From assembly GCA_951813325.1 (NCBI GenBank), contig OX638350.1, positions 62,001 to 126,000 on the forward strand: a DNA stretch of 64,000 nucleotides, read 5' to 3'. Each line of letters starts with the position of its first letter. Positions within the stretch are counted from its first letter, which is position 1. The notes beneath the pieces are model-generated. The model worked only from the letters and a program-made list of their open reading frames with translations. It did no database searches and was not told the origin of the DNA. The position numbers and the translations under genes were made by a program. Origin of the DNA: an uncultured Acidimicrobiales bacterium (GTDB lineage: Bacteria; Actinomycetota; Acidimicrobiia; Acidimicrobiales; Bin134). Of the stretch, positions 1-64,000 are shown one piece after another.

Positions 1-665
1 GTTTCGAGGGCGTTGCGGCCGCCTTTGCCGCCAGAGAAGCGTGTGGTGTAGACCATGGCGTTGTCGGTGAGCACCGAGGCGGGAAAGCCGTGGTCAGCGC
101 CGGTTTGGTTGAAGGTGTCGACGACTATGGGGCCGGTTATGCGCCGGTGGGCGGTGACCGACAGCGCGTAGCGGGAGCAGTCGTCGAGCCAGGTCAAGAT
201 CTCGGTGGTGGCGCCGTCGGCGAGGCGCCAGTGGGTGAAGTCCGATTGCCACATCTGGTTGGGGAGGTCTGCTTGGAAGCGGACATAGGACGACTTCGGC
301 CGCTTCTTGGGGTTCGCGTCGACGAGGCCGGCGGCCGCCAGGCGGCGCCAGACCGTCGAAGCGGACACGGCGATGCCGTGGCGGTGGGCGAGGTGCCAGG
401 AGATGGTGTGCGCGCCGGCGTCGAGGCCCTGGCTCTCCAGGTCGGCGCGCAGGCTCACGATCAGCTCGACTGTCTCGGCGGCGATGGCGGCCGGCGATGT
501 GAGCGGCCGGCGGGACCGCGGCTCGAACGCAGATTCGCCCTCAGCCCGCCAGCGGGCCACCAGCTTGGTCACCTGCGACCTCGAAAGGCCGTACTCGGCG
601 GCCACTTCGGCGTGGGTTCGCCCCTCCACGACGACAGCGGTGACAACAAGGCGGGCCCTCGACAT
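1..665 (-). CDS. IS481-type transposase, C-terminus beyond window edge
   Basis: The reading frame opens with ATG at 665 and stays open to the left edge (about 221 residues seen). It has an N-terminal helix-turn-helix region and the start of a DDE integrase core with 'WQSDFTHW' and 'VLTDNAMVYTT', the first two catalytic Asp positions. The Glu would lie outside the window. It is clearly related to the complete transposase at 805-1965 but has diverged, most strongly in the HTH half, so the two are separate elements and not a fresh duplication. It lies in the same orientation as that copy. Confidence 0.85.
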   Translation of the reverse strand, partial: MSRARLVVTAVVVEGRTHAEVAAEYGLSRSQVTKLVARWRAEGESAFEPRSRRPLTSPAAIAAETVELIVSLRADLESQGLDAGAHTISWHLAHRHGIAVSASTVWRRLAAAGLVDANPKKRPKSSYVRFQADLPNQMWQSDFTHWRLADGATTEILTWLDDCSRYALSVTAHRRITGPIVVDTFNQTGADHGFPASVLTDNAMVYTTRFSGGKGGRNALE

Positions 666-697
666 CCCCCACCCTGGACCAGCGCCGCGATGTTCCC

Positions 698-738
698 ATG
701 TCTCGCGACATAAGGTTCACATGTCCTGAACCACCACA
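698..738. repeat. Right end of the first IS481-type element
   Basis: The sequence upstream of the partial transposase ends in CCTGAACCACCACA at 725-738, matching the end of the second element at 2046. Inside both ends sits the same partly palindromic 14-mer ATGTCTCGCGACAT (698-711 and 2006-2019), probably a transposase or promoter element. Only 15 bp (739-753) separate this end from the left end of the next element. Confidence 0.6.
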
Positions 739-753
739 CTGCCGGGGGCGCGG

Positions 754-783
754 TGTGATGTGTCAAGACATAGGAAACTTGTG
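754..783 (+). repeat. Left inverted repeat of the IS481 element
   Basis: It begins TGTGATGTGTCAAGACATAG and lies downstream of the transposase stop. Compared with the reverse complement of 2017-2046 it keeps TGTG, TCA, GACAT and GGAAAC. Confidence 0.55.
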
Positions 784-804
784 AACCTGCGCGGGGGCGG
801 GTTT

Positions 805-1965
805 TCAGGTTTTGTTTCGGGGTTGGTAGTCGCGGGTTGGGTCGAGTTGGAGTTGGCGTAGGAGTTCGCCGGTTTGGGTGTCGATGACGCGTATGTCGAG
901 GTCGGCTATGAGGAGGGTGACGGGGGTGTGTTTGTGGGCTCGGCCGATGCCGATGTGGTGGAGCCGGCCGTTGTGGCGCAGGGTGACGGTGCCTGATTTG
1001 TCGATGCGGTCGTGGCGGACTCTGAAGTGGGTTCCGGCGCCGTGGTGGTGGGGGCCGGTTTTGGGGAGGCGCTGGTAGGCGGCGGCGGGGGTTTGGCGGT
1101 TGAGGGATCGGTGGGGGCGGTGGTGGTTGTAGGTGCGGGTGAGTTGGTCGAGCTGGGCTTGGAGGGCGTCGAGGTTGTGGGCGCCGGGTTGGGCTTTGAG
1201 CCATTTCTTGAGGGTTTGTTGGAATCTCTCGACTTTTCCGCAGGTGGTGGGGCGGTTGGGCGCGGAGTGCTTCTGGGCGATGCCGAGGTCGGCCAATAGG
1301 GTTTCGAGGGCGTTGCGGCCGCCGCGGCCGCCGGAGAGCCGTGTGGTGTAGACCATGGCGTTGTCGGTGAGCACCGACGCGGGGAACCCGTGGTCAGCGC
1401 AGGTTTGGTTGAAGGTGGCGACGACGATGGGGCCGGTGATGCGCCGGTGGGCGGTGACCGACAGCGCGTAGCGGGAGCAGTCGTCGAGCCAGGTGATGAC
1501 CTCGGTGGTGGAGCCGTTTGAGAGCGCCCAACAGCAGAAGTCCGACTGCCACATCTCGTTGGGCAGATCTGCGGCGAATCGGACATAGGACGACCGGGGC
1601 CGCTTTTTCGGGGTGGGCTCCACGACGCCTGCCTCGACGAGGCGGCGCCAGATCGTCGAGGCAGACACCGTGACCTGATGGCGGTGGGCGAGGTGCCAGC
1701 AGATGGTGTGCGCTCCGGCGTCGAGGCCCTGGGCCACCAGCTCGGCGCGCAGGTTCACCGCCAGCTCCACCACGGCGTCTGACACCTTGGCCGGAGAGGT
1801 TCGGGGACGCCGCGACCGGGGCTCGAACGCGGCGGGGCCATCTGAGCGCCATCGGGCCATGAGCTTGGAGACATGCCCCTCAGACACCCCGTAGCGCCTG
1901 GCTGCCTGGGCTTGGGTGATGCCCTCGACTGCTACCGACATGATGATCGCCTGCCTCTTCGACAC
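805..1965 (-). CDS. IS481-family transposase
   Basis: A 386-residue DDE transposase. Residues 1-60 are an HTH region (AARRYGVSEGHVSKL). Residues 130-290 are an rve-type integrase core with D142 (QSDFCC), D201 (LTDNAMVY) and E246 (GKVERFQ), so the catalytic triad looks intact. The C-terminal part is the basic IS481 tail. The start is GTG at 1965. Length and domain order are normal for the family, and nothing in the sequence argues against activity. It lies inside the inverted repeats at 754-783 and 2017-2046. Confidence 0.93.
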   Translation of the reverse strand: MSKRQAIIMSVAVEGITQAQAARRYGVSEGHVSKLMARWRSDGPAAFEPRSRRPRTSPAKVSDAVVELAVNLRAELVAQGLDAGAHTICWHLAHRHQVTVSASTIWRRLVEAGVVEPTPKKRPRSSYVRFAADLPNEMWQSDFCCWALSNGSTTEVITWLDDCSRYALSVTAHRRITGPIVVATFNQTCADHGFPASVLTDNAMVYTTRLSGGRGGRNALETLLADLGIAQKHSAPNRPTTCGKVERFQQTLKKWLKAQPGAHNLDALQAQLDQLTRTYNHHRPHRSLNRQTPAAAYQRLPKTGPHHHGAGTHFRVRHDRIDKSGTVTLRHNGRLHHIGIGRAHKHTPVTLLIADLDIRVIDTQTGELLRQLQLDPTRDYQPRNKT

Positions 1966-2016
1966 CCCCTACAATCACCCACACGGCAAACCACCAGAGT
2001 TTCCGATGTCTCGCGA

Positions 2017-2046
2017 CATGGGTTTCCGATGTCCTGAACCACCACA
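2017..2046 (-). repeat. Right inverted repeat of the IS481 element
   Basis: Read from the outside, the strand starts TGTGGTGGTTCAGGACATCG, pairing imperfectly with 754-783. It lies 52 bp upstream of the transposase start and probably contains its promoter. Confidence 0.55.
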
Positions 2047-2116
2047 CCGCCCCCGCCACTATCTAAAACTGATGGAGGTTGTTGACAGTCGGGGTCTTTC
2101 GTGAGAGGAAGACCTG

Positions 2117-2296
2117 ATGGACGAAAGAGACCAGCAGCGCAAGATCCGGCACCGCCTGTCGGTGCTTCGCCACGCCGAGGAGGTGACGGGCAGCGTGGCG
2201 GCGACGGGGGCATCCAAGTCAAGAGGGGCGCCAGGGATCGGGTTGATTCCGTCGAGGAGGTCCCTTACATGGATGTCAGGGAGCTTTCATCGCTGA
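2117..2296 (+). pseudogene. 5' remnant of another IS481-type transposase
   Basis: From ATG 2117 the first 30 or so residues (MDERDQQRKIRHRLSVLR, then HAEEVTGSVAAT) look like the N-terminus of a different IS481 transposase subgroup. Similarity ends abruptly near 2206, where the HTH should continue, and the frame closes at 2296. The DDE core is absent. TGTTGACAGTC at about 2080 could be its old terminus. It lies directly beside the intact element, which suggests repeated insertion at this spot. The family assignment rests on remembered family sequences. Confidence 0.55.
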
Positions 2297-2613
2297 TAGA
2301 GCACTTCGCTTCAACTGGGTCCACAATGCGGTTCAGCGAGTTCCTCTCTTTGGACTGCTCGCAGATTGTCGACGAGGACATGTGGCACCTCTTCCACCCC
2401 GACGGCGCTGGCTGCCCGCCGCTGGCGCTGCCCGACGCGATGGGATTCGACGCGATATTGAACTACTGGGTCGCCGTTTGCAGGAAACCACCGCGACTGG
2501 CAGCAGCCGAAATCGACGGCAGAATCGCCTTCACCATCGATAAGCACGGCGGCCGCGGGGACTGCGACGCCGTATTGGCGCCGTTCGCCCTCGGAATCAC
2601 ACTCAAGAGATGA
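2269..2613 (+). CDS. Hypothetical protein (114 aa)
   Basis: The chosen start is ATG 2269 (MDVRELSSLIEHFASTG), because the open frame upstream runs through the transposase remnant and is unlikely to be translated. The protein is soluble, acidic and Trp/Cys-containing, with no motif I recognise. Composition looks like real coding sequence. It stands alone beside mobile-element debris, so it may itself be a truncated or orphan cargo gene. Confidence 0.45.
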   Translation: MDVRELSSLIEHFASTGSTMRFSEFLSLDCSQIVDEDMWHLFHPDGAGCPPLALPDAMGFDAILNYWVAVCRKPPRLAAAEIDGRIAFTIDKHGGRGDCDAVLAPFALGITLKR

Positions 2614-2798
2614 GGGAGCATGGCCGATTCGGGCACGGCCGCCGATGACGCTGCGAAGCCGCAACCGACCGCGATGGCCAACACCGCGGCGAGCAGAGGG
2701 CGCACGGCTCTCTAAGTTGCTCTGTTAGGTCGAGAGGTGATTTCGGCAACTCATAGCGAGACAGAACTGTCACTGCCCATCGGTATGGTCGGCAACAT

Positions 2799-3260
2799 AT
2801 GGACAACACGCATACAGCAACCACCCGCCGCCCGATAGTCGGCTGTTCGAGAAGGGTTAGCAGGGCGCGGACGGGAAGATCGCCGAGGAGCGCGCTCCGC
2901 CGACCAGGCAGAAGTCGTCTCGTGACAGCGCTGCTAGATCGCCTAAGGCAAATCGACTGGAGCCAACTCGATCAACGGCTGTCCCGCATCGCCCGTCGAG
3001 TGTGGCGGTGGATTCTGGTCTTTGTGCTCCGCGCATTGAGGGCATTCCTCGCTGGCGCAGGGGCATTCGCTCTGCTCGTTCTAGGCTCATTGAGGTCTGC
3101 CGGAATCGAACGGGTCAATATCTGCGGTGTGCTTCTCCTGTTGCTGTTTGGGGGCTTTGGTGGCGTGGTTATACAGCGCTGCTACAAGAGATTCGCCTTC
3201 ATCCGCCGGATGTCCGAGTTTCTAGCCGTCAAAGTCGAGGCAATCGAAGAGGCCACATAG
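2799..3260 (+). CDS. Small basic membrane protein, unknown
   Basis: About 153 residues. The N-terminal 45 residues are Arg/Ser-rich and may be partly untranslated. They are followed by an amphipathic stretch and two hydrophobic segments (about residues 70-95 and 105-130, the second with a run of Leu and Gly), then a short acidic tail. This predicts a two-pass inner-membrane protein. No family is recognised and no operon partner is visible. GTG or ATG starts further in are possible. Confidence 0.4.
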   Translation: MDNTHTATTRRPIVGCSRRVSRARTGRSPRSALRRPGRSRLVTALLDRLRQIDWSQLDQRLSRIARRVWRWILVFVLRALRAFLAGAGAFALLVLGSLRSAGIERVNICGVLLLLLFGGFGGVVIQRCYKRFAFIRRMSEFLAVKVEAIEEAT

Positions 3261-3324
3261 CTATCGGCGCATTCGGGCGCATTCCCAGTCTGAGGTGCCA
3301 CGGTTAGGCGTTGCGGGTTTTCTT

Positions 3325-4128
3325 TTATATGCACAGGTCCAACGCTCCGGACTGTACGTCGCCGTGTGCCGCGTACTGGAGGAACGCCTCTTTATGTCTG
3401 GTGTAGTGGCGTTGGGCGTTCCACCCCAGTCTGGATATGCCAGCCCGGTTCAAGGCTCGCACCAGCACTGCGCTGACTATCGCTACTTCGGTGCTTCCGG
3501 ACAGGTTGCGGACGATGTGGGCTGCTGTTTGAGGGCCGACTCCGTGCAGCCCCCTCAAGTACACATTCAGTTCGAGCGGGTCTTCGGGCGGGGGTTCTGA
3601 GCAGAGTTGGGCCAGGGACGCGGCGATGAATTTCGACCGTTGCTCCGGGAATCTGTAGTGCCCCAGCCCGCCGGGCAGAGGCTCTCGAAGCCTCCCTTCG
3701 ATTGCCTCTGCTGTCGCTGCGGGGTTCTCGGCGAGAAGATCGACCACGGCCTAGCGGGCTGCTCGTGCTGACTCTTCGCGTATCCCGGAACCGCTGAGCA
3801 AGCAGAACACGACCACCGACTCGATGTCAGCGCCGGATGCCGTTTCTGCGAGACGCTCCTCGTAGCGCTCTGTCGCTGTCCGGTTGACCCAGAACCCCGG
3901 AGTGCCGAACGCCTCGTGACTGCCCCACTCCACATCCCATGACTGCCCCTTCACAGTGAAGCCGATGCGGTCGTTGCTGTTTCGCCCGCAGTGGGGATCA
4001 CGCACTGGTTCCAGCGATGCTGTCCGAGCCACGGCCGCAACACTAGGCCGGGACGAAGAGGGGTGGTTGAGTCCAGTCCGCTCCCTGACCGTGGCGAGGG
4101 CACCGGGAACCTGCACCGCATACAACAA
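3325..4128 (-). pseudogene. OGG-like HhH DNA glycosylase interrupted by an in-frame TAG
   Basis: Two open segments, 4128-3754 and 3750-3325, lie in the same frame and are separated only by TAG at 3753-3751. Read through, they give about 267 residues with 'GFTVKGQSWDVEWGSHEAF' N-terminally and a helix-hairpin-helix 'LHGVGPQTAAHIV' C-terminally, like OGG-fold 8-oxoguanine glycosylases. At the position where these enzymes carry the catalytic Asp the sequence reads AIVSAVLVRAL, so the Asp appears replaced. The N-terminal start (TTG 4128) is uncertain. The gene is broken by one nonsense codon, or readthrough occurs. It lies downstream of the TIR gene on the same strand, 238 bp away. Confidence 0.6.
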
Positions 4129-4365
4129 TTTCGTCGTGGTTCCCGACGGAGATTCCCTAGATGCCCCGGCGAAAACGCCAAGGATCGGAGGAAATGGCCG
4201 CTAATGCCCGATACCCACAATCCACGGCTGTTTCCCCAGGTAGAACCGCTGGACAGCACGAAAAAGTTTCACTTTTTGCCAAGAGCGGTTTCACCAAAGT
4301 CTGAGCGAAGAGCTGTGACCAGGACCTATGCGATTTCGCATCAACCCTTATGCGCTACCGGGTGG

Positions 4366-5331
4366 TCAGGCGGCTTCTTCCTCGAAGAGCGGGTCCAATT
4401 CCCAGACGTGGTAGCCATCGGAGCCGAGCGTCCTCGCCATCTTGACTAGCCCCCTCCCTTCCCAGACTTGGAGGAAGGCGCGGACAACGGTGACGGGCTG
4501 GGTCGCCCCTTCAGCGATTTCTCCGCTCGATAACTGGGTTTCTGCATCTTGCATGGTGTTGGCCATGAATGCTGCTATCTGCCTCTTGGCGCTGTCGACA
4601 TCAGTCCCGAAAACGCGCAACGCCTCGATGAAGCCGTGCGGGGTAAGCCTACAGAAGTCGGTTATCAGCAGCCCACTGTCCCATTCCCTTATGTAGCCCT
4701 TTTTGTGCAGTCTGCTGAGTTCCTTGTTGAACTGGTGCTCAGTCAGTTCCCCGTCGCTTCGGATTCGCTCGAAGTGGCTGCGATTCATCACGAGTTCTGA
4801 GTCGGCAAGGTGCAGGTCCACCATCTGCCTCAGAACGAACATTTCGGCTGGTGTTGATCTGCCTGCTCGCTGACCGGCCCCAGCAGCGAAGTAGGAGGGC
4901 GGCTGCCCCAGTGGCGGCTTGGTTTGCTGGTTGAAGACTCCATCCAAGATTCGCCCGAACTCATCGTCATAGGAATCGCAGTCGGCGATCTCCTGGTAGA
5001 GCGTGTCTCGGAGGACGGCTGGCACCTCCACTCCGTCCAAGACAACCGGCACGATCTTGCACAGCCCTTCAATTTTCCTGATAGCAGCGTTGTTTAGCTC
5101 CTCCTTGACCCACTTGCTGTCAATGGAGTTGGCCGAGAGGACGACAACAAAAACGTCAGCGTTGTCCAGGCCATGCTTGAATATCCGATCCACGAGGCTG
5201 TCACCTGGACGAAGCTCCCAGTCGTCGTACCAAGTATCTACTCCGTTTGCTCGCAGCCTCTTAGCGAAGCCGGTCGCGAAACGCTCCTTGTCCAGCGAGC
5301 TGTGACTCAAAAAGGCTCGGAGGGCCATCAC
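4366..5331 (-). CDS. TIR-domain protein with C-terminal winged-helix-like region
   Basis: Residues 4-140 form a TIR domain: RAFLSHSSLDKERF (strand A and box 1), WYDDWELRPGDSL, then SANSIDSKWVKEEL. The Glu pair at about 77-78 sits where bacterial TIR NADases have their catalytic Glu. Residues 165-320 look helical and winged-helix-like (HFERIRSDGELTEHQFNKEL, LHKKGYIREW) and may sense a ligand or nucleic acid. Start is GTG 5331 or ATG 5328. TIR proteins of this type act in abortive defence or signalling through NAD+ cleavage. That role is inferred here, because no recognised partner gene (Thoeris, CBASS, pAgo) is adjacent. Confidence 0.8.
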   Translation of the reverse strand: MMALRAFLSHSSLDKERFATGFAKRLRANGVDTWYDDWELRPGDSLVDRIFKHGLDNADVFVVVLSANSIDSKWVKEELNNAAIRKIEGLCKIVPVVLDGVEVPAVLRDTLYQEIADCDSYDDEFGRILDGVFNQQTKPPLGQPPSYFAAGAGQRAGRSTPAEMFVLRQMVDLHLADSELVMNRSHFERIRSDGELTEHQFNKELSRLHKKGYIREWDSGLLITDFCRLTPHGFIEALRVFGTDVDSAKRQIAAFMANTMQDAETQLSSGEIAEGATQPVTVVRAFLQVWEGRGLVKMARTLGSDGYHVWELDPLFEEEAA

Positions 5332-5525
5332 GACAGCCTATGGCTTGGCCTGTTGGCCTAAGAGCTTTGCCCAACTGCCCTTTCGCTCCCAATGATCTGG
5401 GAATATCGGCCCTATTAACCCCCCACCGCAAGAATATGGGCCACTCGGAAAAGGGCCGCTCGCCCCCAGGTCAGGCAATACGTCAAGACCCCACTAAGTG
5501 CCTTAGGCGATTGAAGCCACCGTGG

Positions 5526-6560
5526 TCATCGGGGTGGGCCTGTTGTTGACCGCATTGTCAGGCTTATGGGGTACTTATCGTGGGAGATGGGGCAGGTGGG
5601 GTCTTCGATTCGCTCGATGAGCCTTCTTGCGGACTGGATGGCGATGGCTTGGGTGTCCTGTCGCACAGTTGTGAGCCGGAATGAGTGCCAGGAGGCCATG
5701 GGGATGTCGTCGAAGCCGATAATGGAGATGTCGCCAGGGATGGAATAGCCCAGTTGCCGAGCGGCGTCCAATGCGCCGATGGCGATGACGTCGTTGGCGG
5801 CGATGATCGCTGTTGGGGGTCGGTCGCTGAGGAGAAGCCTTCTGCAGTGGGCGTGGCCGGATTCGTGGGTGTAGTGCCCGTGGAAGACCTTCTCGGGGGA
5901 GATGCGGTCCCCGGCGATCTCTTTGGCTCCGATTAGTCGGTGCCGGGTGGTGGAGGTGATCTCGGGACCCATGATGGCGGCGATGTCCTCGTGGCCTAGA
6001 CCGAGTAGATGGCGGGCTGCCTCCTGGCCTGCTGCGACATTGTCGGATTCGACGATGTCGACTTCGAGGTCGGGTATGGACCGGACCGACAGCACGATGG
6101 GGATCCCGCGCCGGTGCAGCACGGCGGGGGTGTCGCTGTCGAGCGTCGCGGTCGAGATGATGAGGCCGTCGAGCGAGGCGTCAAAGAGGTTCCTCAGGCG
6201 GCTCACGTCAGCCCGCCGGTGGTGGGGGTCGACGATCAAGGCCACCGCGTATCCGGCCGCGACCAGTTCTTGGTGGATGTCTGCCAGGAGCATGGGGTAG
6301 AAGGCGTTGTCGATGTCGGGGACCATGACACCGACCACCCGGCTGCGCCGCTCGCGCAGGTTTCTCGCCACGCGGTTCGGGACATAGCCAAGCCGCTCTG
6401 CTGCTTGTTCCACCCTGTCTCGTGTTGCAGCGCTGATCCTGGGGTCGCCACGCAGCGCCCGGGACACTGTTGACTGGCTGACGCCTGCTTCCACCGCTAC
6501 ATCGCGGCTCAATACTCGGCTCGAGGGTGTTTCTTGAAGAGGGTTCCATTGTTCGCTCAT
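5526..6560 (-). CDS. LacI-family transcriptional regulator
   Basis: About 344 residues from ATG 6560 (MSEQWNP). A LacI helix-turn-helix lies near residues 17-40 (VAVEAGVSQSTVSRALRG), followed by the hinge (NRVARNLRERRSRVVGVMVP) and a periplasmic-binding-protein-like effector domain, with 'ITSTTRHRLIGAKE' and 'IIGFDDIPMASW' typical of sugar or polyol sensors. It is divergent from the dehydrogenase/ThDP/Liv operon and most likely represses it. Palindromes at 6591-6603 (its own leader) and 6741-6754 (operon side) are candidate operators. The frame is open further upstream, but that extension lacks a family-like N-terminus. Confidence 0.9.
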   Translation of the reverse strand: MSEQWNPLQETPSSRVLSRDVAVEAGVSQSTVSRALRGDPRISAATRDRVEQAAERLGYVPNRVARNLRERRSRVVGVMVPDIDNAFYPMLLADIHQELVAAGYAVALIVDPHHRRADVSRLRNLFDASLDGLIISTATLDSDTPAVLHRRGIPIVLSVRSIPDLEVDIVESDNVAAGQEAARHLLGLGHEDIAAIMGPEITSTTRHRLIGAKEIAGDRISPEKVFHGHYTHESGHAHCRRLLLSDRPPTAIIAANDVIAIGALDAARQLGYSIPGDISIIGFDDIPMASWHSFRLTTVRQDTQAIAIQSARRLIERIEDPTCPISHDKYPISLTMRSTTGPPR

Positions 6561-6590
6561 AGACCAGCCCGGAGCATAGTCCCAACCTTC

Positions 6591-6603
6591 TGCATTGTAT
6601 GCA
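6591..6603. promoter_or_regulatory. Candidate autoregulatory LacI operator
   Basis: TGCAT-TGT-ATGCA is a perfect 5-bp inverted repeat 31 bp upstream of the LacI-type gene. Its half-site resembles GCATAC of the site at 6741-6754. It lacks the central CG usual for LacI operators, so it is the weaker candidate. Confidence 0.35.
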
Positions 6604-6710
6604 AATGGGAACAAGAGTTGCACAAGCGGCACATCGACGATCAGATATGTAGGTCTCACCAACCAGATGTGTTCCGCAAGTACTAGGTGTGACTAGCTGA
6701 TTTGTTGCAC

Positions 6711-6739
6711 TTGACTTGGACAGGGATGCGGCGTAGGTT
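6711..6739 (+). promoter_or_regulatory. Candidate sigma-70 promoter of the catabolic operon
   Basis: TTGACT (6711-6716), a 17-bp spacer, then TAGGTT (6734-6739). The predicted transcription start falls within the palindrome at 6741-6754, the usual geometry for repression. Confidence 0.5.
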
Positions 6740-6740
6740 A

Positions 6741-6754
6741 CGCATACGTTTGCA
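6741..6754. promoter_or_regulatory. Candidate LacI-family operator
   Basis: cGCATACGTTTGCa: the 12-bp core is an inverted repeat with one mismatched pair and a central CG, the classic LacI-family layout. It lies immediately after the -10 box and 26 bp before the dehydrogenase start, opposite the divergent LacI gene. Confidence 0.6.
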
Positions 6755-6779
6755 CAAACAGGGCAAGGATTGGCAGGGG

Positions 6780-8123
6780 ATGAGGCTCACTGACCCAGGG
6801 TTGGGCGAATATCTGAAAGCACCTGAACGGGTGGACGGCGGCGCAGACCTCTCACGGGCCGTCAGCGAGGTGCTGGCCGACATCGATACTCGCGGCATCG
6901 ATGCTGTCCGCCACTACAGCCAGGAGTTCGATGGGTGGAATCCGCCAGCATTCCGGGTGGAGGCAGAGGCAGTTCGCTCAGCCGAGACGGAAGTCGCCCC
7001 GGCGCTCATCGACCAGATCGATTTCGCCCTTGAGCAGATACGCGACTTCGCCGCCGCCCAGAGGGCATGCCTCCGGCCGCTGGACCATGATCCCTGCCCG
7101 GGGCTGAGACTAGGCCACAGAATCGTGCCCGTAGGAGCAGTGGGCTGCTACGTACCCGGCGGCGTCTACCCACTGATCGCGTCGGCGCTGATGACGATTG
7201 CCGTGGCGAAGGTGGCTGGCGTTGAACGCGTCGTAGCGTGCGCTCCCGGCAAGCCCCAGCGCGGCGGTATCCACCCCGTCCAGTTGGCTGCGATGGACCG
7301 CGCCGGGGCAGACGAGATCTATGCCGTCGGCGGCATTCAGGCGCTCGCCGCCATGGCCTTCGGCGTCGACGGCTTCGGGCGTCCAGTCGATTTGGTCTGC
7401 GGTGCGGGGAACTCATACGTGGCTGAGGCGAAACGCCAGCTGTTCGGCACAGTCGGCATCGACCTGCTCGCTGGTCCCACTGAGGTGCTCCTTATTGCCG
7501 ACGACTCCGCCGATCCCGCCCTGCTGGCCTATGACCTGCTCGGTCAGGCCGAGCATGGGGTCGATAGCCCCGCCGCATTGATCACACTCAGCCGCGAGGT
7601 CGGCGAGGCCACGATCAGCGAGGTCGAGCGTCTCTTGGCCGGGACCTATCCGACTGCCGCGGTGGCGTCCAAGTCATGGCGCGATTTCGGCGCTGTAGTG
7701 CTGTGCGACTCTCGCGAGGCCGCCACGGCTGTCTCCGATGCCATGGCTCCAGAGCATCTTGAGGTACACGCAGCCGACCTGGAGTGGTGGCACGACACGC
7801 TCAAGAACTACGGCACGATCTTCTTGGGGCCGCATGCCACCGTCGCCTACAGCGACAAGGCCATTGGGACCAACCATGTGCTGCCTACGAGGGGGGCAGC
7901 CCGTTACACCAGCGGGCTTTGGGTGGGCAGCTTCTTGAAGACCCCCACTTACCAGTTGGTCGAAGACCCGGCTGCTGCCCTGCCGGTCGCCGCGGCCGCC
8001 GCGGCCATAAGCGATGCCGAGGGGATGTTCGGTCACGGCCTCACCGCGAAGGTGCGCATCGACAGGGCAGAAGGCCGGTCGGTGCTATCCCATGCAAACC
8101 CAAGGAAGGGGTGCAATCCATGA
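6780..8123 (+). CDS. HisD-family dehydrogenase, sulfopropanediol dehydrogenase (HpsN)-like
   Basis: A 447-residue NAD-dependent dehydrogenase of the histidinol-dehydrogenase fold: YVPGGVYPLIASALM, 'GAGNSYVAEAKRQ', 'LLAGPTEVL', GQAEHG (about 256-260) and 'MAPEHLEV'. The C-terminal 'IGTNHVLPTRGAARYTSGLW' region resembles the catabolic HpsN branch more than biosynthetic HisD. No other his genes are nearby. ATG 6780 is chosen because AAGGA lies upstream and a longer start would put promoter and operator inside the gene. The stop overlaps the next start (ATGA). It probably oxidises a polyol or sulfonate alcohol such as 2,3-dihydroxypropane-1-sulfonate; the substrate is inference. Confidence 0.75.
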   Translation: MRLTDPGLGEYLKAPERVDGGADLSRAVSEVLADIDTRGIDAVRHYSQEFDGWNPPAFRVEAEAVRSAETEVAPALIDQIDFALEQIRDFAAAQRACLRPLDHDPCPGLRLGHRIVPVGAVGCYVPGGVYPLIASALMTIAVAKVAGVERVVACAPGKPQRGGIHPVQLAAMDRAGADEIYAVGGIQALAAMAFGVDGFGRPVDLVCGAGNSYVAEAKRQLFGTVGIDLLAGPTEVLLIADDSADPALLAYDLLGQAEHGVDSPAALITLSREVGEATISEVERLLAGTYPTAAVASKSWRDFGAVVLCDSREAATAVSDAMAPEHLEVHAADLEWWHDTLKNYGTIFLGPHATVAYSDKAIGTNHVLPTRGAARYTSGLWVGSFLKTPTYQLVEDPAAALPVAAAAAAISDAEGMFGHGLTAKVRIDRAEGRSVLSHANPRKGCNP

Positions 8124-9919
8124 CTCAGACCGCCGGGCAGATCATCGCCAGAGCACTCAAGGCCTATGGGGTGCCGTATGTGACCGGCCTGCCGGGGCAC
8201 GGCAACTGGAGCCTGCTGGACGCATTCCTCGACGACGGTTGCGAACTGCCGTTCGTGCAGGTGTTCCACGAGCAGTCTGCCGTCCACATCGCCGACGCCC
8301 ACTACCGAGTTACCGGCCAGCCGATCGCCGCAACGACGTCCATCGGGCCCGGCGCGGCGAACACGGTCATCGGCCTGGCCACCGCCCATGCCGACTCCAC
8401 CTCGCTATTGCTGTTGACCGGTTCGACAGCTACCCATATGCGCAGCCATGGGGTAATGCAGGGGCTGGACCGCTTCCACTTCCCCTCTGTGACCGCGCCG
8501 GTCACCAAACGCAACTTCGAGATGGTCCGCGCCATCGAAGCCCCGTTCCTTATGCACCGGGCGTTCAACGCGATGCTGTCAGGCCGGCGGGGGCCGGTCC
8601 ATATCGAGATACCGCTGGACGTGCAGGTCGAGCAGGCCGACGTGCAAATCGCGGACCTCAAGCCCCGGCTGCCACTCGGCCGCCCACGCGCCGACGAGGA
8701 CTCGGTGCTAGCGGCATGCAAGATGCTCCTGACAGCCGAAAGGCCCTGCATCGTCGCCGGAGGCGGCGCGGTGATGTCCGACGCGGCGCCGGAGCTCGCA
8801 TCGCTGGCCGAGCAGCTCGGAATCCCCGTCGTCTACACCTGGAACGGCAAAGGCGCGCTGTCTGATGAACACCCGCTCAACGCGGGAACTGCGGGATGGC
8901 CGGGATCGCTGCCCGGCAACACGCTGGCCGCCAACGCCGACGTCGTGCTGTCGTTGGGGTGCAAATTCACCGACTGGTCATCCTCGTCGTGGCGTAAGGG
9001 AGCTACTTTCTCACTGCCTCCCGGCCAGCTCATCCAGGTGGACGTCGACCCGAACGAGATCGGCAAGAACTATCCCGCCGAGGTGGGTATCACCGCCGAC
9101 GTCAAATCTGCGTTGGCTGACATCCTGGCCGCTATTTCCCCGGCTGAGGCCGACAGAGCGGTCCGGGCGAGAGAACCACATTTGGACGAGTTGGCCGGGC
9201 TCAAGGCGCAATGGGAGCAGGTACTGAGACCCAGGCGGGACCACCAGGGGTCTCCAATGACCATGCTCAGGGTGCTCCACGAGCTCCGGCAGGCCCTGCC
9301 CCGCAACGGGATCGTCACCGTCGGCTCCGGCCACCCGCAATCCTCGACCAAACAGGCCTTCCCGATCTACGAGCCCCGAACCCACATAACGTCGGGCAGC
9401 TTCTCCCCGATGGGGTTCGCAGTCCCGGCCGCCATCGGCGCCAAGCTGGCCAGACCCGACACACCGGTCGTGTGCATCGTCGGCGACGGCGACTTCATGA
9501 TGACCATGCAAGAACTGGCCATGTGCGTCGTCTACGACATCCCGGTCGTGTTCGTGGTCCTGAACAACCGGGGCTTCATCTCCATTCGCGACGGGCAGCT
9601 GAACCTGATGAGCCGCCAAGTCGGCTCCGAGTTCAACCGGGCCACCGGAGAGGAGTACTCGGTCGAGTTCGCCGACATGGCCAAGACCTTCGGGATCGAC
9701 CATGCCTGGAAGGTCGACTCCCCCGACAACCTCCGAGCAACCCTGGAGAAGGCGATCCAATCGAACGAGCCGGCAGTGGTCGAAACATTGATCACCCGGG
9801 ACATGTCGATAGCCGCAGCCGAGGTTGTCGGGTGGTGGGACTTCCCGCTGCTGCCCACCGCTCCCGAGCAGGCCCGATCCGATTACGAGGCTGCCCTGGC
9901 CGAGGAACAGCACCTCTAA
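8120..9919 (+). CDS. Thiamine-diphosphate enzyme, acetolactate-synthase-like
   Basis: 599 residues with the three-domain ThDP layout: N-terminal pyrimidine-binding domain with the activating Glu (VFHEQSAVHIADA, about residue 56), a central domain, and a C-terminal PP domain with GDGDFMMTMQELAM and, about 25 residues on, 'VVLNNRG' (GDG-NN metal motif). Full length. The start overlaps the dehydrogenase stop by 4 bp, with a strong AAGGAAGGGG upstream. In this context it is more likely catabolic (2-oxo-acid decarboxylase, or Xsc-like sulfoacetaldehyde acetyltransferase) than part of valine synthesis, since no small regulatory subunit follows. The exact reaction is not decidable from sequence. Confidence 0.75.
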   Translation: MTQTAGQIIARALKAYGVPYVTGLPGHGNWSLLDAFLDDGCELPFVQVFHEQSAVHIADAHYRVTGQPIAATTSIGPGAANTVIGLATAHADSTSLLLLTGSTATHMRSHGVMQGLDRFHFPSVTAPVTKRNFEMVRAIEAPFLMHRAFNAMLSGRRGPVHIEIPLDVQVEQADVQIADLKPRLPLGRPRADEDSVLAACKMLLTAERPCIVAGGGAVMSDAAPELASLAEQLGIPVVYTWNGKGALSDEHPLNAGTAGWPGSLPGNTLAANADVVLSLGCKFTDWSSSSWRKGATFSLPPGQLIQVDVDPNEIGKNYPAEVGITADVKSALADILAAISPAEADRAVRAREPHLDELAGLKAQWEQVLRPRRDHQGSPMTMLRVLHELRQALPRNGIVTVGSGHPQSSTKQAFPIYEPRTHITSGSFSPMGFAVPAAIGAKLARPDTPVVCIVGDGDFMMTMQELAMCVVYDIPVVFVVLNNRGFISIRDGQLNLMSRQVGSEFNRATGEEYSVEFADMAKTFGIDHAWKVDSPDNLRATLEKAIQSNEPAVVETLITRDMSIAAAEVVGWWDFPLLPTAPEQARSDYEAALAEEQHL

Positions 9920-9936
9920 ACGGGGAGACGCCGAGC

Positions 9937-10989
9937 ATGCACCCCCCAACTGGGGCCGCCCCGCCCGCCGGCAGGCGAGAACGGGCCGAAGCCGCCAGCG
10001 ACCCGCTGCGGTACCGGCTATCGGCCCTCTCGCAGCGCCCAGAAGCCCGGAGACTTTTCGGGGCCGCTGTCGCCTTGCTGCTGGTGTACTACGCGGCGTC
10101 CAAGTCCCTGGAGATCGGCGACCGGTCGCTGCTGGTGCTGCTCAACGGGTTGACATCAGCGGGCCTCTACTTCCTGATGGCCAGCGGCTTCACGCTCGTT
10201 TTCGGCCTTGCGAGAGTGACGAACCTGGCCCACGGCGGCATCTACCTCCTCGGCGGCTACGCGGCCCTTTCAGTCCAGCGGGCCACGGACAACTGGTTGG
10301 CCGCCACTGCGCTTGGCGCCCTGTTTGCCGGCGGAGTCAGCGTTGTCTTGTACCAGGTGCTGCGACTTCTGCGCGGCGACGGCCTCCGAGAGACGATGCT
10401 GACGCTCGGCGCCACCATCGTCATCGCCGACCAGGTGCTCGCCAAGTGGGGCGGCATCCCGACCGACCTCGACCCGCCCTCGTTCCTGAGAGGTTCCATC
10501 GACCTGCCGGGGTCCGCGCTGCTGTACCCGAAGTTCCGCCTCGCGGTCGTCGCGCTCGCGCTGCTGGCCGGGCTTGTGCTGTGGGTCCTGTTGTACCGCA
10601 CCAGGCTCGGGATGCTGATTCGCGCTGGGGTGGACGACCCCGACATGGTCTCCATCCTCGGGATCCGCGTGCCGCTGGTGCTCGGCTCGGTCTTCGTGCT
10701 GGCCGGCGCGCTCGCGGGAATCGCGGGGGCCGCAGGGGGCACCTACCTCTCACTGGCCCAAGGCGAGGACAACCGCATCCTTTTGGCCTCGCTGATCGTG
10801 GTCATCGCGGGCGGCCTCGGCAGCCTGAGGGGAGCGGGGGCCGCGTCGGTCATCGTGGGACTGGTCGAGGCCTTCGCCCAGACGCACCATCCAGTGCTCA
10901 GCGTGCTGATCACCTTCGGGATGCTCATCGCCATTCTCGCTCTGCGGCCGCATGGTCTCATGGGAGGCGCCGATCATGCCCGCCTCTAG
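9937..10989 (+). CDS. Liv-type ABC transporter permease (LivH family)
   Basis: 350 residues. After a polar N-terminal extension of about 45 residues come about eight membrane segments with LivH features: 'NGLTSAGLYFLMASGFTLVF', 'VTNLAHGGIYLLGGYAAL' and a C-terminal 'IVVIAGGLGSLRGAGAAS' EAA-like loop that contacts the ATPase. It starts 17 bp after the ThDP gene and overlaps livM by 14 bp, so one transcript is likely. Together with the next four genes it makes a complete five-component importer for a branched-chain-amino-acid-like, carboxylate or sulfonate ligand. Confidence 0.88.
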   Translation: MHPPTGAAPPAGRRERAEAASDPLRYRLSALSQRPEARRLFGAAVALLLVYYAASKSLEIGDRSLLVLLNGLTSAGLYFLMASGFTLVFGLARVTNLAHGGIYLLGGYAALSVQRATDNWLAATALGALFAGGVSVVLYQVLRLLRGDGLRETMLTLGATIVIADQVLAKWGGIPTDLDPPSFLRGSIDLPGSALLYPKFRLAVVALALLAGLVLWVLLYRTRLGMLIRAGVDDPDMVSILGIRVPLVLGSVFVLAGALAGIAGAAGGTYLSLAQGEDNRILLASLIVVIAGGLGSLRGAGAASVIVGLVEAFAQTHHPVLSVLITFGMLIAILALRPHGLMGGADHARL

Positions 10990-11983
10990 GCGCCTGCCGG
11001 CCGCCGGTGCCCTGCTGGTGCTGATCGGGGCGGCGATCGCTGCCGTTCCCGCGCTGGTGTCGGACTTCGTCCTCTTGCAGATCGTCATCAAATCGCTCTG
11101 GCTGGGCATCGCGGGGACGAGCCTGGCGTTCTTGATTGGCCAGGCCGGGTTGATCTCTTTGGCCCAGACCGCCGTGTTCGGCGCGTCCGGCTACCTGATG
11201 GCCATCCTTGTGCTCGACCACGGCCTGACGATCTGGGCGGCCGTGGCCGCCGCCGTCGCGGCTGGGCCGGTCGCCGGTCTGGTCATCGGTGCCATAAGCC
11301 GGCGCTCCTCGGATCTGTATTTGATGATGCTGACGCTGGCCATCGGCGTGTTCACGTTCTTCTTCGCCCAGCAGTACCAGCCGATCACGCGCGGGCACAC
11401 CGGATTCAACGGGTTCGACGCCCCACTGCTATTCGGCGCCGACCTCAGCGAGCGCAAGCCGCTGTTCTACGTTTCCGCGGTAGCCGCAGTCGCGGTCGTC
11501 GCACTGTTCCGGCTCGTCATGCGCACTCCGGCAGGACTCGCCTTCAGGGGGCTGAGGGACAACAGGGACAGGCTCCAGGCCCTCGGCTACAGCACCTCGG
11601 CGACAACGATCTCGGCGTTCGCAGTCTCGGGGTTTGCCGCAGGCGTCGGCGGGGTCATCTCGGTCTGGTACAACGGCGCAATTTCTCCTGGGTCAATCGA
11701 CATCACCCGGATAATCGAGCTGCTCATCGTGGTGACGATCGGCGGGACGATCCGAATCGAAGGGGCATTCCTAGGAGCCCTCGTCGTCACTCTGCTGCGC
11801 AATTACGCCAACGACTACACCAACCGAACCGAGACGCTCGTCGGCGCCGCGTTCATGGCGATCGTGCTCCTCTCGCGCCATGGCCTGCTCGGCATTCTCC
11901 TCAACCTGAAATCGCTAGCGCCGAAGGCGCTCAGGTTTTTCAGAGGCCAGCGCATGGCCTCCGAAAAAGAGGCGGTGGCCTAG
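10976..11983 (+). CDS. Liv-type ABC transporter permease (LivM family)
   Basis: 335 residues from ATG 10976, with about ten hydrophobic segments. LivM hallmarks are 'GQAGLISLAQTAVFGASGYL' and the C-terminal 'VVTIGGTIRIEGAFLGALVV' ATPase-contact loop. It overlaps the livH-type gene by 14 bp, which implies translational coupling. It is the second half of the inner-membrane channel. Confidence 0.88.
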   Translation: MPASRRLPAAGALLVLIGAAIAAVPALVSDFVLLQIVIKSLWLGIAGTSLAFLIGQAGLISLAQTAVFGASGYLMAILVLDHGLTIWAAVAAAVAAGPVAGLVIGAISRRSSDLYLMMLTLAIGVFTFFFAQQYQPITRGHTGFNGFDAPLLFGADLSERKPLFYVSAVAAVAVVALFRLVMRTPAGLAFRGLRDNRDRLQALGYSTSATTISAFAVSGFAAGVGGVISVWYNGAISPGSIDITRIIELLIVVTIGGTIRIEGAFLGALVVTLLRNYANDYTNRTETLVGAAFMAIVLLSRHGLLGILLNLKSLAPKALRFFRGQRMASEKEAVA

Positions 11984-12057
11984 ATGCGCCGCTCGCCTCG
12001 GGCAAGTCGGGTCCCAGTGATCTGCCGCGACCCCGAACAATGAAAGGAAAACCCCTC

Positions 12058-13467
12058 ATGCGACCACGCAACTCCAAGCTGCTCTGGCGGCTACTGGCCT
12101 TTCTGGCCATGTTCACCCTGATCGTCTCTGCCTGCGGCAACGACGACAGCTCCGACGACGGGGCGCCTACAGCCGCCCCAGAGGCCACAGCTGCCGCGGA
12201 GCCGACGGCCGCTGCGACAGCTGCGCCGACTGCGGCCAGCACGGACACCTCGAGCGACGAGGCTGATACGACTCCGAGGACGCAGGGCATCACTATTGGC
12301 GCGATCTCGACCCTCGACGGGCCGTTCGCCGCGCTCGGAGACTTTTCGATGCACGGAGTCAAACTCGCACTGCTCGAATATGGCGGCCAGCTGGAGGGAA
12401 CCGACACCCGCGACAGCGTCTCCGGAGCCTCCGTGGCAGGCGTTCCCATCGAGCTCGTGATCGAGGGGTCCGACGCCACTCCCGACGTCGCCGTCGAGGC
12501 GACCCGGAAGATGGTGGAACAGGACAACGCCGACATCATCATCGGCCCTCTCTCCGGCGACGAGGGGCTCGCACTCAAGGACTACATCCGGGACATCCCC
12601 GACGTGACGCTGGTCAACGGGACATCGGCCTCCCAAGACCTCACCTTGAGAGACCCCGCGGCAAACGTGTTCCGCTTCGGCGGCGACGGCGCCATGTGGA
12701 CCTTTGGAGTCGGCACTTATGCATACGAGGAGCTCGGACACCGGCGAATCGCCACCATCGCCGAGGACTACTCGTACCCCTACGACCAAGTTGGCGCGGT
12801 CCTCACCGAGTTCTGCGCAGCCGGAGGAACGGTGACAGACCGGATATGGGTCCCGCTCGGCACCCAGGACTACTCGTCGTTCGTCGCTCAGATCCCCGAC
12901 GACGTCGACGCAGTGTTCTTCGCCATGGGAGGCACCGACGCCATCAACTTCGTAAAGCAATACGACGAGTTCACCGGCCAAGCCATCCCCCTGATCGCCG
13001 GACCGACCGCTGTGGACCAATCAGTGCTCGCCGAGCTGGGAGACCGTGCCGAGGGCCTCGTTTCGTCCGGCCCGGTCGTCGACGATTCCGGGCTGAGTGA
13101 ATTTGACGCCTTCGCGGCGCGCCTTGACGAGGTATTCCCCGGTCAGACGCCGAACATTTTCAACATCTACTACTACATCGCCACCAAGTCGGCTCTCCAA
13201 GCCCTTGAGGAGGTCGGCGCAGACATCAGCGACGGCAGCCGGGCCTTCCAAGCGGCCCTCGCCGGCCAGAGCTGGACGACGCCCATCGGGCCCGTCTTCC
13301 TCGATGACAAACGCCAGGCAGTGGTGGATATGTACCTGCGCCAAGTTCAAGACGGCTCGCAGGTGACCATCCGGACGCTGCCCCAGGTCAACGCCACACT
13401 CGGCTTCGACCGCGACGACTACATAGCCAAGGGCAGCTTCAGCAGGGAGAACCCACCCTGCGGCTAG
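12058..13467 (+). CDS. Liv-type ABC transporter substrate-binding lipoprotein
   Basis: About 469 residues. The signal peptide ends in lipobox VSAC at about residues 22-25, followed by an Ala/Thr/Glu/Pro linker and a type-1 periplasmic-binding domain (GITIGAISTLDGPFAALG, then 'VIEGSDATPDVAVEATRKMV', 'IIIGPLSGDEG'). ATG 12058 is preferred over an in-frame ATG 18 bp upstream because GAAAGGAAA lies ahead of it. It captures the ligand outside the membrane for the permeases upstream and ATPases downstream. Confidence 0.88.
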   Translation: MRPRNSKLLWRLLAFLAMFTLIVSACGNDDSSDDGAPTAAPEATAAAEPTAAATAAPTAASTDTSSDEADTTPRTQGITIGAISTLDGPFAALGDFSMHGVKLALLEYGGQLEGTDTRDSVSGASVAGVPIELVIEGSDATPDVAVEATRKMVEQDNADIIIGPLSGDEGLALKDYIRDIPDVTLVNGTSASQDLTLRDPAANVFRFGGDGAMWTFGVGTYAYEELGHRRIATIAEDYSYPYDQVGAVLTEFCAAGGTVTDRIWVPLGTQDYSSFVAQIPDDVDAVFFAMGGTDAINFVKQYDEFTGQAIPLIAGPTAVDQSVLAELGDRAEGLVSSGPVVDDSGLSEFDAFAARLDEVFPGQTPNIFNIYYYIATKSALQALEEVGADISDGSRAFQAALAGQSWTTPIGPVFLDDKRQAVVDMYLRQVQDGSQVTIRTLPQVNATLGFDRDDYIAKGSFSRENPPCG

Positions 13468-13568
13468 ACGCGGCATGGCAGACGGTGGGTACAGCACCTG
13501 CGAACCGGCTCGGGCGGGCAAGCCCGGCCAGCGAGTAGGCGCGGGCTGATGGTGAGGCGCTCCCCAGC

Positions 13569-14371
<803 letters not shown>

Positions 14372-14375
<4 letters not shown>

Positions 14376-15103
14376 GCAGCATCGCACCGCTGCTCGAGGT
14401 GGCCATCAAGTCTGCCGGGTATGGGACAGCACAAGTGCTTCGTTCCCTCAGCTTTTCGATGGGAACCGAGCGGGTGGCCATTGTCGGCCGGAACAGCACA
14501 GGCAAGACGACCCTATGCAAAGTGGCAACCGGGCTGCTCCAGAACGCCCAGGGATCAATCCGCTTCGACGGCAAAGAGATACTCGGAAGGCGACCCCTCC
14601 AGATCGGCCGAGCAGGCGTGGGCTACGTGCCCCAAGGCCGCCGGGTATTCAACAGCCTGACGGTCGAAGAGCACTTCAAGATGCTCGGCACACGGCGCGC
14701 GTCGGACTGGCCCATCGAGCGGATAGTAGAACTCTTCCCCGCTCTAGAAGCCAGGCGAACAAGCCTCGCAAGGACCCTGTCCGGAGGAGAGCAGCAGATG
14801 CTCGCGATCGGCAGAGCTGTAGCGGTAGGCCCGAAGCTCTTGATCATGGATGAGCCATCAGAAGGCCTCGCCCCAGTGATCATTAACAACCTTGTCGAAG
14901 CTTGCAGAGCCCTGATCGCTGAAACTTCCATGGGGATCATTGTCGTCGAACAAAACATCAACGTCGCCGTACGACTAGCTGACCGCGTGTTGGTCATGGA
15001 CCGAGGCGAAATAGTCGCCGACATGACAACCCCAGAATTCGCAAGGCGCCCCGACCTCCAAGAGGCCTACCTAGGCGTCAGTCGGTCAGTAGACGGACTT
15101 TGA
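14372..15103 (+). CDS. Liv-type ABC transporter ATP-binding protein (LivF family)
   Basis: 243 residues. Walker A reads GRNSTGKTT, slightly unusual (S-T for G-A). Other features are the LivF motif 'VGYVPQGRRVFNSLTVEEH', signature TLSGGEQQMLAIGRA, Walker B LLIMDEPSEGLAP and switch 'VVEQNINV'. The start is GTG 14372. It is the last gene of the LacI-associated operon. Its end coincides with the point at which the opposite-strand 2OG-oxygenase gene is truncated. Confidence 0.88.
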
Positions 15104-15597
15104 GAGTTTGCCCAGGCCTCACGGAAACCCGCGACGTTGGGCCAGATGTTGGGGGCGAAGAACCCCTCGCGGCCTTCGCTGAGGCCGGCAGCAGCGGCGT
15201 CAGCGGGATCGTCGAAGCGATTGACGGCGAAGACCTCGCACAAATCGGGCGGAGTCTCGACATCGAGGCTGCCGGCCAGCGCCGAGCTCAGGATGGGGAA
15301 GTATCCCCGAAACACGTATGGACTCGGGGGCATCCAGCGCCGTTTGTCGTCCTCGGACAGATTGAAATACCTCCACGACGCCGTCATCAGCTCCTGCACG
15401 GTCTCCCCCGCGACACCGTGCCCGGTAACAACGAGGAAGCCCAGCGACTCGCATGCGGCCCCGACCTGGGCGGCGATGTCCGAGCGTGCTGCGGGGTCGC
15501 CGGTGGTGGCGGGTTCCAGATCGACCACCGGCACATGCCCGCGCTTTATGGCATCGATGCCGGATTCGCCTCGTTTGGGCAGTCCGGGAGTGGTCAC
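15067..15597 (-). pseudogene. 2OG-Fe(II) oxygenase (isopenicillin-N-synthase-like), N-terminal half only
   Basis: From GTG 15597 (AAGGAG 6 nt upstream) the protein shows the DIOX_N domain: HVPVVDLEPATTGDPAARSD, GFLVVTGHGV, 'WRYFNLSEDDKRRW' and 'WPNVAGFREAWA'. It then stops. The catalytic jelly-roll with the HxD...H iron ligands and 2OG-binding Arg is absent, so about 177 of an expected 320-340 residues remain. Similarity ends at about 15110, next to the livF-type stop (15103), so a rearrangement joined the operon end to this gene. Confidence 0.7.
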
Positions 15598-15714
15598 GCC
15601 GTCTCCTTCGTGTTGAAGGTGTTCAAGCGAATGTACACCCGTCGTGGTCGTCAACCGATCGGTGGTGTTTTGCCAGGCCAGAGGTGGCCGTCAAGAGGCC
15701 AGTAAGGTGACTCG

Positions 15715-16683
15715 GTGGGCGATGACACTGCCGTCTACCAGGACGACTTCTGCTTGGACAACGGTCTTGTGGGCGAGGCGCTGACGATTCCGTCGGCCAA
15801 TCCCAAGAACTTCTATCAGGCGATTTCCGACACAGCGGCGATGCCCCGCCTCGATCTTTGGGCCAAGCTTTTTGTGCCCGACGGGCCCGGGCCGTTTCCG
15901 ATGGTGATCATGGTTCCGGGCAGTTTGGGGCTCCAACCGCACAACCTCGCCCACTCGGCGTCGATCACCGACGCGGGTATCGCGGCATGCGCCCTCGACC
16001 CGTTCGGCCCCCGAAACGTCGATTCCACCGTCGACAACCAGCTCCAGTATTCCTTTGCGGCCAGTGCCTGGGATGTCCTGGCCACCGCCGAGGTTCTGGC
16101 GTCCCGCCCCGAGATCGACGCCACTCGAATCGGGGCGCAAGGCCACAGCCGGGGCGGCTCCGCAGTGCTGAACGCGGCGTCGTTGCACCTGGCCGCAGCC
16201 GCTGCCGCTCCCAAGCTGGTCGGGGTATACGCGGCCTACCCCTGGTCGGGTCATCAGTTCCTCAACCCCGCCGTGGGGGACACCTGGGTCCGGGCCATCA
16301 TCGGCGATCTCGACGACTGGTGCTCACCCACCCAGGTCCAAGCCCACATACAGGCCATACGGGTCGCAGGCGGCGACGCCACAATTCGCATCGTTGGCGG
16401 CGCGCATCACAGCTTCGACCGAACAGCTCCCCTGGAGTACATGCCCGAAGCCACCGTGGCCCCCCATGCGCCCACCGTCTACATCGCCGACAACGGCGCC
16501 TTCATCCTCCCCACCTCTGACCACCCCGACCCGGCCTTGGTCGACCTCGACGGCTTCCTCTACGCCGCCAAAGCCGGCTACGGCGTCCGCGGCGCCCACC
16601 TCGCCGGAACCCCCGACCTCGTCCCCGTGTTCGTCGAAGACATGATGCACTTCTGGACCACCGTCATGTCGCCTGGTGACTAG
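15715..16683 (+). CDS. Dienelactone-hydrolase-like alpha/beta hydrolase
   Basis: 322 residues, GTG start at 15715. The alpha/beta-hydrolase core has 'FPMVIMVPGSLGL', nucleophile elbow GHSRGG, an acid region 'GDLDDWCSPTQV' and a His loop 'GGAHHSFD', so the Ser-Asp-His triad is complete. It is similar in design to the hydrolase at 50032-50991 but not close to it. It is divergent from the truncated oxygenase with about 118 bp between starts. Substrate unknown; carboxylesterase or lactone hydrolase activity is expected. Confidence 0.75.
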   Translation: MGDDTAVYQDDFCLDNGLVGEALTIPSANPKNFYQAISDTAAMPRLDLWAKLFVPDGPGPFPMVIMVPGSLGLQPHNLAHSASITDAGIAACALDPFGPRNVDSTVDNQLQYSFAASAWDVLATAEVLASRPEIDATRIGAQGHSRGGSAVLNAASLHLAAAAAAPKLVGVYAAYPWSGHQFLNPAVGDTWVRAIIGDLDDWCSPTQVQAHIQAIRVAGGDATIRIVGGAHHSFDRTAPLEYMPEATVAPHAPTVYIADNGAFILPTSDHPDPALVDLDGFLYAAKAGYGVRGAHLAGTPDLVPVFVEDMMHFWTTVMSPGD

Positions 16684-16718
16684 GCCCGTACCTGATCCCA
16701 GCAATCCGGGCAAGAGGT

Positions 16719-17036
16719 TCAGTCGATAGGGTCGTCCTCGATCATCTCCCAGTATTCCGGGTCGATCGCGAAGTCAGCGATCTCGACCACCCCCGGTTCC
16801 AGGAGTATCCCGACGAATACCACGACGCCGAAGATGGGATCAACGATATGGAGCGTGCGTATCTCCGGGTGGAGGTCGAAGGGCAAGTTCTCGAAGTCCT
16901 TGAAACCAATGAGCGCTGCGGCTAATGGGCCCGACCAGAAGTCCCACTCAGACGGTTGTCCTGTTGGACTTCGACGGGGACCGTGCTCTGCTGTGATCTT
17001 CTCGGCAGCGAAGCTGCCAACTCGGATTTCAGGCAC
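16719..17036 (-). CDS. Small protein coupled to a Panacea-domain antitoxin, candidate toxin
   Basis: 105 residues from GTG 17036, overlapping the preceding stop codon (TAGTG), which implies translational coupling. The C-terminal half has alternating hydrophobic strands (IRTLHIVDPIFGVVVFVGIL, EIADFAID), compatible with a compact RelE/ParE-like or other toxin fold, but no catalytic motif is recognised. Panacea antitoxins are typically paired with a small, variable toxin, so position is the main argument for function. Confidence 0.5.
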   Translation of the reverse strand: MPEIRVGSFAAEKITAEHGPRRSPTGQPSEWDFWSGPLAAALIGFKDFENLPFDLHPEIRTLHIVDPIFGVVVFVGILLEPGVVEIADFAIDPEYWEMIEDDPID

Positions 17037-17587
17037 TACCGCGTGGTTTCAAACCCGTAGCGTTCTGCAACCGACTTGGAGAGCCGCTCACTGGTCGGAG
17101 TCTGAACCTGCTGGTAGTCGAGGAAAGCAGTGGAGAACGGGATGGTTTCGCCGACTTCGGTCAGTCGCCAGCCGGGCTCTTGGTGGGACAGCTCGCTGAC
17201 TTGGGTGCCGGTCATGCCTGCAAGTTGGGTGAGAACGTCCTCGATCGTTTTGAGCTCATCGTCGGTGAACACGTCGAGATTTGCCTCTCGGGTGGGCACC
17301 AATCGGTGCTGCGGGCGGCCGAGAAAATCCTCCTCCACGAGCTCAGCCGCACCGGAGTCGATCAATTGGCGACGGGCTGGAAGAAGTTGGCGAGGTGCCG
17401 GGCCATGGGCCAGCTTCTGAAATTCGCATCCGGAGATCGCCTGGTGGTGGCGTCGCAGGTGTGTGAACTCAGCGAAGAAAAGAACCTTGTTCAGCTTCGT
17501 AGCTCCGCCGGCACAGTCGTCCTGTAATCGGTCAGCGACATATAGCACCATCTCGACGAACTTTTTCTCGTCGTAGGCAACATTCAT
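17036..17587 (-). CDS. Panacea/SocA-like antitoxin (DUF4065 family)
   Basis: 183 residues from ATG 17587 (MNVAYDEKKFVEMVLYVADR). The segments 'GATKLNKVLFFAEF' and 'ISGCEFQKLAHGPAP' are characteristic of the Panacea/SocA domain, found in antitoxins of many unrelated toxins. The C-terminal half (FTDDELKTIEDVLTQLAGMT) is helical. The open frame extends upstream, but homology begins at this ATG. It is coupled to the small gene 16719-17036 with antitoxin first. Confidence 0.75.
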   Translation of the reverse strand: MNVAYDEKKFVEMVLYVADRLQDDCAGGATKLNKVLFFAEFTHLRRHHQAISGCEFQKLAHGPAPRQLLPARRQLIDSGAAELVEEDFLGRPQHRLVPTREANLDVFTDDELKTIEDVLTQLAGMTGTQVSELSHQEPGWRLTEVGETIPFSTAFLDYQQVQTPTSERLSKSVAERYGFETTR

Positions 17588-17763
17588 GTCGCCATCGTAC
17601 TGACCAAGGGTGACGACTTCCCCGACCCTCCGGCTCAATGCAATACCAGAGGGCCACTTGTAGCGGTGATGGCCCATGCGGCAGACAGCCCCCAAGAGAT
17701 CTCGGATGCAACCCGCGTGAACAGGGAGCGATATATCGCCCATGTCTCCCCTAGATTGAACTC

Positions 17764-18204
17764 GTGAATGATGGCATTCATCGCTGGGCTGAGGCTGGTT
17801 GCCCAGATTTCAGTCAACTAGAAGAGCTGGCAAGCGACGAGGGTCATTCGTTTGTGACACGAACGAGAATCGAGTGGGAATCCGGCGCCAACTGCTTCGA
17901 CCTTCCAGGCGAGTCCTTTTTCGTAGCGATCGCCGAGGGCCTAATCGTTGGCATATGTGGCATGAACAAGGACCCCTATCTCTGCGACCCACTGGTCGGT
18001 CGCCTCCGGCACCTCTATGTGCATCCGAGCCATCGACGATCAGGCGTAGCGAAAGCTCTCGTGGACGAGTGCCTTTCCTCTGCTATCGGGAATTTCGAAC
18101 GAGTCCGCCTTCGGACATCGAACAAGGCTGCTATTGCGCTGTACCGCTCACTGGGATTCAACGTCTGCGAAGAAGAGTCCGCTTCTCACCATAGACAGCT
18201 GTAA
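17764..18204 (+). CDS. GNAT-family N-acetyltransferase
   Basis: 146 residues from GTG 17764. It has the GNAT motif A region 'LRHLYVHPSHRRSGVAKALV', with acetyl-CoA-binding RRSGVA (Q/RxxGxG/A), and motif B 'RLRTSNKAAIALYRSLGF'. A single-domain acetyltransferase of unknown acceptor. It is divergent from the Panacea module and may be independent cargo of this island. Confidence 0.85.
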   Translation: MNDGIHRWAEAGCPDFSQLEELASDEGHSFVTRTRIEWESGANCFDLPGESFFVAIAEGLIVGICGMNKDPYLCDPLVGRLRHLYVHPSHRRSGVAKALVDECLSSAIGNFERVRLRTSNKAAIALYRSLGFNVCEEESASHHRQL

Positions 18205-18361
18205 GCGGCTGCCGTGCCCAACAGCGAGGCGATCTGCTCGCAAAGGGAATCTCCGTCGGTGGCGTTCCCCCGGTCCCACGCTTGGCCTCGGCGGTATCAA
18301 CGGGTGTCGAAGGGAAGCTTTACCTCAGTGCCGAGAATCGTGTAGGGCAGTGACTATTGGG

Positions 18362-18688
18362 TCACGTTGAGTCGATGCGGGGGAAGGCAAGCGGGTCGTG
18401 ACCCTGTTGCCCTATGGCGTCGGCAAGCAGGAGGACATCCACCAGCCGGTCACCATGCTCTTTGGGGCTTGACGGTGGCGGGATGTCAGATGATTCGGCA
18501 GCTAGCCGAAGCTCGAGCCGACCACCCGCGGCAGCGACTAGCCGGCGCAGCGTGCGGGTGGTGGGGTCCCGTCGCCCGTTTTCATAAGCAGAAATTACCG
18601 GTTGGCTAGTGCCCGCACGCTCGGCCAACTCCGCTTGGGTCAACCCCGAAAGCCTTCGCGCTACTCGAAGCAACTCCGCCGGTTCCAC
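18362..18688 (-). CDS. XRE-family helix-turn-helix protein, solo antitoxin-like
   Basis: 108 residues, GTG start 18688. A clear XRE HTH at residues 7-60 (LTQAELAERAGTSQPVISAY, ENGRRDPTTRTLRRLV) is followed by a short tail ending HDPLAFPRIDST. Proteins of this size usually precede a toxin or nucleotidyltransferase gene. Downstream (18205-18360) no intact partner is visible, so it is an orphan, possibly left after loss of the partner. Confidence 0.8.
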   Translation of the reverse strand: MEPAELLRVARRLSGLTQAELAERAGTSQPVISAYENGRRDPTTRTLRRLVAAAGGRLELRLAAESSDIPPPSSPKEHGDRLVDVLLLADAIGQQGHDPLAFPRIDST

Positions 18689-18743
18689 AGCTAGAAGTAT
18701 ATATCTATTTGTCTATGTCTGCTCCTGCCGCGGCGGGAAATAC

Positions 18744-19541
18744 CTACCAGAGCTCGTCGAGGTATTGGGTGGTGCCGGGGATGGTGGGGATGAAGGGGGC
18801 GGCTAGTTCTAGGCGGGCGCCTTGGGCGGTGACGTCGTCGGCGAGGGTGGCGAACGCGTCCCAGCATTGTTCGGGGTCTTGGTCGCAGAAGTAGAGGCGG
18901 AGGACTTCGGGGTGCTCTCCGGTGAGGGGCGGGAGGCCGCCCTCTTTGGCGACCTGCACGAAATCGATGATCTGGCCGATGGGGCTGCCCTCGGCTAGCA
19001 GCTGTGGGTCGCGCTCGGCCCGCAGGCCTGCCGCAGCCGCGAGCACCGAGTCGGTGTCGTCGCCTCGGATCCAGGCCACGACCAGGCCGGCGTAGGGGTG
19101 GTCGAGGGCGATCTCGGGTGGGACCGGCGCCGGGCCTCGGCCTGCCGAGCCAGCGAGGTCGTAGGCGGCGGTGCTGACGTGGTCGCGGTTGGGGTTCATG
19201 CGCCCCGTGGCGAACAGGTCGGGTCCGACCGAGAAGGAGTAGCCGAAGGTGTCGGCGTCGTGCCCCTCCTCCATCCAGTACAAGGCGATGAACGAGCCGT
19301 TGTCCACCGGATCGGCCACCGCGCTGTCGGCGGGGAAGCGCAGATCTTTCAGCCGCCTCGTTGCCACATACCGCCGGTAGGCGAAGCAGCCCGGCGCGGC
19401 GGTCATGGCGGCATAGGCGTGGTCGTGCTCATACCAGCGGTTGTACTCGTGCAGCCCCTCGCCCCGGTGCGGCTCGATGAAGGTGATCATCGAATGGCCC
19501 AAATGGATCTGGCTGCCAATTGCCAGTTCTGAATCAGACAT
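18744..19541 (-). CDS. Conserved hypothetical, ferredoxin-like alpha/beta-barrel type
   Basis: 265 residues. The N-terminal region 'YNRWYEHDHAYAAMTAAPGC' then FAYRRYVATRR recalls dimeric alpha/beta-barrel (EthD-like) proteins, where W-Y-x-x-x-H-A-x-x-x-x-x-P-G-x-x-x-x-R-R-Y is common. A second half (GLVVAWIRGDDTDSVLAAAA, VLRLYFCDQDPEQCW) could be a diverged repeat of the fold. No signal peptide. The function is unrecognised; handling of a small lipophilic or aromatic ligand would fit the fold. Confidence 0.55.
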   Translation of the reverse strand: MSDSELAIGSQIHLGHSMITFIEPHRGEGLHEYNRWYEHDHAYAAMTAAPGCFAYRRYVATRRLKDLRFPADSAVADPVDNGSFIALYWMEEGHDADTFGYSFSVGPDLFATGRMNPNRDHVSTAAYDLAGSAGRGPAPVPPEIALDHPYAGLVVAWIRGDDTDSVLAAAAGLRAERDPQLLAEGSPIGQIIDFVQVAKEGGLPPLTGEHPEVLRLYFCDQDPEQCWDAFATLADDVTAQGARLELAAPFIPTIPGTTQYLDELW

Positions 19542-19637
19542 GTCGTCGCCTCCTGTTGCTGTCGCATGTTACGACCCCGTCAACGGTACGACCACAAGGT
19601 CAAAGACCTTGCTGTTGATGTTGCAGAATGGGCGTCA

Positions 19638-20480
19638 ATGGGCAACAAGAGCGATGATGAGCGAATTCAGCCCGCTCTGCACTCACTCTTGTCGGGGGAT
19701 GTTGATGGGCTTGCAATCGCTCTGAATGCAGACCCGCAGATAGCCACAATCGAGGTTGCGGGGAACACGCTATTGGAGTGGACCACACAACCTGAGGTTG
19801 GGCCGCCCTCGCCTCAGATCGTCGACCTGCTGATTGGCGCCGGCGCTGAACTGGATCGAGCCCTCAACCTTGCCGGTTGCTGGAACCGGGCGGCCCTCTG
19901 CGAACAACTCCTTGCCGCCGGTGCCGACCCCGCAGCCACCGCTGACGCCAACATCACGCCCCTTGAATCGGCCGCAATGCACAGTTCCATTGAGGCCGCT
20001 GATGTACTCGTTGCCGCCGGTCTGTATAGGCCCGCACTGTGGCTTGCTGCCGCCTGCGGTTTGCTGCACCGAGTCAAGCACTGGGTATCCACTGACGGTT
20101 CACTCCTCGATGATCCGGGCATCCACCGTCCCAATTGGGCCGATGTCGGCCGACCGGCCGGCAATCCACCCTCCGATGACCCGGTAGAGGTCATTGGCGA
20201 GGCATTCGTTTTCGCTGCGCTCAACAACCGGCTCACAGTCATGGAATATCTCCTCGACGCCGGCGTGGATACCGATGTGCGTCCCTACCGCAATACAACT
20301 GCACTGCATTTCGCTATTCAATTTCGCCGTCTCGAAGCGGTTCGGCGCCTACTCGCACGGGGCTCATCGGTGACGATTCTTGACGACATCTACAGTTCCG
20401 ACGCTGCCGGATGGGCGGAGGCCTGCGACGACGGCAGCCAGCTGGCAAGGACCATCAGCGAACTAGTCAGCGCTTCTTGA
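19638..20480 (+). CDS. Ankyrin-repeat protein
   Basis: 280 residues from ATG 19638. At least four ankyrin-like repeats are visible: 'LSGDVDGLAIALNADP', 'IVDLLIGAGAELDRALNLAG', LCEQLLAAGADPAATADANI, then 'NRLTVMEYLLDAGVDTDVRP' and 'RRLEAVRRLLARGSSVTILD'. No signal peptide or membrane segment. Ankyrin repeats mediate protein-protein contacts and are frequent in host-associated bacteria; the partner is unknown. Confidence 0.8.
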   Translation: MGNKSDDERIQPALHSLLSGDVDGLAIALNADPQIATIEVAGNTLLEWTTQPEVGPPSPQIVDLLIGAGAELDRALNLAGCWNRAALCEQLLAAGADPAATADANITPLESAAMHSSIEAADVLVAAGLYRPALWLAAACGLLHRVKHWVSTDGSLLDDPGIHRPNWADVGRPAGNPPSDDPVEVIGEAFVFAALNNRLTVMEYLLDAGVDTDVRPYRNTTALHFAIQFRRLEAVRRLLARGSSVTILDDIYSSDAAGWAEACDDGSQLARTISELVSAS

Positions 20481-20520
20481 AATCGGATGCCCAAGAGGCG
20501 TTCCCATGTAGGGTTTCCCG

Positions 20521-21702
20521 GTGCCTTCAGTGAGCCAGTGGCTGCTTGAAGACGGGGTGCTGCATCTGAACCACGGGTCGTTCGGGGCCACTCCGGCTTC
20601 AGTGTTGGAAGCACAGGATCGGATCCGCCAGCGCTTTGAGGCCAGCCCCACCAAGTACTTCGTGGGTGGCGAATACCAGGACGAACTGGACTCAGCCCGT
20701 CGAGTGATAGCCGATTTCGTTGGGGCCGATGAGGCGGGGCTGGTGTTCGTGAACAACGCCACAACCGGGGTGAACGCGGTGCTGCGGTCGCTAGAGACCA
20801 GCCTCGCCCCTGGCGATGAGATCCTGGTCACCGACCACGAATACAACGCCTGCGTGAATGCGGCGCTGGTCTCGGCGGAGAGGACCGGCGCCCAAGTGGT
20901 CACCGCTCGGCCGCCGTTCCCGCTGGAGTCCTCTCAGCAGGTGGTCGACGCCGTGCTCGGGGCCGTCACCGAGCGAACTCGCATTTTGATGATCGACGCC
21001 GTGACCTCCCCCACGGGGCTGGTGATGCCGGTGGCCGAGATCGCCTCGGCACTGGAGCCCGATGTGGCGGTGCTGGTGGACGCGGCCCATGGCCCCGGCA
21101 TGATGGACTTCGACGTTTCGGCTTTGGGCGTCTCCTATGTGACGGCCAACTGCCACAAGTGGATGTGCTCGGCCAAGGGTGCGGCATTCCTATGGGTGAG
21201 ACAGGACCGCCGGGAGGGTCTGTACCCCCCCGTCATCAGCCACGGCTACAACGACGCTTGGCCGTCGAGTGCCAGCCGATTCCACGCCCAGTTCGACTGG
21301 ACCGGCACGCAAGACCCCAGCGCCTGGCTCACCGTCCCCGTCGCCCTCGACACCGTGGCCGCCATGCACCCCGACGGCTGGCCCGGGGTACGAACCGCGA
21401 TCCGGGAGCTGTGCCTGACCGGCCGCAGCATCCTGCTCGATGCCCTGGGGATCGATCCGCCGGCCCCCGAGGACATGATCGGCGCCATCGCCTCGGTGCC
21501 CGTCCCGCCCGCCGACAACTCCGGCTCGGAGATATTCGACCCGCTCATGGCCGCGCTGGCCGACAACCACAACATCCAGGTCCCGGTCTTCACCTGGCCC
21601 GAGCCCCCCGAGCGCCTGCTGCGCATCTCCGCCCACCTCTACAACGAGGAATCCCACTACCGAACCCTGGCCGACGCCCTCATCGCCGAGCTCAACCACT
21701 GA
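20521..21702 (+). CDS. Class V aminotransferase (isopenicillin-N epimerase-like)
   Basis: 393 residues, GTG start. PLP-dependent fold type I, class V: 'LHLNHGSFGATPASVL', 'FVNNATTGVNAVLRSL' (phosphate cradle), 'VDAAHGPGM' (PLP-pyridine Asp) and YVTANCHKWMCSAKGAAFLW with the Schiff-base Lys in CHKW. It resembles CefD/NifS-type epimerases or lyases; the real substrate is not evident. It stands alone between the ankyrin gene and the queuosine gene. Confidence 0.85.
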   Translation: MPSVSQWLLEDGVLHLNHGSFGATPASVLEAQDRIRQRFEASPTKYFVGGEYQDELDSARRVIADFVGADEAGLVFVNNATTGVNAVLRSLETSLAPGDEILVTDHEYNACVNAALVSAERTGAQVVTARPPFPLESSQQVVDAVLGAVTERTRILMIDAVTSPTGLVMPVAEIASALEPDVAVLVDAAHGPGMMDFDVSALGVSYVTANCHKWMCSAKGAAFLWVRQDRREGLYPPVISHGYNDAWPSSASRFHAQFDWTGTQDPSAWLTVPVALDTVAAMHPDGWPGVRTAIRELCLTGRSILLDALGIDPPAPEDMIGAIASVPVPPADNSGSEIFDPLMAALADNHNIQVPVFTWPEPPERLLRISAHLYNEESHYRTLADALIAELNH

Positions 21703-21740
21703 CCTACTGCAAATGGCCCGATCCCGCCGGAATATGGAGG

Positions 21741-22742
21741 TCAGTACATGATGGTGCGGGTTAGGTGGTGGGGCCAGAAGGTGGCGTGATACGCCTTCCA
21801 GAGTCGGAAGTCCACCTGGGGGACGACCAGGGAATGTGAGGTTGGGCGAACGCGGTTGATGGCGTCGGTTAGCAGGGCGGTGGCGTACAGGGTGTGGGCC
21901 CGGATCTCTACTTCCTCGGGACTGTCCGCGGGGATCAGTTCCCCATGGTTGATGGCGGCTTCCAGTTCCTCGGAGTAGGACAAGATGCCCATGAGCCGCA
22001 GGGCGACGGGGACGATGTAGTCGGCGAACGCCGTCATCCGATCCAGGTCGGCCACCGCGAAGGTGCCACCGCTGGCCAGCGCCATGTGCAGTTGCCACAG
22101 CCACAGCTGGGCCAGCTTGTGCAGCTGCACCTCATGGCCGTCGTGAGTACTGACATCGTTGAACCGAGGGAACTCCACCACCAGCCGCTCCAGCAGGCCG
22201 TTTCCAGAGAAGTACATGGCGGGCGCACAGTCGGCCACGAACCGATGGGCGCTGCCGTCGTAGCGTTCGGCCAAGACCTGGCCCGCCGCGTTGAGGATCT
22301 CGACGCGCTCATCGAGCATGGGGATTGCGATGTTCCCGTTGAACACGCGACCCAGTTGGGCTCGATTGATCTCGGCCAGGTAGGCCCCGTCGGTCAGCGG
22401 CACGCCTTCATCCAGTGCCCGGTTGACGCAAGCGAACATGCCCTCGCTGTCCGACCAGGTGCGGCCCCGAAAGTCGGAGGCGAACTTCACCCCGGAGTCG
22501 AAGTCGGTGAAGGCGAAGTTCATGACCGCATAGAAGAAGGACACATCGATGATCTCCGCCGGGTCAGTCCTGTCGCTGAAGGCACCGTCTACCGGGCTAG
22601 ACGGAAAGGCAAACTCCTCAAAGGCCATCCATGAGGCCACCTGCTCGATGCCCTCGACCCAAGTGCGAACGTGTCGGGAGCGATCAACCACCCCGCGTAC
22701 CGACCGCAGTACCGGCGAGGTCCACACTGGGGATTCGGGCAT
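21741..22742 (-). CDS. Queuosine salvage protein (DUF2419, Q-phosphate N-glycosylase-like)
   Basis: 333 residues, full length. Family signatures include 'FFYAVMNFAFTDFDSGVKF', 'LLERLVVEFPRFNDVSTHDG' and the C-terminal 'PQVDFRLWKAYH'. Members (DUF2419/Qng1) release queuine from queuosine-5'-phosphate so that it can be charged to tRNA. Presence without visible queuosine biosynthesis genes suggests salvage from food or a host. The start at ATG 22742 is followed by MPESPVWTSPVLRSVR. Confidence 0.8.
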   Translation of the reverse strand: MPESPVWTSPVLRSVRGVVDRSRHVRTWVEGIEQVASWMAFEEFAFPSSPVDGAFSDRTDPAEIIDVSFFYAVMNFAFTDFDSGVKFASDFRGRTWSDSEGMFACVNRALDEGVPLTDGAYLAEINRAQLGRVFNGNIAIPMLDERVEILNAAGQVLAERYDGSAHRFVADCAPAMYFSGNGLLERLVVEFPRFNDVSTHDGHEVQLHKLAQLWLWQLHMALASGGTFAVADLDRMTAFADYIVPVALRLMGILSYSEELEAAINHGELIPADSPEEVEIRAHTLYATALLTDAINRVRPTSHSLVVPQVDFRLWKAYHATFWPHHLTRTIMY

Positions 22743-22768
22743 GGTCGGCTCCTATCGCTGCGAGTGGG

Positions 22769-23116
22769 TCACAGGGCGAGATGAAGTCGGAGGGCGTTGT
22801 CGACTTGGGCCATTTGGTCGAAGGGGACCTGGCCGATCAGGCGGCCAACTCGTTCAACGGAGATCGACCTGACCTGTTCGGCTTGGGCCTTGGAGTCGCG
22901 CTCGAGGCCAGTGTCGTCGGCGACCAGCAGCACTTGGAAGGGGTGGATCCGCTCGGTGTTGGAGGTGATGGGTACGACGGTCACCACTCCGTGCCCCAGT
23001 CGGGCCGCTGTGGTGTTGGCGCCATCGTTGCTGACAATCACCGCGGGCCGGGTTTGGGCGGCCTCAGCGCCCAGCGTGGGGCTGAGGTTGACGATGCGGA
23101 TCTCTCCTCGTCTCAT
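22769..23116 (-). CDS. mazF: MazF/PemK-family mRNA interferase toxin
   Basis: 115 residues with the MazF beta-barrel signature: 'MRRGEIRIVNLSPTLGAEA', 'QTRPAVIVSND', 'VVTVVPITSNTERIHPFQV' and a C-terminal 'EQVRSISVERVGRLIGQV'. These cleave mRNA at short motifs. The start overlaps the antitoxin stop by about 1-4 bp. A complete, probably functional pair. Confidence 0.9.
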   Translation of the reverse strand: MRRGEIRIVNLSPTLGAEAAQTRPAVIVSNDGANTTAARLGHGVVTVVPITSNTERIHPFQVLLVADDTGLERDSKAQAEQVRSISVERVGRLIGQVPFDQMAQVDNALRLHLAL

Positions 23117-23337
23117 CAGAGCCAGGTGAGTCCGTCAGAAACGGAGGAGTCCCAGAGGTGGCTCTCTTCGTTGTCCCACTGCGCGAATGCCTCGGCGTAG
23201 TCTTGCGCCAACTCCGATGCCCGCAGGAGCCGGACCGCCCGGTGCAGGGTGGCCGATCGGGATGCGATTTGGTGGTTGCGGGCATAGTCGTCGAGGAAGG
23301 CGACGTCTTCGTCGGGAAGGCTGACGCTAACTTTCAT
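23116..23337 (-). CDS. MazE-type ribbon-helix-helix antitoxin
   Basis: 73 residues: 'MKVSVSLPDEDVAFLDDYA' (RHH strand and first helix) and SATLHRAVRLLRASEL, then an acidic Trp-rich C-terminus (WDNEESHLWDSSVSDGLTWL) that would wrap the toxin. It precedes and overlaps the mazF-type gene and probably autoregulates the pair. Confidence 0.85.
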   Translation of the reverse strand: MKVSVSLPDEDVAFLDDYARNHQIASRSATLHRAVRLLRASELAQDYAEAFAQWDNEESHLWDSSVSDGLTWL

Positions 23338-23365
23338 ACCTGAAATACTACTAGAGTAGGACTCA

Positions 23366-24145
23366 ATGGACTCAATCCGGTTCAGCTTTGATGGAGATCA
23401 GGCGCTCGCCGCGGTCACCGGCCGCGATGGAGGCGTGAGCCGCGGCCAGGTGGCCAGCCTCAACCTGAGTTTTGAGGTGGGGGACGACTCAGGAAGCGTT
23501 GTGGCCAACCGCAAGATCGTGGGCGACAGACTCGGCTCCGACTTTCGGGATCTGGTGGTTCCCCGCCAGGTGCACGGGGTTCGAGTGAAGGTCGTCGGCG
23601 AGCAGGACGGGGGTCGTGGGGCCGATTCGGCTGAATCTGGAGTGGCCGCCTGTGATGCGCTGGTTACCACCACGCCGATGGTCCCGATAGCCGTTCTCGT
23701 TGCCGATTGCGCGCCCGTAGTTCTCTACGACCCAGTTCAATCGGCAATCGGGATCGTGCATGTCGGATAGCGGGGGGCAATCGGGCGTATTGCACAAAAA
23801 GCTGTGGAGACAATGGCTCGGGAGTTCGGGTGCCGGCCGCGGGACATCCGAGTTGGAATCGGTCCATGCCTGCAACCGCTCTCCCTCGAAGTCTCGATGA
23901 ACGAGGCCATGCAGGCTGAGGGCGAGTTCCATCAGCAGCCCGCGGTGCTCTACGACGCAGGGGACAAGCCGCACCTCGACATCCCGTTCATGGTCAAACA
24001 GCAGGTGCTCGATGCCGGGGTATGGCTCAAGTACATAGAAGACTGTCGGATGGACACGCTGGATGCCCGGCGCTTCTTCTCCCATCGGGGACAGTCCGGC
24101 CGAGCGGGACGCTGCATGGGCGTGGCAATGCTGCGATCGGCTTAG
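23366..24145 (+). pseudogene. PgeF/YfiH-like laccase-domain gene with in-frame TAG
   Basis: One 260-codon frame interrupted only by TAG at 23768-23770. It carries all three Zn-ligand regions of the YfiH (purine nucleoside phosphorylase/laccase domain) family: 'VVPRQVHGVRV' (His), 'VLVADCAPVVLYDP' (Cys) and 'GIVHVG' (His), with C-terminal 'RFFSHRGQSGRAGRCMGVAM'. The family has HxGWRG at this point; here the codon after HVG is TAG followed by Arg-Gly, so a Trp TGG became TAG by one G-to-A change. Otherwise intact, so it is a very recent pseudogene, a sequencing error, or read through. Confidence 0.8.
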
Positions 24146-24156
24146 ACGGCTGGTCG

Positions 24157-25548
24157 TCAGTCCGGGACGAGAACTCCCGGGTTCATGAGGTTGTCAGGGT
24201 CGAGGGCGGCCTTGACAGCCCGCAGAACGCCGACGCCGGCATCGCCGAGTTCATCGGCCATCCATGGTCGGCGGACGCGGCCGATGCCGTGATGGTGGGA
24301 GATTCCGGCACCGCAGCCAGTGGCCGCCTGCATGGCCGCGGTCCAGCAGGCGTCGTAGACCGATTGGTACTCCTCCGGACCAGACGGCTGAGCGGCGAAG
24401 GTGAAGTAGAGGTTGGCCCCAGAGCGGTACGCGTGCGATGAGTGGGCGGTAGCGGTGATCACCGTAGGCACCGCTCTGATCGCGTCGGTGACAGACGTGT
24501 AGAGCCGGGCAAGCTGGCCCCAGCCGGTGGCTACCTCAATGGTGTCGGCCACGAGGCCCTGCTCGAAGAGTTCGGTCCAGGTGGGCACGGTGTTGCGATG
24601 CTCAAACCAGTGGTCGACTGCGCCTGGATCGGCTTGCTCACCCCCACAGCCCAGGCCCAGCTCAGCAACCGCGGCCGCCTCCAGAACAGCGTGGCCGGGC
24701 GGGCCCTCGTGCAAGAAGATGGCCACGCAGCGGCCCTTGGGCACGTGGTCGCGGAAGTGGCGCCGCGTCTCGCCGGCGTCGTAGAGGCGCACCACCGGAG
24801 GTCGCCAGCCAGGCGCGATCACGCTTCGCACCGCCTCGATCCCCGCGTTCATATCCTCGAAGTGGAAGGCCTGGCGCACTCCCGGCTCGGGCAGCGGCCG
24901 CAGCGAGAAGGTCACCTCGGTGATGATCCCCAGAGTTCCCTCGCTGCCCAGCAGCAGCTGGCGCAGATCTGGGCCAGCCGATGCCCGGGGAGTGGAGCGT
25001 GATCGGTATATCGACCCGTCGGGCAGTACGGCTTCCACCGAGTACACGATGTCCTCGATGTTGCCGTAGGCAGTGGAGTATTGGCCTGAGGCCCGAGTGG
25101 CCACCCATCCGCCCACCGAGGAGATCTCGATCGACTGGGGCCAGTGCCCGATGGTGAAGCGGTCTTGGCGCACCCGGTTCTCGGCGTCGATACCCATGGT
25201 GCCGGCGCCGAAGGCGGCCAGGCCGTCCACTGGGTCGAGCCACCGCAGCCCGCTCAGGCCCTCGGTGCTGATGACCACCGACTCGGTGGTGGCCAGCACC
25301 CCGCCCACGCAACCCGATCCGGCGCCCCGGGGAATCATCGGCGCGCCGTGGGCCCGGCACAGCCGCACCGTCTCAGCCACCCGCTCAGTGGTCGAGGGCA
25401 TGGCTATCGCAGCGGGCAGCACTAGCCGGCCCTGCCACTGATCGAATTCGGAGCGGGGCCAGGTGTCGCGGGCTCGGCTCCGGCGGGCGTCGTCGTCGAT
25501 GAGCAACTCGTCGCCCAACAGGCCGGCGAGGTCGTCGAGAAGTGTCAT
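24157..25548 (-). CDS. FAD-binding oxidoreductase, alkyl-DHAP synthase-like
   Basis: 463 residues from ATG 25548 (MTLLDDLAG), overlapping the glpD stop (TGATG). FAD-binding type 4 domain: 'MIPRGAGSGCVGGVLATTES', 'SSVGGWVATRASGQYSTAYG', 'LGSEGTLGIITEVTFSL'. The C-terminal 'GISHHHGIGRVRRPWM' matches the His-rich motif of alkyldihydroxyacetonephosphate synthases rather than lactate dehydrogenases (which have GEHGIG). With glpD it would link DHAP to ether-lipid synthesis, but the acyltransferase partner is not here. A generic glycolate/lactate-type oxidase is the alternative. Confidence 0.7.
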   Translation of the reverse strand: MTLLDDLAGLLGDELLIDDDARRSRARDTWPRSEFDQWQGRLVLPAAIAMPSTTERVAETVRLCRAHGAPMIPRGAGSGCVGGVLATTESVVISTEGLSGLRWLDPVDGLAAFGAGTMGIDAENRVRQDRFTIGHWPQSIEISSVGGWVATRASGQYSTAYGNIEDIVYSVEAVLPDGSIYRSRSTPRASAGPDLRQLLLGSEGTLGIITEVTFSLRPLPEPGVRQAFHFEDMNAGIEAVRSVIAPGWRPPVVRLYDAGETRRHFRDHVPKGRCVAIFLHEGPPGHAVLEAAAVAELGLGCGGEQADPGAVDHWFEHRNTVPTWTELFEQGLVADTIEVATGWGQLARLYTSVTDAIRAVPTVITATAHSSHAYRSGANLYFTFAAQPSGPEEYQSVYDACWTAAMQAATGCGAGISHHHGIGRVRRPWMADELGDAGVGVLRAVKAALDPDNLMNPGVLVPD

Positions 25549-27182
25549 CAGGCGTTGTCCCGGAATTGGAGCTCGCTGGCGAAGCGGGTTCGAACGGCGT
25601 CGATTTCGCTGGCAGTGCGGGACTCGTCCCACCCCAGCAGGTCGGCCATCAACGAGGCCGCGGGGGCGATCAGGGCGTCGCGCTCGGCGGGGGTGTACCA
25701 GGCAGACCGGGTCCGGCGATAGACGAGGTCTTCGAGGGTCAGTGCACCATCCACCTGTACCGCCCAGTCGACCTCACCGGCTACCACCCGCCCACCGGGG
25801 ACAATGGGCTGGTGGCCCAAAGCCAGCACCTCGCTGGTCTCGTCGCCGTAGAGCCGCACCAGACGGTCGACCAGCGGCTGCTCAACCCCTACGGCGGCCG
25901 CCACCGATGCGGCGTGGGCGTCGAGGCTCGATGTCAGGTCGCCGCCGGGGATCGGATCGGGCCCCGGACTCGGCCCCAGCGATCGGCCCTGCTGCTCGGC
26001 CACAAAGTCGAGCACCGTCATCGCCATGGTGCGAAAGCCGGTGAGCTTGCCGCCCGCGATGGTGATCATCCCCCCGGCGCCGAGCCACACCTCCTCCTTG
26101 CGAGAGATCTCGGCGGCCTCCCTGTTTCCTTGGGCCACAAGTGGGCGCACCCCCGACCAGGCCGCCACGACATCGTCGAAGCCCAGAGGATCGACGTCGA
26201 AATAACGTTTGAGCGGGTGCAGCAAGTACTCGACGTCGGTCCGCTCGATTTCGGGCCACAGGAGTTGATCGCCGTGATAGCTGGTGTCGGTGGTGCCGAT
26301 GGCCACGGTGTCGCCTCGGGGCAGAACAAAGATGCTGCGCTTGTCGGAGGTTTCCATGATCACCAGGTTCTGTACAGGTAGCCGTGATGCATGGACGACC
26401 ACGTGCACGCCCTTGGAGGGATGAAGCCGATCGACAGCGGTTTCCTCCTCGAGTCGGGCCAGACGCTCCACCCACGGCCCGGTGGCGTTGACCACCGCAT
26501 CGGCTCGGATCGCCACTTGATCGCCACTCACGCCGCATTCAGCCACCACTCCGTCGATCCGCTCGCCCTCCCAAACCACGTCCACCACCGGAAGCCGATT
26601 CGCCACCTGCGCCCCTGCAGCAGCAGCGTCGCGCAGCACGGCCAGCACCAGGCGGGCATCGTCGGTCATGTACTCCCGATAGGCACACGCCCACGGGAAC
26701 TCGTCTTGGCGCATGCAAGGCTCCAGCTCCCCCAGAGCGTCGCGATCCCAGCTGAGGTGGCGGTCGGCATCCTCCACTGCGCCGAGCTTCTCGTAGGTCC
26801 CGATTCCGGCTCGGACCTTCATCAAGCTCGCCCGGCTACGAGCCGGCACCACCATCCAGCACGGCTCGGCCAGATGGGGTGCCATCTGATGGACGGCCTT
26901 GCGCTCCCGCGCCGTCTCCCGCACTAGCCCGATATCGCCCATCGCCAGATACCGCAGCCCCCCGTGGATCAGCTTGGAAGAGCGCGACGACGTCCCGGCG
27001 GCGTAGTCGTCCTTCTCCACCAGCGCCACCCGCAGCCCCCGCCGGGCCGCATCACGGGCTACTCCCGCCCCCGTGATCCCCCCGCCGATGATCACCAAAT
27101 CAAACCGCTCACCCTCAAGCTCGGCCAGCAGCCCAGGCCGCGAGCGGGGCGTCAGAGATGTCGAAGGAGCGGCTTCAGGCAT
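25548..27182 (-). CDS. glpD: Aerobic glycerol-3-phosphate dehydrogenase
   Basis: 544 residues from ATG 27182. N-terminal FAD dinucleotide motif 'VIIGGGITGAGVARDAARRG', then 'GTSSRSSKLIHGGLRYL' typical of GlpD, 'GAVVNATGPW'-type motif (VNATGPWVERL), 'KGVHVVVHASRLP', 'DTVAIGTTDTSYHGD', 'WSGVRPLVAQ', and the C-terminal GlpD domain. It oxidises sn-glycerol-3-phosphate to DHAP at the membrane, feeding electrons to quinone. First gene of a two-gene operon with the alkyl-DHAP-synthase-like gene. Confidence 0.92.
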   Translation of the reverse strand: MPEAAPSTSLTPRSRPGLLAELEGERFDLVIIGGGITGAGVARDAARRGLRVALVEKDDYAAGTSSRSSKLIHGGLRYLAMGDIGLVRETARERKAVHQMAPHLAEPCWMVVPARSRASLMKVRAGIGTYEKLGAVEDADRHLSWDRDALGELEPCMRQDEFPWACAYREYMTDDARLVLAVLRDAAAAGAQVANRLPVVDVVWEGERIDGVVAECGVSGDQVAIRADAVVNATGPWVERLARLEEETAVDRLHPSKGVHVVVHASRLPVQNLVIMETSDKRSIFVLPRGDTVAIGTTDTSYHGDQLLWPEIERTDVEYLLHPLKRYFDVDPLGFDDVVAAWSGVRPLVAQGNREAAEISRKEEVWLGAGGMITIAGGKLTGFRTMAMTVLDFVAEQQGRSLGPSPGPDPIPGGDLTSSLDAHAASVAAAVGVEQPLVDRLVRLYGDETSEVLALGHQPIVPGGRVVAGEVDWAVQVDGALTLEDLVYRRTRSAWYTPAERDALIAPAASLMADLLGWDESRTASEIDAVRTRFASELQFRDNA

Positions 27183-27192
27183 TTTCAACCAA

Positions 27193-27220
27193 ACCTAAGC
27201 CGCTATTCCGCTTAGCAGGT
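27193..27220. terminator. Hairpin between dcd and glpD
   Basis: ACCTAAGC, 9 nt, GCTTAG, C, AGGT: a 10-bp stem with one bulge in the short gap between the dcd stop and glpD start. There is no T-tract, so it may be an intrinsic-terminator-like hairpin or an operator for glpD. Confidence 0.35.
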
Positions 27221-27240
27221 AGCGCCGGGCTGGTTCCGCA

Positions 27241-27801
27241 CTACCAGTTCTTCCAGTAGCGGGAGGGGATGGGGCCGGTTTGGTCTTGGTACTTGGAGCC
27301 GGCCTCGGTGGATCCGTAGGGGTTCTCTGCGGGGGTGGTCATTCGGATAAAGGAGATCTGGCCGATCTTCATCCCGGCATACAGGGTGATGGGCAGGGTG
27401 GCCACGTTGGACAGCTCCAGGGTGAGTCGCCCGTTCCAACCGGCGTCCACGAATCCAGCAGTGGAATGGATCAAGAGCCCAAGGCGGCCCAGCGACGACT
27501 TGCCCTCCAGTCGGGCCACCAGGTCGTCGGGAATCCGCACCCGCTCCAGGGTGGAGCCCAGCACGAACTCCCCGGGATGGAGGATGAACACCCCGTCGGA
27601 CTTGATCTCCACCGGCTCGGTGAGGGCGTCCATGTTCTTCTTGACGTCGATGAGCCCCTCGGTGTGGTTGCGGAACACCCGGAAGTGCCGGTCGATCCGC
27701 AAATCGACCGACGAGGGCTGGATGGCGCCTTCGGCCAGCGGCTCGATCTCGATGCGGCTCTCGGCCAGCTCCTTGCGGATGGATACGTCGGAAAGGATCA
27801 C
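27241..27801 (-). CDS. dcd: dCTP deaminase
   Basis: 186 residues from GTG 27801 (MILSDVSIRKELAESRIEIE). The open frame extends upstream, but only this start gives a family-like N-terminus. Signatures: 'GAIQPSSVDLRID', 'LHPGEFVLGSTLE', 'LEGKSSLGRLGLLIHSTAGF' (active-site Ser and Arg), 'DAGWNGRLTLELSN' (catalytic Glu) and the C-terminal 'YQDQTGPIPSRYWKNW'. It deaminates dCTP to dUTP (or dUMP in bifunctional forms) for thymidylate supply. It overlaps the HD gene by 4 bp (GTGA). Confidence 0.93.
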   Translation of the reverse strand: MILSDVSIRKELAESRIEIEPLAEGAIQPSSVDLRIDRHFRVFRNHTEGLIDVKKNMDALTEPVEIKSDGVFILHPGEFVLGSTLERVRIPDDLVARLEGKSSLGRLGLLIHSTAGFVDAGWNGRLTLELSNVATLPITLYAGMKIGQISFIRMTTPAENPYGSTEAGSKYQDQTGPIPSRYWKNW

Positions 27802-28352
27802 GCTTTGGGGGCGAAGAAGCTCCGCACCAGCGGCTCGTAGTGCTCCAAGGGCGGTGTGGGGTAAGCCGGGTCGAAAGCGGGCATGTCGTATTCGGCGCAG
27901 AATTCGGCGCAGCGGTCGTAGTGGGGGTGGTCGGCGTAGGCGTCGCGGCTGTTGCGATCCAGCCCGACGTGATGCCAGAAGTAGTAGCCCTGGAAGACGC
28001 CGTGCATCTGCACCATCCAATGGTTGGCCTCCGACACGAACGGCTTGAGGATGGCCGCGGCGATGTCAGGGTGGTTGTGGGGGGTGAGCAGGTCGCCGAT
28101 GTCGTGGACCAGCGCGCACACCAGGTACTCGTCGTCGCGCCCGGCCCTCTCGGCCCGATAGGCGGTCTGGATGCTGTGGGCCAGCCGGTCGACGGCGAAT
28201 CCCTGGGGCCCGGAGGCCAGATCCCGCAACTCCCGCAGCACCCGGTCGGCCAATCCCTGCTCCAGGTAGTGGTGGGCAGGGGCGGTTGCCGCCCAGTCCT
28301 CTGCGGTGGACTCGTCCATGCGGGTGAACGTGGCTTGAGTCATGGTTGCCAT
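27798..28352 (-). CDS. HD-domain protein, PhnZ/MIOX-like
   Basis: 184 residues. The metal-binding HD pattern is present: 'LAHSIQTAYRAERAGRDDEY', 'LVCALVHDIGDLLTPHNH', 'HWMVQMHGVFQGYYFWHHVG', then 'YADHPHYDRCAEF'. The spacing resembles diiron oxygenases of the PhnZ type more than nucleotide phosphohydrolases. It overlaps dcd by 4 bp, which would also suit a nucleotide-handling role. Function unresolved. Start is ATG 28352 or 28343. Confidence 0.7.
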   Translation of the reverse strand: MATMTQATFTRMDESTAEDWAATAPAHHYLEQGLADRVLRELRDLASGPQGFAVDRLAHSIQTAYRAERAGRDDEYLVCALVHDIGDLLTPHNHPDIAAAILKPFVSEANHWMVQMHGVFQGYYFWHHVGLDRNSRDAYADHPHYDRCAEFCAEYDMPAFDPAYPTPPLEHYEPLVRSFFAPKA

Positions 28353-28426
28353 GCCCGAAGCCTACGGCACAAAGAGCATTTTCACCTGCCCGTGAGGCGG
28401 CTCATGGCCGTTAGATTGCAGGACTG

Positions 28427-29362
28427 ATGCGAGCAGTGGTTTTCGAGGGCGGAAAGGCGACAATCGGCGAGGTAGACGACCCGGTACCGGGCCATCGGCA
28501 GCTTCTGGTGGAGGTGCGGGCCACAGGGCTGAACGGCGCCGACATCGCCCAGGCCAAGGGGGGCTATCCTCCGCCGCCGGGCGCGCCGACCACCGGCGGT
28601 CTCGAGATGGCCGGCGAGGTGGTGGCCACCGGGCCCGGTTGCCAGCGGTTCTCGGTGGGCGACCGGGTGATGGCGGTGGTACAGGGCGGCGGACAGGCCG
28701 ATCTGTGTGCAGTGGACGAGCCTCTGGCCATGCCGGTGCCCGAAGCGATGGGCTGGGAAAGCGCGGGCGGATTCCCCGAGGTGTTCGCCACAGCCCACGA
28801 CGCCCTGTTCACCCAGGCTGGGGTGGCCATGGGTGAGCGGGTGTGCATCCACGGCGCGGCCGGAGGAGTGGGGGTGGCCGCAGTGCAGTTGGCGGCGGCG
28901 GCCGGGGCGGAGGTGACCGCCACTGTGCGCAACCCTGATTCCCGCAGCGCGGTGGCCGAGTTGGGAGCGCACGCTATTGACCCCGTCGACTTCGTTGATG
29001 CTGGCCCGTTTGACGTGATCCTCGAGCTGGTGGGCGCCCCCAACTGGCCCGCCAATCTCAAAGCGCTGGCCACCGAGGGCCGCATTTCGGTCATCGGAGT
29101 GGGCGCCGGGGCGGAGGTATCGCTGAATCTGGCGCTGCTGATGGTCAAGCGGGTACGGCTGTTCGCCTCCACGCTGCGGCCCCGCACTCTGGAGCAGCGG
29201 TCCGCCGTCGCCCGCCGTATGGAACGCCATGTGCTCCCCTTGGTGGATGCGGGCCGAGTCCGGGTTCCCATAGCCCGCACCTTCCCCTTGGCCGAGGCGA
29301 CTGCGGCCTACGATTACTTCGCCGTCCCCGGCAAGCTGGGCAAGGTGGTGCTGGTTCCCTAG
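28427..29362 (+). CDS. Zinc-independent MDR quinone oxidoreductase
   Basis: 311 residues of the medium-chain dehydrogenase/reductase superfamily: N-terminal GroES-like domain ('VEVRATGLNGADIAQAKGGY', 'PGLEMAGEV'-like 'GGLEMAGEVVATGPG') and Rossmann domain 'CIHGAAGGVGVAAVQLAAAAG'. The structural and catalytic zinc Cys residues are absent, as in NADPH:quinone reductases. It acts on quinones or alpha,beta-unsaturated carbonyls. Monocistronic, divergent from the HD-dcd operon. Confidence 0.85.
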   Translation: MRAVVFEGGKATIGEVDDPVPGHRQLLVEVRATGLNGADIAQAKGGYPPPPGAPTTGGLEMAGEVVATGPGCQRFSVGDRVMAVVQGGGQADLCAVDEPLAMPVPEAMGWESAGGFPEVFATAHDALFTQAGVAMGERVCIHGAAGGVGVAAVQLAAAAGAEVTATVRNPDSRSAVAELGAHAIDPVDFVDAGPFDVILELVGAPNWPANLKALATEGRISVIGVGAGAEVSLNLALLMVKRVRLFASTLRPRTLEQRSAVARRMERHVLPLVDAGRVRVPIARTFPLAEATAAYDYFAVPGKLGKVVLVP

Positions 29363-29426
29363 AGGCCGCGAAGACGGGTACCAACGGTCTCGGGAACTTG
29401 AGACGTATCCTTGGCGTCTAACGGTT

Positions 29427-31013
29427 ATGAAAAAGCTGGTTGGGTCGATCATTTTGCTTGCTGCGATCGCGGTTGGTTGCGGTAGCTCAGACCAGGCCCA
29501 AACCCCAAGCGCCACCGCCACTGCGGTCGCCGCCCCCACTGCTGCGGCGACCGATGACCCCCCTTCGACCCCCACCGCGGCCCCCACTGCTGCGGCGAAC
29601 GTTGAACCCACTCGGACTCCCACCCCCATTGCCTCTGCTGCGGCGACTCCGGTGGCCACTGTTGTGCCGACTTCGGTCCCGACTCCGGTGGCGACCGTTG
29701 TGCCGACTCCGGTTCCGACTCCGGTGGCGACCGTTGTGCCGACTCCGGTTCCGACTCCGGTGGCGACCGTTGTGCCGACTTCGGTCCCGACTCCGGTGGC
29801 GACCGTTGTGCCGACTTCGGTTCCGACTCCGGTGGCGACCGTTGTGCCGACTTCGGTTCCGACTCCGGTGGCCACTGTTGAGCCGGTGCTCCATCGCTTA
29901 CCGGCTGATCCGAGTGCCCCAGCCAGGGAATGGGTGGGCGGAGTCAATGCCGCTGGCTGGGATTTCCATCGGCACTTGGAGGGCAACGCGATCTCCAGCC
30001 CAATGAGCATTGGGGTGGCCTTCAGCCTGAGTCGAGCCGGGGCATCGGCTGACTCCGGGGCGGCGCTCGACATGATCTTCGGATTCCCCGGGGCTGACAC
30101 CCACCGTGCGGCCAACGCCGTTGATCTCAGATTGGCCATGGTCTCGGTGGACCCCACCACCTTGGAGGTGGCCAATCGGCTCTTCCCCGACGATGGATTC
30201 TCCCCGCGCCAAGAATTCCTGAACATCGCCACTGCTCACTACGGGGCCACTGTCGAGCCAGTCGACACCGCCGACGGCGGGGCCGCAGCCGACTCCATCA
30301 ATCGTTGGGTATCAGAGCGCACCCGGGGGCTCATCCCTGTAATCGTCGACGCAGGGGTCGTCCAAGACCAAGAACTGGTCATGGTCAACACCGTCTACCT
30401 AAAGGCCGACTGGCTGGTGCCGTTCCTCCCCGAGTTCACCCGCGATCGCCAATTCACCACCGGCGACGGCCAGTCGGTGACGGTGCCCTTTATGCACGAC
30501 CGGGTGCCGGTGCATCGCCGCTATGTGCAACTCGCCGACGCCGACGCGGTGGAGCTGCCCTACCAGGGCGACGAGCTGGCCATGTGGCTCATCGTCCCCC
30601 ACGACTCCGATGGCTTGACCGCCGTGGAGGAGTCGCTCGACGCTAAGGCGTTGGTTGGGCTGTCCATCTCGGCGCTAGAAGGCACGGTAGAGCTCACCAT
30701 GCCCAAGTGGGAGCAGACCTTGCCGCCGGCTGACCTGTTCAAGTGGCTCTGCCTGCGCGGGTTCTGTCCAGGTGCGGGCTTCGACGGCATCGCTCCCGGC
30801 CTCTTCATCTCTACTGCACTTCACGGAGCCAAGGTGATCGTGGATGAGAAGGGCACCGAAGCCGCTGCTGCCACTACAACCGGTTTCGCGACTTCCCTAC
30901 CGCCCCCGCCTGATCTCACCGTGGTGGCCGACCGCCCCTTCCTGTGGGCCATCGTCCACCAAGACACCGGCGCTCTCCTGTTCGTCGGCCGCCTCGTCAA
31001 CCCCGCGGCCTGA
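29427..31013 (+). CDS. Serpin lipoprotein with long Pro/Thr/Val repeat stalk
   Basis: 528 residues. The signal peptide with lipobox AVGC puts lipidated Cys at about 18. Residues 20-155 are a low-complexity Ala/Thr/Pro stalk with six 12-residue repeats (TPVATVVPTSVP). Residues 160-528 are a serpin: 'NAISSPMSIGVAFSLSRAGA', 'MVNTVYLKADW', hinge 'EKGTEAAAATTTGFATSL' and 'ADRPFLWAIVHQDTGALLFV'. The small-residue hinge is intact, so protease inhibition is likely. By alpha1-antitrypsin numbering P1 falls near the Ser-Leu of FATSL, just before four Pro. It would be tethered outside the membrane and trap host or competitor proteases. Confidence 0.9.
   Translation: MKKLVGSIILLAAIAVGCGSSDQAQTPSATATAVAAPTAAATDDPPSTPTAAPTAAANVEPTRTPTPIASAAATPVATVVPTSVPTPVATVVPTPVPTPVATVVPTPVPTPVATVVPTSVPTPVATVVPTSVPTPVATVVPTSVPTPVATVEPVLHRLPADPSAPAREWVGGVNAAGWDFHRHLEGNAISSPMSIGVAFSLSRAGASADSGAALDMIFGFPGADTHRAANAVDLRLAMVSVDPTTLEVANRLFPDDGFSPRQEFLNIATAHYGATVEPVDTADGGAAADSINRWVSERTRGLIPVIVDAGVVQDQELVMVNTVYLKADWLVPFLPEFTRDRQFTTGDGQSVTVPFMHDRVPVHRRYVQLADADAVELPYQGDELAMWLIVPHDSDGLTAVEESLDAKALVGLSISALEGTVELTMPKWEQTLPPADLFKWLCLRGFCPGAGFDGIAPGLFISTALHGAKVIVDEKGTEAAAATTTGFATSLPPPPDLTVVADRPFLWAIVHQDTGALLFVGRLVNPAA
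29646..29882 (+). repeat. Six-and-a-half 36-bp tandem repeats in the serpin stalk
   Basis: Units begin at 29646, 29682, 29718, 29754, 29790 and 29826, with a partial at 29862-29882. Units differ mainly at one Ser/Pro codon and a few synonymous bases, so amplification is recent and the stalk length is probably variable between strains. Confidence 0.9.
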
Positions 31014-31026
31014 CAATTTGGAACAG

Positions 31027-31557
31027 TTACAGCCGTTCTCTGAAGCGGTTCAGTTCACCTCGATCAGCAAGCTCATCGTGGACAATACGCTGAGCTTGTT
31101 CGCGCACTTCTCGATTAGAAATACCGAAATTGCTAGCAAGTTGGCCCAACATACTTGTGGCCTTTTGAATGTTCTTACGATCCAAACGCGGCGATGGCAA
31201 GAACAGGATTGAGGGACCATGCTCGCGAATCATCCGACGAATCTCGGGAAGATATGCAAGTAGCTGACCCCACTCACGAACCGGGTCTCCGGTCGGTCGA
31301 CGCCAAGTCACAACCGACAGATCGGTTCGCGACAAAGTCCACAACTCCTCAATCTGCTCAGACTGGTGCCAGTCCTGAGTAACGAGCGCACCAAAACCAG
31401 CTTCATTCGCCCGAAGGTAGAGGTACCAATCCGGTGTGAACGACCCGGCAAGCGTCGAATCAAACTCACGTAGTGAGACAACTTCGACGGTTGCATCCAC
31501 CGATGCAGGACGGAACCCCGGCGGGGACGGAAAACCCTCGTCGAGAAGCAGACGCAC
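31027..31557 (-). CDS. PIN-like (DUF5615-type) toxin candidate
   Basis: 176 residues from GTG 31557. The N-terminal 'MRLLLDEGFPSPPG' with the early Asp-Glu, and 'GFGALVTQDWHQSEQIEEL' with a second acidic site, are typical of PIN-like toxins (Mut7-C/DUF5615 group), often paired with DUF433 antitoxins. It starts 6 bp after the DUF433 gene. Predicted ribonuclease; not demonstrated. Confidence 0.65.
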   Translation of the reverse strand: MRLLLDEGFPSPPGFRPASVDATVEVVSLREFDSTLAGSFTPDWYLYLRANEAGFGALVTQDWHQSEQIEELWTLSRTDLSVVTWRRPTGDPVREWGQLLAYLPEIRRMIREHGPSILFLPSPRLDRKNIQKATSMLGQLASNFGISNREVREQAQRIVHDELADRGELNRFRERL

Positions 31558-31563
31558 CGAGGA

Positions 31564-32277
31564 CTAGGCCGCTCTGAGGCGAGTCTCGAATTCCAAGGCG
31601 TCTTCGATCGCCTCGACCGACAACCGCTCATATAGCCGGGAAATCGCAGCAGCGTCGAGCCCACGGTCTTCCCTCAGTGCGTACAAGTTGGCGCTTGGCA
31701 CACGCGAACCTTCAATACACGGCTCACCAGCTAAGACCCAGGGAGAGATGTAGGTGTGCTCCGAAGGTCGAATCAAACTTGGTCCCCAAAGCTCCCCTTT
31801 GGAAATGCCTTCAACCGGTTCAGTGAGTTCGAATACATCGAGGACCTCGACAAGGCCATCGAACGCTTGCTGGCCGGTAAATCGATCTGTGCCCTCGTTG
31901 CCGATCAGGAAGATAGTGCCGTCGCTATGGACGCTTGGATCGATGTCCGACCTCTCAAGTAGTTCACGCACATATCGAACTCTCTCAGAGGCTTCTGAGC
32001 GGTCCATGTGCTTGCTTCGCAGCCAAGCCAACAGCCTTGCGAAGACAATGTCTCGATATGACCAGCCGCGGGGCCTTGCGCCAATCCAGTCGGGAACAAG
32101 CACACCTGCGGACGCCCAGTCGTGCAGCGTCCTGGCAGGTATGGCCGATAGTTGTTGGGCTCGTTCAGCGTCGTACCGGCCGCGCGGATACTTCAGGGCT
32201 CGAAGCACCAGCGAACGAACGTCGGCAGAAAGCGACTCACGGTCTGGTGGCACCTTCTCAGTATCGCAGCAAAACAT
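31564..32277 (-). CDS. MerR-like HTH plus DUF433 antitoxin
   Basis: 237 residues. The N-terminal half has a MerR-like element 'IPARTLHDWASAGVLVPDWI', 'GWSYRDIVFARLLAWLR'. The C-terminal 60 residues are a DUF433 domain: 'PWVLAGEPCIEGSRVPSANL', then 'GLDAAAISRLYERLSVEAIE'. DUF433 proteins are antitoxins of PIN-like toxins, which fits the coupled downstream gene. The HTH fusion suggests self-regulation of the pair. Confidence 0.75.
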   Translation of the reverse strand: MFCCDTEKVPPDRESLSADVRSLVLRALKYPRGRYDAERAQQLSAIPARTLHDWASAGVLVPDWIGARPRGWSYRDIVFARLLAWLRSKHMDRSEASERVRYVRELLERSDIDPSVHSDGTIFLIGNEGTDRFTGQQAFDGLVEVLDVFELTEPVEGISKGELWGPSLIRPSEHTYISPWVLAGEPCIEGSRVPSANLYALREDRGLDAAAISRLYERLSVEAIEDALEFETRLRAA

Positions 32278-32363
32278 GCCTTATAGAGGACTCGCACCAA
32301 CTTGGCAGTTTCCCAATCGGATATCGGGTGATTGATCTTGGCCATTGACCTCCGAGACGGCGC

Positions 32364-32996
32364 TCATTTCTGAGCAGCCAGGTAGTCGAGCACCTCTTGC
32401 TCGGACACCACGTCGGCGTACTTGGCGTCAAGGTCGAACAGGTTGGCCTCATGGACGCGCTGGTCTCGGTCGCCGCAGGCATCTCTCACCACGATGGGAA
32501 CGAAACCGTGCTGGCAGGCGTCGAGTGCGGTGGCCCGGACGCAGCCGCTGGTTGACACACCCGTGATGATCAGCGTGTCGATGCCCAGGGAGGTCAGCGT
32601 AGAGGCCAGCGACGTGCCGAAGAATCCTGAGGCGTACTGCTTGACCACCACCACCTCTTCGTCGGCCGGTTCCAGGCCTTCGCCGTACTGGCCGAGCGGG
32701 TTGCCCCGTACAAAGCACTCCAGCGCGCCGACCTTGCGGAAGAAGACCCCGCCGTCGGCCCCTCCCGGCTGAAACTCCACCCTGGTGTGCAGCACGGGGA
32801 TCTGAGCCCTCCTAGCGGCAGCCAGCAGCCGTATGCACGACTCTCGGGCGTCTTCCACACCGGCATACAGCGGCGAATCGGGTTCCAGATATGCCTGGCA
32901 GAAGTCGACCACCACCAGGGCAGGCTGCTGGCCGAATCCGAGACGGTTGCTGAATCCTGCCTGGCGATAGTCGTCGGCCAAGCTGTCTCCGGTCAT
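32364..32996 (-). CDS. Isochorismatase-fold cysteine hydrolase (maleamate/carbamoylsarcosine amidase-like)
   Basis: 210 residues with the catalytic triad of the family: Asp in 'ALVVVDFCQAYL', Lys in 'VVVKQYASGFFGT', and Cys in 'GVSTSGCVRATALDA', with a probable cis-peptide before the Val-Ser. Sequence style is that of N-carbamoylsarcosine amidase or maleamate amidohydrolase (NicF). It lies 16 bp downstream of a class III CoA transferase gene on the same strand, so the released acid could be CoA-activated. A role in maleamate-like amide hydrolysis is my inference from context. Confidence 0.8.
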   Translation of the reverse strand: MTGDSLADDYRQAGFSNRLGFGQQPALVVVDFCQAYLEPDSPLYAGVEDARESCIRLLAAARRAQIPVLHTRVEFQPGGADGGVFFRKVGALECFVRGNPLGQYGEGLEPADEEVVVVKQYASGFFGTSLASTLTSLGIDTLIITGVSTSGCVRATALDACQHGFVPIVVRDACGDRDQRVHEANLFDLDAKYADVVSEQEVLDYLAAQK

Positions 32997-33012
32997 GCCC
33001 GGTCCCCCTGCA

Positions 33013-34209
33013 TCAGTCGACTATCCCATTGGCCCGGAGCTGGCTGATGGCGTCGCCATCGAGGCCGAGGATTCCACTTAGCACCTCTTCGTTGTGCTCG
33101 CCCAGCACCGGCCCCGACCATTCGATCTCTCCGGGGGTGTCCGACAGCTTGGGCACCACGTTCTGCATGGGGATCGAGCCGAAGTCGGGACTGTCCACCC
33201 AGGCAATGGCCTGTCGGGCCGAGAAATGCTCGTCGGCCAACATCTCGGGGGCACGATACATCTGGCCGTTGGGCACGGCGTGCTCGTTCAGCAGCCGGTG
33301 AAGGTCGCGGGCATCGAGGGTAGCTGTCCACTCGGCGATCAGCTCGTCGAGCTCAAGCTGGTTGTCGCCCCGGGCGAGGTGGGTGGCATAGCGGGGGTCT
33401 TCGCCCAACTCGGGTCGGCCCATGGCTTCGGCCAGCCGCCGCCACACTGTGTCCTGGTTGCCGGAGATCAGGTGCATCTTGCCGTCCCGGGTGGGGTACA
33501 CGTTGGCCGGCGCGATGTTGGGGATCATCGAACCGGTGCGCTCGCGAATGAACCCCGCTACGTGATACTCGGTCAAAAGCGACTCCATGACCGCCATCAC
33601 CGACTCGTACAGGGCAGCGTCCACCACCTGTCCCTTGCCGGTGCGCTGGCGGGCGTGGAGGGCGTTGAGCGTGCCGATGGTGGCGAACATGGCAGTGAGG
33701 GTGTCGCCGATGCTGATACCGGTGCGGCTGGGCATCTTCTCCGGGTCACCGGTGGTGTAGCGGATGCCGCCCAGCGCTTCGCCGATGGCGCCGAAGCCGG
33801 GCTGGGAGGCATAGGGGCCAGACTGTCCGTAGCCCGACACCCGAGTGATGATCAACCGGGGATTGACGGCGTGGAGCTCAGCGGGGGACAGTCCCCACTT
33901 TTCCAGGGTGCCGGGTCGGAAGTTCTCCACCAGCACGTCGGCGTTGGCCGCCAGTTGGCGCACCAGGTCTTGTCCGGCGGCCTCGCGCAGGTTGACGGTG
34001 ACCGACTTCTTGCCCCGGCCCACTACCGGCCACCACAGCGACTTGCCGTCGGCCCTCTCCTGGCCCCATACCCGCATGGGATCGCCGGTTCCCGGTGGCT
34101 CGACCTTGATCACCTCGGCCCCGTGGTCGGCCAATTGCTGGCCGCAGAACGGGCCGGCCAGCAGGGTGCCCATCTCGATAACCCGGATGTCGGTCAGAGC
34201 TCCAGACAT
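33013..34209 (-). CDS. Class III CoA transferase (CaiB/BaiF family), copy 1
   Basis: 398 residues, full length. Family motifs: 'LTDIRVIEMGTLLAGPFCGQ', 'LADHGAEVIKVEPPGTGDPM', 'VLVENFRPGTLEKWGL', 'RVSGYGQSGPYASQPGF' and the active-site Asp in 'GKGQVVDAALYESVM'. It moves CoA between carboxylic acids. It precedes the cysteine hydrolase, and its ATG lies only 11 bp from the ATG of the divergent lyase gene, leaving almost no intergenic promoter. Confidence 0.92.
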   Translation of the reverse strand: MSGALTDIRVIEMGTLLAGPFCGQQLADHGAEVIKVEPPGTGDPMRVWGQERADGKSLWWPVVGRGKKSVTVNLREAAGQDLVRQLAANADVLVENFRPGTLEKWGLSPAELHAVNPRLIITRVSGYGQSGPYASQPGFGAIGEALGGIRYTTGDPEKMPSRTGISIGDTLTAMFATIGTLNALHARQRTGKGQVVDAALYESVMAVMESLLTEYHVAGFIRERTGSMIPNIAPANVYPTRDGKMHLISGNQDTVWRRLAEAMGRPELGEDPRYATHLARGDNQLELDELIAEWTATLDARDLHRLLNEHAVPNGQMYRAPEMLADEHFSARQAIAWVDSPDFGSIPMQNVVPKLSDTPGEIEWSGPVLGEHNEEVLSGILGLDGDAISQLRANGIVD

Positions 34210-34220
34210 GATTCTCCAAT

Positions 34221-35138
34221 ATGCTCGGACTCGCAGTGAGCGAGCGCATTCAAATCGTCGAAGTGGCCCCTCGGGACGGCTTGCAGGCCGACCCCGCCGA
34301 CCTCAGCACCGCGCAGAAGGTCGAGCTCATCGAGCGGCTGGTAGCCGCCGGCCACACTCGCATCGAGGCCACCAGCTTCGTCAGCCCCAAGGCAGTGCCC
34401 AAGATGGCCGACGGGGATGCGGTCATGGCCGGCGTGCCCCGGTCGAGCGGGGTGAGCTACAGCGCACTGGCCCTCAACCAACGAGGGGTTGAGCGGGCCA
34501 TCTCCGCCGGGGTCGACGAGGTTTGCGGGGTGGTAGTGGCCACCGAGGCGTTTTCCCAGGCCAACCAACGGGCCAGTGTGGCCGAGTCGGTGCAGCGCTG
34601 GCGCGACATCAGCGATGCCGCCCGGGTTTCTGGCATCAAGACCGCGGTCACTGTTTCTGCTGTGTGCGGATGTCCCTACGAGGGGCGGGTGGAAGCCCAG
34701 AGCGTGCTCGACATTGTGGCCCAATTGGCCGAGACCCGGCCCGACGAGTTGGCTCTGGCCGATACCATCGGGGCCGGGGTTCCCACCCAGGTGGCCGACC
34801 TGTTCGCGGGGGTCCGGGAGCAGGCTCCCGGCATTGCACTGCGAGGCCACTTCCACAACACCCGCAACACCGCTTTGGCCAACATCGCCGCGGCGATCGA
34901 CACCGGCGTGAGGGTGTTCGACTCCAGCCTCGGCGGGGTGGGGGGCTGTCCGTTCGCTCCCAAAGCCACCGGCAACGTCGCCACCGAAGACGTGGTGTAT
35001 CTGGTGCACGAGATGGGCTTCGACACCGGGCTGGATCTGGACGCGCTCATCGACACCACAGCCTGGCTGGAAGCCCAACTCGGCCACGGCGTGCCCAGCC
35101 TGGTGGCCAAGGCCGGCGGATTTCCGCAACCTCGCTGA
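34221..35138 (+). CDS. HMG-CoA lyase-family protein
   Basis: 305 residues of the DRE-TIM metallolyase family: 'EVAPRDGLQADPADLS' (catalytic Asp/Arg), 'VCGCPYEGRV', 'RGHFHNTRNTALANI' (metal HxH) and the mobile Cys loop 'GGVGGCPFAPKATGNVATED', all intact. It cleaves 3-hydroxy-3-methylglutaryl-CoA or a close 3-hydroxyacyl-CoA, giving acetyl-CoA-level products. The start may be ATG 34221 or GTG 34236; neither has a clear Shine-Dalgarno. It is convergent with the amidohydrolase operon. Confidence 0.88.
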   Translation: MLGLAVSERIQIVEVAPRDGLQADPADLSTAQKVELIERLVAAGHTRIEATSFVSPKAVPKMADGDAVMAGVPRSSGVSYSALALNQRGVERAISAGVDEVCGVVVATEAFSQANQRASVAESVQRWRDISDAARVSGIKTAVTVSAVCGCPYEGRVEAQSVLDIVAQLAETRPDELALADTIGAGVPTQVADLFAGVREQAPGIALRGHFHNTRNTALANIAAAIDTGVRVFDSSLGGVGGCPFAPKATGNVATEDVVYLVHEMGFDTGLDLDALIDTTAWLEAQLGHGVPSLVAKAGGFPQPR

Positions 35139-35164
35139 GCACCTCACAGCAGTGGCCGCCGCGC

Positions 35165-36625
35165 TCATGTCGGTCGCTTCTGGTATTTGCCGCCGGGGCT
35201 GCCAACCACCTGTCCGTCGGCCAGAATGCGCTGGCCCCGCAGCCATACGTGGCTGACCTTCCCGGTGAGCTCTTGGCCCTCGAACGGGGTGTAGCCCTGG
35301 CTGGACTCCGACTCGGCGGCTCGCACCACATGGCTGACCGCTGGATTGAGCAGGGCGATGTCGGCGTCGTAGCCGATCCCGATGGTGCCCTTGGTGCCCA
35401 GCCCGTAGCGCCGCGCCGGATTCCACGACAGCAGCCGGGCGATGTCGGCCAGCCCCAAGCCCCGCTTGACACCCTCGGAATACAGGCCGTTCAGCAGGTA
35501 CTCAGTGCCGCCGAAGCCACTCTTGGCCAGCCAGATGTCGTCGGGGTTCTCTGCGGCGACCTTGGCCTCGGTGCGACAGCAGGCGTGATCGCTGACCACC
35601 CAGTCCACTTCGCCGGCCAAGACGTGCTCCCAAAGCGCCTCCACGTCGGACCGAGAGCGGATCGGGGGGTTGACCTTGCCCCACGGATCGCCTGAGGTCT
35701 CGATGTCCACCAGCAGGTGGCCGATGGTGACCTCTCTTCGAAAGTCCACATTCTCGAAGCACCGACTCATTCGCATGGCGGCGTCCATGGCCTTGGCCGA
35801 TGAAAGGTGCAGCAGGTTGATGTTGGCCACCTCGGTCTCGTGGGCCAGATACGACGCAACGGTCACGGCCAGCCCCTCTGAGTGGGGGGGTCGAGACGCC
35901 GAATAGGCGGCCAGACCAGCTAGGCGGCCCTCGGCCTCGACCAACTTGGTGTAGGCGGTCATGATCTCGGCCGATTCGCAGTGCAGAGAGAGCGAGAGGG
36001 CATCGGCCAGATCGGGGTGGGCCTGGCGGGTCTCGGCGATTCCCCGCATGATGAACTCAAAGTGGGCGTAGTCGTAGCGCTCGCCCGGCGGGGTCATCAA
36101 GAAGCTGGCCTGGTCGTCGCTGGCGCCGTGCAGGCCGTGGCCGCCGTAGAACATGAAGATCTTGAACGAGGTGACCCCGTAATCGATGGCCAGCAACGGG
36201 ATCTCGTCGATGTGGGAGGCCTGCATGGGCGCGAGGTGGAAGGCGTAGTCCACGTAGCTGCGGCCGTCGATGAGCCGCAGCACCTCGGGGAAGAACTCTG
36301 CGTAGGGACCGCCCCGGTTGAGGTAGTACTGGCCGGTGCGCATGTAGTTGAGCACGGTGGTGGTACCGCCCTGGGCCGCGGCTCGGCTTTCGCTGGTGGC
36401 GTCTTGGTCCAGTGGGTTGTAGATGCCCATGTGGGTGTGGGCGTCCACCGAGCCCGGAAAGGCGATGAGGCCCGAGGCGTCGAACACCTCGGCGGGATCA
36501 GCGCTCGCGGCCAGACCGACGGCCAGATCGCTGACCCGCCCGTCGGTGATGGCGATGTCAAGCTCGTCGGCCGTGCCGGTGTCGGGGCGGACGACCTTTG
36601 CGCCGGTGATAACGATGTCTGTCAT
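35165..36625 (-). CDS. Dihydropyrimidinase/cyclic-imidase-like amidohydrolase
   Basis: 486 residues from ATG 36625, overlapping the MmgE/PrpD stop (ATGA). Binuclear metal site of the dihydroorotase/hydantoinase superfamily: 'GSVDAHTHMG', Lys to be carbamylated in 'GVTSFKIFMFYGG', 'SLHCES', 'LLHLSSAKAM', and Asp in 'WVVSDHACC'. Such enzymes open cyclic ureides or imides. Last gene of the four-gene operon headed by the operator at 40039-40071. A cyclic imide (for example a maleimide from pyrrole breakdown) is a plausible substrate in this context. Confidence 0.85.
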   Translation of the reverse strand: MTDIVITGAKVVRPDTGTADELDIAITDGRVSDLAVGLAASADPAEVFDASGLIAFPGSVDAHTHMGIYNPLDQDATSESRAAAQGGTTTVLNYMRTGQYYLNRGGPYAEFFPEVLRLIDGRSYVDYAFHLAPMQASHIDEIPLLAIDYGVTSFKIFMFYGGHGLHGASDDQASFLMTPPGERYDYAHFEFIMRGIAETRQAHPDLADALSLSLHCESAEIMTAYTKLVEAEGRLAGLAAYSASRPPHSEGLAVTVASYLAHETEVANINLLHLSSAKAMDAAMRMSRCFENVDFRREVTIGHLLVDIETSGDPWGKVNPPIRSRSDVEALWEHVLAGEVDWVVSDHACCRTEAKVAAENPDDIWLAKSGFGGTEYLLNGLYSEGVKRGLGLADIARLLSWNPARRYGLGTKGTIGIGYDADIALLNPAVSHVVRAAESESSQGYTPFEGQELTGKVSHVWLRGQRILADGQVVGSPGGKYQKRPT

Positions 36626-38028
36626 GGCTGCTTCCCATTGGGATCGAGCAGTGGAGCCAGCAATCCGGCAACGCACGGCGCCGCAGTCAGGCCGGACAAA
36701 TCATCGTGGATCTGGCTGGCGACGCTGTCGGCCACCAAACCGGCGGTGTTGTCGGCAAACTTGGTGGCCAACTCTTCATCGGATAGAGGTTGATCGGGTC
36801 CCCCCCGGTTGGCCAGCGCCTCTTCCACCAGGGTGTGGCCTGAGGTGGTGGTAACGGTCAGGCGGGAGGGAAGCTGGCAGGGATAGATGGCCATCAATCG
36901 GGGGTCGCCGACGACATCCACTCGGGCCATCAGGTCTCGCCGGGTTGGGTCGCAGGCCAACTCGTCGGTGAAGTCGGTCAAGCCGACCCCCAAGCCCCCG
37001 CCGCCGAGGATCCCGGCGGCCACGGTGTAGGGACCGCTGAACTGGGCGTGGTAGCCGGTCTCGGGTTTCCGCTTGATCTCGATGGGCTCGCCGATTGTGC
37101 GCACGGTGGGCGGGGCCACCTCCAGGGTGGCGGCGGCGATGTCGTCGGGGCCCACGCCCTTTGAGCGCAGGGCGATGGCGGCATCGATGCCGGTGTGGGT
37201 GAAGTGATTTGCCGGGTAGGGCTTGTAGAAGATGTTCTCAGCCTCCCATCGCTCTCCTAGGTCGGCGGTGACCGCCTCGAAGTCGGCCTGGTCTCCGAGA
37301 AAGGCTTGGAACAGCCCGAACCGGCCTTCAAGAGCCGTTGGCGGCCCGGTGATGCCCCGGGTCGCAAGCAGGGCCGCGGTGACCCCGGCTCGAGCGGCCC
37401 AGCCGCAGTGCACCCGCTTGACCGTGCCCCCGGCCCGATTGGCCTCGATGATCCCGCTGGACATGCTGCACGCGATGCCCATGGCGTGGGCGATTCCGTC
37501 GGCATCGGCGTCGAGCAGCCGAGCCGCGGCCGCGGCCGACCCCACCGCACCGCAGATCGAGGTGGCGTGCTGGCCCCGCTCGAAATACACCGATTGGCGG
37601 GCTCGGCTGTCGTAGCCGCCCATACCCAGCCGCACCGTGACTTCCAGTCCCACCGCCACGGCATCGATCAACGCCGTGCCGGAGGTCCCCTGCCATTCGG
37701 CCACGGCCAGTGAGGCGGGCACCACCGTGGCGCTGGGATGGAGGATGGAGGGCAGATGGGTGTCGTCGTAGTCCAGCGAATGGGCCAGCACGCCGTTGAC
37801 AAACGCAGCCTCTGGTGCAGACATGGCCCGGCCGCCGCCGATTGGAGTGGCCTGGGGGGCGGAGCACTGGTCGGCGGCGAACCCGATGACCGCCTGGGAG
37901 GTGTCCAGCGGGCTGGCCCGCACTGCTATCCCCACGATGTCGACAATGCGAGACGGAATCCCGGCCCGCACCGTGTCGGGAACCGGTCCGCCGGCCAGCG
38001 CGCTGAGCTGGGAGAGAATCGGCCTCAT
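36622..38028 (-). CDS. MmgE/PrpD-family protein
   Basis: 468 residues, full length: 'ALAGGPVPDTVRAGIPSRIV', 'FVNGVLAHSLDYDDTH', 'LHPSATVVPASLAVAEW', 'MSSGIIEANRAGGTVKRVH', 'HCGWAARAGVTAALL' and 'YKPYPANHFTHTGIDAA'. Family members are 2-methylcitrate dehydratase, cis-aconitate decarboxylase and related (de)hydratases of branched di- or tricarboxylates. 4-bp overlaps with both neighbours show tight coupling. It likely (de)hydrates a methylated dicarboxylate of this pathway. Confidence 0.88.
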   Translation of the reverse strand: MRPILSQLSALAGGPVPDTVRAGIPSRIVDIVGIAVRASPLDTSQAVIGFAADQCSAPQATPIGGGRAMSAPEAAFVNGVLAHSLDYDDTHLPSILHPSATVVPASLAVAEWQGTSGTALIDAVAVGLEVTVRLGMGGYDSRARQSVYFERGQHATSICGAVGSAAAAARLLDADADGIAHAMGIACSMSSGIIEANRAGGTVKRVHCGWAARAGVTAALLATRGITGPPTALEGRFGLFQAFLGDQADFEAVTADLGERWEAENIFYKPYPANHFTHTGIDAAIALRSKGVGPDDIAAATLEVAPPTVRTIGEPIEIKRKPETGYHAQFSGPYTVAAGILGGGGLGVGLTDFTDELACDPTRRDLMARVDVVGDPRLMAIYPCQLPSRLTVTTTSGHTLVEEALANRGGPDQPLSDEELATKFADNTAGLVADSVASQIHDDLSGLTAAPCVAGLLAPLLDPNGKQP

Positions 38029-38849
38029 GCCAGGGCCAACGGTCTGACGGGAGCGCCGGTGGCCCCGTAGATGTTCAGATGCGAGAGCACAAACACAAAC
38101 TCAAACACCTCGGCGGCGGCCAGGCCATCTAGGTCCATCGCCTCGATTATGTTGACGCCCCGCTCCACCAACAGCACCCGGTGGGCGGGCAGCAGGGCGT
38201 GACCCTGTCCGGCGGGTAGGCATTCGAACGCCAGCGTGTCGGCCCCCACCAGAGCCGCCCCCTGATCGGCCAGCCAGCGAGCCCCCGCTTCTCCCACGCC
38301 GGGAACGCCGGTCTCGACTCCCAGATACCGTTGGGGATCGTCGAAGTGGGTGCCCCACCCGCTGCGCACCAGCACCGCATCTCCCGCCTGGATCGGCGAT
38401 TCCTGACGGGCAGCGGCACCCTCCAACTCGGCGACATTGATCTCATCGCCCCCGTTGCAGGCGTCTGTTCCCAGTAGCCCGGGAATGTCCAATAGCACGC
38501 CTCGGCCCACAAACGGCGGAAGCTCATTGATGCCCAGCACGGCGAATCCGCCGCCGGCTTGGGCCTCGGCGGCATCCACTCCGCCGTAGAGCCGTCCTTG
38601 ATGACTGACATGGGCCAGGGCGTCGACATGGGTTCCCACGTGACAGCCGGTGGTCAGCAGGTCGGCGGCGGCCGACCCGCCATCGGGTCGTATCCGGTCA
38701 CCATGCAGCCGGTCCAGGCAGTGGTGAAACTGCGGGTGGTTGGGCGACTGGGCCATACCGTTCTGCATGGGTCGGCCCAAGTCGTAAACCGTGGCTTGGG
38801 CGACGAGATCGATCAGTGCCCCGGACGCATCGGCCCGACTGCCGATCAT
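38025..38849 (-). CDS. Cyclase-family (kynurenine-formamidase-like) metal hydrolase
   Basis: 274 residues. Metal motif 'HVGTHVDALAHVSHQGRLYG' (HxGTHxDxxxH), 'LLDIPGLLGTDAC', 'IQAGDAVLVRSGWGTHFDDP' and 'LVGADTLAFECLPAGQGH' are diagnostic of the putative-cyclase/KynB fold, a Zn or Mn amide or ester hydrolase. ATGA overlaps at both ends place it in the CoA transferase - cyclase - MmgE/PrpD - amidohydrolase operon. Substrate unknown. Confidence 0.87.
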   Translation of the reverse strand: MIGSRADASGALIDLVAQATVYDLGRPMQNGMAQSPNHPQFHHCLDRLHGDRIRPDGGSAAADLLTTGCHVGTHVDALAHVSHQGRLYGGVDAAEAQAGGGFAVLGINELPPFVGRGVLLDIPGLLGTDACNGGDEINVAELEGAAARQESPIQAGDAVLVRSGWGTHFDDPQRYLGVETGVPGVGEAGARWLADQGAALVGADTLAFECLPAGQGHALLPAHRVLLVERGVNIIEAMDLDGLAAAEVFEFVFVLSHLNIYGATGAPVRPLALA

Positions 38850-40036
38850 GCCACCACTCTTTTGGCTCGAAGATTGTCGATGCGCTCGACGCTCAACCCG
38901 GCTTCTTTCAGCACCTCGTCGGTGTCGGCCCCCAGGTCTCGGCCAGTGTGCCGGATGGCGCCCGGAGAAGACGACAGTGAGAACAAGACGTTCTGCATCC
39001 GAACCGGCCCCAGGTCGGGGTCGTCAACTGCCGTGATCGCCTCCCGAGCCTGCACCTGGGGATCGCCCGCGTATTGGGCCACGTCGTACACCGGGGCTAG
39101 TGCGACTTCGGCGGCGGCAAACGCTTCCATCACCTGGGCCAGCGGTCGATCGCCGATCCAGCACGACAAGGCGGCATCGATCTCATCAGCGTGCTCGGCT
39201 CGACCCGATCCGGTGGCGAACCAGGGTTCGGACACCAGATCACCCCGGCCAACCAGTTCCATCGTGCGGCGGGCCACCGCATCGGCGCTGCTCGACACCG
39301 CCACCCAGCAGCCGTCGGCGGTGAGGTAGGTGTTGCGGGGAGCGTTGTTGGACGATCGGTTGCCCGATCGCTGAGCGATGTGACCAGTCTGATCCCAGGT
39401 GACCACATGGGGACCGAGCGCCGCGGCCAGCGTCTCCAGGATCGACAGATCCACCACTTGGCCCTTGCCGGTGGCGTGGCGGTGGTGGACCGCCATCATC
39501 ACCGCAGCCACCCCGCTGACGCCGGCCACGCTGTCGGCCAAGCCGAATGGAGGCAGGGTCGGGGGCTGGTCGGCCTCGCCGGTCATGTGGGCGAAGCCGC
39601 TCATCGCCTCGATGAGCGTGCCGAATGCCGGCCTTGGGGCATACGGGCCGTTCTGGCCAAATCCGGTGACCCGGCACAAGATCAGGCCCGGATTGCGGCC
39701 CGACAGCACCTCCCATCCCAAGCCCCAGCGCTCAAGCGTGCCGGGCCGAAAATTCTCGATCACCACGTCGGCAGTGGATGCCAGTTCCAAGAACACCTCA
39801 GAGCCCTCGGGATGGCTCAAATCCAGGCCTACACAGCGCTTGTTGCGGGCCACCAGCTTCCACCAGAGTCCGTGTCCGTCCTTTTGCGCTCCGTGGCCCC
39901 GCAGGCTGTCACCGGTTCGGGGATGCTCGACTTTGACCACGTCGGCACCGAAATCTGCCATGATCTGGCCGATCAGCGGTCCGGCCAAAACGGTGGAGGC
40001 GTCGATGACCCGCAGATCGGTGAGGGGCCCACTCAT
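38846..40036 (-). CDS. Class III CoA transferase (CaiB/BaiF family), copy 2
   Basis: 396 residues from ATG 40036 (MSGPLTDLRVIDASTVLAGP). Motifs include 'MADFGADVVKVEHPRTGDSL', 'VVIENFRPGTLERWGLG', 'RVTGFGQNGPYAPRPAFG' and active-site Asp in 'GKGQVVDLSILETLA'. It is related to copy 1 but not a recent duplicate. First gene of the operon; the 33-bp operator at 40039-40071 begins 2 bp upstream of its start codon. Presumably it activates a dicarboxylate to its CoA ester. Confidence 0.92.
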   Translation of the reverse strand: MSGPLTDLRVIDASTVLAGPLIGQIMADFGADVVKVEHPRTGDSLRGHGAQKDGHGLWWKLVARNKRCVGLDLSHPEGSEVFLELASTADVVIENFRPGTLERWGLGWEVLSGRNPGLILCRVTGFGQNGPYAPRPAFGTLIEAMSGFAHMTGEADQPPTLPPFGLADSVAGVSGVAAVMMAVHHRHATGKGQVVDLSILETLAAALGPHVVTWDQTGHIAQRSGNRSSNNAPRNTYLTADGCWVAVSSSADAVARRTMELVGRGDLVSEPWFATGSGRAEHADEIDAALSCWIGDRPLAQVMEAFAAAEVALAPVYDVAQYAGDPQVQAREAITAVDDPDLGPVRMQNVLFSLSSSPGAIRHTGRDLGADTDEVLKEAGLSVERIDNLRAKRVVA

Positions 40037-40038
40037 GC

Positions 40039-40071
40039 GGAACGACGTTTCTCCCAGTGGAACATTGTCCG
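40039..40071. promoter_or_regulatory. Four-half-site operator, site A
   Basis: GGAAC-GAC-GTTTC-TCCCAGT-GGAAC-ATT-GTCCG: two inverted pairs of GGAAC-like half-sites, spacing N3-N7-N3. The same architecture occurs at 43461, 49995 and 61837. An additional GTTCC follows at 40076-40080. It lies between copy 2 of the CoA transferase and the IclR gene, consistent with autoregulation. Confidence 0.7.
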
Positions 40072-40144
40072 TAGTGTTCCCCAATTTGGCGGGGTCAAGC
40101 AACCGACGACAGGGAATTATGGGTCAAAACGCCCGGATCGCGGT

Positions 40145-40966
40145 ATGGTCATTCCTCTGAGCGGAACAGCAGGAAATTCGGACTCGGGGTCTGGTTCGGG
40201 TCGGGGAGTGGCGGCAATCGAGAGGGCCGTCGACGTGCTGTTCCTGTTCTCAAGGTCGCCGAGCACGCTGGGCGTAACCGAGATATCCCGCGAATTGGGG
40301 GTGTCCAAGGCGGTGGTCCACCGGATACTCACCTCTCTGTGCGAGCCCGGCCTGCTCACCGTCGACCCCGAAAGCCGGCGGTATGCGCTCGGTCCCGCGG
40401 TACTGGAATTGGCTGCGGCCTACCGCGATCAGCTCGACGTCAGGGACCTGGCCCTGGACGAGATGCGAAGGCTCAGTGCCGAGACCGACGAGACTGCCAC
40501 CCTGTCGGTGCGCCACGGCAACCGACGCGTGTACGTGGCCCAGATCACTCCTCCCCGGGAGGTGAAGATGACCGTGCCCATCGGCGGTTCGTTCCCGTTA
40601 CACGCCGGCGCATCGTCGAAGGCGTTCTTGGCTTGGCTTAGTGACGGCGAGATCGACCACTACCTGGCCGAGAACCCGCTGGACTCGTTGACCGAGGCCA
40701 CCATCGTGTCGGTCGACGAACTGCGGGCCGAGCTGGACCGCATCCGCCAACAGGGATTCGCGGTGTCGCTGGGAGAGCGCCAGCATGATGCGGGCTCAGT
40801 GGCCGCCCCCATCCTCGACCACAACCACCAGCCGGTTGCGGTGATCAGCATCAGCGGCCCGCTTGAGCGCTTCCGCGACAAGATCGCCCGCTCCGCCGCA
40901 GCGGTGGTAGAGGCCACCCGAGGGCTCTCCATCAAGCTCGGGGCCCGCCCTGGTCCCAGCGCCTGA
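40145..40966 (+). CDS. IclR-family transcriptional regulator
   Basis: 273 residues if started at ATG 40145; GTG 40208 (VAAIERAVDVLFLFS) is a real alternative because the core homology begins there. Winged HTH: 'LGVTEISRELGVSKAVVHRI', 'PESRRYALGPAVLELA'. Effector domain: 'PREVKMTVPIGGSFPLHAGA', SSKAFLAWL, 'GFAVSLGERQHDAGSVAAPI' and 'GPLERFRDKIARSAAAVV'. It sits next to site A, with a core palindrome 40152-40166 near its start, and is the natural candidate to bind the four matching operators in 40-62 kb. The ligand is unknown. Confidence 0.9.
   Translation: MVIPLSGTAGNSDSGSGSGRGVAAIERAVDVLFLFSRSPSTLGVTEISRELGVSKAVVHRILTSLCEPGLLTVDPESRRYALGPAVLELAAAYRDQLDVRDLALDEMRRLSAETDETATLSVRHGNRRVYVAQITPPREVKMTVPIGGSFPLHAGASSKAFLAWLSDGEIDHYLAENPLDSLTEATIVSVDELRAELDRIRQQGFAVSLGERQHDAGSVAAPILDHNHQPVAVISISGPLERFRDKIARSAAAVVEATRGLSIKLGARPGPSA
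40152..40166. promoter_or_regulatory. Core half-site palindrome at the IclR start
   Basis: TTCCTCTGAGCGGAA, identical over all 15 bp to the centre of the operator at 49995-50027. Outer half-sites are weak here. Its location at the beginning of the IclR frame supports either a downstream start (GTG 40208) or autorepression. Confidence 0.5.
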
Positions 40967-40975
40967 GGCTCTACC

Positions 40976-42601
40976 GTGAGAGACCGCGTTCGAGTGGCCG
41001 CGGTGCAGTTCGCCACCGGGACCGACCTCGACGAGAACTTGGAGACTTGCCTGCGGGTGCTGGATGCGGCCGCCGCCGAAGGGGCCGAGCTGGTGGTGAT
41101 GCCCGAGTTCTGCAACCACCTCTCCGTGTACGACGACCAAGACCACTGCCGGTCGGTAGCGGTGTCGCTGGACGGCCCCTGGTTGGGGGCCCTGGCCCGG
41201 CGATCCGCAGAGCATGGGCTTTACGCCTCGCTGACGGTGACCGTGCCCCGACACGACGACCGGGTGACGGCCACCAATGTGCTGGTCGACCCCCGAGGCC
41301 GAGTGGCCGCCACCGCCGATAAGCAGATGCTGATGGGCAATGAGCGCGCCCATCTGAGCGCGGGCACCGAGGTCAGTCCACTGCCTGACACCGCATTCGG
41401 CCCCGTGGGCCTGTACTCGTGCATGGACGGTGTGACTTTCGAGGTACCTCGCACGTTTGCCGTGAGAGGAGCTCGCCTCCTGTTGAACAGCCTCAATTCG
41501 TTCGCCCTCGACGAGGCCAGGTTGCACATACCAGTGCGGGCGGTCGAGAACGGGGTATTCGTTGTGGCCGCCAACAAGGTCGGTCCACTGCTGCCCGCGC
41601 AACAGGTGCCGCAATTCAGCCAGGCGCTGGGTGTGCCTCCTGAGGCATTGAACGGTGCCGGGGAGAGCCAGGTGGTGGACCCCGACGGCACGGTGCTGGC
41701 CATGGCACCCCGCACCGGCGAAGCGGTGGTGGTCGCCGACCTAGACCTGTCCACGGTTATGCCAGACCGGCTTCGGGGTCGCCGGCCAGAGGTGTACGGA
41801 CCTCTGGCCCAGTCCCGCACCGACCGTCCGGACTCCGGACGAGTGCCCGAGGTGGTCGCCGGCTGCGTCCCCGGTGCCCGGGCGAATCCCGAGTTGGTCC
41901 ACAAGGCCATCGACGCCGGGGCCTCCCTGGTGGTGCTGCCCGAGTTGACACCGCCGCCGCCGAACATCCCTTCTGGTGTGCTGGTGGTGACCACCGCCCT
42001 GCGGGATGGCCAGCACCTCGGCCAGGTGTGGTCGGCCGACGGCGTTGTCCACGAGCAGGCCCAGGTCCATCACAGCGACCGCCACGCCGGTGCCAAAGAG
42101 TTGAGCTCCGAAGTGGGCTTGTATCCGACGCCGTTCGGCGACCTGGCGGTGATCGTGGGGGACGATCACCTCTACCCCGAGGTTTTCCGACTGGCGGCCA
42201 TCGCCGGGGCCCATCTGGTCGCAGTGTGCTGGCATCCTGAGCACCCCTGGGAGTGCGACCTTGCGCTGATAGAACGGGCTGCGGAGAATCGGATCAGCGT
42301 GGCGGCGTGCGGACCCCCTGGACCGCTGGCCGCCACCATGCTGCTCGATCCACCCGCCGATTCGCTGTGGAACCCCAATCGGTCGAGCCCCTACGACGGG
42401 ACCATCAACACTCCGATCACCCACCGGGTTGAGCCTGACGAAGGGCTGCTGATCGGTACCCTGCATCCCGGCCGGGCAGTCAACCGCGAGATCTCCAAAG
42501 ACACCGACCTAGTGGGCGGGCGCCCCTGGAAGGCCGCGACGGCGCTTGTCGCGCCCCCGACGCAGACTACGGCCGCGGGCGATCCCGCGGCACCCGATTG
42601 A
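40976..42601 (+). CDS. Tandem nitrilase-superfamily protein, second domain degenerate
   Basis: 541 residues. Domain 1 (1-260) keeps the Glu-Lys-Cys triad: 'ELVVMPEFCN', 'ATADKQMLMG' and 'GLYSCMDGVTFEVPR'. Domain 2 (290-500) repeats the fold ('ASLVVLPELTPPP', 'FGDLAVIVGDDHLYPEVFRL') but has Asp where Cys should be and no Lys, so it is probably structural or regulatory. It cleaves a non-peptide C-N bond (amide, carbamoyl or nitrile). It starts 10 bp after the IclR gene, so the two are probably co-transcribed. It overlaps the convergent lyase gene by 35 bp. Confidence 0.85.
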   Translation: MRDRVRVAAVQFATGTDLDENLETCLRVLDAAAAEGAELVVMPEFCNHLSVYDDQDHCRSVAVSLDGPWLGALARRSAEHGLYASLTVTVPRHDDRVTATNVLVDPRGRVAATADKQMLMGNERAHLSAGTEVSPLPDTAFGPVGLYSCMDGVTFEVPRTFAVRGARLLLNSLNSFALDEARLHIPVRAVENGVFVVAANKVGPLLPAQQVPQFSQALGVPPEALNGAGESQVVDPDGTVLAMAPRTGEAVVVADLDLSTVMPDRLRGRRPEVYGPLAQSRTDRPDSGRVPEVVAGCVPGARANPELVHKAIDAGASLVVLPELTPPPPNIPSGVLVVTTALRDGQHLGQVWSADGVVHEQAQVHHSDRHAGAKELSSEVGLYPTPFGDLAVIVGDDHLYPEVFRLAAIAGAHLVAVCWHPEHPWECDLALIERAAENRISVAACGPPGPLAATMLLDPPADSLWNPNRSSPYDGTINTPITHRVEPDEGLLIGTLHPGRAVNREISKDTDLVGGRPWKAATALVAPPTQTTAAGDPAAPD

Positions 42602-43397
42602 GCACTGATCTGGCCCAGCGCATCACCGCCTCGTCGATGAACTCCCCGTCGAGCACCGCGACCGCCCGACCGTCGGCCGTCGCTTCCTCGAAGGCGGCTA
42701 CCAGCCCCTCAGCCCGGGCGATCTCTTCATCCGATGGGGTGAAGGCCGCGTTCACCGCGGCCACTTGTTTGGGGTGGATCACCGACCGGCCGCCGAAGCC
42801 GTGGCGGCGAAGCGACTCGCTGGTGGCCACCAGCCCCGCGTCGTCGTCGAGGTTGGTGAACACCGGGCCACAGGGCGCTTCGAGTCCCTCTCCTGCCGAT
42901 GCCACCACCACCCGAGTGCGTATCGGCCACATCTCCAGGGCATCGGGTGAGGGCTCCATGCCCAAGTCGGCGGCCAGATCGGCTTCGCCCAAGGCCAGGC
43001 GCACCACTTCGGGCACCGCCGCGATCTCGTATATCTGAGCCACCCCTACCGCCGACTCGATGAGCGCCATCACCGGACAGCTGCCGAAGTCGGCCGAGCA
43101 GGCCGCCGCATCGGCCTTGGGCACCACCACCCCCGCAAAGCCCACTCCGTCGGAAACCAGTGACCGCACCAGTTCGGCGTCGTGATCCACCAGGTCGGGG
43201 CGGTTGTTGATCCGCACCCATGCCGGCACACCGGGGTTGGCCCGGAGCCATTGGCCCACCGCCTCACGGGCGGTTGCCTTGGCCGCTTCGGCCACCGCAT
43301 CCTCGAGATCGCAGATGACGGCGTCGGCCCCCGACTCCAGCGCCTTGTCGAAGCGGTCGGGACGATCTCCGGGGACGTAAAGCGTGGTGCGGCTCAT
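42567..43397 (-). CDS. CitE-like CoA-ester lyase
   Basis: 276 residues from ATG 43397, with GGGAGGAG upstream. HpcH/HpaI-CitE family: 'TTLYVPGDRPDRFDKALESG', 'AVICDLEDAV', 'WVRINNRPD', 'GVVVPKADA', 'VMALIESAVGVAQIYEIA', 'LALGEADLAADLGM' and 'GFGGRSVIHPKQVAAVNAAF'. Members cleave malyl-, citramalyl- or methylmalyl-CoA-type esters. It is divergent from the RCC-reductase-like operon across operator site B. Together with the CoA transferases it could finish breakdown of a methylated C4/C5 dicarboxylate. Confidence 0.9.
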   Translation of the reverse strand: MSRTTLYVPGDRPDRFDKALESGADAVICDLEDAVAEAAKATAREAVGQWLRANPGVPAWVRINNRPDLVDHDAELVRSLVSDGVGFAGVVVPKADAAACSADFGSCPVMALIESAVGVAQIYEIAAVPEVVRLALGEADLAADLGMEPSPDALEMWPIRTRVVVASAGEGLEAPCGPVFTNLDDDAGLVATSESLRRHGFGGRSVIHPKQVAAVNAAFTPSDEEIARAEGLVAAFEEATADGRAVAVLDGEFIDEAVMRWARSVLNRVPRDRPRP

Positions 43398-43422
43398 CGA
43401 ATTCTCGGCTCCTCCCGGTTGG

Positions 43423-43451
43423 TTGACACTGGTTTGGCTTGGCCCTACTGT
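43423..43451 (+). promoter_or_regulatory. Strong sigma-70-type promoter for the RCCR/Rieske operon
   Basis: TTGACA (43423-43428), exactly 17 bp, then TACTGT (43446-43451). The predicted start (about 43458) lies directly before operator site B, so a bound regulator would block transcription. Confidence 0.6.
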
Positions 43452-43460
43452 CAGACTAAC

Positions 43461-43493
43461 GAAACGTTGTTCCGCTAACCGGAACAGTGTGCC
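43461..43493. promoter_or_regulatory. Four-half-site operator, site B
   Basis: GAAAC-GTT-GTTCC-GCTAACC-GGAAC-AGT-GTGCC. The central TGTTCCG-N5-CGGAACA is a perfect 7-bp inverted repeat. It shares the N3-N7-N3 spacing of sites A, C and D and 24 of 31 aligned bases with site D. Located 21 bp before the RCC-reductase-like start. Confidence 0.75.
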
Positions 43494-43514
43494 GCTGACG
43501 ACACCGGAGCACCA

Positions 43515-44345
43515 ATGCGCGAGACGCTGAAGGGCGTCCAAGATATCTTTGACGAGCGGGGCCCGACAGACGCCACGGCCACGTTCAACCGGCTGTGGTC
43601 TATCACCGAAGAGCTTATGGCCAAGATCCAAGCCCGCTTCGAGTTGACCCGCGACCCCAGCACCGAAGATCTGGAGTCATACCGGGGCGAATCCGAGTAC
43701 CCCGCCGGGCGGCTGGCCGGCTATGCCGGCCCGGAAATCGACTGGCTCATCCACTCCTGGATAGGCAATCCCCCGCTGGGGTTCACCAACATGCACGTCA
43801 CCGCCTGGCTGGGCCCCCACATCGACGTGCCCCATCTGGGAATTGCGTGGGGGACGCTGCCCGATCTGTGGTTCTACATCGACTTCAACCCCCGCTCCGA
43901 TCTCATGCTCGACACCGATGCGCTCGACAAATACTGGGGCTCGCTCAACGAGGAGTTCTTGGACCTGCGGGCCGACGAAGGGCTCGCGCCGTTCACGTCC
44001 CGGGCGCTGTACGTCCGCCAGGCGCTGAGCGAGGTGGCCATCTGCTTCACCACCCCGGGCACCGTCTACGACGAGGGCCGGCTGAACCAGGTCAGCGAAC
44101 TGGCCCACCGGCGAGCAGACCAGTGGCTGGCGTGGGTGGACGAGGCTGAGCCGGTGGCGCTTGAGCACCGGGAGCAACTGGCCGCCGACGATCTGGCCCG
44201 GCGGCGTAACATCGCCGAGAGAGATCCGGCCAACATCATGGGCGTGCGCTTCTTCGGAGAGGAGATGACCGACCGTCTGGTGCGGGCCCTGTGGGGTGGC
44301 GACCGGGTATTGCCCCGACCTGCTGAGGGGGAGCTGGCATGTTAA
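43515..44345 (+). CDS. Red chlorophyll catabolite reductase-like protein
   Basis: 276 residues. Several segments align with plant RCC reductase (ACD2): 'EIDWLIHSWIGNPPLGFTNM', 'HVTAWLGPHIDVPHLGI', 'DLWFYIDFNPRSDLMLDTDA', the 'YVRQALSEVAI' strand, and near the C-terminus 'GVRFFGEEMTDRLVRAL', which matches the plant FG-x-E ending. RCCR belongs to the ferredoxin-dependent bilin reductase fold and reduces the linear tetrapyrrole made by PaO. No signal peptide. It overlaps the Rieske oxygenase start by 7 bp, so enzyme and presumed oxygenase are made together. The assignment rests on remembered family sequences. Confidence 0.72.
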   Translation: MRETLKGVQDIFDERGPTDATATFNRLWSITEELMAKIQARFELTRDPSTEDLESYRGESEYPAGRLAGYAGPEIDWLIHSWIGNPPLGFTNMHVTAWLGPHIDVPHLGIAWGTLPDLWFYIDFNPRSDLMLDTDALDKYWGSLNEEFLDLRADEGLAPFTSRALYVRQALSEVAICFTTPGTVYDEGRLNQVSELAHRRADQWLAWVDEAEPVALEHREQLAADDLARRRNIAERDPANIMGVRFFGEEMTDRLVRALWGGDRVLPRPAEGELAC

Positions 44346-45478
44346 TCAAGAACCAGTGGTACGCCGTGGAATTCGGTCAGTGGGTGTCCGACCAACCGGT
44401 GCTGGCCCGGGTCCACGGCCACGACTTGGTGCTGTGGCGCAGCCCCAACGGCACGGTCAATGCCCAGTCCGACCTGTGCGTTCACCGAGGCGGCTCATTA
44501 GCCGGCGGGTCGGTGGTGGGCGATTGCGTCCAGTGCCCCTACCACGGCTGGCGCTACGGGGCCGATGGGGCCTGTGTGGAGATACCGGCCAACCGCCCAG
44601 ACCTCCCCATTCCCAAGAAGGCCCGGATCGACACCTATCCCTGCATCGAGCGCTACGGCTTCGTGTGGGTGTTCTTGGGCGATCTGGCGCCCGAGCATCG
44701 GCCCCCGGTGCCAGAATTGGAAGGACTCGAGGAGCACATAGAGGCCAGGGCGGAGGGATACCGGGCGGTCATCGGCGAGTTCACCTGGCAGGCCAACTAC
44801 GACCGAGTGCTGGAGAACGCGGTGGACATCGCCCACACCCCATTCGTGCACTCCGGGTCGTTCGGCAACAAAGACCAGCCCGAGATCCAGGACTTCGACC
44901 TCGACGAAACCCGCGTCAACGGCCACCTGGCGTCGGTCACCGCCACCGTGGAGCTCGAACCACCCCGACCGTCAGGCCTTTGGCGGTTCATCTCCAAGAA
45001 GGACCGCCCCCCGGTGAGCACCTCCACCGGGTTCTACCCGCCCAATGTGTCGATGCTCATCGTCCGGCTGCCCATGGGCGAGATCCGCATCTTTACCGCC
45101 GCAGTGCCCCGCGACGAGCGCGTGACCGTTTCGAAGTTCTGCATGCTGCGCACGTTCTTCACCGGGGGCTGGGCCGACAAGAACTCCTACGAGCGCACCA
45201 TCAAGATCTTCTTGGAAGACCAGCCGACCGTTGAGGGCCAGCGCCCGGAGTTGCTGCCATTCGACCTGTCGGCCGAGCTCCACGTCAAGTCGGATTCCAT
45301 CCAACTGACCTACCGCCGCTGGCGCCAAGAGCAGATCGACAAGGGCTGGGGGCTCGAGACCCCCTCGGACGAGGAGGCCATGCGGGCCGCGGCGGTGATT
45401 CCCTCGCCCGGGCGCTCCAGCGACCCCGAACTGGCCAACGCCTGGGTGTTCCCCACCGTCGGCGAGGCCCGATCATGA
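44339..45478 (+). CDS. Rieske non-heme iron oxygenase, PaO/VanA-like
   Basis: 379 residues. Rieske [2Fe-2S] ligands C47-x-H49 and C66-x2-H69 ('CVHRGGSLAGG', 'CVQCPYHGWRYG'), then 'IPANRPDLPIPKKARIDTYP', a form common in cyanobacterial PaO-like oxygenases. The mononuclear iron site is seen in 'ENAVDIAHTPFVHSG' (H166, H171 with bridging Asp163). No reductase gene adjoins, so a general ferredoxin must supply electrons. Position between two bilin-reductase-fold candidates suggests macrocycle or bilin oxygenation, but aromatic demethylation cannot be excluded by sequence alone. It overlaps the next gene (ATGA). Confidence 0.85.
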   Translation: MLIKNQWYAVEFGQWVSDQPVLARVHGHDLVLWRSPNGTVNAQSDLCVHRGGSLAGGSVVGDCVQCPYHGWRYGADGACVEIPANRPDLPIPKKARIDTYPCIERYGFVWVFLGDLAPEHRPPVPELEGLEEHIEARAEGYRAVIGEFTWQANYDRVLENAVDIAHTPFVHSGSFGNKDQPEIQDFDLDETRVNGHLASVTATVELEPPRPSGLWRFISKKDRPPVSTSTGFYPPNVSMLIVRLPMGEIRIFTAAVPRDERVTVSKFCMLRTFFTGGWADKNSYERTIKIFLEDQPTVEGQRPELLPFDLSAELHVKSDSIQLTYRRWRQEQIDKGWGLETPSDEEAMRAAAVIPSPGRSSDPELANAWVFPTVGEARS

Positions 45479-46194
45479 GCCTGTCGGCTGATCTTTGCCT
45501 GGGCACAGTAGATGCCATCGCCGACCGCCTGGAGCTGGAGGAGACGGTAAACACCCCGCTGGCCTCAGCTATGGACGGCTCGCCGGTGGGCGCCCATCGG
45601 GTGCTGGCTCGCGACGGGGTAGCGACGCTGGTGTACGTGGGCATGACGGTCGAGGCGTTCGGGCTGGACAGCCACATGTGCTTCGCCTTCACGCCGGCGG
45701 CCAGCCCGGTGCCCCACTTCACCGTTGATTCGGTGCTGGCCGGACCGCACTACGCCTTCCACCTGGACTTGATCCCCCGACTCGACCCCGGCGCCAACCT
45801 GGCCTACATCGACCACTGCTACGGCCCTCTTACCGAGGTCCACGATGAGACTATGCAGATCGAAGGGCTCACCCCCGCCCACCTGTCGCCCCGCCAATGG
45901 CAGCTCATGTCAGCGTGGATGCTGGCTCACCGGGCCGACGAGAACGGTTTCCGGTCGGTGTTCGGTGCGGTGGCCGCCTACCGCGACCACTGGCTGGACC
46001 TGGTGGCCGACGGGGTGCCCCACGAGGCCATTGGCGATGCCACCGCAGAGCAGTTGGCCGATCGCGATGCCCGCAATCGAGCCGCCATCTTCAATCCCGA
46101 GGTCGACCCCGTGTGGGCCCGAGTAGACCAGCTGCTTGGCCCCGAGACGAGCGCCGCCATTCAGGCCAGTCTGAAGACCGCGGCCCGCTCCTGA
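45475..46194 (+). CDS. Second RCCR/bilin-reductase-fold candidate
   Basis: 239 residues. 'PHFTVDSVLAGPHYAFHLDL' and 'PRLDPGANLAYIDHCYGPL' resemble the central strand-loop-strand of the bilin reductase fold, and the C-terminal 'RDARNRAAIFNPEVDPVWAR' followed by LLGPETSAAI recalls the RCCR/FDBR ending. Similarity to its operon partner at 43515 is weak, so this is a distant paralogue at best. The start overlaps the Rieske stop by 4 bp. A reductase, isomerase or chaperone of the Rieske product are all possible. Confidence 0.5.
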   Translation: MSLSADLCLGTVDAIADRLELEETVNTPLASAMDGSPVGAHRVLARDGVATLVYVGMTVEAFGLDSHMCFAFTPAASPVPHFTVDSVLAGPHYAFHLDLIPRLDPGANLAYIDHCYGPLTEVHDETMQIEGLTPAHLSPRQWQLMSAWMLAHRADENGFRSVFGAVAAYRDHWLDLVADGVPHEAIGDATAEQLADRDARNRAAIFNPEVDPVWARVDQLLGPETSAAIQASLKTAARS

Positions 46195-46204
46195 GGAGAT
46201 TGAC

Positions 46205-47140
46205 ATGAGCCAAGAGTCAGAGTGGCAACAACGCATCACCGGTGAGTGGTACGGGTTGCCATCGGTGTTCGATGTCGAGGGAAACCACACTGGGTTCAAC
46301 AAGGTCAGCCGGGCCAGCGAGTTCGCCGACGGCAAGGTCACCTACTGGATGCAGTGCAACTTCATGAACACCGGCCCGCTGCGCAACCGGTTTGAGATCA
46401 AAGATTTCAAGTTCGGGGTAGATGACAGGGGCAACGACCGCATCTACCAGGGCCCCGACTTCTATGGCGCCGGCCATCCCTATGGCTCACTGGTGGACTC
46501 GCACTACTACTCGCCGGGGTGGCGGGCCGACCTGAACACCATGAATCAGATTCTGCCCGATGGGGTTACCCAGGTGTACTCGTCGCTGCTCTATGAGGGC
46601 CCCACCATCTTCTCGGTGTTCAACGGGGTGTACCTGAACGCCCACGACTACGACACCAATCCCGACACCAGGGCGTGGATCGACGCCCACATCGAGTCCG
46701 AGCGGGAGTTGGCCGCATGGCCCCACACCGTGCCCGATCGAACCGGGGGCGAATGGGCCGGTGAGTGCGAGGTGTTCGGCGCCGACCAGCAGCGCCGGGG
46801 CAGCGTGAGCGTGCGCCTGCGCCACGACCCCATCGACCTGGTGCGCACCACCCACACCCTGGAGCTCACCGGAGAGATCAACCACTCGCACACCTACATC
46901 CGCACCCGCTCCCACGGCAACCGCTACACCTACGACGGCCCCGATCTCTGGGGCAACGCCATCGCCTACGGCCGCGCCCTCTACACCTCCCAGCACCACG
47001 TCAGCGAGGCATTCAAAGTCAAAGGCCGGGAGTTCATCATCGACCGCGACTACACCCTGGCCGTGGCCTGGAAGCTCTACGACGGTGACCGCATGACCGA
47101 CATAGTCTTCGGCCCCCTGACCTTCACCCCCGACGCCTAG
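46205..47140 (+). CDS. Two-domain calycin-like protein (DUF3598-like)
   Basis: 311 residues made of two similar halves. Each opens with GEW (GEWYGLPSVFDVEGNHTG; GEWAGECEVFGADQQRRG) and has a YxGP turn (IYQGPDFYGAGHPYG; YTYDGPDLWGNAIAYG), with dense beta-strand patterning, as expected for tandem lipocalin/calycin barrels. DUF3598/CpcS-like calycins bind tetrapyrroles in cyanobacteria, which suits the context, but no catalytic residues can be named. Last gene of the RCCR-Rieske operon, with GAGG upstream. Convergent with 47137-47796. Confidence 0.6.
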   Translation: MSQESEWQQRITGEWYGLPSVFDVEGNHTGFNKVSRASEFADGKVTYWMQCNFMNTGPLRNRFEIKDFKFGVDDRGNDRIYQGPDFYGAGHPYGSLVDSHYYSPGWRADLNTMNQILPDGVTQVYSSLLYEGPTIFSVFNGVYLNAHDYDTNPDTRAWIDAHIESERELAAWPHTVPDRTGGEWAGECEVFGADQQRRGSVSVRLRHDPIDLVRTTHTLELTGEINHSHTYIRTRSHGNRYTYDGPDLWGNAIAYGRALYTSQHHVSEAFKVKGREFIIDRDYTLAVAWKLYDGDRMTDIVFGPLTFTPDA

Positions 47141-47796
47141 CCCACGGCCACTGATACTGAGCGGCTTCCATCTTCCACGTATTCGGTGAACTCGATGCTG
47201 GAGGCTCCTACCGGGTCGCGCATGGCCCAGAGGCGGCGGTGGTGCGATGGTGAGGGTTGGTCGGCGGCTACCAGCATGGGGCCTACGGCTCGGCGTAAGG
47301 GCCATTGATCGCCCGCCTTGGGTGGTGGTGCTGTCAGGTCGAGGCGGGGCTCCTCACCGGAGGATTCGGGGACAGCTACTCCCACGATGTCGGCCACCGA
47401 CCGGCCGGCCAGGGAGAAGAAACCGCCGGTGAGCTGGCGGTCGGGGGCCACTAGGACGGAGTAAGACTCGAACTCGTAGCCGAGGCGGGGCCAGAGTCCC
47501 TGGCCGGTGAGGGCGCCGGGCTGCCACAGGGTGCCGAAGCCCACAACATCGGGGCCGAGATAGCGACGTTGGGTCCCGTCCACCTCTAGCTCGAATACCC
47601 ACTCGCCCGAGAAAGCGGCCATCGGGTGACCGGCTAGTTGGGGCGATGGGTGGCACCGTTGGGTTACCAGCAGCCGGCCCTCTCCATCTGGCTCCACCAT
47701 CCGGCGTTGGGCCACCTCGCCGCGAAACGTGCCGTCTGGGTCGTAGACGTACTCGACAACCAGCCACGCACCGCCAAAGCGGTCGCTCTCGCTCAT
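47137..47796 (-). CDS. Calycin-like protein, paralogue
   Basis: 219 residues from ATG 47796, overlapping the preceding stop (ATGA). 'FGGAWLVVEYVYDPDGTFRG' and 'RRYLGPDVVGFGTLWQPG' repeat the GxW...DxxG and YxGPxxxG signatures of the 46205 protein; the second half is shorter and diverged. No signal peptide. Last gene of the four-gene minus-strand operon starting at operator site C. Function unknown; probably ligand binding or an associated enzyme of the same pathway. Confidence 0.6.
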   Translation of the reverse strand: MSESDRFGGAWLVVEYVYDPDGTFRGEVAQRRMVEPDGEGRLLVTQRCHPSPQLAGHPMAAFSGEWVFELEVDGTQRRYLGPDVVGFGTLWQPGALTGQGLWPRLGYEFESYSVLVAPDRQLTGGFFSLAGRSVADIVGVAVPESSGEEPRLDLTAPPPKAGDQWPLRRAVGPMLVAADQPSPSHHRRLWAMRDPVGASSIEFTEYVEDGSRSVSVAVG

Positions 47797-48695
47797 GCCG
47801 GATCGAAGGCCAAGGCCCCGTAGGCCGCTCCCAGGCGCTCTTCGCCCCGATACCAGATGTGGAGCACCGCCTTCATGCTGCCGTCCCGCGACACCACTTC
47901 GCGCCGCCACACTCGGAGCCCTCCTGAGAGGAGGTGGAGCTGGCCGCTGAAGCCCCGGCCGCCACTGAGGCTGCCGCTGCCCATCAGATCACCCTCCGGT
48001 GTCCACGCCGTCCAGCCGTCCGACAAAAGGGGGAACGACAGCCCCGATGAGTAGTCAGCCCCTGATAGTTCCACTTCCCAAGAGCCGTCTTTAACAGCAA
48101 CCACCTCCGCATAATCAGCTGCGCCGGCCGGTGTGCACTTGGCGTCGAGGCGGTGCAGCTGGCCCGACCAGCGGCCGGGTCGGAGCAACAAGAGCTCACC
48201 TCGGCCTGCGGTTGGGTCGTCTCGCAACACCTGGGGATCCATCTCCGCCACAGGGGGAGGCTCGGGGCCAGACGGGTCGATCTGACGCTGGTATTCCCCC
48301 ACCACCGTCCATTGGAGCCGATCGCCCCGGCTGAGCAGGGCCAGTGAGAGCTGGCGGGTGCCGTCGGGCAGCACCATCAAAAAGAACCGCTGCGAAAGTC
48401 CCAGGTCGGGCCAGTAGTTGTGGGCGGCGACCAGGCCGTCGCCCAGCGCCTCGGCATAGCCGATGTTAAGGGGCCCCTCGTAGGTGCGATGCGAGCCGTG
48501 ATCGGCAATGGTGTAGACCCCCGACAGGGAGAACGGCCCTTCGAACCCGACCTCCACCGTCACCCGTCCGGCCTGGTCATCGGCCTTCACCGATCGGGTG
48601 TCGCGCCCTAGGCCGGCAAAGCGGCCGTCGGCGTCATAGACCTCGGCCGCGCCGATCCATTCCCCAACTCCTTGGGAGAACGACCCTTTGCTCAC
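47793..48695 (-). CDS. Two-domain calycin-like protein, paralogue
   Basis: 300 residues from GTG 48695, overlapping the DUF3891 stop (GTGA). The N-terminal half has 'VGEWIGAAEVYDADGRFAGL' and 'HRTYEGPLNIGYAEALG' like the 46205 protein. The C-terminal half starts 'PGRWSGQLHRLDAKC' and is a second barrel. The family signature is shared across three genes here, indicating local expansion. No catalytic motif is recognised. Confidence 0.6.
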   Translation of the reverse strand: MSKGSFSQGVGEWIGAAEVYDADGRFAGLGRDTRSVKADDQAGRVTVEVGFEGPFSLSGVYTIADHGSHRTYEGPLNIGYAEALGDGLVAAHNYWPDLGLSQRFFLMVLPDGTRQLSLALLSRGDRLQWTVVGEYQRQIDPSGPEPPPVAEMDPQVLRDDPTAGRGELLLLRPGRWSGQLHRLDAKCTPAGAADYAEVVAVKDGSWEVELSGADYSSGLSFPLLSDGWTAWTPEGDLMGSGSLSGGRGFSGQLHLLSGGLRVWRREVVSRDGSMKAVLHIWYRGEERLGAAYGALAFDPA

Positions 48696-49510
48696 ATCCG
48701 GACCAGGCGCACTGTTTGGGTGTCCACCGGGGTGGCGGCCAGCACCGGGCCGAGGTCGGTACCGGGAGGCTGAGGAGCCAGATACCGGCCTTCGGTGGCC
48801 AGCTCAAGCCCGTCTTCGGCAAACGGGTATGGGTCCAGCCCGTAGACCCCTCCGGGACGCTCGACCACCGTGATGGTCACGTCGTCGCCTACCGCCCGTG
48901 GCACGTTGGGGAAGTCCGACTCTCCTCGCTCGTCCTCGGGAGCCAAGTGGAAGTACAGGGAGATGGTGTCGAAGAACTGGAGCTGCTTGTAGGCGTGGAA
49001 CAGGTACTCGTCGGTGGCGTGTTCGGGATCGTCGGCGGCCAACCGCTCCTTCAGCCGATGCTGGCGGTTTTCCTCGTTGCCCAGCATGGCTTCGACCTCG
49101 GGGCGCAGCTCGTCGGGGATCACGTCCAAGAAGATCTTGTCGCTCAACCCGTACCGCCCTCGATACAGGCCATAGGTGTGCATCGACGAGATAATGCCGC
49201 TGAACGGGTGATGGTCCTCATTGAACGCCGGCGATCCCGCCGATGTGGTCACAATCTGGGGCAGCGGTGTGGCGGTCAGGTTATAGGGAAGGCCGGTGTC
49301 GGGGTTCTGAGGGGCCTGGGCGTCGAGGGCGGTCCAGCCCTGGTCGTGGTGGTCGACGATGAACTGCATCGGCTCAGCTGGCTCCAACCCGTCGAACTCG
49401 TCGTTGCCGAAGTTGGCGGCCAGCGAACCGGCGAAGGCGGTGTGCTGGTGCATGGCGATCACGAAATGGGGGGCGTCGGATGCCCCGCCGGGGGCGCTCT
49501 GGACGATCAT
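48692..49510 (-). CDS. DUF3891-family protein
   Basis: 272 residues from ATG 49510 (ATGA overlap with the upstream gene). Features of DUF3891: 'IVDHHDQGWTALDAQAPQNP', 'SSMHTYGLYRGRYGLSD' and 'AYKQLQFFDTISLYFHLA', with conserved His/Asp residues that look like a buried HD-type helical metal site. Biochemical function is not known to me. Its place inside the calycin operon suggests a hydrolytic or metal-dependent step of the same pathway. Confidence 0.7.
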   Translation of the reverse strand: MIVQSAPGGASDAPHFVIAMHQHTAFAGSLAANFGNDEFDGLEPAEPMQFIVDHHDQGWTALDAQAPQNPDTGLPYNLTATPLPQIVTTSAGSPAFNEDHHPFSGIISSMHTYGLYRGRYGLSDKIFLDVIPDELRPEVEAMLGNEENRQHRLKERLAADDPEHATDEYLFHAYKQLQFFDTISLYFHLAPEDERGESDFPNVPRAVGDDVTITVVERPGGVYGLDPYPFAEDGLELATEGRYLAPQPPGTDLGPVLAATPVDTQTVRLVRM

Positions 49511-49965
49511 GGCCGCTGGACCCGGGTGAAGTCTTGAATCTGAAACAAGCTGGTGGCGCCGTCGCGCACCTTGTGGGTGATGATGCGGCGGGTGTCGGGG
49601 TCCAAGAAGTAGTGGTTGTTGTAGACGATGTTGTTGCTCACCCGGCTGTCGATGGTGAAGACGTAGTTGTACGGCGTGAGCTCGGCGCCTTCGAGGCTGA
49701 GCTGGTCGCTGGAGGCGAAGCACCGCTTGCCGTCCACCTGGATCGGGGTGTCGAAGATGGTCTCGCCCACGCCGTAGAGATTCTCAAAATGCTCATGGAG
49801 GTGCCAGGTGTTGTCGTCGAGCCAGTACACGTCCATGTGGACGGCGCTGGATTCTAGGAAATCGCCATGGAGGGTGAAGCTCTTGCACAACCCCTCCCAG
49901 TGGCCCATGAAGCACTGATACGGCCGGGGTGAGGCCGGCCCGTAGTTTCTGGTGTCGCTCACCAT
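49507..49965 (-). CDS. Single-domain calycin/DUF3598-like protein
   Basis: About 152 residues from ATG 49965 (MVSDTRNYGP). 'FMGHWEGLCKSFTLHGDFLE', 'NTWHLHEHFENLYGVGE' and 'NNHYFLDPDTRRIITHKVRD' give a single beta-barrel-like pattern. It is closest in style to cyanobacterial DUF3598 proteins. First gene of the operon; operator site C begins 30 bp upstream. The overlap with DUF3891 implies coupled translation. Confidence 0.6.
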   Translation of the reverse strand: MVSDTRNYGPASPRPYQCFMGHWEGLCKSFTLHGDFLESSAVHMDVYWLDDNTWHLHEHFENLYGVGETIFDTPIQVDGKRCFASSDQLSLEGAELTPYNYVFTIDSRVSNNIVYNNHYFLDPDTRRIITHKVRDGATSLFQIQDFTRVQRP

Positions 49966-49994
49966 CAGAATCGTAGAGTGTGCCAGTAGTGGAT

Positions 49995-50027
49995 GAAACC
50001 GTGTTCCTCTGAGCGGAACGGAGTTGT
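49995..50027. promoter_or_regulatory. Four-half-site operator, site C
   Basis: GAAAC-CGT-GTTCC-TCTGAGC-GGAAC-GGA-GTTGT, spacing N3-N7-N3 as in sites A, B and D. The central 15-mer is identical to 40152-40166. It lies between the divergent calycin operon and the chlorophyllase-like gene, ending 4 bp before the ATG of the latter. Confidence 0.75.
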
Positions 50028-50031
50028 GACA

Positions 50032-50991
50032 ATGATCGTCCGAGGGCTGCACTTCTCATTCGACGCCCAGGGAGATGCCGCGTTGGCCACGCTGTTCTAC
50101 CCCGGTGATGATCGTCGACTGGAAGAAGCCCGTCTGACCGGGCAAGTACCGGCGGCCGACACCGATGCTCCGTGGCCGGTGGTCGTCATCATGCCCGGCA
50201 TCAACGTGGTCCCTGACAGCTACCGATGGCTTGCCCATCGTTTGGTGGCCGACGGGCTATGCGTTGTGACCTATGCGGCCATCGGATCGCTGGGACCGGC
50301 GGGGCGTGGGATCACTCCTGGCATCGACCTGGCCGCCCTCGCCCCCGACACCATCGGCACCAGGCCGTCGTCCACCGCCCTCGGACCGCTGCTCGCCCAC
50401 CTGGCTGAGTTGGCCGCCGATGAGCACACCCCGGTGGCCGGGCACCTGGATTTGGGCCGGTTCGTCGTGGGGGGCCATTCGGCGGGGGGCACGGCGGCAT
50501 TGCACAACAGCGAGCCGGAGTGGGTGTCGGGCTTGCAGGCGGTGTTCGCCTACGCCGCCCACACCATGATTGCCACTGCATTGGGCCATGACGAGGCCGC
50601 GGTGGCATCCATCCCGGCCAATGTGCCGATGATGCTGCTGGGCGGCGCCGACGACGGAGTGATCGCGGCCAGCCGCGACCGCTATCGCACCGACGACGGC
50701 ACCCACGATCCCGTTCGCCGAACCTTTGCCGAGGCCATTCATCGCCAGCAAGGAGATTCTTGGCTGGTCGAGTTGGCCGGTGCCGGACACTTCGCCATCT
50801 GCGATCTGGTGGACACCACCAGCGGCCGCTCCTTTCTGGAGCCCGATTCTCCGAAGACCGACCCGGCCATCCGAGAGTTGCTCGGCGACCTCATCGCCGC
50901 GTTCATCTCTGCCAGCCTGGGCCGGCCGAGTGGGTCCAGCGTGGAGCAATTGGTCGATCACCCATCGATCAGGCACTGGGATAGACGCTGA
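50032..50991 (+). CDS. Chlorophyllase-like alpha/beta hydrolase
   Basis: 319 residues from ATG 50032. Core features: 'WPVVVIMPGINVVPDSYRWL', 'GLCVVTYAAIG', nucleophile elbow 'FVVGGHSAGGTAAL' (S150), acid loop 'MLLGGADDGVI', and His in 'LAGAGHFAICD'. The layout (PGxN...YxxLAxxLA.xGxxVV, GHSxGG) recalls plant/cyanobacterial chlorophyllases, which remove phytol. It is transcribed from operator site C together with the NOL-like SDR. A general esterase is the alternative. Confidence 0.65.
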   Translation: MIVRGLHFSFDAQGDAALATLFYPGDDRRLEEARLTGQVPAADTDAPWPVVVIMPGINVVPDSYRWLAHRLVADGLCVVTYAAIGSLGPAGRGITPGIDLAALAPDTIGTRPSSTALGPLLAHLAELAADEHTPVAGHLDLGRFVVGGHSAGGTAALHNSEPEWVSGLQAVFAYAAHTMIATALGHDEAAVASIPANVPMMLLGGADDGVIAASRDRYRTDDGTHDPVRRTFAEAIHRQQGDSWLVELAGAGHFAICDLVDTTSGRSFLEPDSPKTDPAIRELLGDLIAAFISASLGRPSGSSVEQLVDHPSIRHWDRR

Positions 50992-51016
50992 GCAATAGCA
51001 TCAGGAGGGGGACAAA

Positions 51017-51823
51017 GTGACCAAGCGCATCGTCATCACCGGCAGCACCAGGGGTATCGGCAACGGGCTGGCCCGCGAGTTCCTGAAGCGCCGGTGCCAA
51101 GTGGCCGTGAGCGGTCGATCACGCGACCAAGTCGACGAGGTGGTGGCTGAGCTGGGCCAGTACTACGGCAAGTCCAAGGTGTGCGGCGCGGCCTGCGACA
51201 TCACCGACCCCGGACAGCTCCAGGGACTGTGGGACCGCGCGGCCAACGCCTTCGGCGGCGTCGACGTGTGGATCAACAATGCGGGAATCGGCATCACCCG
51301 CCAACCGCTGTGGGAACAGCACGACCACGAACTGGCTGCGCTGGTCGACACCAACCTCACCGGTGCGCTGTTGGCCAGCAAGACAGCCATTGCCAACATG
51401 GTGCGCCAAGGCCAGGGCCAGGTGTGGAACACCGAGGGATTCGGTTCCGACGGCGCCACCCAGCCCGGCATGGTGGCCTACGGGGCCACCAAACGGGCGG
51501 TGCGCTATTTGCAAAAAGCCCTGCGCAAAGACACCGCCGACACCCCCGTGCAGGTGTGCACCGTGTCGCCGGGCATTGTCGTGACCGACCTGCTCACCGG
51601 CGACTACGACCTCACATCTGAGCAATGGGAGAAGTCCAAGAAGATCTTCAACATCCTGGGCGACCACGTGCATACCGTCACCCCCTGGCTGGCCGACCAC
51701 ATCCTGGCCGCCGACAAGTCAGGGGCTCGGGTGGTGTGGCTGACCCGGCGAAAGGCCTTCGCCCGGTTCATGACCGCCTCGTTCCGGAGGCGCGATCTAT
51801 TCGCCCAGGTCGAGGGGGCGTGA
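51017..51823 (+). CDS. SDR resembling chlorophyll(ide) b reductase (NOL/NYC1)
   Basis: 268 residues with a strong AGGAGG upstream of GTG 51017. Cofactor motif GSTRGIG (9-15), NNAG (87-90), and catalytic S144, Y155, K159. Distinctive for the NOL/NYC1 branch: 'VDVWINNAGIG', 'GFGSDGATQPGMVAYGATKR', 'VSPGIVVTDLLTGDYD' and a C-terminal 'VVWLTRRKAFARFM' matching the plant 'RFLTGIKAYTKIF' region. NOL/NYC1 reduce the 7-formyl of chlorophyll b, letting the b form enter the pheophorbide a pathway. It overlaps the convergent transporter gene by 27 bp. Confidence 0.7.
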   Translation: MTKRIVITGSTRGIGNGLAREFLKRRCQVAVSGRSRDQVDEVVAELGQYYGKSKVCGAACDITDPGQLQGLWDRAANAFGGVDVWINNAGIGITRQPLWEQHDHELAALVDTNLTGALLASKTAIANMVRQGQGQVWNTEGFGSDGATQPGMVAYGATKRAVRYLQKALRKDTADTPVQVCTVSPGIVVTDLLTGDYDLTSEQWEKSKKIFNILGDHVHTVTPWLADHILAADKSGARVVWLTRRKAFARFMTASFRRRDLFAQVEGA

Positions 51824-54574
51824 ACGGGCAATAGCGTTGGGGTCGCCGCCCAGATAGCTCTGCACCACCGCGGGATCGGCTTGCACCTCGGCCGGAGTGC
51901 CCTCGGCGATCACCGCTCCCACCTCCAGGGCGATCAGGCGGTCGCACACCGAGGTCAACAGCGGCATGTCGTGCTCGATCACCACGAATGTGATGCCGTA
52001 GACCGCGCGGATTTGGGCAATCACCGCTCCCAGCGCCTCGGTCTCGGCTTGGGCGATGCCGGCTGACGGCTCGTCCATGAGCAGCAAGCGGGGGCGCAGG
52101 GCCACGTTGGCGGCCAACTCCACCAGGCGCCGGGTGCCGGTGGACAACAGGCTGACCGGCTGGTCGGCCAACCCAACCAGCCCGAACATGGCCAGCGTCT
52201 CCGACGTGTGGTCTTCCAGCTCTTGCTCAGCTCGCGAGCCGCCCACAACGAAGCCATGCTGGTGCGCCCGCTGATTGGCCAAAAAGACGATGTCGCGGGG
52301 GGTCATGGTGGGAAACAGCGGAGCGTTCTGGAACGAGCGCACCAGACCTCGTCGGCTGCGGGCCTCCGGGGGCAACCCGGTGATGTCGGCGCCTTCGAAG
52401 ATCACCGTGCCTGCTTGAGGGCGCAGATACCCGCTGATGAGCTCGAACACGGTGGTCTTGCCCGCACCGTTGGGTCCGATGAGCCCGAGTGTCTCTCCGT
52501 CGTCGACGGTGAACGACACATCGTCCACTGCCACCAGGTCGCCGAAACTCCGGGTGAGGCCTCTCACCTCCAGTACCACGCCACCCGACCTCGAGACTTG
52601 AGCGAGTGGCGTGGCCGTCACCGATGCGGCGCCAGTCTCGAATTCGCCTGCCTCGTGGTCGCCAGCCTCGTCTCGGGTTGTGACCGGATCGATGCCCCTT
52701 AGCCGGGCGATCTGGTCGATGAGGTTGCGCCGGGTGGTGGCCAGAAGGCCGTGGACACCCCGAGGCTGCTCCAGAATCAAGATCAGCCAGGCCGCATTCA
52801 AACCGGCAAGAGCCGACAGCTCGAGATCGAAGAACTCCCGGGCTCCGATCAGGTAGGCCGCGCCGATGAGGGGGCCGGTCAACTCCGAGAGACCGCCGAT
52901 GACGGCCAGCGAGACCACGTTGATGCTGTCGCTGGGGGTGAAGATGCTGCGGGTGACGAAGGTGTTGCTCATGGCCAGGATTACACCGCCCACACCGGCC
53001 ACGAAACCGGCAAAGCCATAGGCCTGGAGCAAGAGGCGCCGGGGGGCGATTTGCAGCACCCGGGCTGCGGCCTCGTTGTCGCGCACCGCCACCAGCGATC
53101 GACCAAATGAGGATCGGCGCAGCAAGTGGGCGATGGCCAGCACGCCGGTGAACACTGCCAACGCCACAAAGTAGAAGGCTCGCGAGGTGTTGAGGTCGAT
53201 TCCGAGCACGCTGGCCGGCCGCGACGACAATCCGGCACCAAATGCCCAGTCCTGGCGAAGCAGCCAGCTGAAGGTGGCCAGGGCGAAGGCCAGCGTGGCG
53301 ATGGCCAGCAGCAGGCCCCGCACCCGCAACGCGGGAAGTCCGACCGCAGCCGACACCGCCGCGCCCACCGCGCCGCCGCACAACAGCCCCAGCAGCAGGC
53401 TGCCGGTGTTGGTGGCCACCCGTACCCCGGCCACGGCGCCGATGGCGGCAAAGGCCACTTGACCCAGTGAAAGCTGGCCGGCCAGACCGGTCAGAAAGCT
53501 CACTGAGATGCCGATGGTGGCGAAGGCCACGATGGTGGACAGCACAAAGGCCGACCGGTTGCTCATCCCCAGGGGAACCAGGGCCGCGGCCACCGCGGCT
53601 GCACCGCCGACGACCCAGCCCAAGTTCCGGATCAGCCACACGTCGCGGTAGGAGTCGGGCAGCCGGCGGCTGGGGGACAAGCTGGACCAGCGCTCCGACA
53701 GCTCTCGGCCGACCCGCACTTGCATGGCCACCCCCACCAGGATGAGCAAGAACAGGGCCACCTCAAACCACCCGGTGGCTTCGGGATTGGAGGCCAGGAT
53801 CTGTTCGATCAGGCCAATGCTCAGGCCGGCAATGAGCGCCACAGGCAGGTTGGCGAAGCGGGCCAGCGCGGCGACCGCGAGGCCGCGGATGATGAAGTCG
53901 GGACCGAGGGCATCGGGGGTGACCGTCGACTGGTTCGGGATGATGAGCATGGCGGCGAAGGCTGCGATGCCCCCGGCCAGCGCCCACGACAACATGGCCA
54001 TGTGGCGGGGGTCGATCCCGGCCAAGGTGGCCGAATCGGGGTTGGCGGCCGCCCCCCGAATAGCGAGGCCGAACCGGCTCCTCTGGAGGAACAAGTAGAG
54101 CCCGCCGACCACTACCGGTGACAGGCACAACAGCGCGGTTGCCGATGGCGACACGAAAACGGTGAGGTCGAATTGGGGGAATCCCGGCGGTTGGGGGAAG
54201 CTCCCCCCGCCCAGACCCCCCTTGGAGAACGACAGCGCCAGCAGCAGCAAAGCCTCGGCTGCGCCGAGGGTGGCCACCATCGACAGCACTTTGGGAGCGG
54301 CAGCCAGCTTGCGTACCACGAAGGTCTCGATGCCGGCGGCGATCAGCGCGGCCACGATGAGCGCCCCGATAAAGCCCACCCAATAGGGCACTCCGTAGTC
54401 CTTGACCACCACGGACATCATTGATGCGGCCACCAGGCCGATGGAGCCGTGGGCGAAGTTGATAAACCCGCTGGAGCGAAAGGCCAAGACCAAGCCGATG
54501 CCCAACAGGGCGTAGCCCAAGCCGAAGATCGTTCCCAGCAGCAGAAGCGGACCGGAAATGTCGAAGGTGCCCAT
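51797..54574 (-). CDS. Liv-type ABC transporter, LivH-LivM-LivG fusion
   Basis: 925 residues in one chain. Residues 1-300 are LivH-like ('RSSGFINFAHGSIGLVAASM'). About 310-620 are LivM-like ('FLTGLAGQLSLGQVAFAAIG', 'VVSLAVIGGLSELTGPLIGA'). About 680-925 are a LivG ATPase ('GPNGAGKTT', 'RGLVRSFQNAPLFP', 'LLSTGTRRLVELAANVAL', 'LLLMDEPSAGIA', 'VIEHDMPL'). Normally these are three genes. The ATPase signature is STGTR rather than SGGQ, which may matter. Last gene of the operon from operator site D; the start overlaps the previous stop by 1 bp. Confidence 0.9.
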   Translation of the reverse strand: MGTFDISGPLLLLGTIFGLGYALLGIGLVLAFRSSGFINFAHGSIGLVAASMMSVVVKDYGVPYWVGFIGALIVAALIAAGIETFVVRKLAAAPKVLSMVATLGAAEALLLLALSFSKGGLGGGSFPQPPGFPQFDLTVFVSPSATALLCLSPVVVGGLYLFLQRSRFGLAIRGAAANPDSATLAGIDPRHMAMLSWALAGGIAAFAAMLIIPNQSTVTPDALGPDFIIRGLAVAALARFANLPVALIAGLSIGLIEQILASNPEATGWFEVALFLLILVGVAMQVRVGRELSERWSSLSPSRRLPDSYRDVWLIRNLGWVVGGAAAVAAALVPLGMSNRSAFVLSTIVAFATIGISVSFLTGLAGQLSLGQVAFAAIGAVAGVRVATNTGSLLLGLLCGGAVGAAVSAAVGLPALRVRGLLLAIATLAFALATFSWLLRQDWAFGAGLSSRPASVLGIDLNTSRAFYFVALAVFTGVLAIAHLLRRSSFGRSLVAVRDNEAAARVLQIAPRRLLLQAYGFAGFVAGVGGVILAMSNTFVTRSIFTPSDSINVVSLAVIGGLSELTGPLIGAAYLIGAREFFDLELSALAGLNAAWLILILEQPRGVHGLLATTRRNLIDQIARLRGIDPVTTRDEAGDHEAGEFETGAASVTATPLAQVSRSGGVVLEVRGLTRSFGDLVAVDDVSFTVDDGETLGLIGPNGAGKTTVFELISGYLRPQAGTVIFEGADITGLPPEARSRRGLVRSFQNAPLFPTMTPRDIVFLANQRAHQHGFVVGGSRAEQELEDHTSETLAMFGLVGLADQPVSLLSTGTRRLVELAANVALRPRLLLMDEPSAGIAQAETEALGAVIAQIRAVYGITFVVIEHDMPLLTSVCDRLIALEVGAVIAEGTPAEVQADPAVVQSYLGGDPNAIARSRPLDLGE

Positions 54575-56577
54575 CAGTGCGCCTCCGGCCCCATCACGCG
54601 CCCTTCGTCGCCGCGCAGTGCTTGGGCCAAACCCTCGAGATAGGCGGCCTGCAACAGGTCGGGTCGGGCCCGAAGCTGCTCCGCGGGACCGGAATAGCCG
54701 ATCTCGCCCTTTTCCATGACGTAGGCGTGGTCGGCGACCGACAATGCGATGTTCACCGACTGCTCCACCAGCAGCACCGCCGCGCCCTGATCAGCGATGC
54801 GGCGAACCACCGGGAGAAGGTCGGCGATCACTGTCGGAGCCAGGCCCAAAGAGAACTCGTCGATGAGCAGCAGGCGGGGAGGCATGATGATGGCCTTGGC
54901 CAAAGACAGCATCTGCTTCTCACCGCCCGACAGGGTGGCCGCCCTCTGGTTCGACCGCTCGGCCAAGCGGGGGAACAGCTCGTAGGCGTCGGCGATGCCC
55001 TGGTCGCGGCGGGATCGGTCGACCTCGTGGCCAAAGAGTCGGAGGTTGTCGGCCACGGTGAGGGGGCCGACAACGGCCTCGCCTCCCACGATCTGATGCA
55101 GTCCCATGCCGACTCGCCAGGTGGGGCGGGTCTTGGTGATGTCCAGCCCGGCGTACAGCACCCGCCCGCCGATCGTCGGCTCAAGCCCGGAGATCGCTCG
55201 CAGCAGCGTGGTCTTGCCCGCACCATTGGTGCCCAAAAGAGCCACCACTGCGCCCTCTTCCACCGCGAGGTCGACATCGAACAGCACCTGCACCGATCCA
55301 TAGGCCACCGACACCTGCTCCACCGACAGCAGGGGCGGTTGGTCGGCGAGGCCATAAACCCTGCGCGGCACGGTGATGGCCTGAGCGACGGCCACCGCGG
55401 TTTCGACGTCGCGAGCAGGGGTCGCGAACCGGCGCGTCGCCCATCCCGTGCCCATAAGCACCAACCCGAGCCACCCGATCTTCCACTGATCCGACCATTC
55501 CCCGATGACCCAGGCGTTGACCAGCGACGCGGCCAGGCCGCCCAGGCCCGCGCAAAACACTTGGCGTGCGGCTGCCGATCGGCGCACTTCGGGGGCCAGC
55601 GCCGGGAATACTGCGGCATCCAGACCGGCCGCCGCCATGGCAATGGCACCGCCCGCGGCCAACCAGCACACCACCAGGCCGATGTAGGTGAACGAGACCC
55701 CTCCCAAGAACACCAAGAGTCCGGCAACCAGCAGCTGGGTTCCGACGGCGTCAGCCCGGCGACTGCCGGTGAGCCGGTGCAGCCGGTGGTACCACGGACC
55801 GAATAGGCTCATAAGCGCGGCCCCTCCGGCCCCTGCGGCCAGCACCGCGGCGTTCTGGGCGGCACTGCGCTGCCACTCTCCCAGCAGAAGCGACTGGGCG
55901 GCGTCGGCGCCGCCGATCACCACTGCGCCGACCGCGAAGGCAGCACCGTACGACCGGCGGGCCCAGGGAACGTCGGTGCGGGCGACGGTCACCTCTACCT
56001 CGTGGTCCTCGTCGTGGACCAATGCGTGACGCCCAACCACAACGGCTCCGACCAGCATGAGCGCTGCGCTGGCCCACAGCACCGTTTCGTAGGCCACCGG
56101 GGTGAAGATGCGGACCAAAAGAGGCCACGACGCGCCGACGGCCACCGCGGCCCAGTACCACGACAGCGTGCGGAATCGGTCGGCGGGACGAGTATCGGTG
56201 GCCAGCAGCAATCGGTGGGTTCCCATACCAGGGGCCGCGCCGAGCGCCAGCAGTACTCCGCCGACGGTGAACAGGGCCAACTCGACTGTCCAGGCCATCA
56301 GTCCCAGACCGATCGCGGCCACCAACCCCCCGAGCAGCAGCGTTATGCCCGCAGGCAGCTTATTGCGCAGCCGGGGAACGGCCAGCACGGCCACCACGGC
56401 GACTGCGCCCAGCAGCGCGGTCTCGCCGGTGATCGCCCCCAGCCGGTTGAGTCGCTCGGCGATCTCCTGTCGCTGGAACAGCAGCACCGGCAGCGGCGAA
56501 GCCAAAGCCGCTCCCTGCCAGGAGGCGGCAGCCAAGAACCTAGGGTTGCCTGGGCGCCCCTCAGGCTCGTTGTGCAT
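54574..56577 (-). CDS. MFS-like membrane domain fused to LivF ATPase
   Basis: 667 residues. About 1-400 hold roughly ten to twelve hydrophobic segments with an MFS-like pattern ('GITLLLGGLVAAIGLGLMAW', 'AAPGMGTHRLLLATDTRPAD', 'RFRTLSWYWAAVAVGASWPL'). About 415-667 are a LivF ATPase ('LLGTNGAGKTTLLRAISGLE', 'LHQIVGGEAVVGPLTV', 'TLSGGEKQMLSLAKAI', 'LLLIDEFSLGLAP', 'LLVEQSVNIALSVADHAYVM'). The MFS half has no separate known role in Liv systems. 10 bp after the binding-protein stop. Confidence 0.85.
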   Translation of the reverse strand: MHNEPEGRPGNPRFLAAASWQGAALASPLPVLLFQRQEIAERLNRLGAITGETALLGAVAVVAVLAVPRLRNKLPAGITLLLGGLVAAIGLGLMAWTVELALFTVGGVLLALGAAPGMGTHRLLLATDTRPADRFRTLSWYWAAVAVGASWPLLVRIFTPVAYETVLWASAALMLVGAVVVGRHALVHDEDHEVEVTVARTDVPWARRSYGAAFAVGAVVIGGADAAQSLLLGEWQRSAAQNAAVLAAGAGGAALMSLFGPWYHRLHRLTGSRRADAVGTQLLVAGLLVFLGGVSFTYIGLVVCWLAAGGAIAMAAAGLDAAVFPALAPEVRRSAAARQVFCAGLGGLAASLVNAWVIGEWSDQWKIGWLGLVLMGTGWATRRFATPARDVETAVAVAQAITVPRRVYGLADQPPLLSVEQVSVAYGSVQVLFDVDLAVEEGAVVALLGTNGAGKTTLLRAISGLEPTIGGRVLYAGLDITKTRPTWRVGMGLHQIVGGEAVVGPLTVADNLRLFGHEVDRSRRDQGIADAYELFPRLAERSNQRAATLSGGEKQMLSLAKAIIMPPRLLLIDEFSLGLAPTVIADLLPVVRRIADQGAAVLLVEQSVNIALSVADHAYVMEKGEIGYSGPAEQLRARPDLLQAAYLEGLAQALRGDEGRVMGPEAH

Positions 56578-56586
56578 GGCGGCCGA

Positions 56587-58035
56587 TCACTCGTCGAAGT
56601 TAGCCGCTTCGCCAGTGATCGCCATGCACTGGCAATCGGTGTCGAACCGGAAGGCCCGATACATTTCTCCGCCGGCAAAGCTGCCCTCGCTGAACTCGAC
56701 TCCGTAGACCGATGCGGGCTGGAAACTGTCGGCCAACTGCCACATCGCCTCGCTGACCCCCTGAGCGCTTACCTCGGCCATGTGCGGACCAGCAGCAGTC
56801 AGCAGGCGGAGCACGTCGCAGAACATGAGCCCGGTGCGGATGTTGGCCCGCTCGGTGAACTCCTGCCCCGCGGCAGCGAAGATGTCGACACACTCCTGTT
56901 CAGCCGGAGTTGCGGGGAAGGAGTACTGGGCGTCTTCGACGTCGTAGCCGGGCAGAACGCTTATGCCGCTGGCGTCGGTCATCATCTCGGGGTAGTTGAA
57001 CACGTTGAACTCGGGAGCGTCGTAGCTGGTCACGGCATAGGCAGGCGCGAAGTTCTGGGTAATGCTGGTGTCGATGAACCACGACACCAATCGAGAGCCG
57101 CCGATGGCCACCACCTTGTCCACACCCGCCTCTTTGAAGTTGATGATGGCCTGAAGCTGGTCGTTGTTGAACGATGTGCCGTCGGTGGGGTCGATGGTGT
57201 TGTACGAGGCCACCTCCACCCCGGCGGCGGTGAGCCGGGGGGCGAACTGCTCGTCGTAAACCCGCTGGCTCAGCTCGGAGTCGATGGCGATGATCCCCAA
57301 GGTGGCCCCGTCGAACCATCCCTCTTGGATGAGCGCCTCGGCCAGGCCGCCCACCAGGTCGTCGTAGGAGGGAAGCAGCGGCGACCAGTAGTACGGGGCC
57401 AAATCGGCGAATCCCGCGTTGTCCACGGGATACAGCGTGGCGTCGAACATGAGGGTATTGGCGTTGCGATAACAGGGTCGGGCGTTCTCCTGGAGCTGCC
57501 CGGTCATCACCACCGCAAATGCCTTGTCGTCTTGGGTGATGGCGTTGCACAGCGCCTCTTCGGCCACCGGACCGTCGGTGATGGCGTTGAACACCGTGAC
57601 CTTGGCTTCGATCTGGCGACCCGCGATTCCACCCTGGGCGTTGAAATGATCCACGAGTGCGGCAACTTGCGCCTCGCGGTCGCCTTCGTCCGGGGTCTCC
57701 CACCCGAACGCCGCGGCAACCGCGGAGGTGTCGGTGATGATGAACGAGATGGTGATGGTGTCGTCGGTGACGCCGGGGGTGTCCGGGCCCACAGGCACCA
57801 AGCCACGGGGGGCTTCAGTGCCAACAGGAATCTCAGTCGGCTCGCCATCGGGGCCATCGGGCTCTGTGACGGACGACACCGGTTCGGCGGTCGCCGCCGC
57901 GGTGGCAGCGGGTGCCGCCGGCTCCTCGTCATCGGCGGCCTGCGAGCAAGCCGCTGCGACCAGTACCGCGATCAACAGCAGTCCAAACGTCCGGAGCCGC
58001 ACGGAACGAGAGCGGCGGTTGGCGGTCATATTCAT
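56587..58035 (-). CDS. Liv-type substrate-binding lipoprotein of the regulon
   Basis: 482 residues from ATG 58035 (GAGGTG upstream). Signal peptide with lipobox VAAAC near residue 29, Ala/Glu/Pro linker, then a type-1 binding domain: 'GPDTPGVTDDTITISFIITD', 'GGIAGRQIEAKVTVFNAITD', 'LAPYYWSPLLPSYDDLVGGL'. It is clearly different from the binding protein at 12058, so a different ligand is expected. It serves the fused permease/ATPase genes downstream and lies in the operon of operator site D. Confidence 0.88.
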   Translation of the reverse strand: MNMTANRRSRSVRLRTFGLLLIAVLVAAACSQAADDEEPAAPAATAAATAEPVSSVTEPDGPDGEPTEIPVGTEAPRGLVPVGPDTPGVTDDTITISFIITDTSAVAAAFGWETPDEGDREAQVAALVDHFNAQGGIAGRQIEAKVTVFNAITDGPVAEEALCNAITQDDKAFAVVMTGQLQENARPCYRNANTLMFDATLYPVDNAGFADLAPYYWSPLLPSYDDLVGGLAEALIQEGWFDGATLGIIAIDSELSQRVYDEQFAPRLTAAGVEVASYNTIDPTDGTSFNNDQLQAIINFKEAGVDKVVAIGGSRLVSWFIDTSITQNFAPAYAVTSYDAPEFNVFNYPEMMTDASGISVLPGYDVEDAQYSFPATPAEQECVDIFAAAGQEFTERANIRTGLMFCDVLRLLTAAGPHMAEVSAQGVSEAMWQLADSFQPASVYGVEFSEGSFAGGEMYRAFRFDTDCQCMAITGEAANFDE

Positions 58036-58048
58036 GGGGCACACCTCG

Positions 58049-58384
58049 TCATGGGGATTGCGGGGTCGGAAGACGAGTGGCGTCGGCGGCTCGGATTGCC
58101 GAGCGATAGGCCGAGCGCCGCTGGTTGAGCTTGTCCAGTGTGAAATAGGCCACCAGCGCGAGCAGCGCGAGGACCACAGCAGTCTGCCCCCAGCGCCCGA
58201 TATCCAGCCACCAGCTTCCCACCAGGTGCAGCAGCTCGTCGTTCATCCCGGTCAAATACAAGAACGCACCCAATCCAGGGAAGAACCAGGGGCGCGACCA
58301 CAGCCGGTTCACCGTCGGCCCCGTTGCCGTCTGCGCTCCGCGGCGACGCTCACCGCCCGCCCCCAGCGGTCCCGAATTGATCAC
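58049..58384 (-). CDS. Small membrane protein of the transporter operon
   Basis: About 111 residues from GTG 58384 (start uncertain), overlapping the acyl-CoA-dehydrogenase-like gene by 35 bp. Two hydrophobic segments ('PWFFPGLGAFLYLTGM' and 'GQTAVVLALLALVAYFTL') and a basic tail. No family recognised. The position just before the binding protein suggests an accessory subunit. Confidence 0.5.
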   Translation of the reverse strand: MINSGPLGAGGERRRGAQTATGPTVNRLWSRPWFFPGLGAFLYLTGMNDELLHLVGSWWLDIGRWGQTAVVLALLALVAYFTLDKLNQRRSAYRSAIRAADATRLPTPQSP

Positions 58385-59645
58385 CCTCTTTGCCGAATAC
58401 CAAGTATGCGGCCGCTTCCAGGCGGCCTCGCTCGGCGGGAAACCCCTGTACCAGTCCCATTGACAAGTCGCGCAGACCTCGAGAGACCGGGCCTGCCATC
58501 CCGGTGTTACCGGTTCCGCAGGCTTTCAGGGCTTGCACAGCCACCTGGAAGCAGTTGTCGGCGATCTCTCCTTTGGCAATCCGCCAGTTGGCCACCACAT
58601 CGTCTTTGGCAATGATCTCGGGATCGGCCGTTTCCAGCAGTATCTGGCGGCGGGCCCAGAGGTACGCGGTGTCCAGATGGGCGCGCATCTTGCCCAAGAG
58701 CTGGCGGTGGAGATCACTGCCGCCGATGGGTTCATCGGTGCCGTGGTAGGTGGTTTCGGTCAAGAACCGCAGCGCGAAGTCGCACACCGACTGGGCGGCG
58801 CCGATGTACACCGACGACAGGGCCACCTGGTTGCCGACGAAGCTGCCCCGGCTCACCTGGGTCATCTTGACAAACGTTCCCGGCACGGTAAGGGCATTCT
58901 CGTCGGGCACGAAGGCGTCCTCAAGCACGATCCCGTGGGTGGCGGTGGCCCGCATGCCGATGGCGTCCCATTTGGCCCGCTCGCTCACCCCCGGTGTGTC
59001 CCGGGGAATCAAGAACACCGACAAGAACTCAGCCGTGTCCCCGGTGTCGAGTTTGGCCGTGACCAGGTAGTCGTCAGCCACTCCGGTGGCGCAGCCGAAC
59101 GATTTGACTCCGTTCAAAAGCCATCCGCCATCGGTGCGCGACGCCTCGGTGGCAATGGTGATCGCCGCGTCCTTCGACCGCACCGACTCGCTGGCGAAGT
59201 TGGCCACCCATCGGCCCTCAGCTCCCATTCGGTTCAGCACCTTCTCGCTGAACGACCGCACTGCGGGCACCTCATCAGCTGCGAATAGCCCGGCATCGAT
59301 GGCGGCCAGCGGCAGCAGGCCGCGAGACGATCCGCTGCACTGGAAGAAGTAGGCCAGCGCGGTCGAGGGACAGGCGGTGGCCATGGCGAAGGTGGCCGCC
59401 GCAAGATCGCGCAGCCCGCCGCCGAGTCCTCCGTAGGCGACCGGCACCGTGAGCCCCAGCAGGTTCGCCTTGGAGATCGTGCGGACGTGCTCGAGGGGGA
59501 ACTCTCCTGTCCGGTCCGCCTCCACCGCCCGTTCAGCCAGCGCAGACAGTACCTGATCGACCTGCCGGGCCCGCTCGCGCTCGGCCTCGGTCATGTCCTC
59601 GACCAGCAGTTCGCCGGTTACCCGATTGACAAGCTCAGATCCCAC
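58350..59645 (-). CDS. Acyl-CoA dehydrogenase-family flavoprotein
   Basis: 431 residues, GTG start 59645. ACAD architecture: N-terminal helices, 'LLGLTVPVAYGGLGGGLRDL', the flavin beta-barrel ('GVKSFGCATGVADDYLV', 'FLIPRDTPGVSERAKWDAIG', 'MRATATHGIVLEDAFVPDEN') and C-terminal four-helix domain. The usual catalytic Glu position is not obvious, and the barrel resembles DszC/HpaB-like ACAD-fold oxidases, so a flavin monooxygenase or dehydrogenase are both possible. Third gene of the site-D operon. Confidence 0.8.
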   Translation of the reverse strand: MGSELVNRVTGELLVEDMTEAERERARQVDQVLSALAERAVEADRTGEFPLEHVRTISKANLLGLTVPVAYGGLGGGLRDLAAATFAMATACPSTALAYFFQCSGSSRGLLPLAAIDAGLFAADEVPAVRSFSEKVLNRMGAEGRWVANFASESVRSKDAAITIATEASRTDGGWLLNGVKSFGCATGVADDYLVTAKLDTGDTAEFLSVFLIPRDTPGVSERAKWDAIGMRATATHGIVLEDAFVPDENALTVPGTFVKMTQVSRGSFVGNQVALSSVYIGAAQSVCDFALRFLTETTYHGTDEPIGGSDLHRQLLGKMRAHLDTAYLWARRQILLETADPEIIAKDDVVANWRIAKGEIADNCFQVAVQALKACGTGNTGMAGPVSRGLRDLSMGLVQGFPAERGRLEAAAYLVFGKEGDQFGTAGGGR

Positions 59646-59654
59646 TGCCTGTAC

Positions 59655-60932
59655 TCACTCTCCGCGAGCCGCCCGGCGGCCGAACATCAGATCGGCCGCC
59701 CCTGCGCCCGGGCCCTTGAACGAGCCAAAGGTGTGACCGCTCCAGAACACCGCGCCATCGGCGGCAACATCCAATCCCGTCGCATCATCGACGGCGTCGG
59801 TGCCGAATTGCTGGATTTCGACCACATTGCCGGCGAGGTCCAACCAGACCAGCACGGCATCCCGATCGCCCAACGCCGCGCTTCCTCCCGCAAGGTCGCC
59901 GGTGACGCTGCCGGTAACAACGATGAACTCTCCGGCCAGGCGGACTTCGAACGCCGAGTCTGCGCCCGCCGTGCCCGCTTGCCAGCGCCACTTCTCGGTG
60001 CCGTCGGCATTGAGCGACACCACGATCATGTCCCGTTCGCCGGCGTTTCCGGCGGCGAAGTCGCCCTCGGTTGATCCGGCCAGCAACACCCCGCCATCAG
60101 GGCCGAGGCCCACTCCCTGGGTCCAGTCGAGGGCCGCTGACCCGAGCTGCGTGGCCCAATCTAAGCTGCCGTCGGCCGAGAGACGCACCGCGAACAGATC
60201 CTTGTCGCCCGCGCTGGAGCCGCCGAGATCTCCTTCGGTGTATCCGGTGACATAGAGCCCGCCATCGGGGGCCAGCGCCGATCCCTGGCCCCAGTCGGTG
60301 GCATCGGTGCCGATGTGGCGGATCCACTGCTGATTGCCCTCGGCATCGAACTTGGCGGCAAAGCCGTCGAAGCCCCCGAGATCGGTGTCGGGGTCGAGCG
60401 AGCTGGAGGTATAGCCGGTGACATAGGCACCTCGGTCAAAAGCGGCCACGTCGAAGCCCCGGTCCCACATATCGCGGCCGAATTGCTTGCGCCACAGCTC
60501 GTTGCCGTCGGCGTCGTACCGGGCCAGCCAGACGTCGGCCGATCCCCGATTGGGAGAGGCATAGTCGCCGTCGGTGACGCCGCCGACATAGATCGAGCCG
60601 TCGGGGGCCACCGATACGCCCAGCGGGGAGTCGTTCTGTGATCCACCGGTTAGCCTCGACCATCGCAACTCGCCGTCGGGCGAATACCGGGCGAGGTAGA
60701 CGTCCCGCCGACCCTGGTTGTCGCCGGCCAGGCTGCCCTCGGTGACCGCGGCCAAGATCAGATCGCCATTGGGCGCAGCCGATACGCCAAAGGAGGTGTC
60801 GGACATCTCGGTGCCGTCTTGGATGTCCCAGTCACTCTGGGCGCTGGATTGCCGCTTGGGTTCGCCTCCGCAGGCCGCCGCGGCAACGGCGACGATCCCA
60901 ACAGTGGCGAGAGCTGGCCTGAACCCGATCAC
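59655..60932 (-). CDS. SBBP-repeat beta-propeller lipoprotein
   Basis: 425 residues from GTG 60932. A short signal peptide 'ALATVGIVAVAAAACGGEP' gives a lipobox AAAC. At least seven propeller blades follow, each like 'WSRLTGGSQNDSPLGVSVAP' + DGSIYVGGVTDGDY, with D-x-D-G Ca-binding-like turns. Predicted extracellular, lipid-anchored propeller for ligand or surface contact. It begins 1 bp after the stop of the neocarzinostatin-like gene. Confidence 0.82.
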   Translation of the reverse strand: MIGFRPALATVGIVAVAAAACGGEPKRQSSAQSDWDIQDGTEMSDTSFGVSAAPNGDLILAAVTEGSLAGDNQGRRDVYLARYSPDGELRWSRLTGGSQNDSPLGVSVAPDGSIYVGGVTDGDYASPNRGSADVWLARYDADGNELWRKQFGRDMWDRGFDVAAFDRGAYVTGYTSSSLDPDTDLGGFDGFAAKFDAEGNQQWIRHIGTDATDWGQGSALAPDGGLYVTGYTEGDLGGSSAGDKDLFAVRLSADGSLDWATQLGSAALDWTQGVGLGPDGGVLLAGSTEGDFAAGNAGERDMIVVSLNADGTEKWRWQAGTAGADSAFEVRLAGEFIVVTGSVTGDLAGGSAALGDRDAVLVWLDLAGNVVEIQQFGTDAVDDATGLDVAADGAVFWSGHTFGSFKGPGAGAADLMFGRRAARGE

Positions 60933-60933
60933 A

Positions 60934-61719
60934 TCAGGCTGCGGCGCGGCCGCTCCTGCGCTGGCGGATCCACAGTCCGACGAGGCCAAGCACCACGACC
61001 GCGATGATCACCGGAAGCAGCCAGACCCAGACCGAGCCGTCTCCATTGTCATCGTCAGCCGGGGCAGCCACCTCATCGGCCGGCTCGGGCTCGGCGGGCG
61101 CTTCGGTCGGCTCGGGGGTGGGCTCGGGCTCGGGCTCAGCCTCGGGCTCGGCGGGCGCTTCGGTCGGCTCGGGGGTGGGCTCAGGCTCGGGTTCAGCGGG
61201 CGCTTCGGTCGGCTCGGGGGTGGGCTCAGGCTCGGGTTCAGCGGGCGCTTCGGTCGGCTCGGGGGTGGGCTCGGGCTCGGCCGCCGAGGCAGCTGCAAAT
61301 GTGAATTCCTGGGCGGCGTAGTTCGCGCTCGGTCCGAATCCGTCGCCGGCGACAACGAAGCACGCTGTGGTCTCGTCGCACCGCCCGGGCACGATCACCA
61401 CCGGGTAGTCGATGGAGCCAGTCCCGTCCTCGCCGATGGCCGCGATGTGCATGCCGTAGTTGCTCAGCTCGCAATCGGCCGGCCCAGCCGCGGGGTAGGT
61501 GTAGCAGGTCACAATGGTGGCGGTATTGCCCGGCAGCCAACTGGTCAGGGTAACGGTGACCACTTCGCCGTCTTGGATTTCCTCGCTCTTGGACAGCTCA
61601 AGGGTTTCGCCGTTATGGCCTTCACCGTGGTCGGCAATCGCAGCCGGGGCGGCAAGAATGCCGGCAAGGGCGACGACGGCGCCAGCGGTGAGCAGGCGTC
61701 GGATAGTGCGGTCCACCAT
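60934..61719 (-). CDS. Neocarzinostatin-like membrane-anchored surface protein
   Basis: 261 residues from ATG 61719, chosen for AGGAGGGGGG upstream. Signal peptide ending in AAIADHGEG, then an Ig-like domain with two disulfides resembling the enediyne apoprotein fold: 'GEVVTVTLTSWLPGNTATIV', 'TCYTYPAAGPADCELSNYGM', 'CDETTACFVVAGDGFGPSAN'. Next are four Glu-Pro-Thr-Ala repeats, a C-terminal TM helix and RQRRSGR anchor. Neocarzinostatin folds bind flat hydrophobic chromophores. First gene of the seven-gene operon behind operator site D. Confidence 0.7.
   Translation of the reverse strand: MVDRTIRRLLTAGAVVALAGILAAPAAIADHGEGHNGETLELSKSEEIQDGEVVTVTLTSWLPGNTATIVTCYTYPAAGPADCELSNYGMHIAAIGEDGTGSIDYPVVIVPGRCDETTACFVVAGDGFGPSANYAAQEFTFAAASAAEPEPTPEPTEAPAEPEPEPTPEPTEAPAEPEPEPTPEPTEAPAEPEAEPEPEPTPEPTEAPAEPEPADEVAAPADDDNGDGSVWVWLLPVIIAVVVLGLVGLWIRQRRSGRAAA
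61082..61280 (-). repeat. Glu/Pro/Thr stalk repeats in the neocarzinostatin-like protein
   Basis: Four near-identical units encoding EPTPEPTEAPAEPE, with a longer acidic spacer in one. They form an extended stalk between the binding domain and the membrane anchor. Confidence 0.8.
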
Positions 61720-61806
61720 GGGTTCCCCCCTCCTATTGCCCCTGAGAGCGGCAATAGATGCCAAAAGCTATCGAATTGCGAAGCTGCCTTTCCGACAAGT
61801 GTGCTC

Positions 61807-61836
61807 TTGCCCGCAATGTCGGTCTTAGGCTAGAAC
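61807..61836 (+). promoter_or_regulatory. Candidate promoter of the FG-GAP lipoprotein gene, leaderless
   Basis: TTGCCC (61807-61812), 18 bp, then TAGAAC (61831-61836). The predicted transcription start coincides with GTG 61843, implying a leaderless mRNA. Operator site D begins 1 bp after the -10 box. Confidence 0.4.
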
Positions 61837-61869
61837 GAAACAGTGTTCCGGTCAACGAAACACTGTTGG
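61837..61869. promoter_or_regulatory. Four-half-site operator, site D
   Basis: GAAAC-AGT-GTTCC-GGTCAAC-GAAAC-ACT-GTTGG, spacing N3-N7-N3 as in sites A to C. It overlaps the start codon of the FG-GAP gene and lies about 118 bp upstream of the divergent seven-gene transporter operon. Confidence 0.7.
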
Positions 61870-63507
61870 GCGACGCTGGTCATCGCGTTTGCCCTGCTCA
61901 CATCATCCTGCGGCGGCGGCGATCGGCAACAACCGGCCTCAGCCAGCCCTCAACCAACCACTCCGGGAGAGCCGACAACACCTGCTCCGACGGTTCCCCG
62001 CCCACAAACGATTTCTCCCGAATCCACCCCGGCTGACGACACCCCGCCCGAATCCACCCCGGCCGGCGACACCCCGCCCGAATCCACCCCGGCCGGCGAC
62101 ACCCCGCCCGAATCCACCCCGGCCGGCGACACCCCGGCCGGCGACACCCCGGCCGGCGACACCCCGGCTGGCGACACCCCGGCCGGCGACACCCCGGCTG
62201 GCGACACCCCGGCCGGCGACACCCCGGTGCCCCGGGATGTCGCCGGCAACATCATCCCTCCCGAGGTGGTGCCGACCGTGGCTGCCGATTCGAGGTTCTC
62301 GATCATCGTGGTCGATGCATTCGCCGACGGTCCCGCAGGCGCCGAGGTCGCAGATATCGACGGCGATGGCGACCTCGACCTCATCGTCAACTCCTTTGGA
62401 TGGCGGGGCGTCGACCCCACCCCGGTGCAATTCCCGCCGGGCTCCCTTACCATCTACCTCAATGGCGGCGGTGGGCTGCACGACTGGACTCCGGAGCATG
62501 TGATCACCCGGGCCGACGGCGATTACTTTCCCAACGAAGCCCTTCCTCATGACATCGATGGCGACGGCGACCTAGATCTGCTGGTGAGCGGCGGCTTTTT
62601 TGTATGCGAGTTCAACCTGGAACTGGGACCCTGCGGCGCCCTGTTCTGGTTGGAGAACAGTGGGGGAGACTGGGTTCGCCGAGATATCGTTCCCCGCGGA
62701 TCACCGCACTTTTACCACCGCGCCGAGTTCGTCGACATCGACAGTGATGGAGTTGACGATCTGATCACCGTGGCCGAGACGCTCGACGACGCCGAGGCCC
62801 AGTGGTTCAAGGGCACCACAGAGACCAATCGATTCGATTCGGTGCCACGGGTCATCGGTCGGGGCGGCGGAAGCCTCCCAGTCGTCCATGACGTGGACGG
62901 CGATGGCGACATGGACTTGGCCTCCGGCCAGTACTTCTTGGGAGGCCAGTCCTACGTGTGGTTCGAGAACCTCGAGCCGCCATCGACTGCCCGGCCATCG
63001 GGCGTATGGGAGCGCCATGACATCACCGATGCGCAGGGGCGCACCATCCAGCTTTCGGTGATTCCCAACCTGTTCGGAGATGGGACCGACGGCTGGGTGG
63101 GCTCGAACCACGTGCCTGCCCCCGAGAGTCCCGATGACTATGAGGCCGGGATCTACATCATGTCGCCACCCACTGATCCCCGGCTGCCCTGGCAACAGAC
63201 GGTGATCAGCGATGGCATCGAGTCGCGCCCGTCGGTCGGGGCCGCGTTCCAGGCCGCTCCCGGCGTCTTCTCATGGGGAGACGTGGACAACGACGGAGAC
63301 ATCGACTTCACCGTGTCCGGCGACGGCGACGACCGTGTCTTCTGGTTCGAGCAGGCGACACCCGGCGAGTTTGTGCAGCATGTGCTGGCCGAGTCGTTCG
63401 GACAGGCGGCCGGAGGAGCGGTCGCCGACCTAGACGGCGACGGCGACAACGAAGTCGTCTTCACCAGCTATGAGACCCACGAGGTGCTGATCTTCAGCCT
63501 GTCGTGA
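61843..63507 (+). CDS. FG-GAP/VCBS-repeat lipoprotein
   Basis: 554 residues from GTG 61843. Signal peptide with lipobox LTSSC (Cys about 24). A low-complexity stalk of TPPESTPAGD and TPAGD units fills about 58-127. Then comes a beta-propeller of FG-GAP/VCBS type with repeated 'DIDGDGDLDLIV', 'DIDSDGVDDLITVAE', 'VDGDGDMDLASGQYF', 'DVDNDGDIDFTVSGDGDDR', 'ADLDGDGDNEVVFTSY' Ca-binding loops. An outer-face, lipid-anchored, calcium-stabilised adhesin or binding protein. It converges with and overlaps the last gene by 14 bp. Confidence 0.85.
   Translation: MFRSTKHCWATLVIAFALLTSSCGGGDRQQPASASPQPTTPGEPTTPAPTVPRPQTISPESTPADDTPPESTPAGDTPPESTPAGDTPPESTPAGDTPAGDTPAGDTPAGDTPAGDTPAGDTPAGDTPVPRDVAGNIIPPEVVPTVAADSRFSIIVVDAFADGPAGAEVADIDGDGDLDLIVNSFGWRGVDPTPVQFPPGSLTIYLNGGGGLHDWTPEHVITRADGDYFPNEALPHDIDGDGDLDLLVSGGFFVCEFNLELGPCGALFWLENSGGDWVRRDIVPRGSPHFYHRAEFVDIDSDGVDDLITVAETLDDAEAQWFKGTTETNRFDSVPRVIGRGGGSLPVVHDVDGDGDMDLASGQYFLGGQSYVWFENLEPPSTARPSGVWERHDITDAQGRTIQLSVIPNLFGDGTDGWVGSNHVPAPESPDDYEAGIYIMSPPTDPRLPWQQTVISDGIESRPSVGAAFQAAPGVFSWGDVDNDGDIDFTVSGDGDDRVFWFEQATPGEFVQHVLAESFGQAAGGAVADLDGDGDNEVVFTSYETHEVLIFSLS
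62016..62220 (+). repeat. 30-bp and 15-bp tandem repeats in the FG-GAP stalk
   Basis: About four 30-bp units (encoding TPPESTPAGD) pass directly into about eight 15-bp units (TPAGD), nearly identical in DNA. Repeat number is likely unstable. Confidence 0.85.
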
Positions 63508-64000
63508 AGACGCCGACCTCCTCGAGCTCTGCGCTCATGGCGTGCACTGCGTTGATCATGCTGGCCTGGAGCATGTAGGCCCGGGCCTCATCAGGAGCGG
63601 CTGCTGTGGCGGCCAAGTGGTCGAGAGCCCGTTGGCGGGCGGCGCCGTCGGGGGCGGCCAGGCTTTGGGCGTTGTCATGGGTATGCCGTCTGACGTAGTC
63701 GATAGCCAGAGCCCTCCGCAGGTCGGCGTGATGAGCTAGGCGATCGGCCCCTATGTCACCCCGCAGCACTGCGGCCAACGACGCCCCCAGCAACACCGCA
63801 TCGTGGATGCCTCCGTTCATGCCCATGCCGCCCAGCGGATTGTTGATGTGGGCGGCATCGCCCATCAAGACCACCCGACCGACGAGAAATCGGTCGGCCA
63901 CTCGCTGGTGGACCCGATAGATCGTCCGATGGGCGACGTCGTAGGGCTCAGAGCGGTGCACAATGCCGTTGAGCCTCCTCTGGACGCTCGGATCGCTGAG
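63494..64000 (-). CDS. FAD-dependent monooxygenase, N-terminus beyond window edge
   Basis: The frame is open to the right edge (about 168 C-terminal residues). The second FAD motif of the PHBH family is clear: 'RVVLMGDAAHINNPLGGMGM', 'NGGIHDAVLLGASLAAVL', then a helical C-terminus 'AIDYVRRHTHDNAQSLA'. This is a class A aromatic-type hydroxylase. The GGxFxxP/Rossmann N-terminus lies outside the window. It may be another enzyme of the neighbouring catabolic set. Confidence 0.85.
   Translation of the reverse strand, partial: LSDPSVQRRLNGIVHRSEPYDVAHRTIYRVHQRVADRFLVGRVVLMGDAAHINNPLGGMGMNGGIHDAVLLGASLAAVLRGDIGADRLAHHADLRRALAIDYVRRHTHDNAQSLAAPDGAARQRALDHLAATAAAPDEARAYMLQASMINAVHAMSAELEEVGVFTTG

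Follow-up and report, generated by a model that had tools for sequence, protein, structure and literature searches.

The locus and its neighbourhood

The window, a stretch of 64,000 nucleotides that forms positions 62001-126000 of an uncultured Acidimicrobiales genome assembled as a single contig (3.59 Mb, 95.86% complete), carries a Rieske monooxygenase gene between two genes termed here A and B, with further genes on either side (Table 1). Gene A ends at 44345 and overlaps the start of the Rieske gene at 44339 by 7 bases, and the stop of the Rieske gene and the start of gene B have the bases ATGA in common, an overlap of 4 bases that is read directly from the sequence. The translational coupling of B to the Rieske gene proposed in the first-pass annotation is borne out by this overlap in the window, but it is not universal: among 51 loci with a Rieske gene on the same strand, a scripted count gave the 4-base overlap in 14 and put the Rieske gene and B no more than 100 bases apart in 40, the overlap count having mis-measured the rows L035 and L037, whose identical genes in L011 and L014 have the 4-base overlap. 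The reading frame of B is likewise genuine, since relatives are encoded at 65 loci in named genomes (tblastn), which places its coding well above chance; a 44-row alignment has 29 invariant columns.

Table 1. Genes and gene blocks at and around the A-Rieske-B locus, with coordinates in the window and recurrence among 65 loci that encode B
Feature	Coordinates	Strand	Length	Basis	Recurrence
Upstream catabolic block	32367-40102	mostly -; HMGL-like gene +		Pfam, NCBIfam	
Nit, nitrilase-type carbon-nitrogen hydrolase, two-domain	40976-42601	+	541 aa	Pfam CN_hydrolase 1.1e-42	
CitE/RipC-type C-C lyase	42567-43631	-		NCBIfam RipC 3.4e-48 (below cut-off), Pfam HpcH_HpaI	25/65
Gene A, RCC_reductase family protein, first RCCR/FDBR fold	43515-44345	+	276 aa	Pfam, profile, AF2, VIA	
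Rieske monooxygenase, VanA_C type	44339-45478	+	379 aa	Pfam Rieske 3e-20, VanA_C 2.5e-26	
Gene B, divergent RCCR/FDBR-fold protein	45475-46194	+	239 aa	AF2, Foldseek, VIA, profile matches	65 loci
Gene C, conserved protein	46205-47140	+	311 aa		49/65
Genes D, E, F (DUF3891), G	47140-50052	-		beside operon in Acidimicrobiia	each 17-19/65
DUF3891 protein (F)	48692-49723	-		1.7e-31	adjoins operon in 19/65
Alpha/beta hydrolase	49993-50991	+			relatives in 42/65
SDR oxidoreductase	51017-51823	+		Pfam adh_short 3e-40	44/65
Acyl-CoA-dehydrogenase-like flavoprotein	58353-59645	-		Pfam; near B in proteobacterial loci	13/65

Gene B is sporadic within its order, as a single-sequence search at E<=0.001 found it in 20 of 397 genomes, and a phylum-wide profile search found it in at least 3 of 396. 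Most of the nearest named relatives belong to Acidimicrobiia, and the named genera with relatives of B include Streptomyces, Mumia, Parahaliea, Litorivivens and Nonomuraea; plasmid records gave no match to A or B. Among the 65 loci, which include many short contigs, gene A is present in 54 (53 when the L078 open reading frame spanning both Nit and A is counted as Nit), the Rieske gene in 53, both in 50 and the nitrilase in 46-47 (46 at E<=1e-30), and two loci show none of A, the Rieske gene, gene C and the nitrilase. Of the 50 that have A as well as the Rieske gene, 46 keep the order A-Rieske-B on one strand, the exceptions being L064, L078, L081 and L096, and the arrangement is kept across phyla. 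Actinomycete loci place the alpha/beta hydrolase between A and the Rieske gene, and in several Gammaproteobacteria thousands of bases separate B from A. Eleven loci have no gene A on their contig stretch; nine of these 11 genomes encode an A-family gene elsewhere, a figure that leaves out one genome whose match (1.8e-10) is gene B itself. The Pfam family PF06405 occurs in 12 of 298 order-level genomes, all 12 of them among the B-positive genomes of the single-sequence search.

The remaining neighbours are of several kinds. Gene C gave no match to a Pfam family and no significant PDB sequence, and its assignment to a known lipocalin-type family found no support in these searches. Genes C and E (47796-48695, minus strand) are homologous, with best cross-hits of 5e-13 and 6e-16, and neither fits a Pfam family; D weakly cross-hits E. 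The CitE/RipC-type lyase gene is likely to span about 42567-43400, the listed frame beginning at a far upstream TTG. Of 25 members of the alpha/beta hydrolase family, 18 have a weak match to Pfam PETase and 13 to Chlorophyllase at E<=0.01, and the best solved relatives in the PDB are PET hydrolases and cutinases rather than chlorophyllases, so that an identification as chlorophyllase is only suggestive. The upstream block encodes an isochorismatase-type hydrolase, two CoA-transferases III, an HMGL-like lyase, a hydantoinase/allantoinase-like hydrolase, an MmgE/PrpD protein and a cyclase; it looks like a set for cyclic-imide or ureide-type degradation and may belong to the pathway of B, its members recurring in a scattered manner (isochorismatase in 10, HMGL in 7 and the CoA-transferases in 12 and 4 of the 65 loci). 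Two aldehyde dehydrogenases, an acyl-CoA-dehydrogenase-like flavoprotein and FAD monooxygenases lie nearby in proteobacterial loci. None of the operon genes scanned was recognised as encoding a ferredoxin.

Fold and ancestry of the A and B proteins

On its own, the B sequence of the window has no match in Pfam (no family at E<=1), NCBIfam or the PDB. It is unmatched by PF06405 (RCC_reductase) and PF05996 (Fe_bilin_red), whose curated cut-offs it does not reach, and among its relatives 15 of 44 match the former (best 3.6e-4) and 7 of 44 the latter (best 8.2e-5) at E<=0.01; these are the sole Pfam families that single members of the 44 match at that threshold. When an 18-sequence profile of B was compared with the PDB, only entries for Arabidopsis red chlorophyll catabolite (RCC) reductase appeared up to E=10, at E 0.0012-0.0014, and a 44-sequence profile matched RCCR at 4e-4, the phytochromobilin synthase HY2 at 0.0019 and PebA at 0.24, with only RCCR and HY2 below 0.01 and unrelated PDB proteins beginning at E 0.66.

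The AlphaFold2 model of B (pLDDT 95.4, pTM 0.92) retrieved RCCR as the top Foldseek match in the PDB at 8.5e-11, ranks 1-43 being RCCR or FDBR structures throughout, ranks 44-45 a motor subunit of Chlamydomonas Ycf2/FtsHi and the next match coproporphyrinogen oxidase (CPOX) at 0.02. VIA-align Z scores were 23.2 for PebB, 22.8 for both PebA and HY2, 22.6 for RCCR and about 20-22 for PcyA. B thus has the alpha-beta-alpha sandwich of the RCCR/FDBR proteins with high confidence. The first-pass annotation had taken B for a possible second, distant bilin-reductase fold with an RCCR/FDBR-like C-terminus, to be rejected if modelling returned an unrelated fold; the AlphaFold and Foldseek comparison returned the FDBR/RCCR fold, and the profile aligns a C-terminal DP motif of B with those of HY2 and PebA. 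A coproporphyrinogen-oxidase-like enzyme is hardly credible for B, the fold being common to CPOX but the Z of 10.7-16.7 falling far below the 20-23 for FDBR and RCCR structures, which are also the only ones matched by the sequence profiles. As a separate observation, the Chlamydomonas Ycf2/Orf2971-FtsHi motor subunit (PDB 8xqw_H, 8xks_P) itself has the FDBR fold, with Z 19-20.

The protein encoded by gene A belongs to the same superfamily more openly, scoring 50.3 bits against the PF06405 cut-off of 24.9; its profile matches RCCR at E 3.2e-21, and its AlphaFold2 model (pLDDT 93.9) aligns with RCCR at a VIA Z of 23.4 and 25% identity. The earlier proposal that two folds of the bilin-reductase type flank an oxygenase therefore holds for the window and for the 46 loci with the conserved order. 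In an hhalign comparison A and B matched with a probability of 98.9% (E 3.3e-17, 221 columns, 24% identity), whereas B against its unrelated neighbours, gene C and the alpha/beta hydrolase, reached only 0.1-0.2%, and a single-sequence search with A retrieved the B protein of Yinghuangia soli at 1.2e-12. A tree of 100 rows puts the A-family and B rows on two sides of one branch with a support of 100/100, and the clades on either side each include Actinomycetota, Pseudomonadota and Myxococcota, from which it follows that the A/B split predates their spread. B is almost certainly a protein of the RCCR/FDBR-superfamily fold and an ancient paralogue of A.

Three further observations concern the tree and its sequences. 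A third RCCR-family clade with a support of 100/100 occurs in proteobacterial genomes (L096:8121-8885 on the minus strand, L118, L119, L121 and L122); it represents the A-family genes of two genomes without A at the locus, G404 and G405, the former having an additional match at 5.1e-65 outside the tree placement. Locus L050 lies on a contig that bears the label Rhodospirillaceae MAG ARS27; its A and B both group within Acidimicrobiia, and the label is probably wrong. In Actinomadura sp. J1-007 (L078:2323-4857) a nitrilase and an RCCR-like A occupy one frame of 845 aa, which is either a fusion or an effect of assembly or frame.

Candidate acids, the oxygenase and a proposed substrate

B carries acids in both the regions where RCCR and FDBR proteins have them, the central strand and the C-terminal DP region. 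D85 lies on the central strand and is Asp in 63 of the 65 loci, and D211 lies ahead of the last helices and is Asp in 62, the remainder being gaps. In the profile alignment, the residue opposite D85 is the Glu of the PNFVVEL strand in AtRCCR and an Asn in HY2; opposite D211 stands the DP motif of both HY2 and PebA. The working acids of AtRCCR we take to be Glu154 and Asp291, numbers obtained here from positions in the aligned chain after a shift of 43. Against AtRCCR, D211 aligns two residues beyond the Asp that pairs with D237 of A, and this offset makes the pairing loose. In A, the C-terminal D237 is kept in 53 of 54 loci, and the site of the AtRCCR Glu is occupied by Ala (A111), also in 53 of 54; that B has both acids and A is without the N-terminal one suggests that B rather than A carries the fuller catalytic set. 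Critical residues of PcyA are Glu76, His88 and Asp105, as given in the accessible part of PMC10151467, and D85 of B may correspond to D105.

The Rieske protein carries both metal-binding motifs, CxH-C..H at residue 47 and N..D..H....H at residue 160, and in Pfam it matches Rieske, VanA_C and, weakly, KshA_C but nothing else. Its closest solved relatives are SxtDIOX, SxtT and NdmA. Proteins of the PaO family carry a C-terminal CxxC motif; in the window protein the sole CxxC, at residue 63, lies within the Rieske motif, and the PaO domain is absent at E<=0.01 from all 23 Rieske relatives. Membership of the PaO family is therefore rejected, both the domain and the C-terminal CxxC being missing.

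We propose, with a probability of roughly 0.5, that B works as an RCCR/FDBR paralogue of A in a bacterial catabolic operon that acts on a chlorophyll/pheophorbide-type or phyllobilin-type tetrapyrrole. The proposal joins what was computed (the fold, the A-B homology, the conservation of the operon and the retained acids) with a substrate, a reductase activity, a reaction order and an electron donor that we infer. The pigment would first be trimmed by an esterase, and the Rieske monooxygenase would open the macrocycle or oxidise the opened chain. A and B could then reduce a red or blue open-chain product in proton-coupled one-electron steps with electrons from a ferredoxin-like donor, D85 and D211 of B acting as proton donors or binding the pyrrole nitrogens through their carboxylates. 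Formyl, amide and imide pieces might finally be removed by aldehyde dehydrogenases, the nitrilase, imide/amide hydrolases, CoA-transferases and C-C lyases and passed to central metabolism; the nitrilase, CoA-transferases, RipC/CitE-like lyase, HMGL, hydantoinase-like, PrpD and isochorismatase genes can be read as catabolic. Such a sequence, from pigment opening through reduction to hydrolysis of the formyl, amide and imide products, would be coherent but is unproven. Counting against the proposal are the VanA_C rather than PaO type of the Rieske protein, the Ala of A at the Glu site, the proximity of the hydrolase to PET hydrolases and cutinases, the lack of a recognised ferredoxin gene and the unmatched state of window B when taken alone.

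A rival reading is a re-purposed FDBR fold, with A, the Rieske protein and B degrading or building an alkaloid- or purine-like N-heterocycle other than a tetrapyrrole, whose ring the nitrilase and amidohydrolases open. The relatedness of the Rieske protein to NdmA, a methylxanthine demethylase, and to saxitoxin Rieske enzymes fits such a role, as do the nitrilase, isochorismatase and hydantoinase-like hydrolases close by and the distance of B from all characterised FDBRs. It is nonetheless unlikely: all structures of known substrate among the Foldseek and VIA fold matches act on tetrapyrroles, two independent paralogues of the fold are retained side by side, and B keeps both pocket acids. A little less probable again is that B is not a reductase and instead pairs with A in a heterodimer, in a binding or scaffold role in which it carries the pigment between the Rieske protein and A. 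The tight adjacency of A, the Rieske gene and B and the presence of the same fold within a larger complex in the Chlamydomonas Ycf2-FtsHi motor would accord with a scaffold, but it is B in which both acid positions are invariant and A in which the N-terminal one is lost, and the two genes stand far apart in several Gammaproteobacteria.

Ordinary bilin biosynthesis, in which A and B would be FDBRs making a pigment or chromophore from heme-derived biliverdin, is improbable. The fold is that of PcyA, PebA and HY2, and heterotrophs with pre-PcyA FDBRs and a heme oxygenase are on record in the available text of PMC10151467; against this, the nearly complete host genome has no match to the canonical heme oxygenase family PF01126, the one such family searched, and the neighbours of B are catabolic. 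Fe_bilin_red likewise has no match in the host genome, and the absence of both families makes it likelier that the operon's oxygenase opens the pigment, or that the cell takes the pigment up already open, than that a biliverdin route is used.

Relation to plant and cyanobacterial systems

Plant AtRCCR (PDB 2zxk, 3aga, 3agb) resembles B in fold, profile similarity and the C-terminal acid, and the pathway of AtRCCR, like the B operon, sets a Rieske oxygenase alongside an RCCR-type protein. B differs from AtRCCR in being bacterial and operonic, in having Asp at the position of Glu154, and in sharing about 14-19% identity with it by structural alignment. With the FDBRs PebA, PebB, PcyA and HY2, B has in common the fold (Z 20-23), the DP motif and an acidic residue on the central strand, whereas B alone lies outside Pfam Fe_bilin_red. 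RCCRs form the outgroup to the FDBRs, and pre-PcyA clusters contain heme oxygenase and globins, according to the portion of PMC10151467 at hand; the B loci lack the heme oxygenase and globin neighbours reported there, and neither 'Rieske' nor 'Acidimicrob' is mentioned in that portion.

The part of PMC2716323 that was available describes RCCR-like genes from Nostoc and from Anabaena, among them a side-by-side pair in N. punctiforme. This pair, Npun_R3277 and Npun_R3279, is like A and B in that two RCCR-family genes lie close together in a bacterium, but its members are described as highly similar and possibly a duplication. A and B, with a Rieske gene between them, are ancient paralogues of about 24% identity. 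RCCR is cofactor-free and driven by ferredoxin, and the plant PaO/phyllobilin pathway shares with the operon the logic of a hydrolase, a Rieske oxygenase and RCCR, as far as the accessible sections of PMC4950323 describe it; the Rieske protein of the operon comes from another subfamily. The phyllobilin pathway is described for land plants in the available part of PMC6775998. The further catabolic genes in the operon suggest full degradation and not the storage found in plants. It is possible, though we advance it tentatively, that the operon is a bacterial counterpart of the PaO/phyllobilin pathway, independently built from a VanA-type Rieske protein and two RCCR-fold reductases, which opens, reduces and hydrolyses chlorophyll or phyllobilins on the way into central metabolism and has been scattered by gene transfer among marine and soil bacteria, including Actinomycetota, Gammaproteobacteria and Myxococcota.

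In the literature searched, whose coverage excludes many journals and all preprints, neither the A-Rieske-B operon nor a bacterial gene set for the opening and degradation of chlorophyll is reported. Within that literature both the divergent clade formed by B and the A-Rieske-B operon are new, bacterial RCCR-family proteins being already known. Very large amounts of chlorophyll are turned over yearly, and the recurring A-Rieske-B arrangement hints at an undescribed bacterial route for the breakdown of chlorophyll-like pigments. The key fold of the plant pathway is here duplicated beside an oxygenase in named and cultured organisms, which makes the question testable, and the operon offers a large set of bacterial outgroup sequences for tracing how plant RCCR and the bilin reductases arose.

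Follow-up and report, generated by a model that had tools for sequence, protein, structure and literature searches.

The window analysed here is a stretch of 64,000 nucleotides corresponding to positions 62001-126000 of a single 3.59 Mb contig (G000:C1). Its closest relatives among public genomes were MAGs of Acidimicrobiia / Acidimicrobiales, the marine group Sva0996 among them, and several isolate names within this set presumably indicate a sponge origin. Two adjacent operons on opposite strands, including genes designated P1 to P4 and P8, were delineated as follows:

43515..44345, plus strand: red chlorophyll catabolite reductase (RCCR) homologue (PF06405, E 2.4e-13)
44339..45478, plus strand: Rieske non-heme iron oxygenase with VanA-type C-terminal domain (PF00355, 3e-20; PF19112, 2.5e-26)
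45475..46194, plus strand: P8, second RCC-reductase-type protein (hhalign to the RCCR homologue)
46205..47140, plus strand: P1, two-domain calycin protein of 311 aa (AF2 model, fold matches over both barrels, orthologues)
46205-46645, plus strand: P1 predicted barrel 1, residues 1-147 (AF2 model)
46661-46711, plus strand: P1 predicted linker helix, residues 153-169 (AF2 model)
46718-47137, plus strand: P1 predicted barrel 2, residues 172-311 (AF2 model)
47137..47796, minus strand: P2, family member of 219 aa with one barrel and a shorter C-terminal part (homology to P3)
47793..48695, minus strand: P3, two-domain P1 paralogue of 300 aa (homology to P1 over 288 columns)
48692..49510, minus strand: DUF3891 protein (PF13030, E 1.7e-31; 4-bp overlaps; same operon as P2, P3 and P4)
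49507..49965, minus strand: P4, 152 aa, with GxW...G at its start (conservation seen across 10 aligned loci)

The plus-strand operon runs in the order RCCR homologue, Rieske oxygenase, P8 and P1, with P1 last, and its genes overlap or nearly abut (44339/44345, 45475/45478 and 46194/46205). P1 and P2 are convergent and meet at their stop codons. On the minus strand, the order is P4, DUF3891, P3 and P2, with a 4-bp overlap at every junction. The P2 reading frame opens at 47910 and its probable start is the ATG at 47796, which overlaps the P3 stop (ATGA), while P4 probably starts near 49965. The DUF3891 gene sits between P3 and P4 and was absent from the first-pass annotation; its product was found conserved together with the P4-P3-P2 operon.

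P1, P2 and P3 had previously been regarded as one family with common motifs, which the present comparisons bear out. Motif YxGPxxxG occurred four times among the 57 GC3-picked genes of the window, against 0.235 occurrences expected from residue shuffles. P1 has two of these copies (residues 81 and 243), while P2 and P3 have one apiece. P1 and P3 were related both by BLASTP (2e-12) and by profile comparison (1.8e-13 over 288 columns), as were P2 and P3 (4e-11 and 6.6e-7, respectively). Both halves of P1 carry the family signature, as had been proposed, and aligned with each other by hhalign with a score of 31.0 (E 1.7e-4), the best of 60 column shuffles reaching 22.8; judged from these alignments, they form a genuine internal repeat. 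The second half of P3 displayed no YxGP. A GEW start had been attributed to the whole family, but P2 reads GAW and only the general form GxW...G holds for P1, P2 and P3; across the 57 genes, GxW-x10-G was present in these three, in P4 and in one unrelated ORF. Residues invariant in 42 P1/P2/P3 sequences included G13, W15, G26, G30, R36, R79, Y81, G83, P84, G88, P104, Q123 and G141, and P1 orthologues displayed 51-95 % identity. Pfam and NCBIfam searches gave no match for P1, P2 or P3, and the profile search proposed in the first-pass annotation for defining the family left all three outside every curated family. As one part of the best explanation for the locus, we tentatively consider them a new calycin-barrel family with P1 as its core member, a proposal that falls just short of an even chance.

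P4 had been considered a related single barrel, and this relation was not recovered: hhalign against the P1 and P3 profiles detected none (probability 1-3 %), YxGPxxxG is lacking, and the GxW...G start is the sole feature in common with P1. DUF3598_N was weakly matched by only one of ten members (E 0.081). Membership of P4 in the P1 family was consequently rejected.

Calycin barrels had also been predicted for these proteins. The folding alignment for P1 comprised 42 P1, P3 and P2 sequences and left out P1 orthologues found solely by genome-collection search. AlphaFold2 on 12 P1 orthologues alone yielded a pLDDT of 46.6, and addition of the P3 and P2 rows led to a confident model (mean pLDDT 88.5, pTM 0.87), in which helix 153-169 connects two barrels, each of about ten strands. 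Top Foldseek ranks were occupied by BFA1 (5yvf, E 1.6e-10) and a DUF3598 protein (2o62, E 5.5e-9). VIA-align superposed P1 on 2o62 over 245 residues (Z 19.8, rmsd 3.8) and on 5yvf over 266 residues (Z 19.6, rmsd 4.0); the next matches each covered one P1 barrel (nitrobindin, Z 13.3; Rv2717c, 12.7; Ycf58, 11.3; CpeS (4tq2), 11.1; FABPs, ~9). The model and its matches over both barrels support the predicted calycin superfamily fold (an up-and-down beta barrel of 8-10 strands) for P1, and the profile relationships given above extend this support, by homology, to P3 and to barrel 1 of P2. Searches of PDB profiles with P1, P4, P8 and a combined alignment returned chance matches only, and a viral fold library gave no useful match. 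For P1 to P4, no Pfam family was matched at E up to 5, the CpcS/CpeS lyases included.

As modelled, P1 has the tandem-barrel architecture of DUF3598 and BFA1. An independent, weak DUF3598_N sequence signal in one P1 member (E 0.019) agrees with this fold. By sequence, however, P1 is no recognised DUF3598 member: a PF12204 search of 17 carrier genomes stayed empty at E up to 0.05, the Synechococcus control being positive. DUF3598 (PF12204; 2o62, from Nostoc punctiforme) thus consists, like P1, of two calycin barrels in tandem but differs in gene setting, and its curated sequence cut-off was not reached in these 17 genomes. Nitrobindin/THAP4 and the CpcS/CpeS phycobilin lyases, which bind heme or bilins, resemble one P1 barrel, but they are single barrels and display no detectable sequence relation to P1. 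BFA1, a biogenesis factor of chloroplast ATP synthase, has the same tandem barrel fold but is a plant assembly factor, whereas P1 belongs to an operon of catabolic type and most relatives lack it. P1 could in principle be an assembly factor of this kind for the Rieske or reductase proteins, binding protein rather than pigment, as 5yvf ranks among the top two fold matches and P1 is strictly linked to the same enzymes. This seems improbable: identity to BFA1 was only ~10 % in the fold alignment, and P1 was absent from 51 of 60 relatives, so it serves no general complex. A BFA1-like ATP-synthase factor, as main reading, was discarded in view of the sporadic distribution and the operon.

Among the operon partners, the RCCR homologue clears the PF06405 cut-off (50.3 bits vs 24.9) and matches Arabidopsis RCCR (3agb) at E 3.7e-11. 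In its alignment, D237 is invariant and occupies the position of plant Asp291, while the Glu154 position falls in a gap; we take Glu154 and Asp291, so numbered, to be the active-site acids of plant RCCR. P8 had no Pfam match. Its alignment with the RCCR homologue (hhalign E 5.2e-9, probability 96 %), in which the DPVW motif of P8 faces DPAN, assigns it by profile to the RCCR/FDBR superfamily. Metal-ligand motifs CxH...CxxH and D-x2-H-x4-H of the Rieske protein were intact in 26 out of 26 orthologues; its Pfam matches were limited to Rieske, VanA_C and a weak KshA_C, with no PaO domain (PF08417). Genome G907 also harbored another RCC reductase homologue, divergent at 32 % identity (L088:8827-9627), located outside the operon with no other cluster genes nearby.

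RCCR and P8 lie within the bilin-reductase superfamily, the phycobilin lyase CpeS is among the single-barrel fold matches and importer genes are found nearby. The cluster might accordingly act on imported heme- or phycobilin-derived bilins (cyanobacterial ones, for example), with P1 as bilin carrier and a Rieske enzyme that modifies the ring rather than opening it. We regard this as unlikely, as the RCCR homologue is a clear match to PF06405 but scores below cut-off for bilin-reductase family PF05996, and no canonical heme oxygenase was detected in the 17 carriers examined (the control was positive in three genomes). A bilin stemming from the cell's own canonical heme oxygenase is likewise unlikely. 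The lack of this enzyme in the carriers points to the Rieske protein as the probable ring opener, which would parallel the situation in plants, where pheophorbide a oxygenase acts before RCCR.

Clustering around tetrapyrrole-type enzymes, as initially noted, turned out to be stronger than described: linkage of RCCR homologue, Rieske oxygenase, P8 and P1 was kept across seven families of Acidimicrobiia. P1 was found beside these partners at 20 loci in other genomes, some of them cut by contig ends, and all complete loci had it directly after RCCR, Rieske and P8. The distant genomes G040, G126, G771, G907, G933 and G959 retained the set at 47-73 % identity; in G333 it was split over contig ends. 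Of 296 genomes examined in the class, four encoded P1, and it was these four that also encoded RCCR. Were the genomes independent, the chance of this would be ~3e-9, but genomes within one sample are related and the count makes them look more independent than they are. Within the order, 17 of 397 genomes carried RCCR and all 17 carried P1. P1 is strictly linked to RCCR within Acidimicrobiia. A phylum-wide draw uncovered P1 in three out of 396 genomes, all from the order of the window, and other phyla were covered by one pattern scan for close P1 relatives. Plasmid records contained no relative of P1 or RCCR, and viral contigs none of P1. Within the genus of the window the cluster was sporadic (7 of 22), a pattern suggesting that its genes are gained or lost together. 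P2, P3, DUF3891 and P4 were present in four of the seven families. In other lineages, among more distant carriers, P1 is directly followed by a conserved protein of ~230-290 aa, weakly glyoxalase-superfamily-like (L039:8715-9596, L046:10323-11009, L047:1047-1814). One relative (L003:8930-15417) has P1 ~6.5 kb away from P2 and P3 in an otherwise intact arrangement.

P1 was about as conserved as the operon enzymes, which may favour catalysis over carriage. It could itself be a pathway enzyme, such as an isomerase, hydrolase or cleaving enzyme acting on an open-chain tetrapyrrole; P3 and P2 would then be paralogues serving related steps. Its place in the operon is conserved to the same degree as that of the enzymes, and its many invariant charged and aromatic residues include R79, Y81, D85, W106, D109, K271, R275 and E276. 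Calycin-barrel enzymes are already known, namely phycobilin lyases and dinoflagellate luciferase, which acts on a chlorophyll-derived tetrapyrrole. No cofactor or known catalytic motif was seen in P1, however, and its sequence matched no enzyme family, which leaves an enzymatic P1 somewhat unlikely.

The preferred reading, to which we give slightly less than half of our confidence, is that P1 is a component dedicated to a bacterial pathway for tetrapyrrole ring opening and reduction, as putative carrier of the open-chain product. The Rieske enzyme would open a chlorin- or porphyrin-type ring, and the labile open-chain product would be held in the P1 barrels and passed on to both reductase-type proteins, the RCCR homologue and P8. 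The order of the fold matches, tandem barrels followed by heme-, bilin- and fatty-acid-type calycins, counts in favour of such a role; the missing PaO domain of the Rieske protein and the lack of a counterpart to plant RCCR Glu154 count against it. Putative binding and hand-over by P1 was judged most likely and P1 as an enzyme next, on evidence that does not separate them.

The fate of the reduced products may be indicated by the genes on either side of the two operons:

32364-32996: isochorismatase-type amidase
33013-34209: class III CoA-transferase
34221-35138: HMG-CoA lyase-type protein
35165..36676, minus strand: allantoinase/hydantoinase-type amidohydrolase, possible cyclic imide hydrolase (TIGR03178, 6.3e-64; TIGR02033, 2.1e-57; both below cut-off)
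36622..38028, minus strand: MmgE/PrpD-type hydratase or dehydratase (PF03972, PF19305)
38025-38849, minus strand: PF04199 cyclase/hydrolase (conserved beside the operon in relatives)
38846-40102, minus strand: second class III CoA-transferase (conserved beside the operon in relatives)
40976..42601, plus strand: carbon-nitrogen hydrolase of amidase or nitrilase type (PF00795)
42567..43397, minus strand: HpcH/HpaI lyase most similar to RipC, a citramalyl-CoA lyase; start probably near 43397 (PF03328; NF038242, 3.4e-48, below cut-off)
49993-50991, plus strand: alpha/beta-hydrolase-like protein (conserved neighbour)
51017-51823, plus strand: short-chain dehydrogenase (conserved neighbour)
51797..58044, minus strand: branched-chain-amino-acid-type ABC importer with permease-ATPase fusion, second ATPase fusion and binding protein (conserved neighbours)

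Only the HMG-CoA lyase subfamily reached its NCBIfam cut-off among these assignments. Judged by family names, the set would fit alkyl-maleimide breakdown. Products of the reductases would later be cut to alkyl-maleimides and mineralised by the flanking imidase, amidase, hydratase, CoA-transferase and lyase, with hydantoinase-type, isochorismatase-type, MmgE/PrpD, class III CoA-transferases, RipC-like lyase and HMG-CoA lyase proteins acting in that order. The putative course is alkyl-maleimide to maleamate, maleate, malate, a CoA ester of malate and finally a keto acid plus acyl-CoA. Chlorophyll breakdown is documented to yield maleimides and hematinic acid, alkyl-maleimides being known oxidation products (PMC7318184), and the fit of the flanking genes to such maleimides lends support to the pathway. 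The ABC importer is a possible uptake system; its fused proteins (51797-56577) are a 925-aa protein with permeases and ATPase and a 667-aa protein with the ATPase in its C-terminal part. Within 32364-43397, the genes for the hydantoinase-type, isochorismatase-type, MmgE/PrpD, HMG-CoA-lyase-type and RipC-like proteins and for both class III CoA-transferases recur beside the operon in distant relatives.

Comparable gene sets are known from plants and from other heterotrophs. As in the plant PAO/phyllobilin pathway (pheophorbide a oxygenase and RCC reductase), a Rieske oxygenase gene here adjoins an RCCR homologue, but the Rieske protein is VanA-type without PaO domain, an additional RCCR-like protein and calycins are present, and the system is bacterial and operonic. 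The pre-PcyA bilin clusters of heterotrophic bacteria likewise bring enzymes of the bilin-reductase superfamily into non-photosynthetic bacteria and include tetrapyrrole-binding proteins; they carry heme oxygenase, globins (BBAG) and V4R proteins (PMC10151467). The present cluster differs by its Rieske enzyme and calycins and by the lack of a canonical heme oxygenase in the genome. The open literature searched gave no description of an operon combining Rieske, RCCR, RCCR-like and tandem-calycin genes. To our knowledge, bacterial genes breaking the chlorophyll macrocycle and its pyrrole pieces are largely undescribed. Chlorophyll is made and degraded at ~10^12 kg a year (PMC7318184). The constant association of the P1 family with relatives of a plant enzyme of chlorophyll breakdown points to a bacterial route, as yet undescribed, by which such pigments would be dismantled. 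With a conserved operon pairing a Rieske oxygenase, RCC-reductase-type enzymes and a calycin, bacterial chlorophyll breakdown can be tested directly, and DUF3598-like tandem barrels outside BFA1 would gain an initial functional clue. The whole 25-30 kb region might even encode an undescribed aerobic route in heterotrophic marine Acidimicrobiia, by which chlorophyll-type tetrapyrroles would be opened, reduced and, by way of alkyl-maleimides, mineralised into central metabolites. P1 would then be an essential new component, either chaperone or enzyme; we consider this extension doubtful.

A bacterial serpin is encoded upstream of the cluster (29427-31013, PF00079, E 8.7e-71). On the other side, 59655-60989 encodes an SBBP beta-propeller protein; G040, G126 and G907 have relatives of it (34-36 % identity) close to their RCCR operons.
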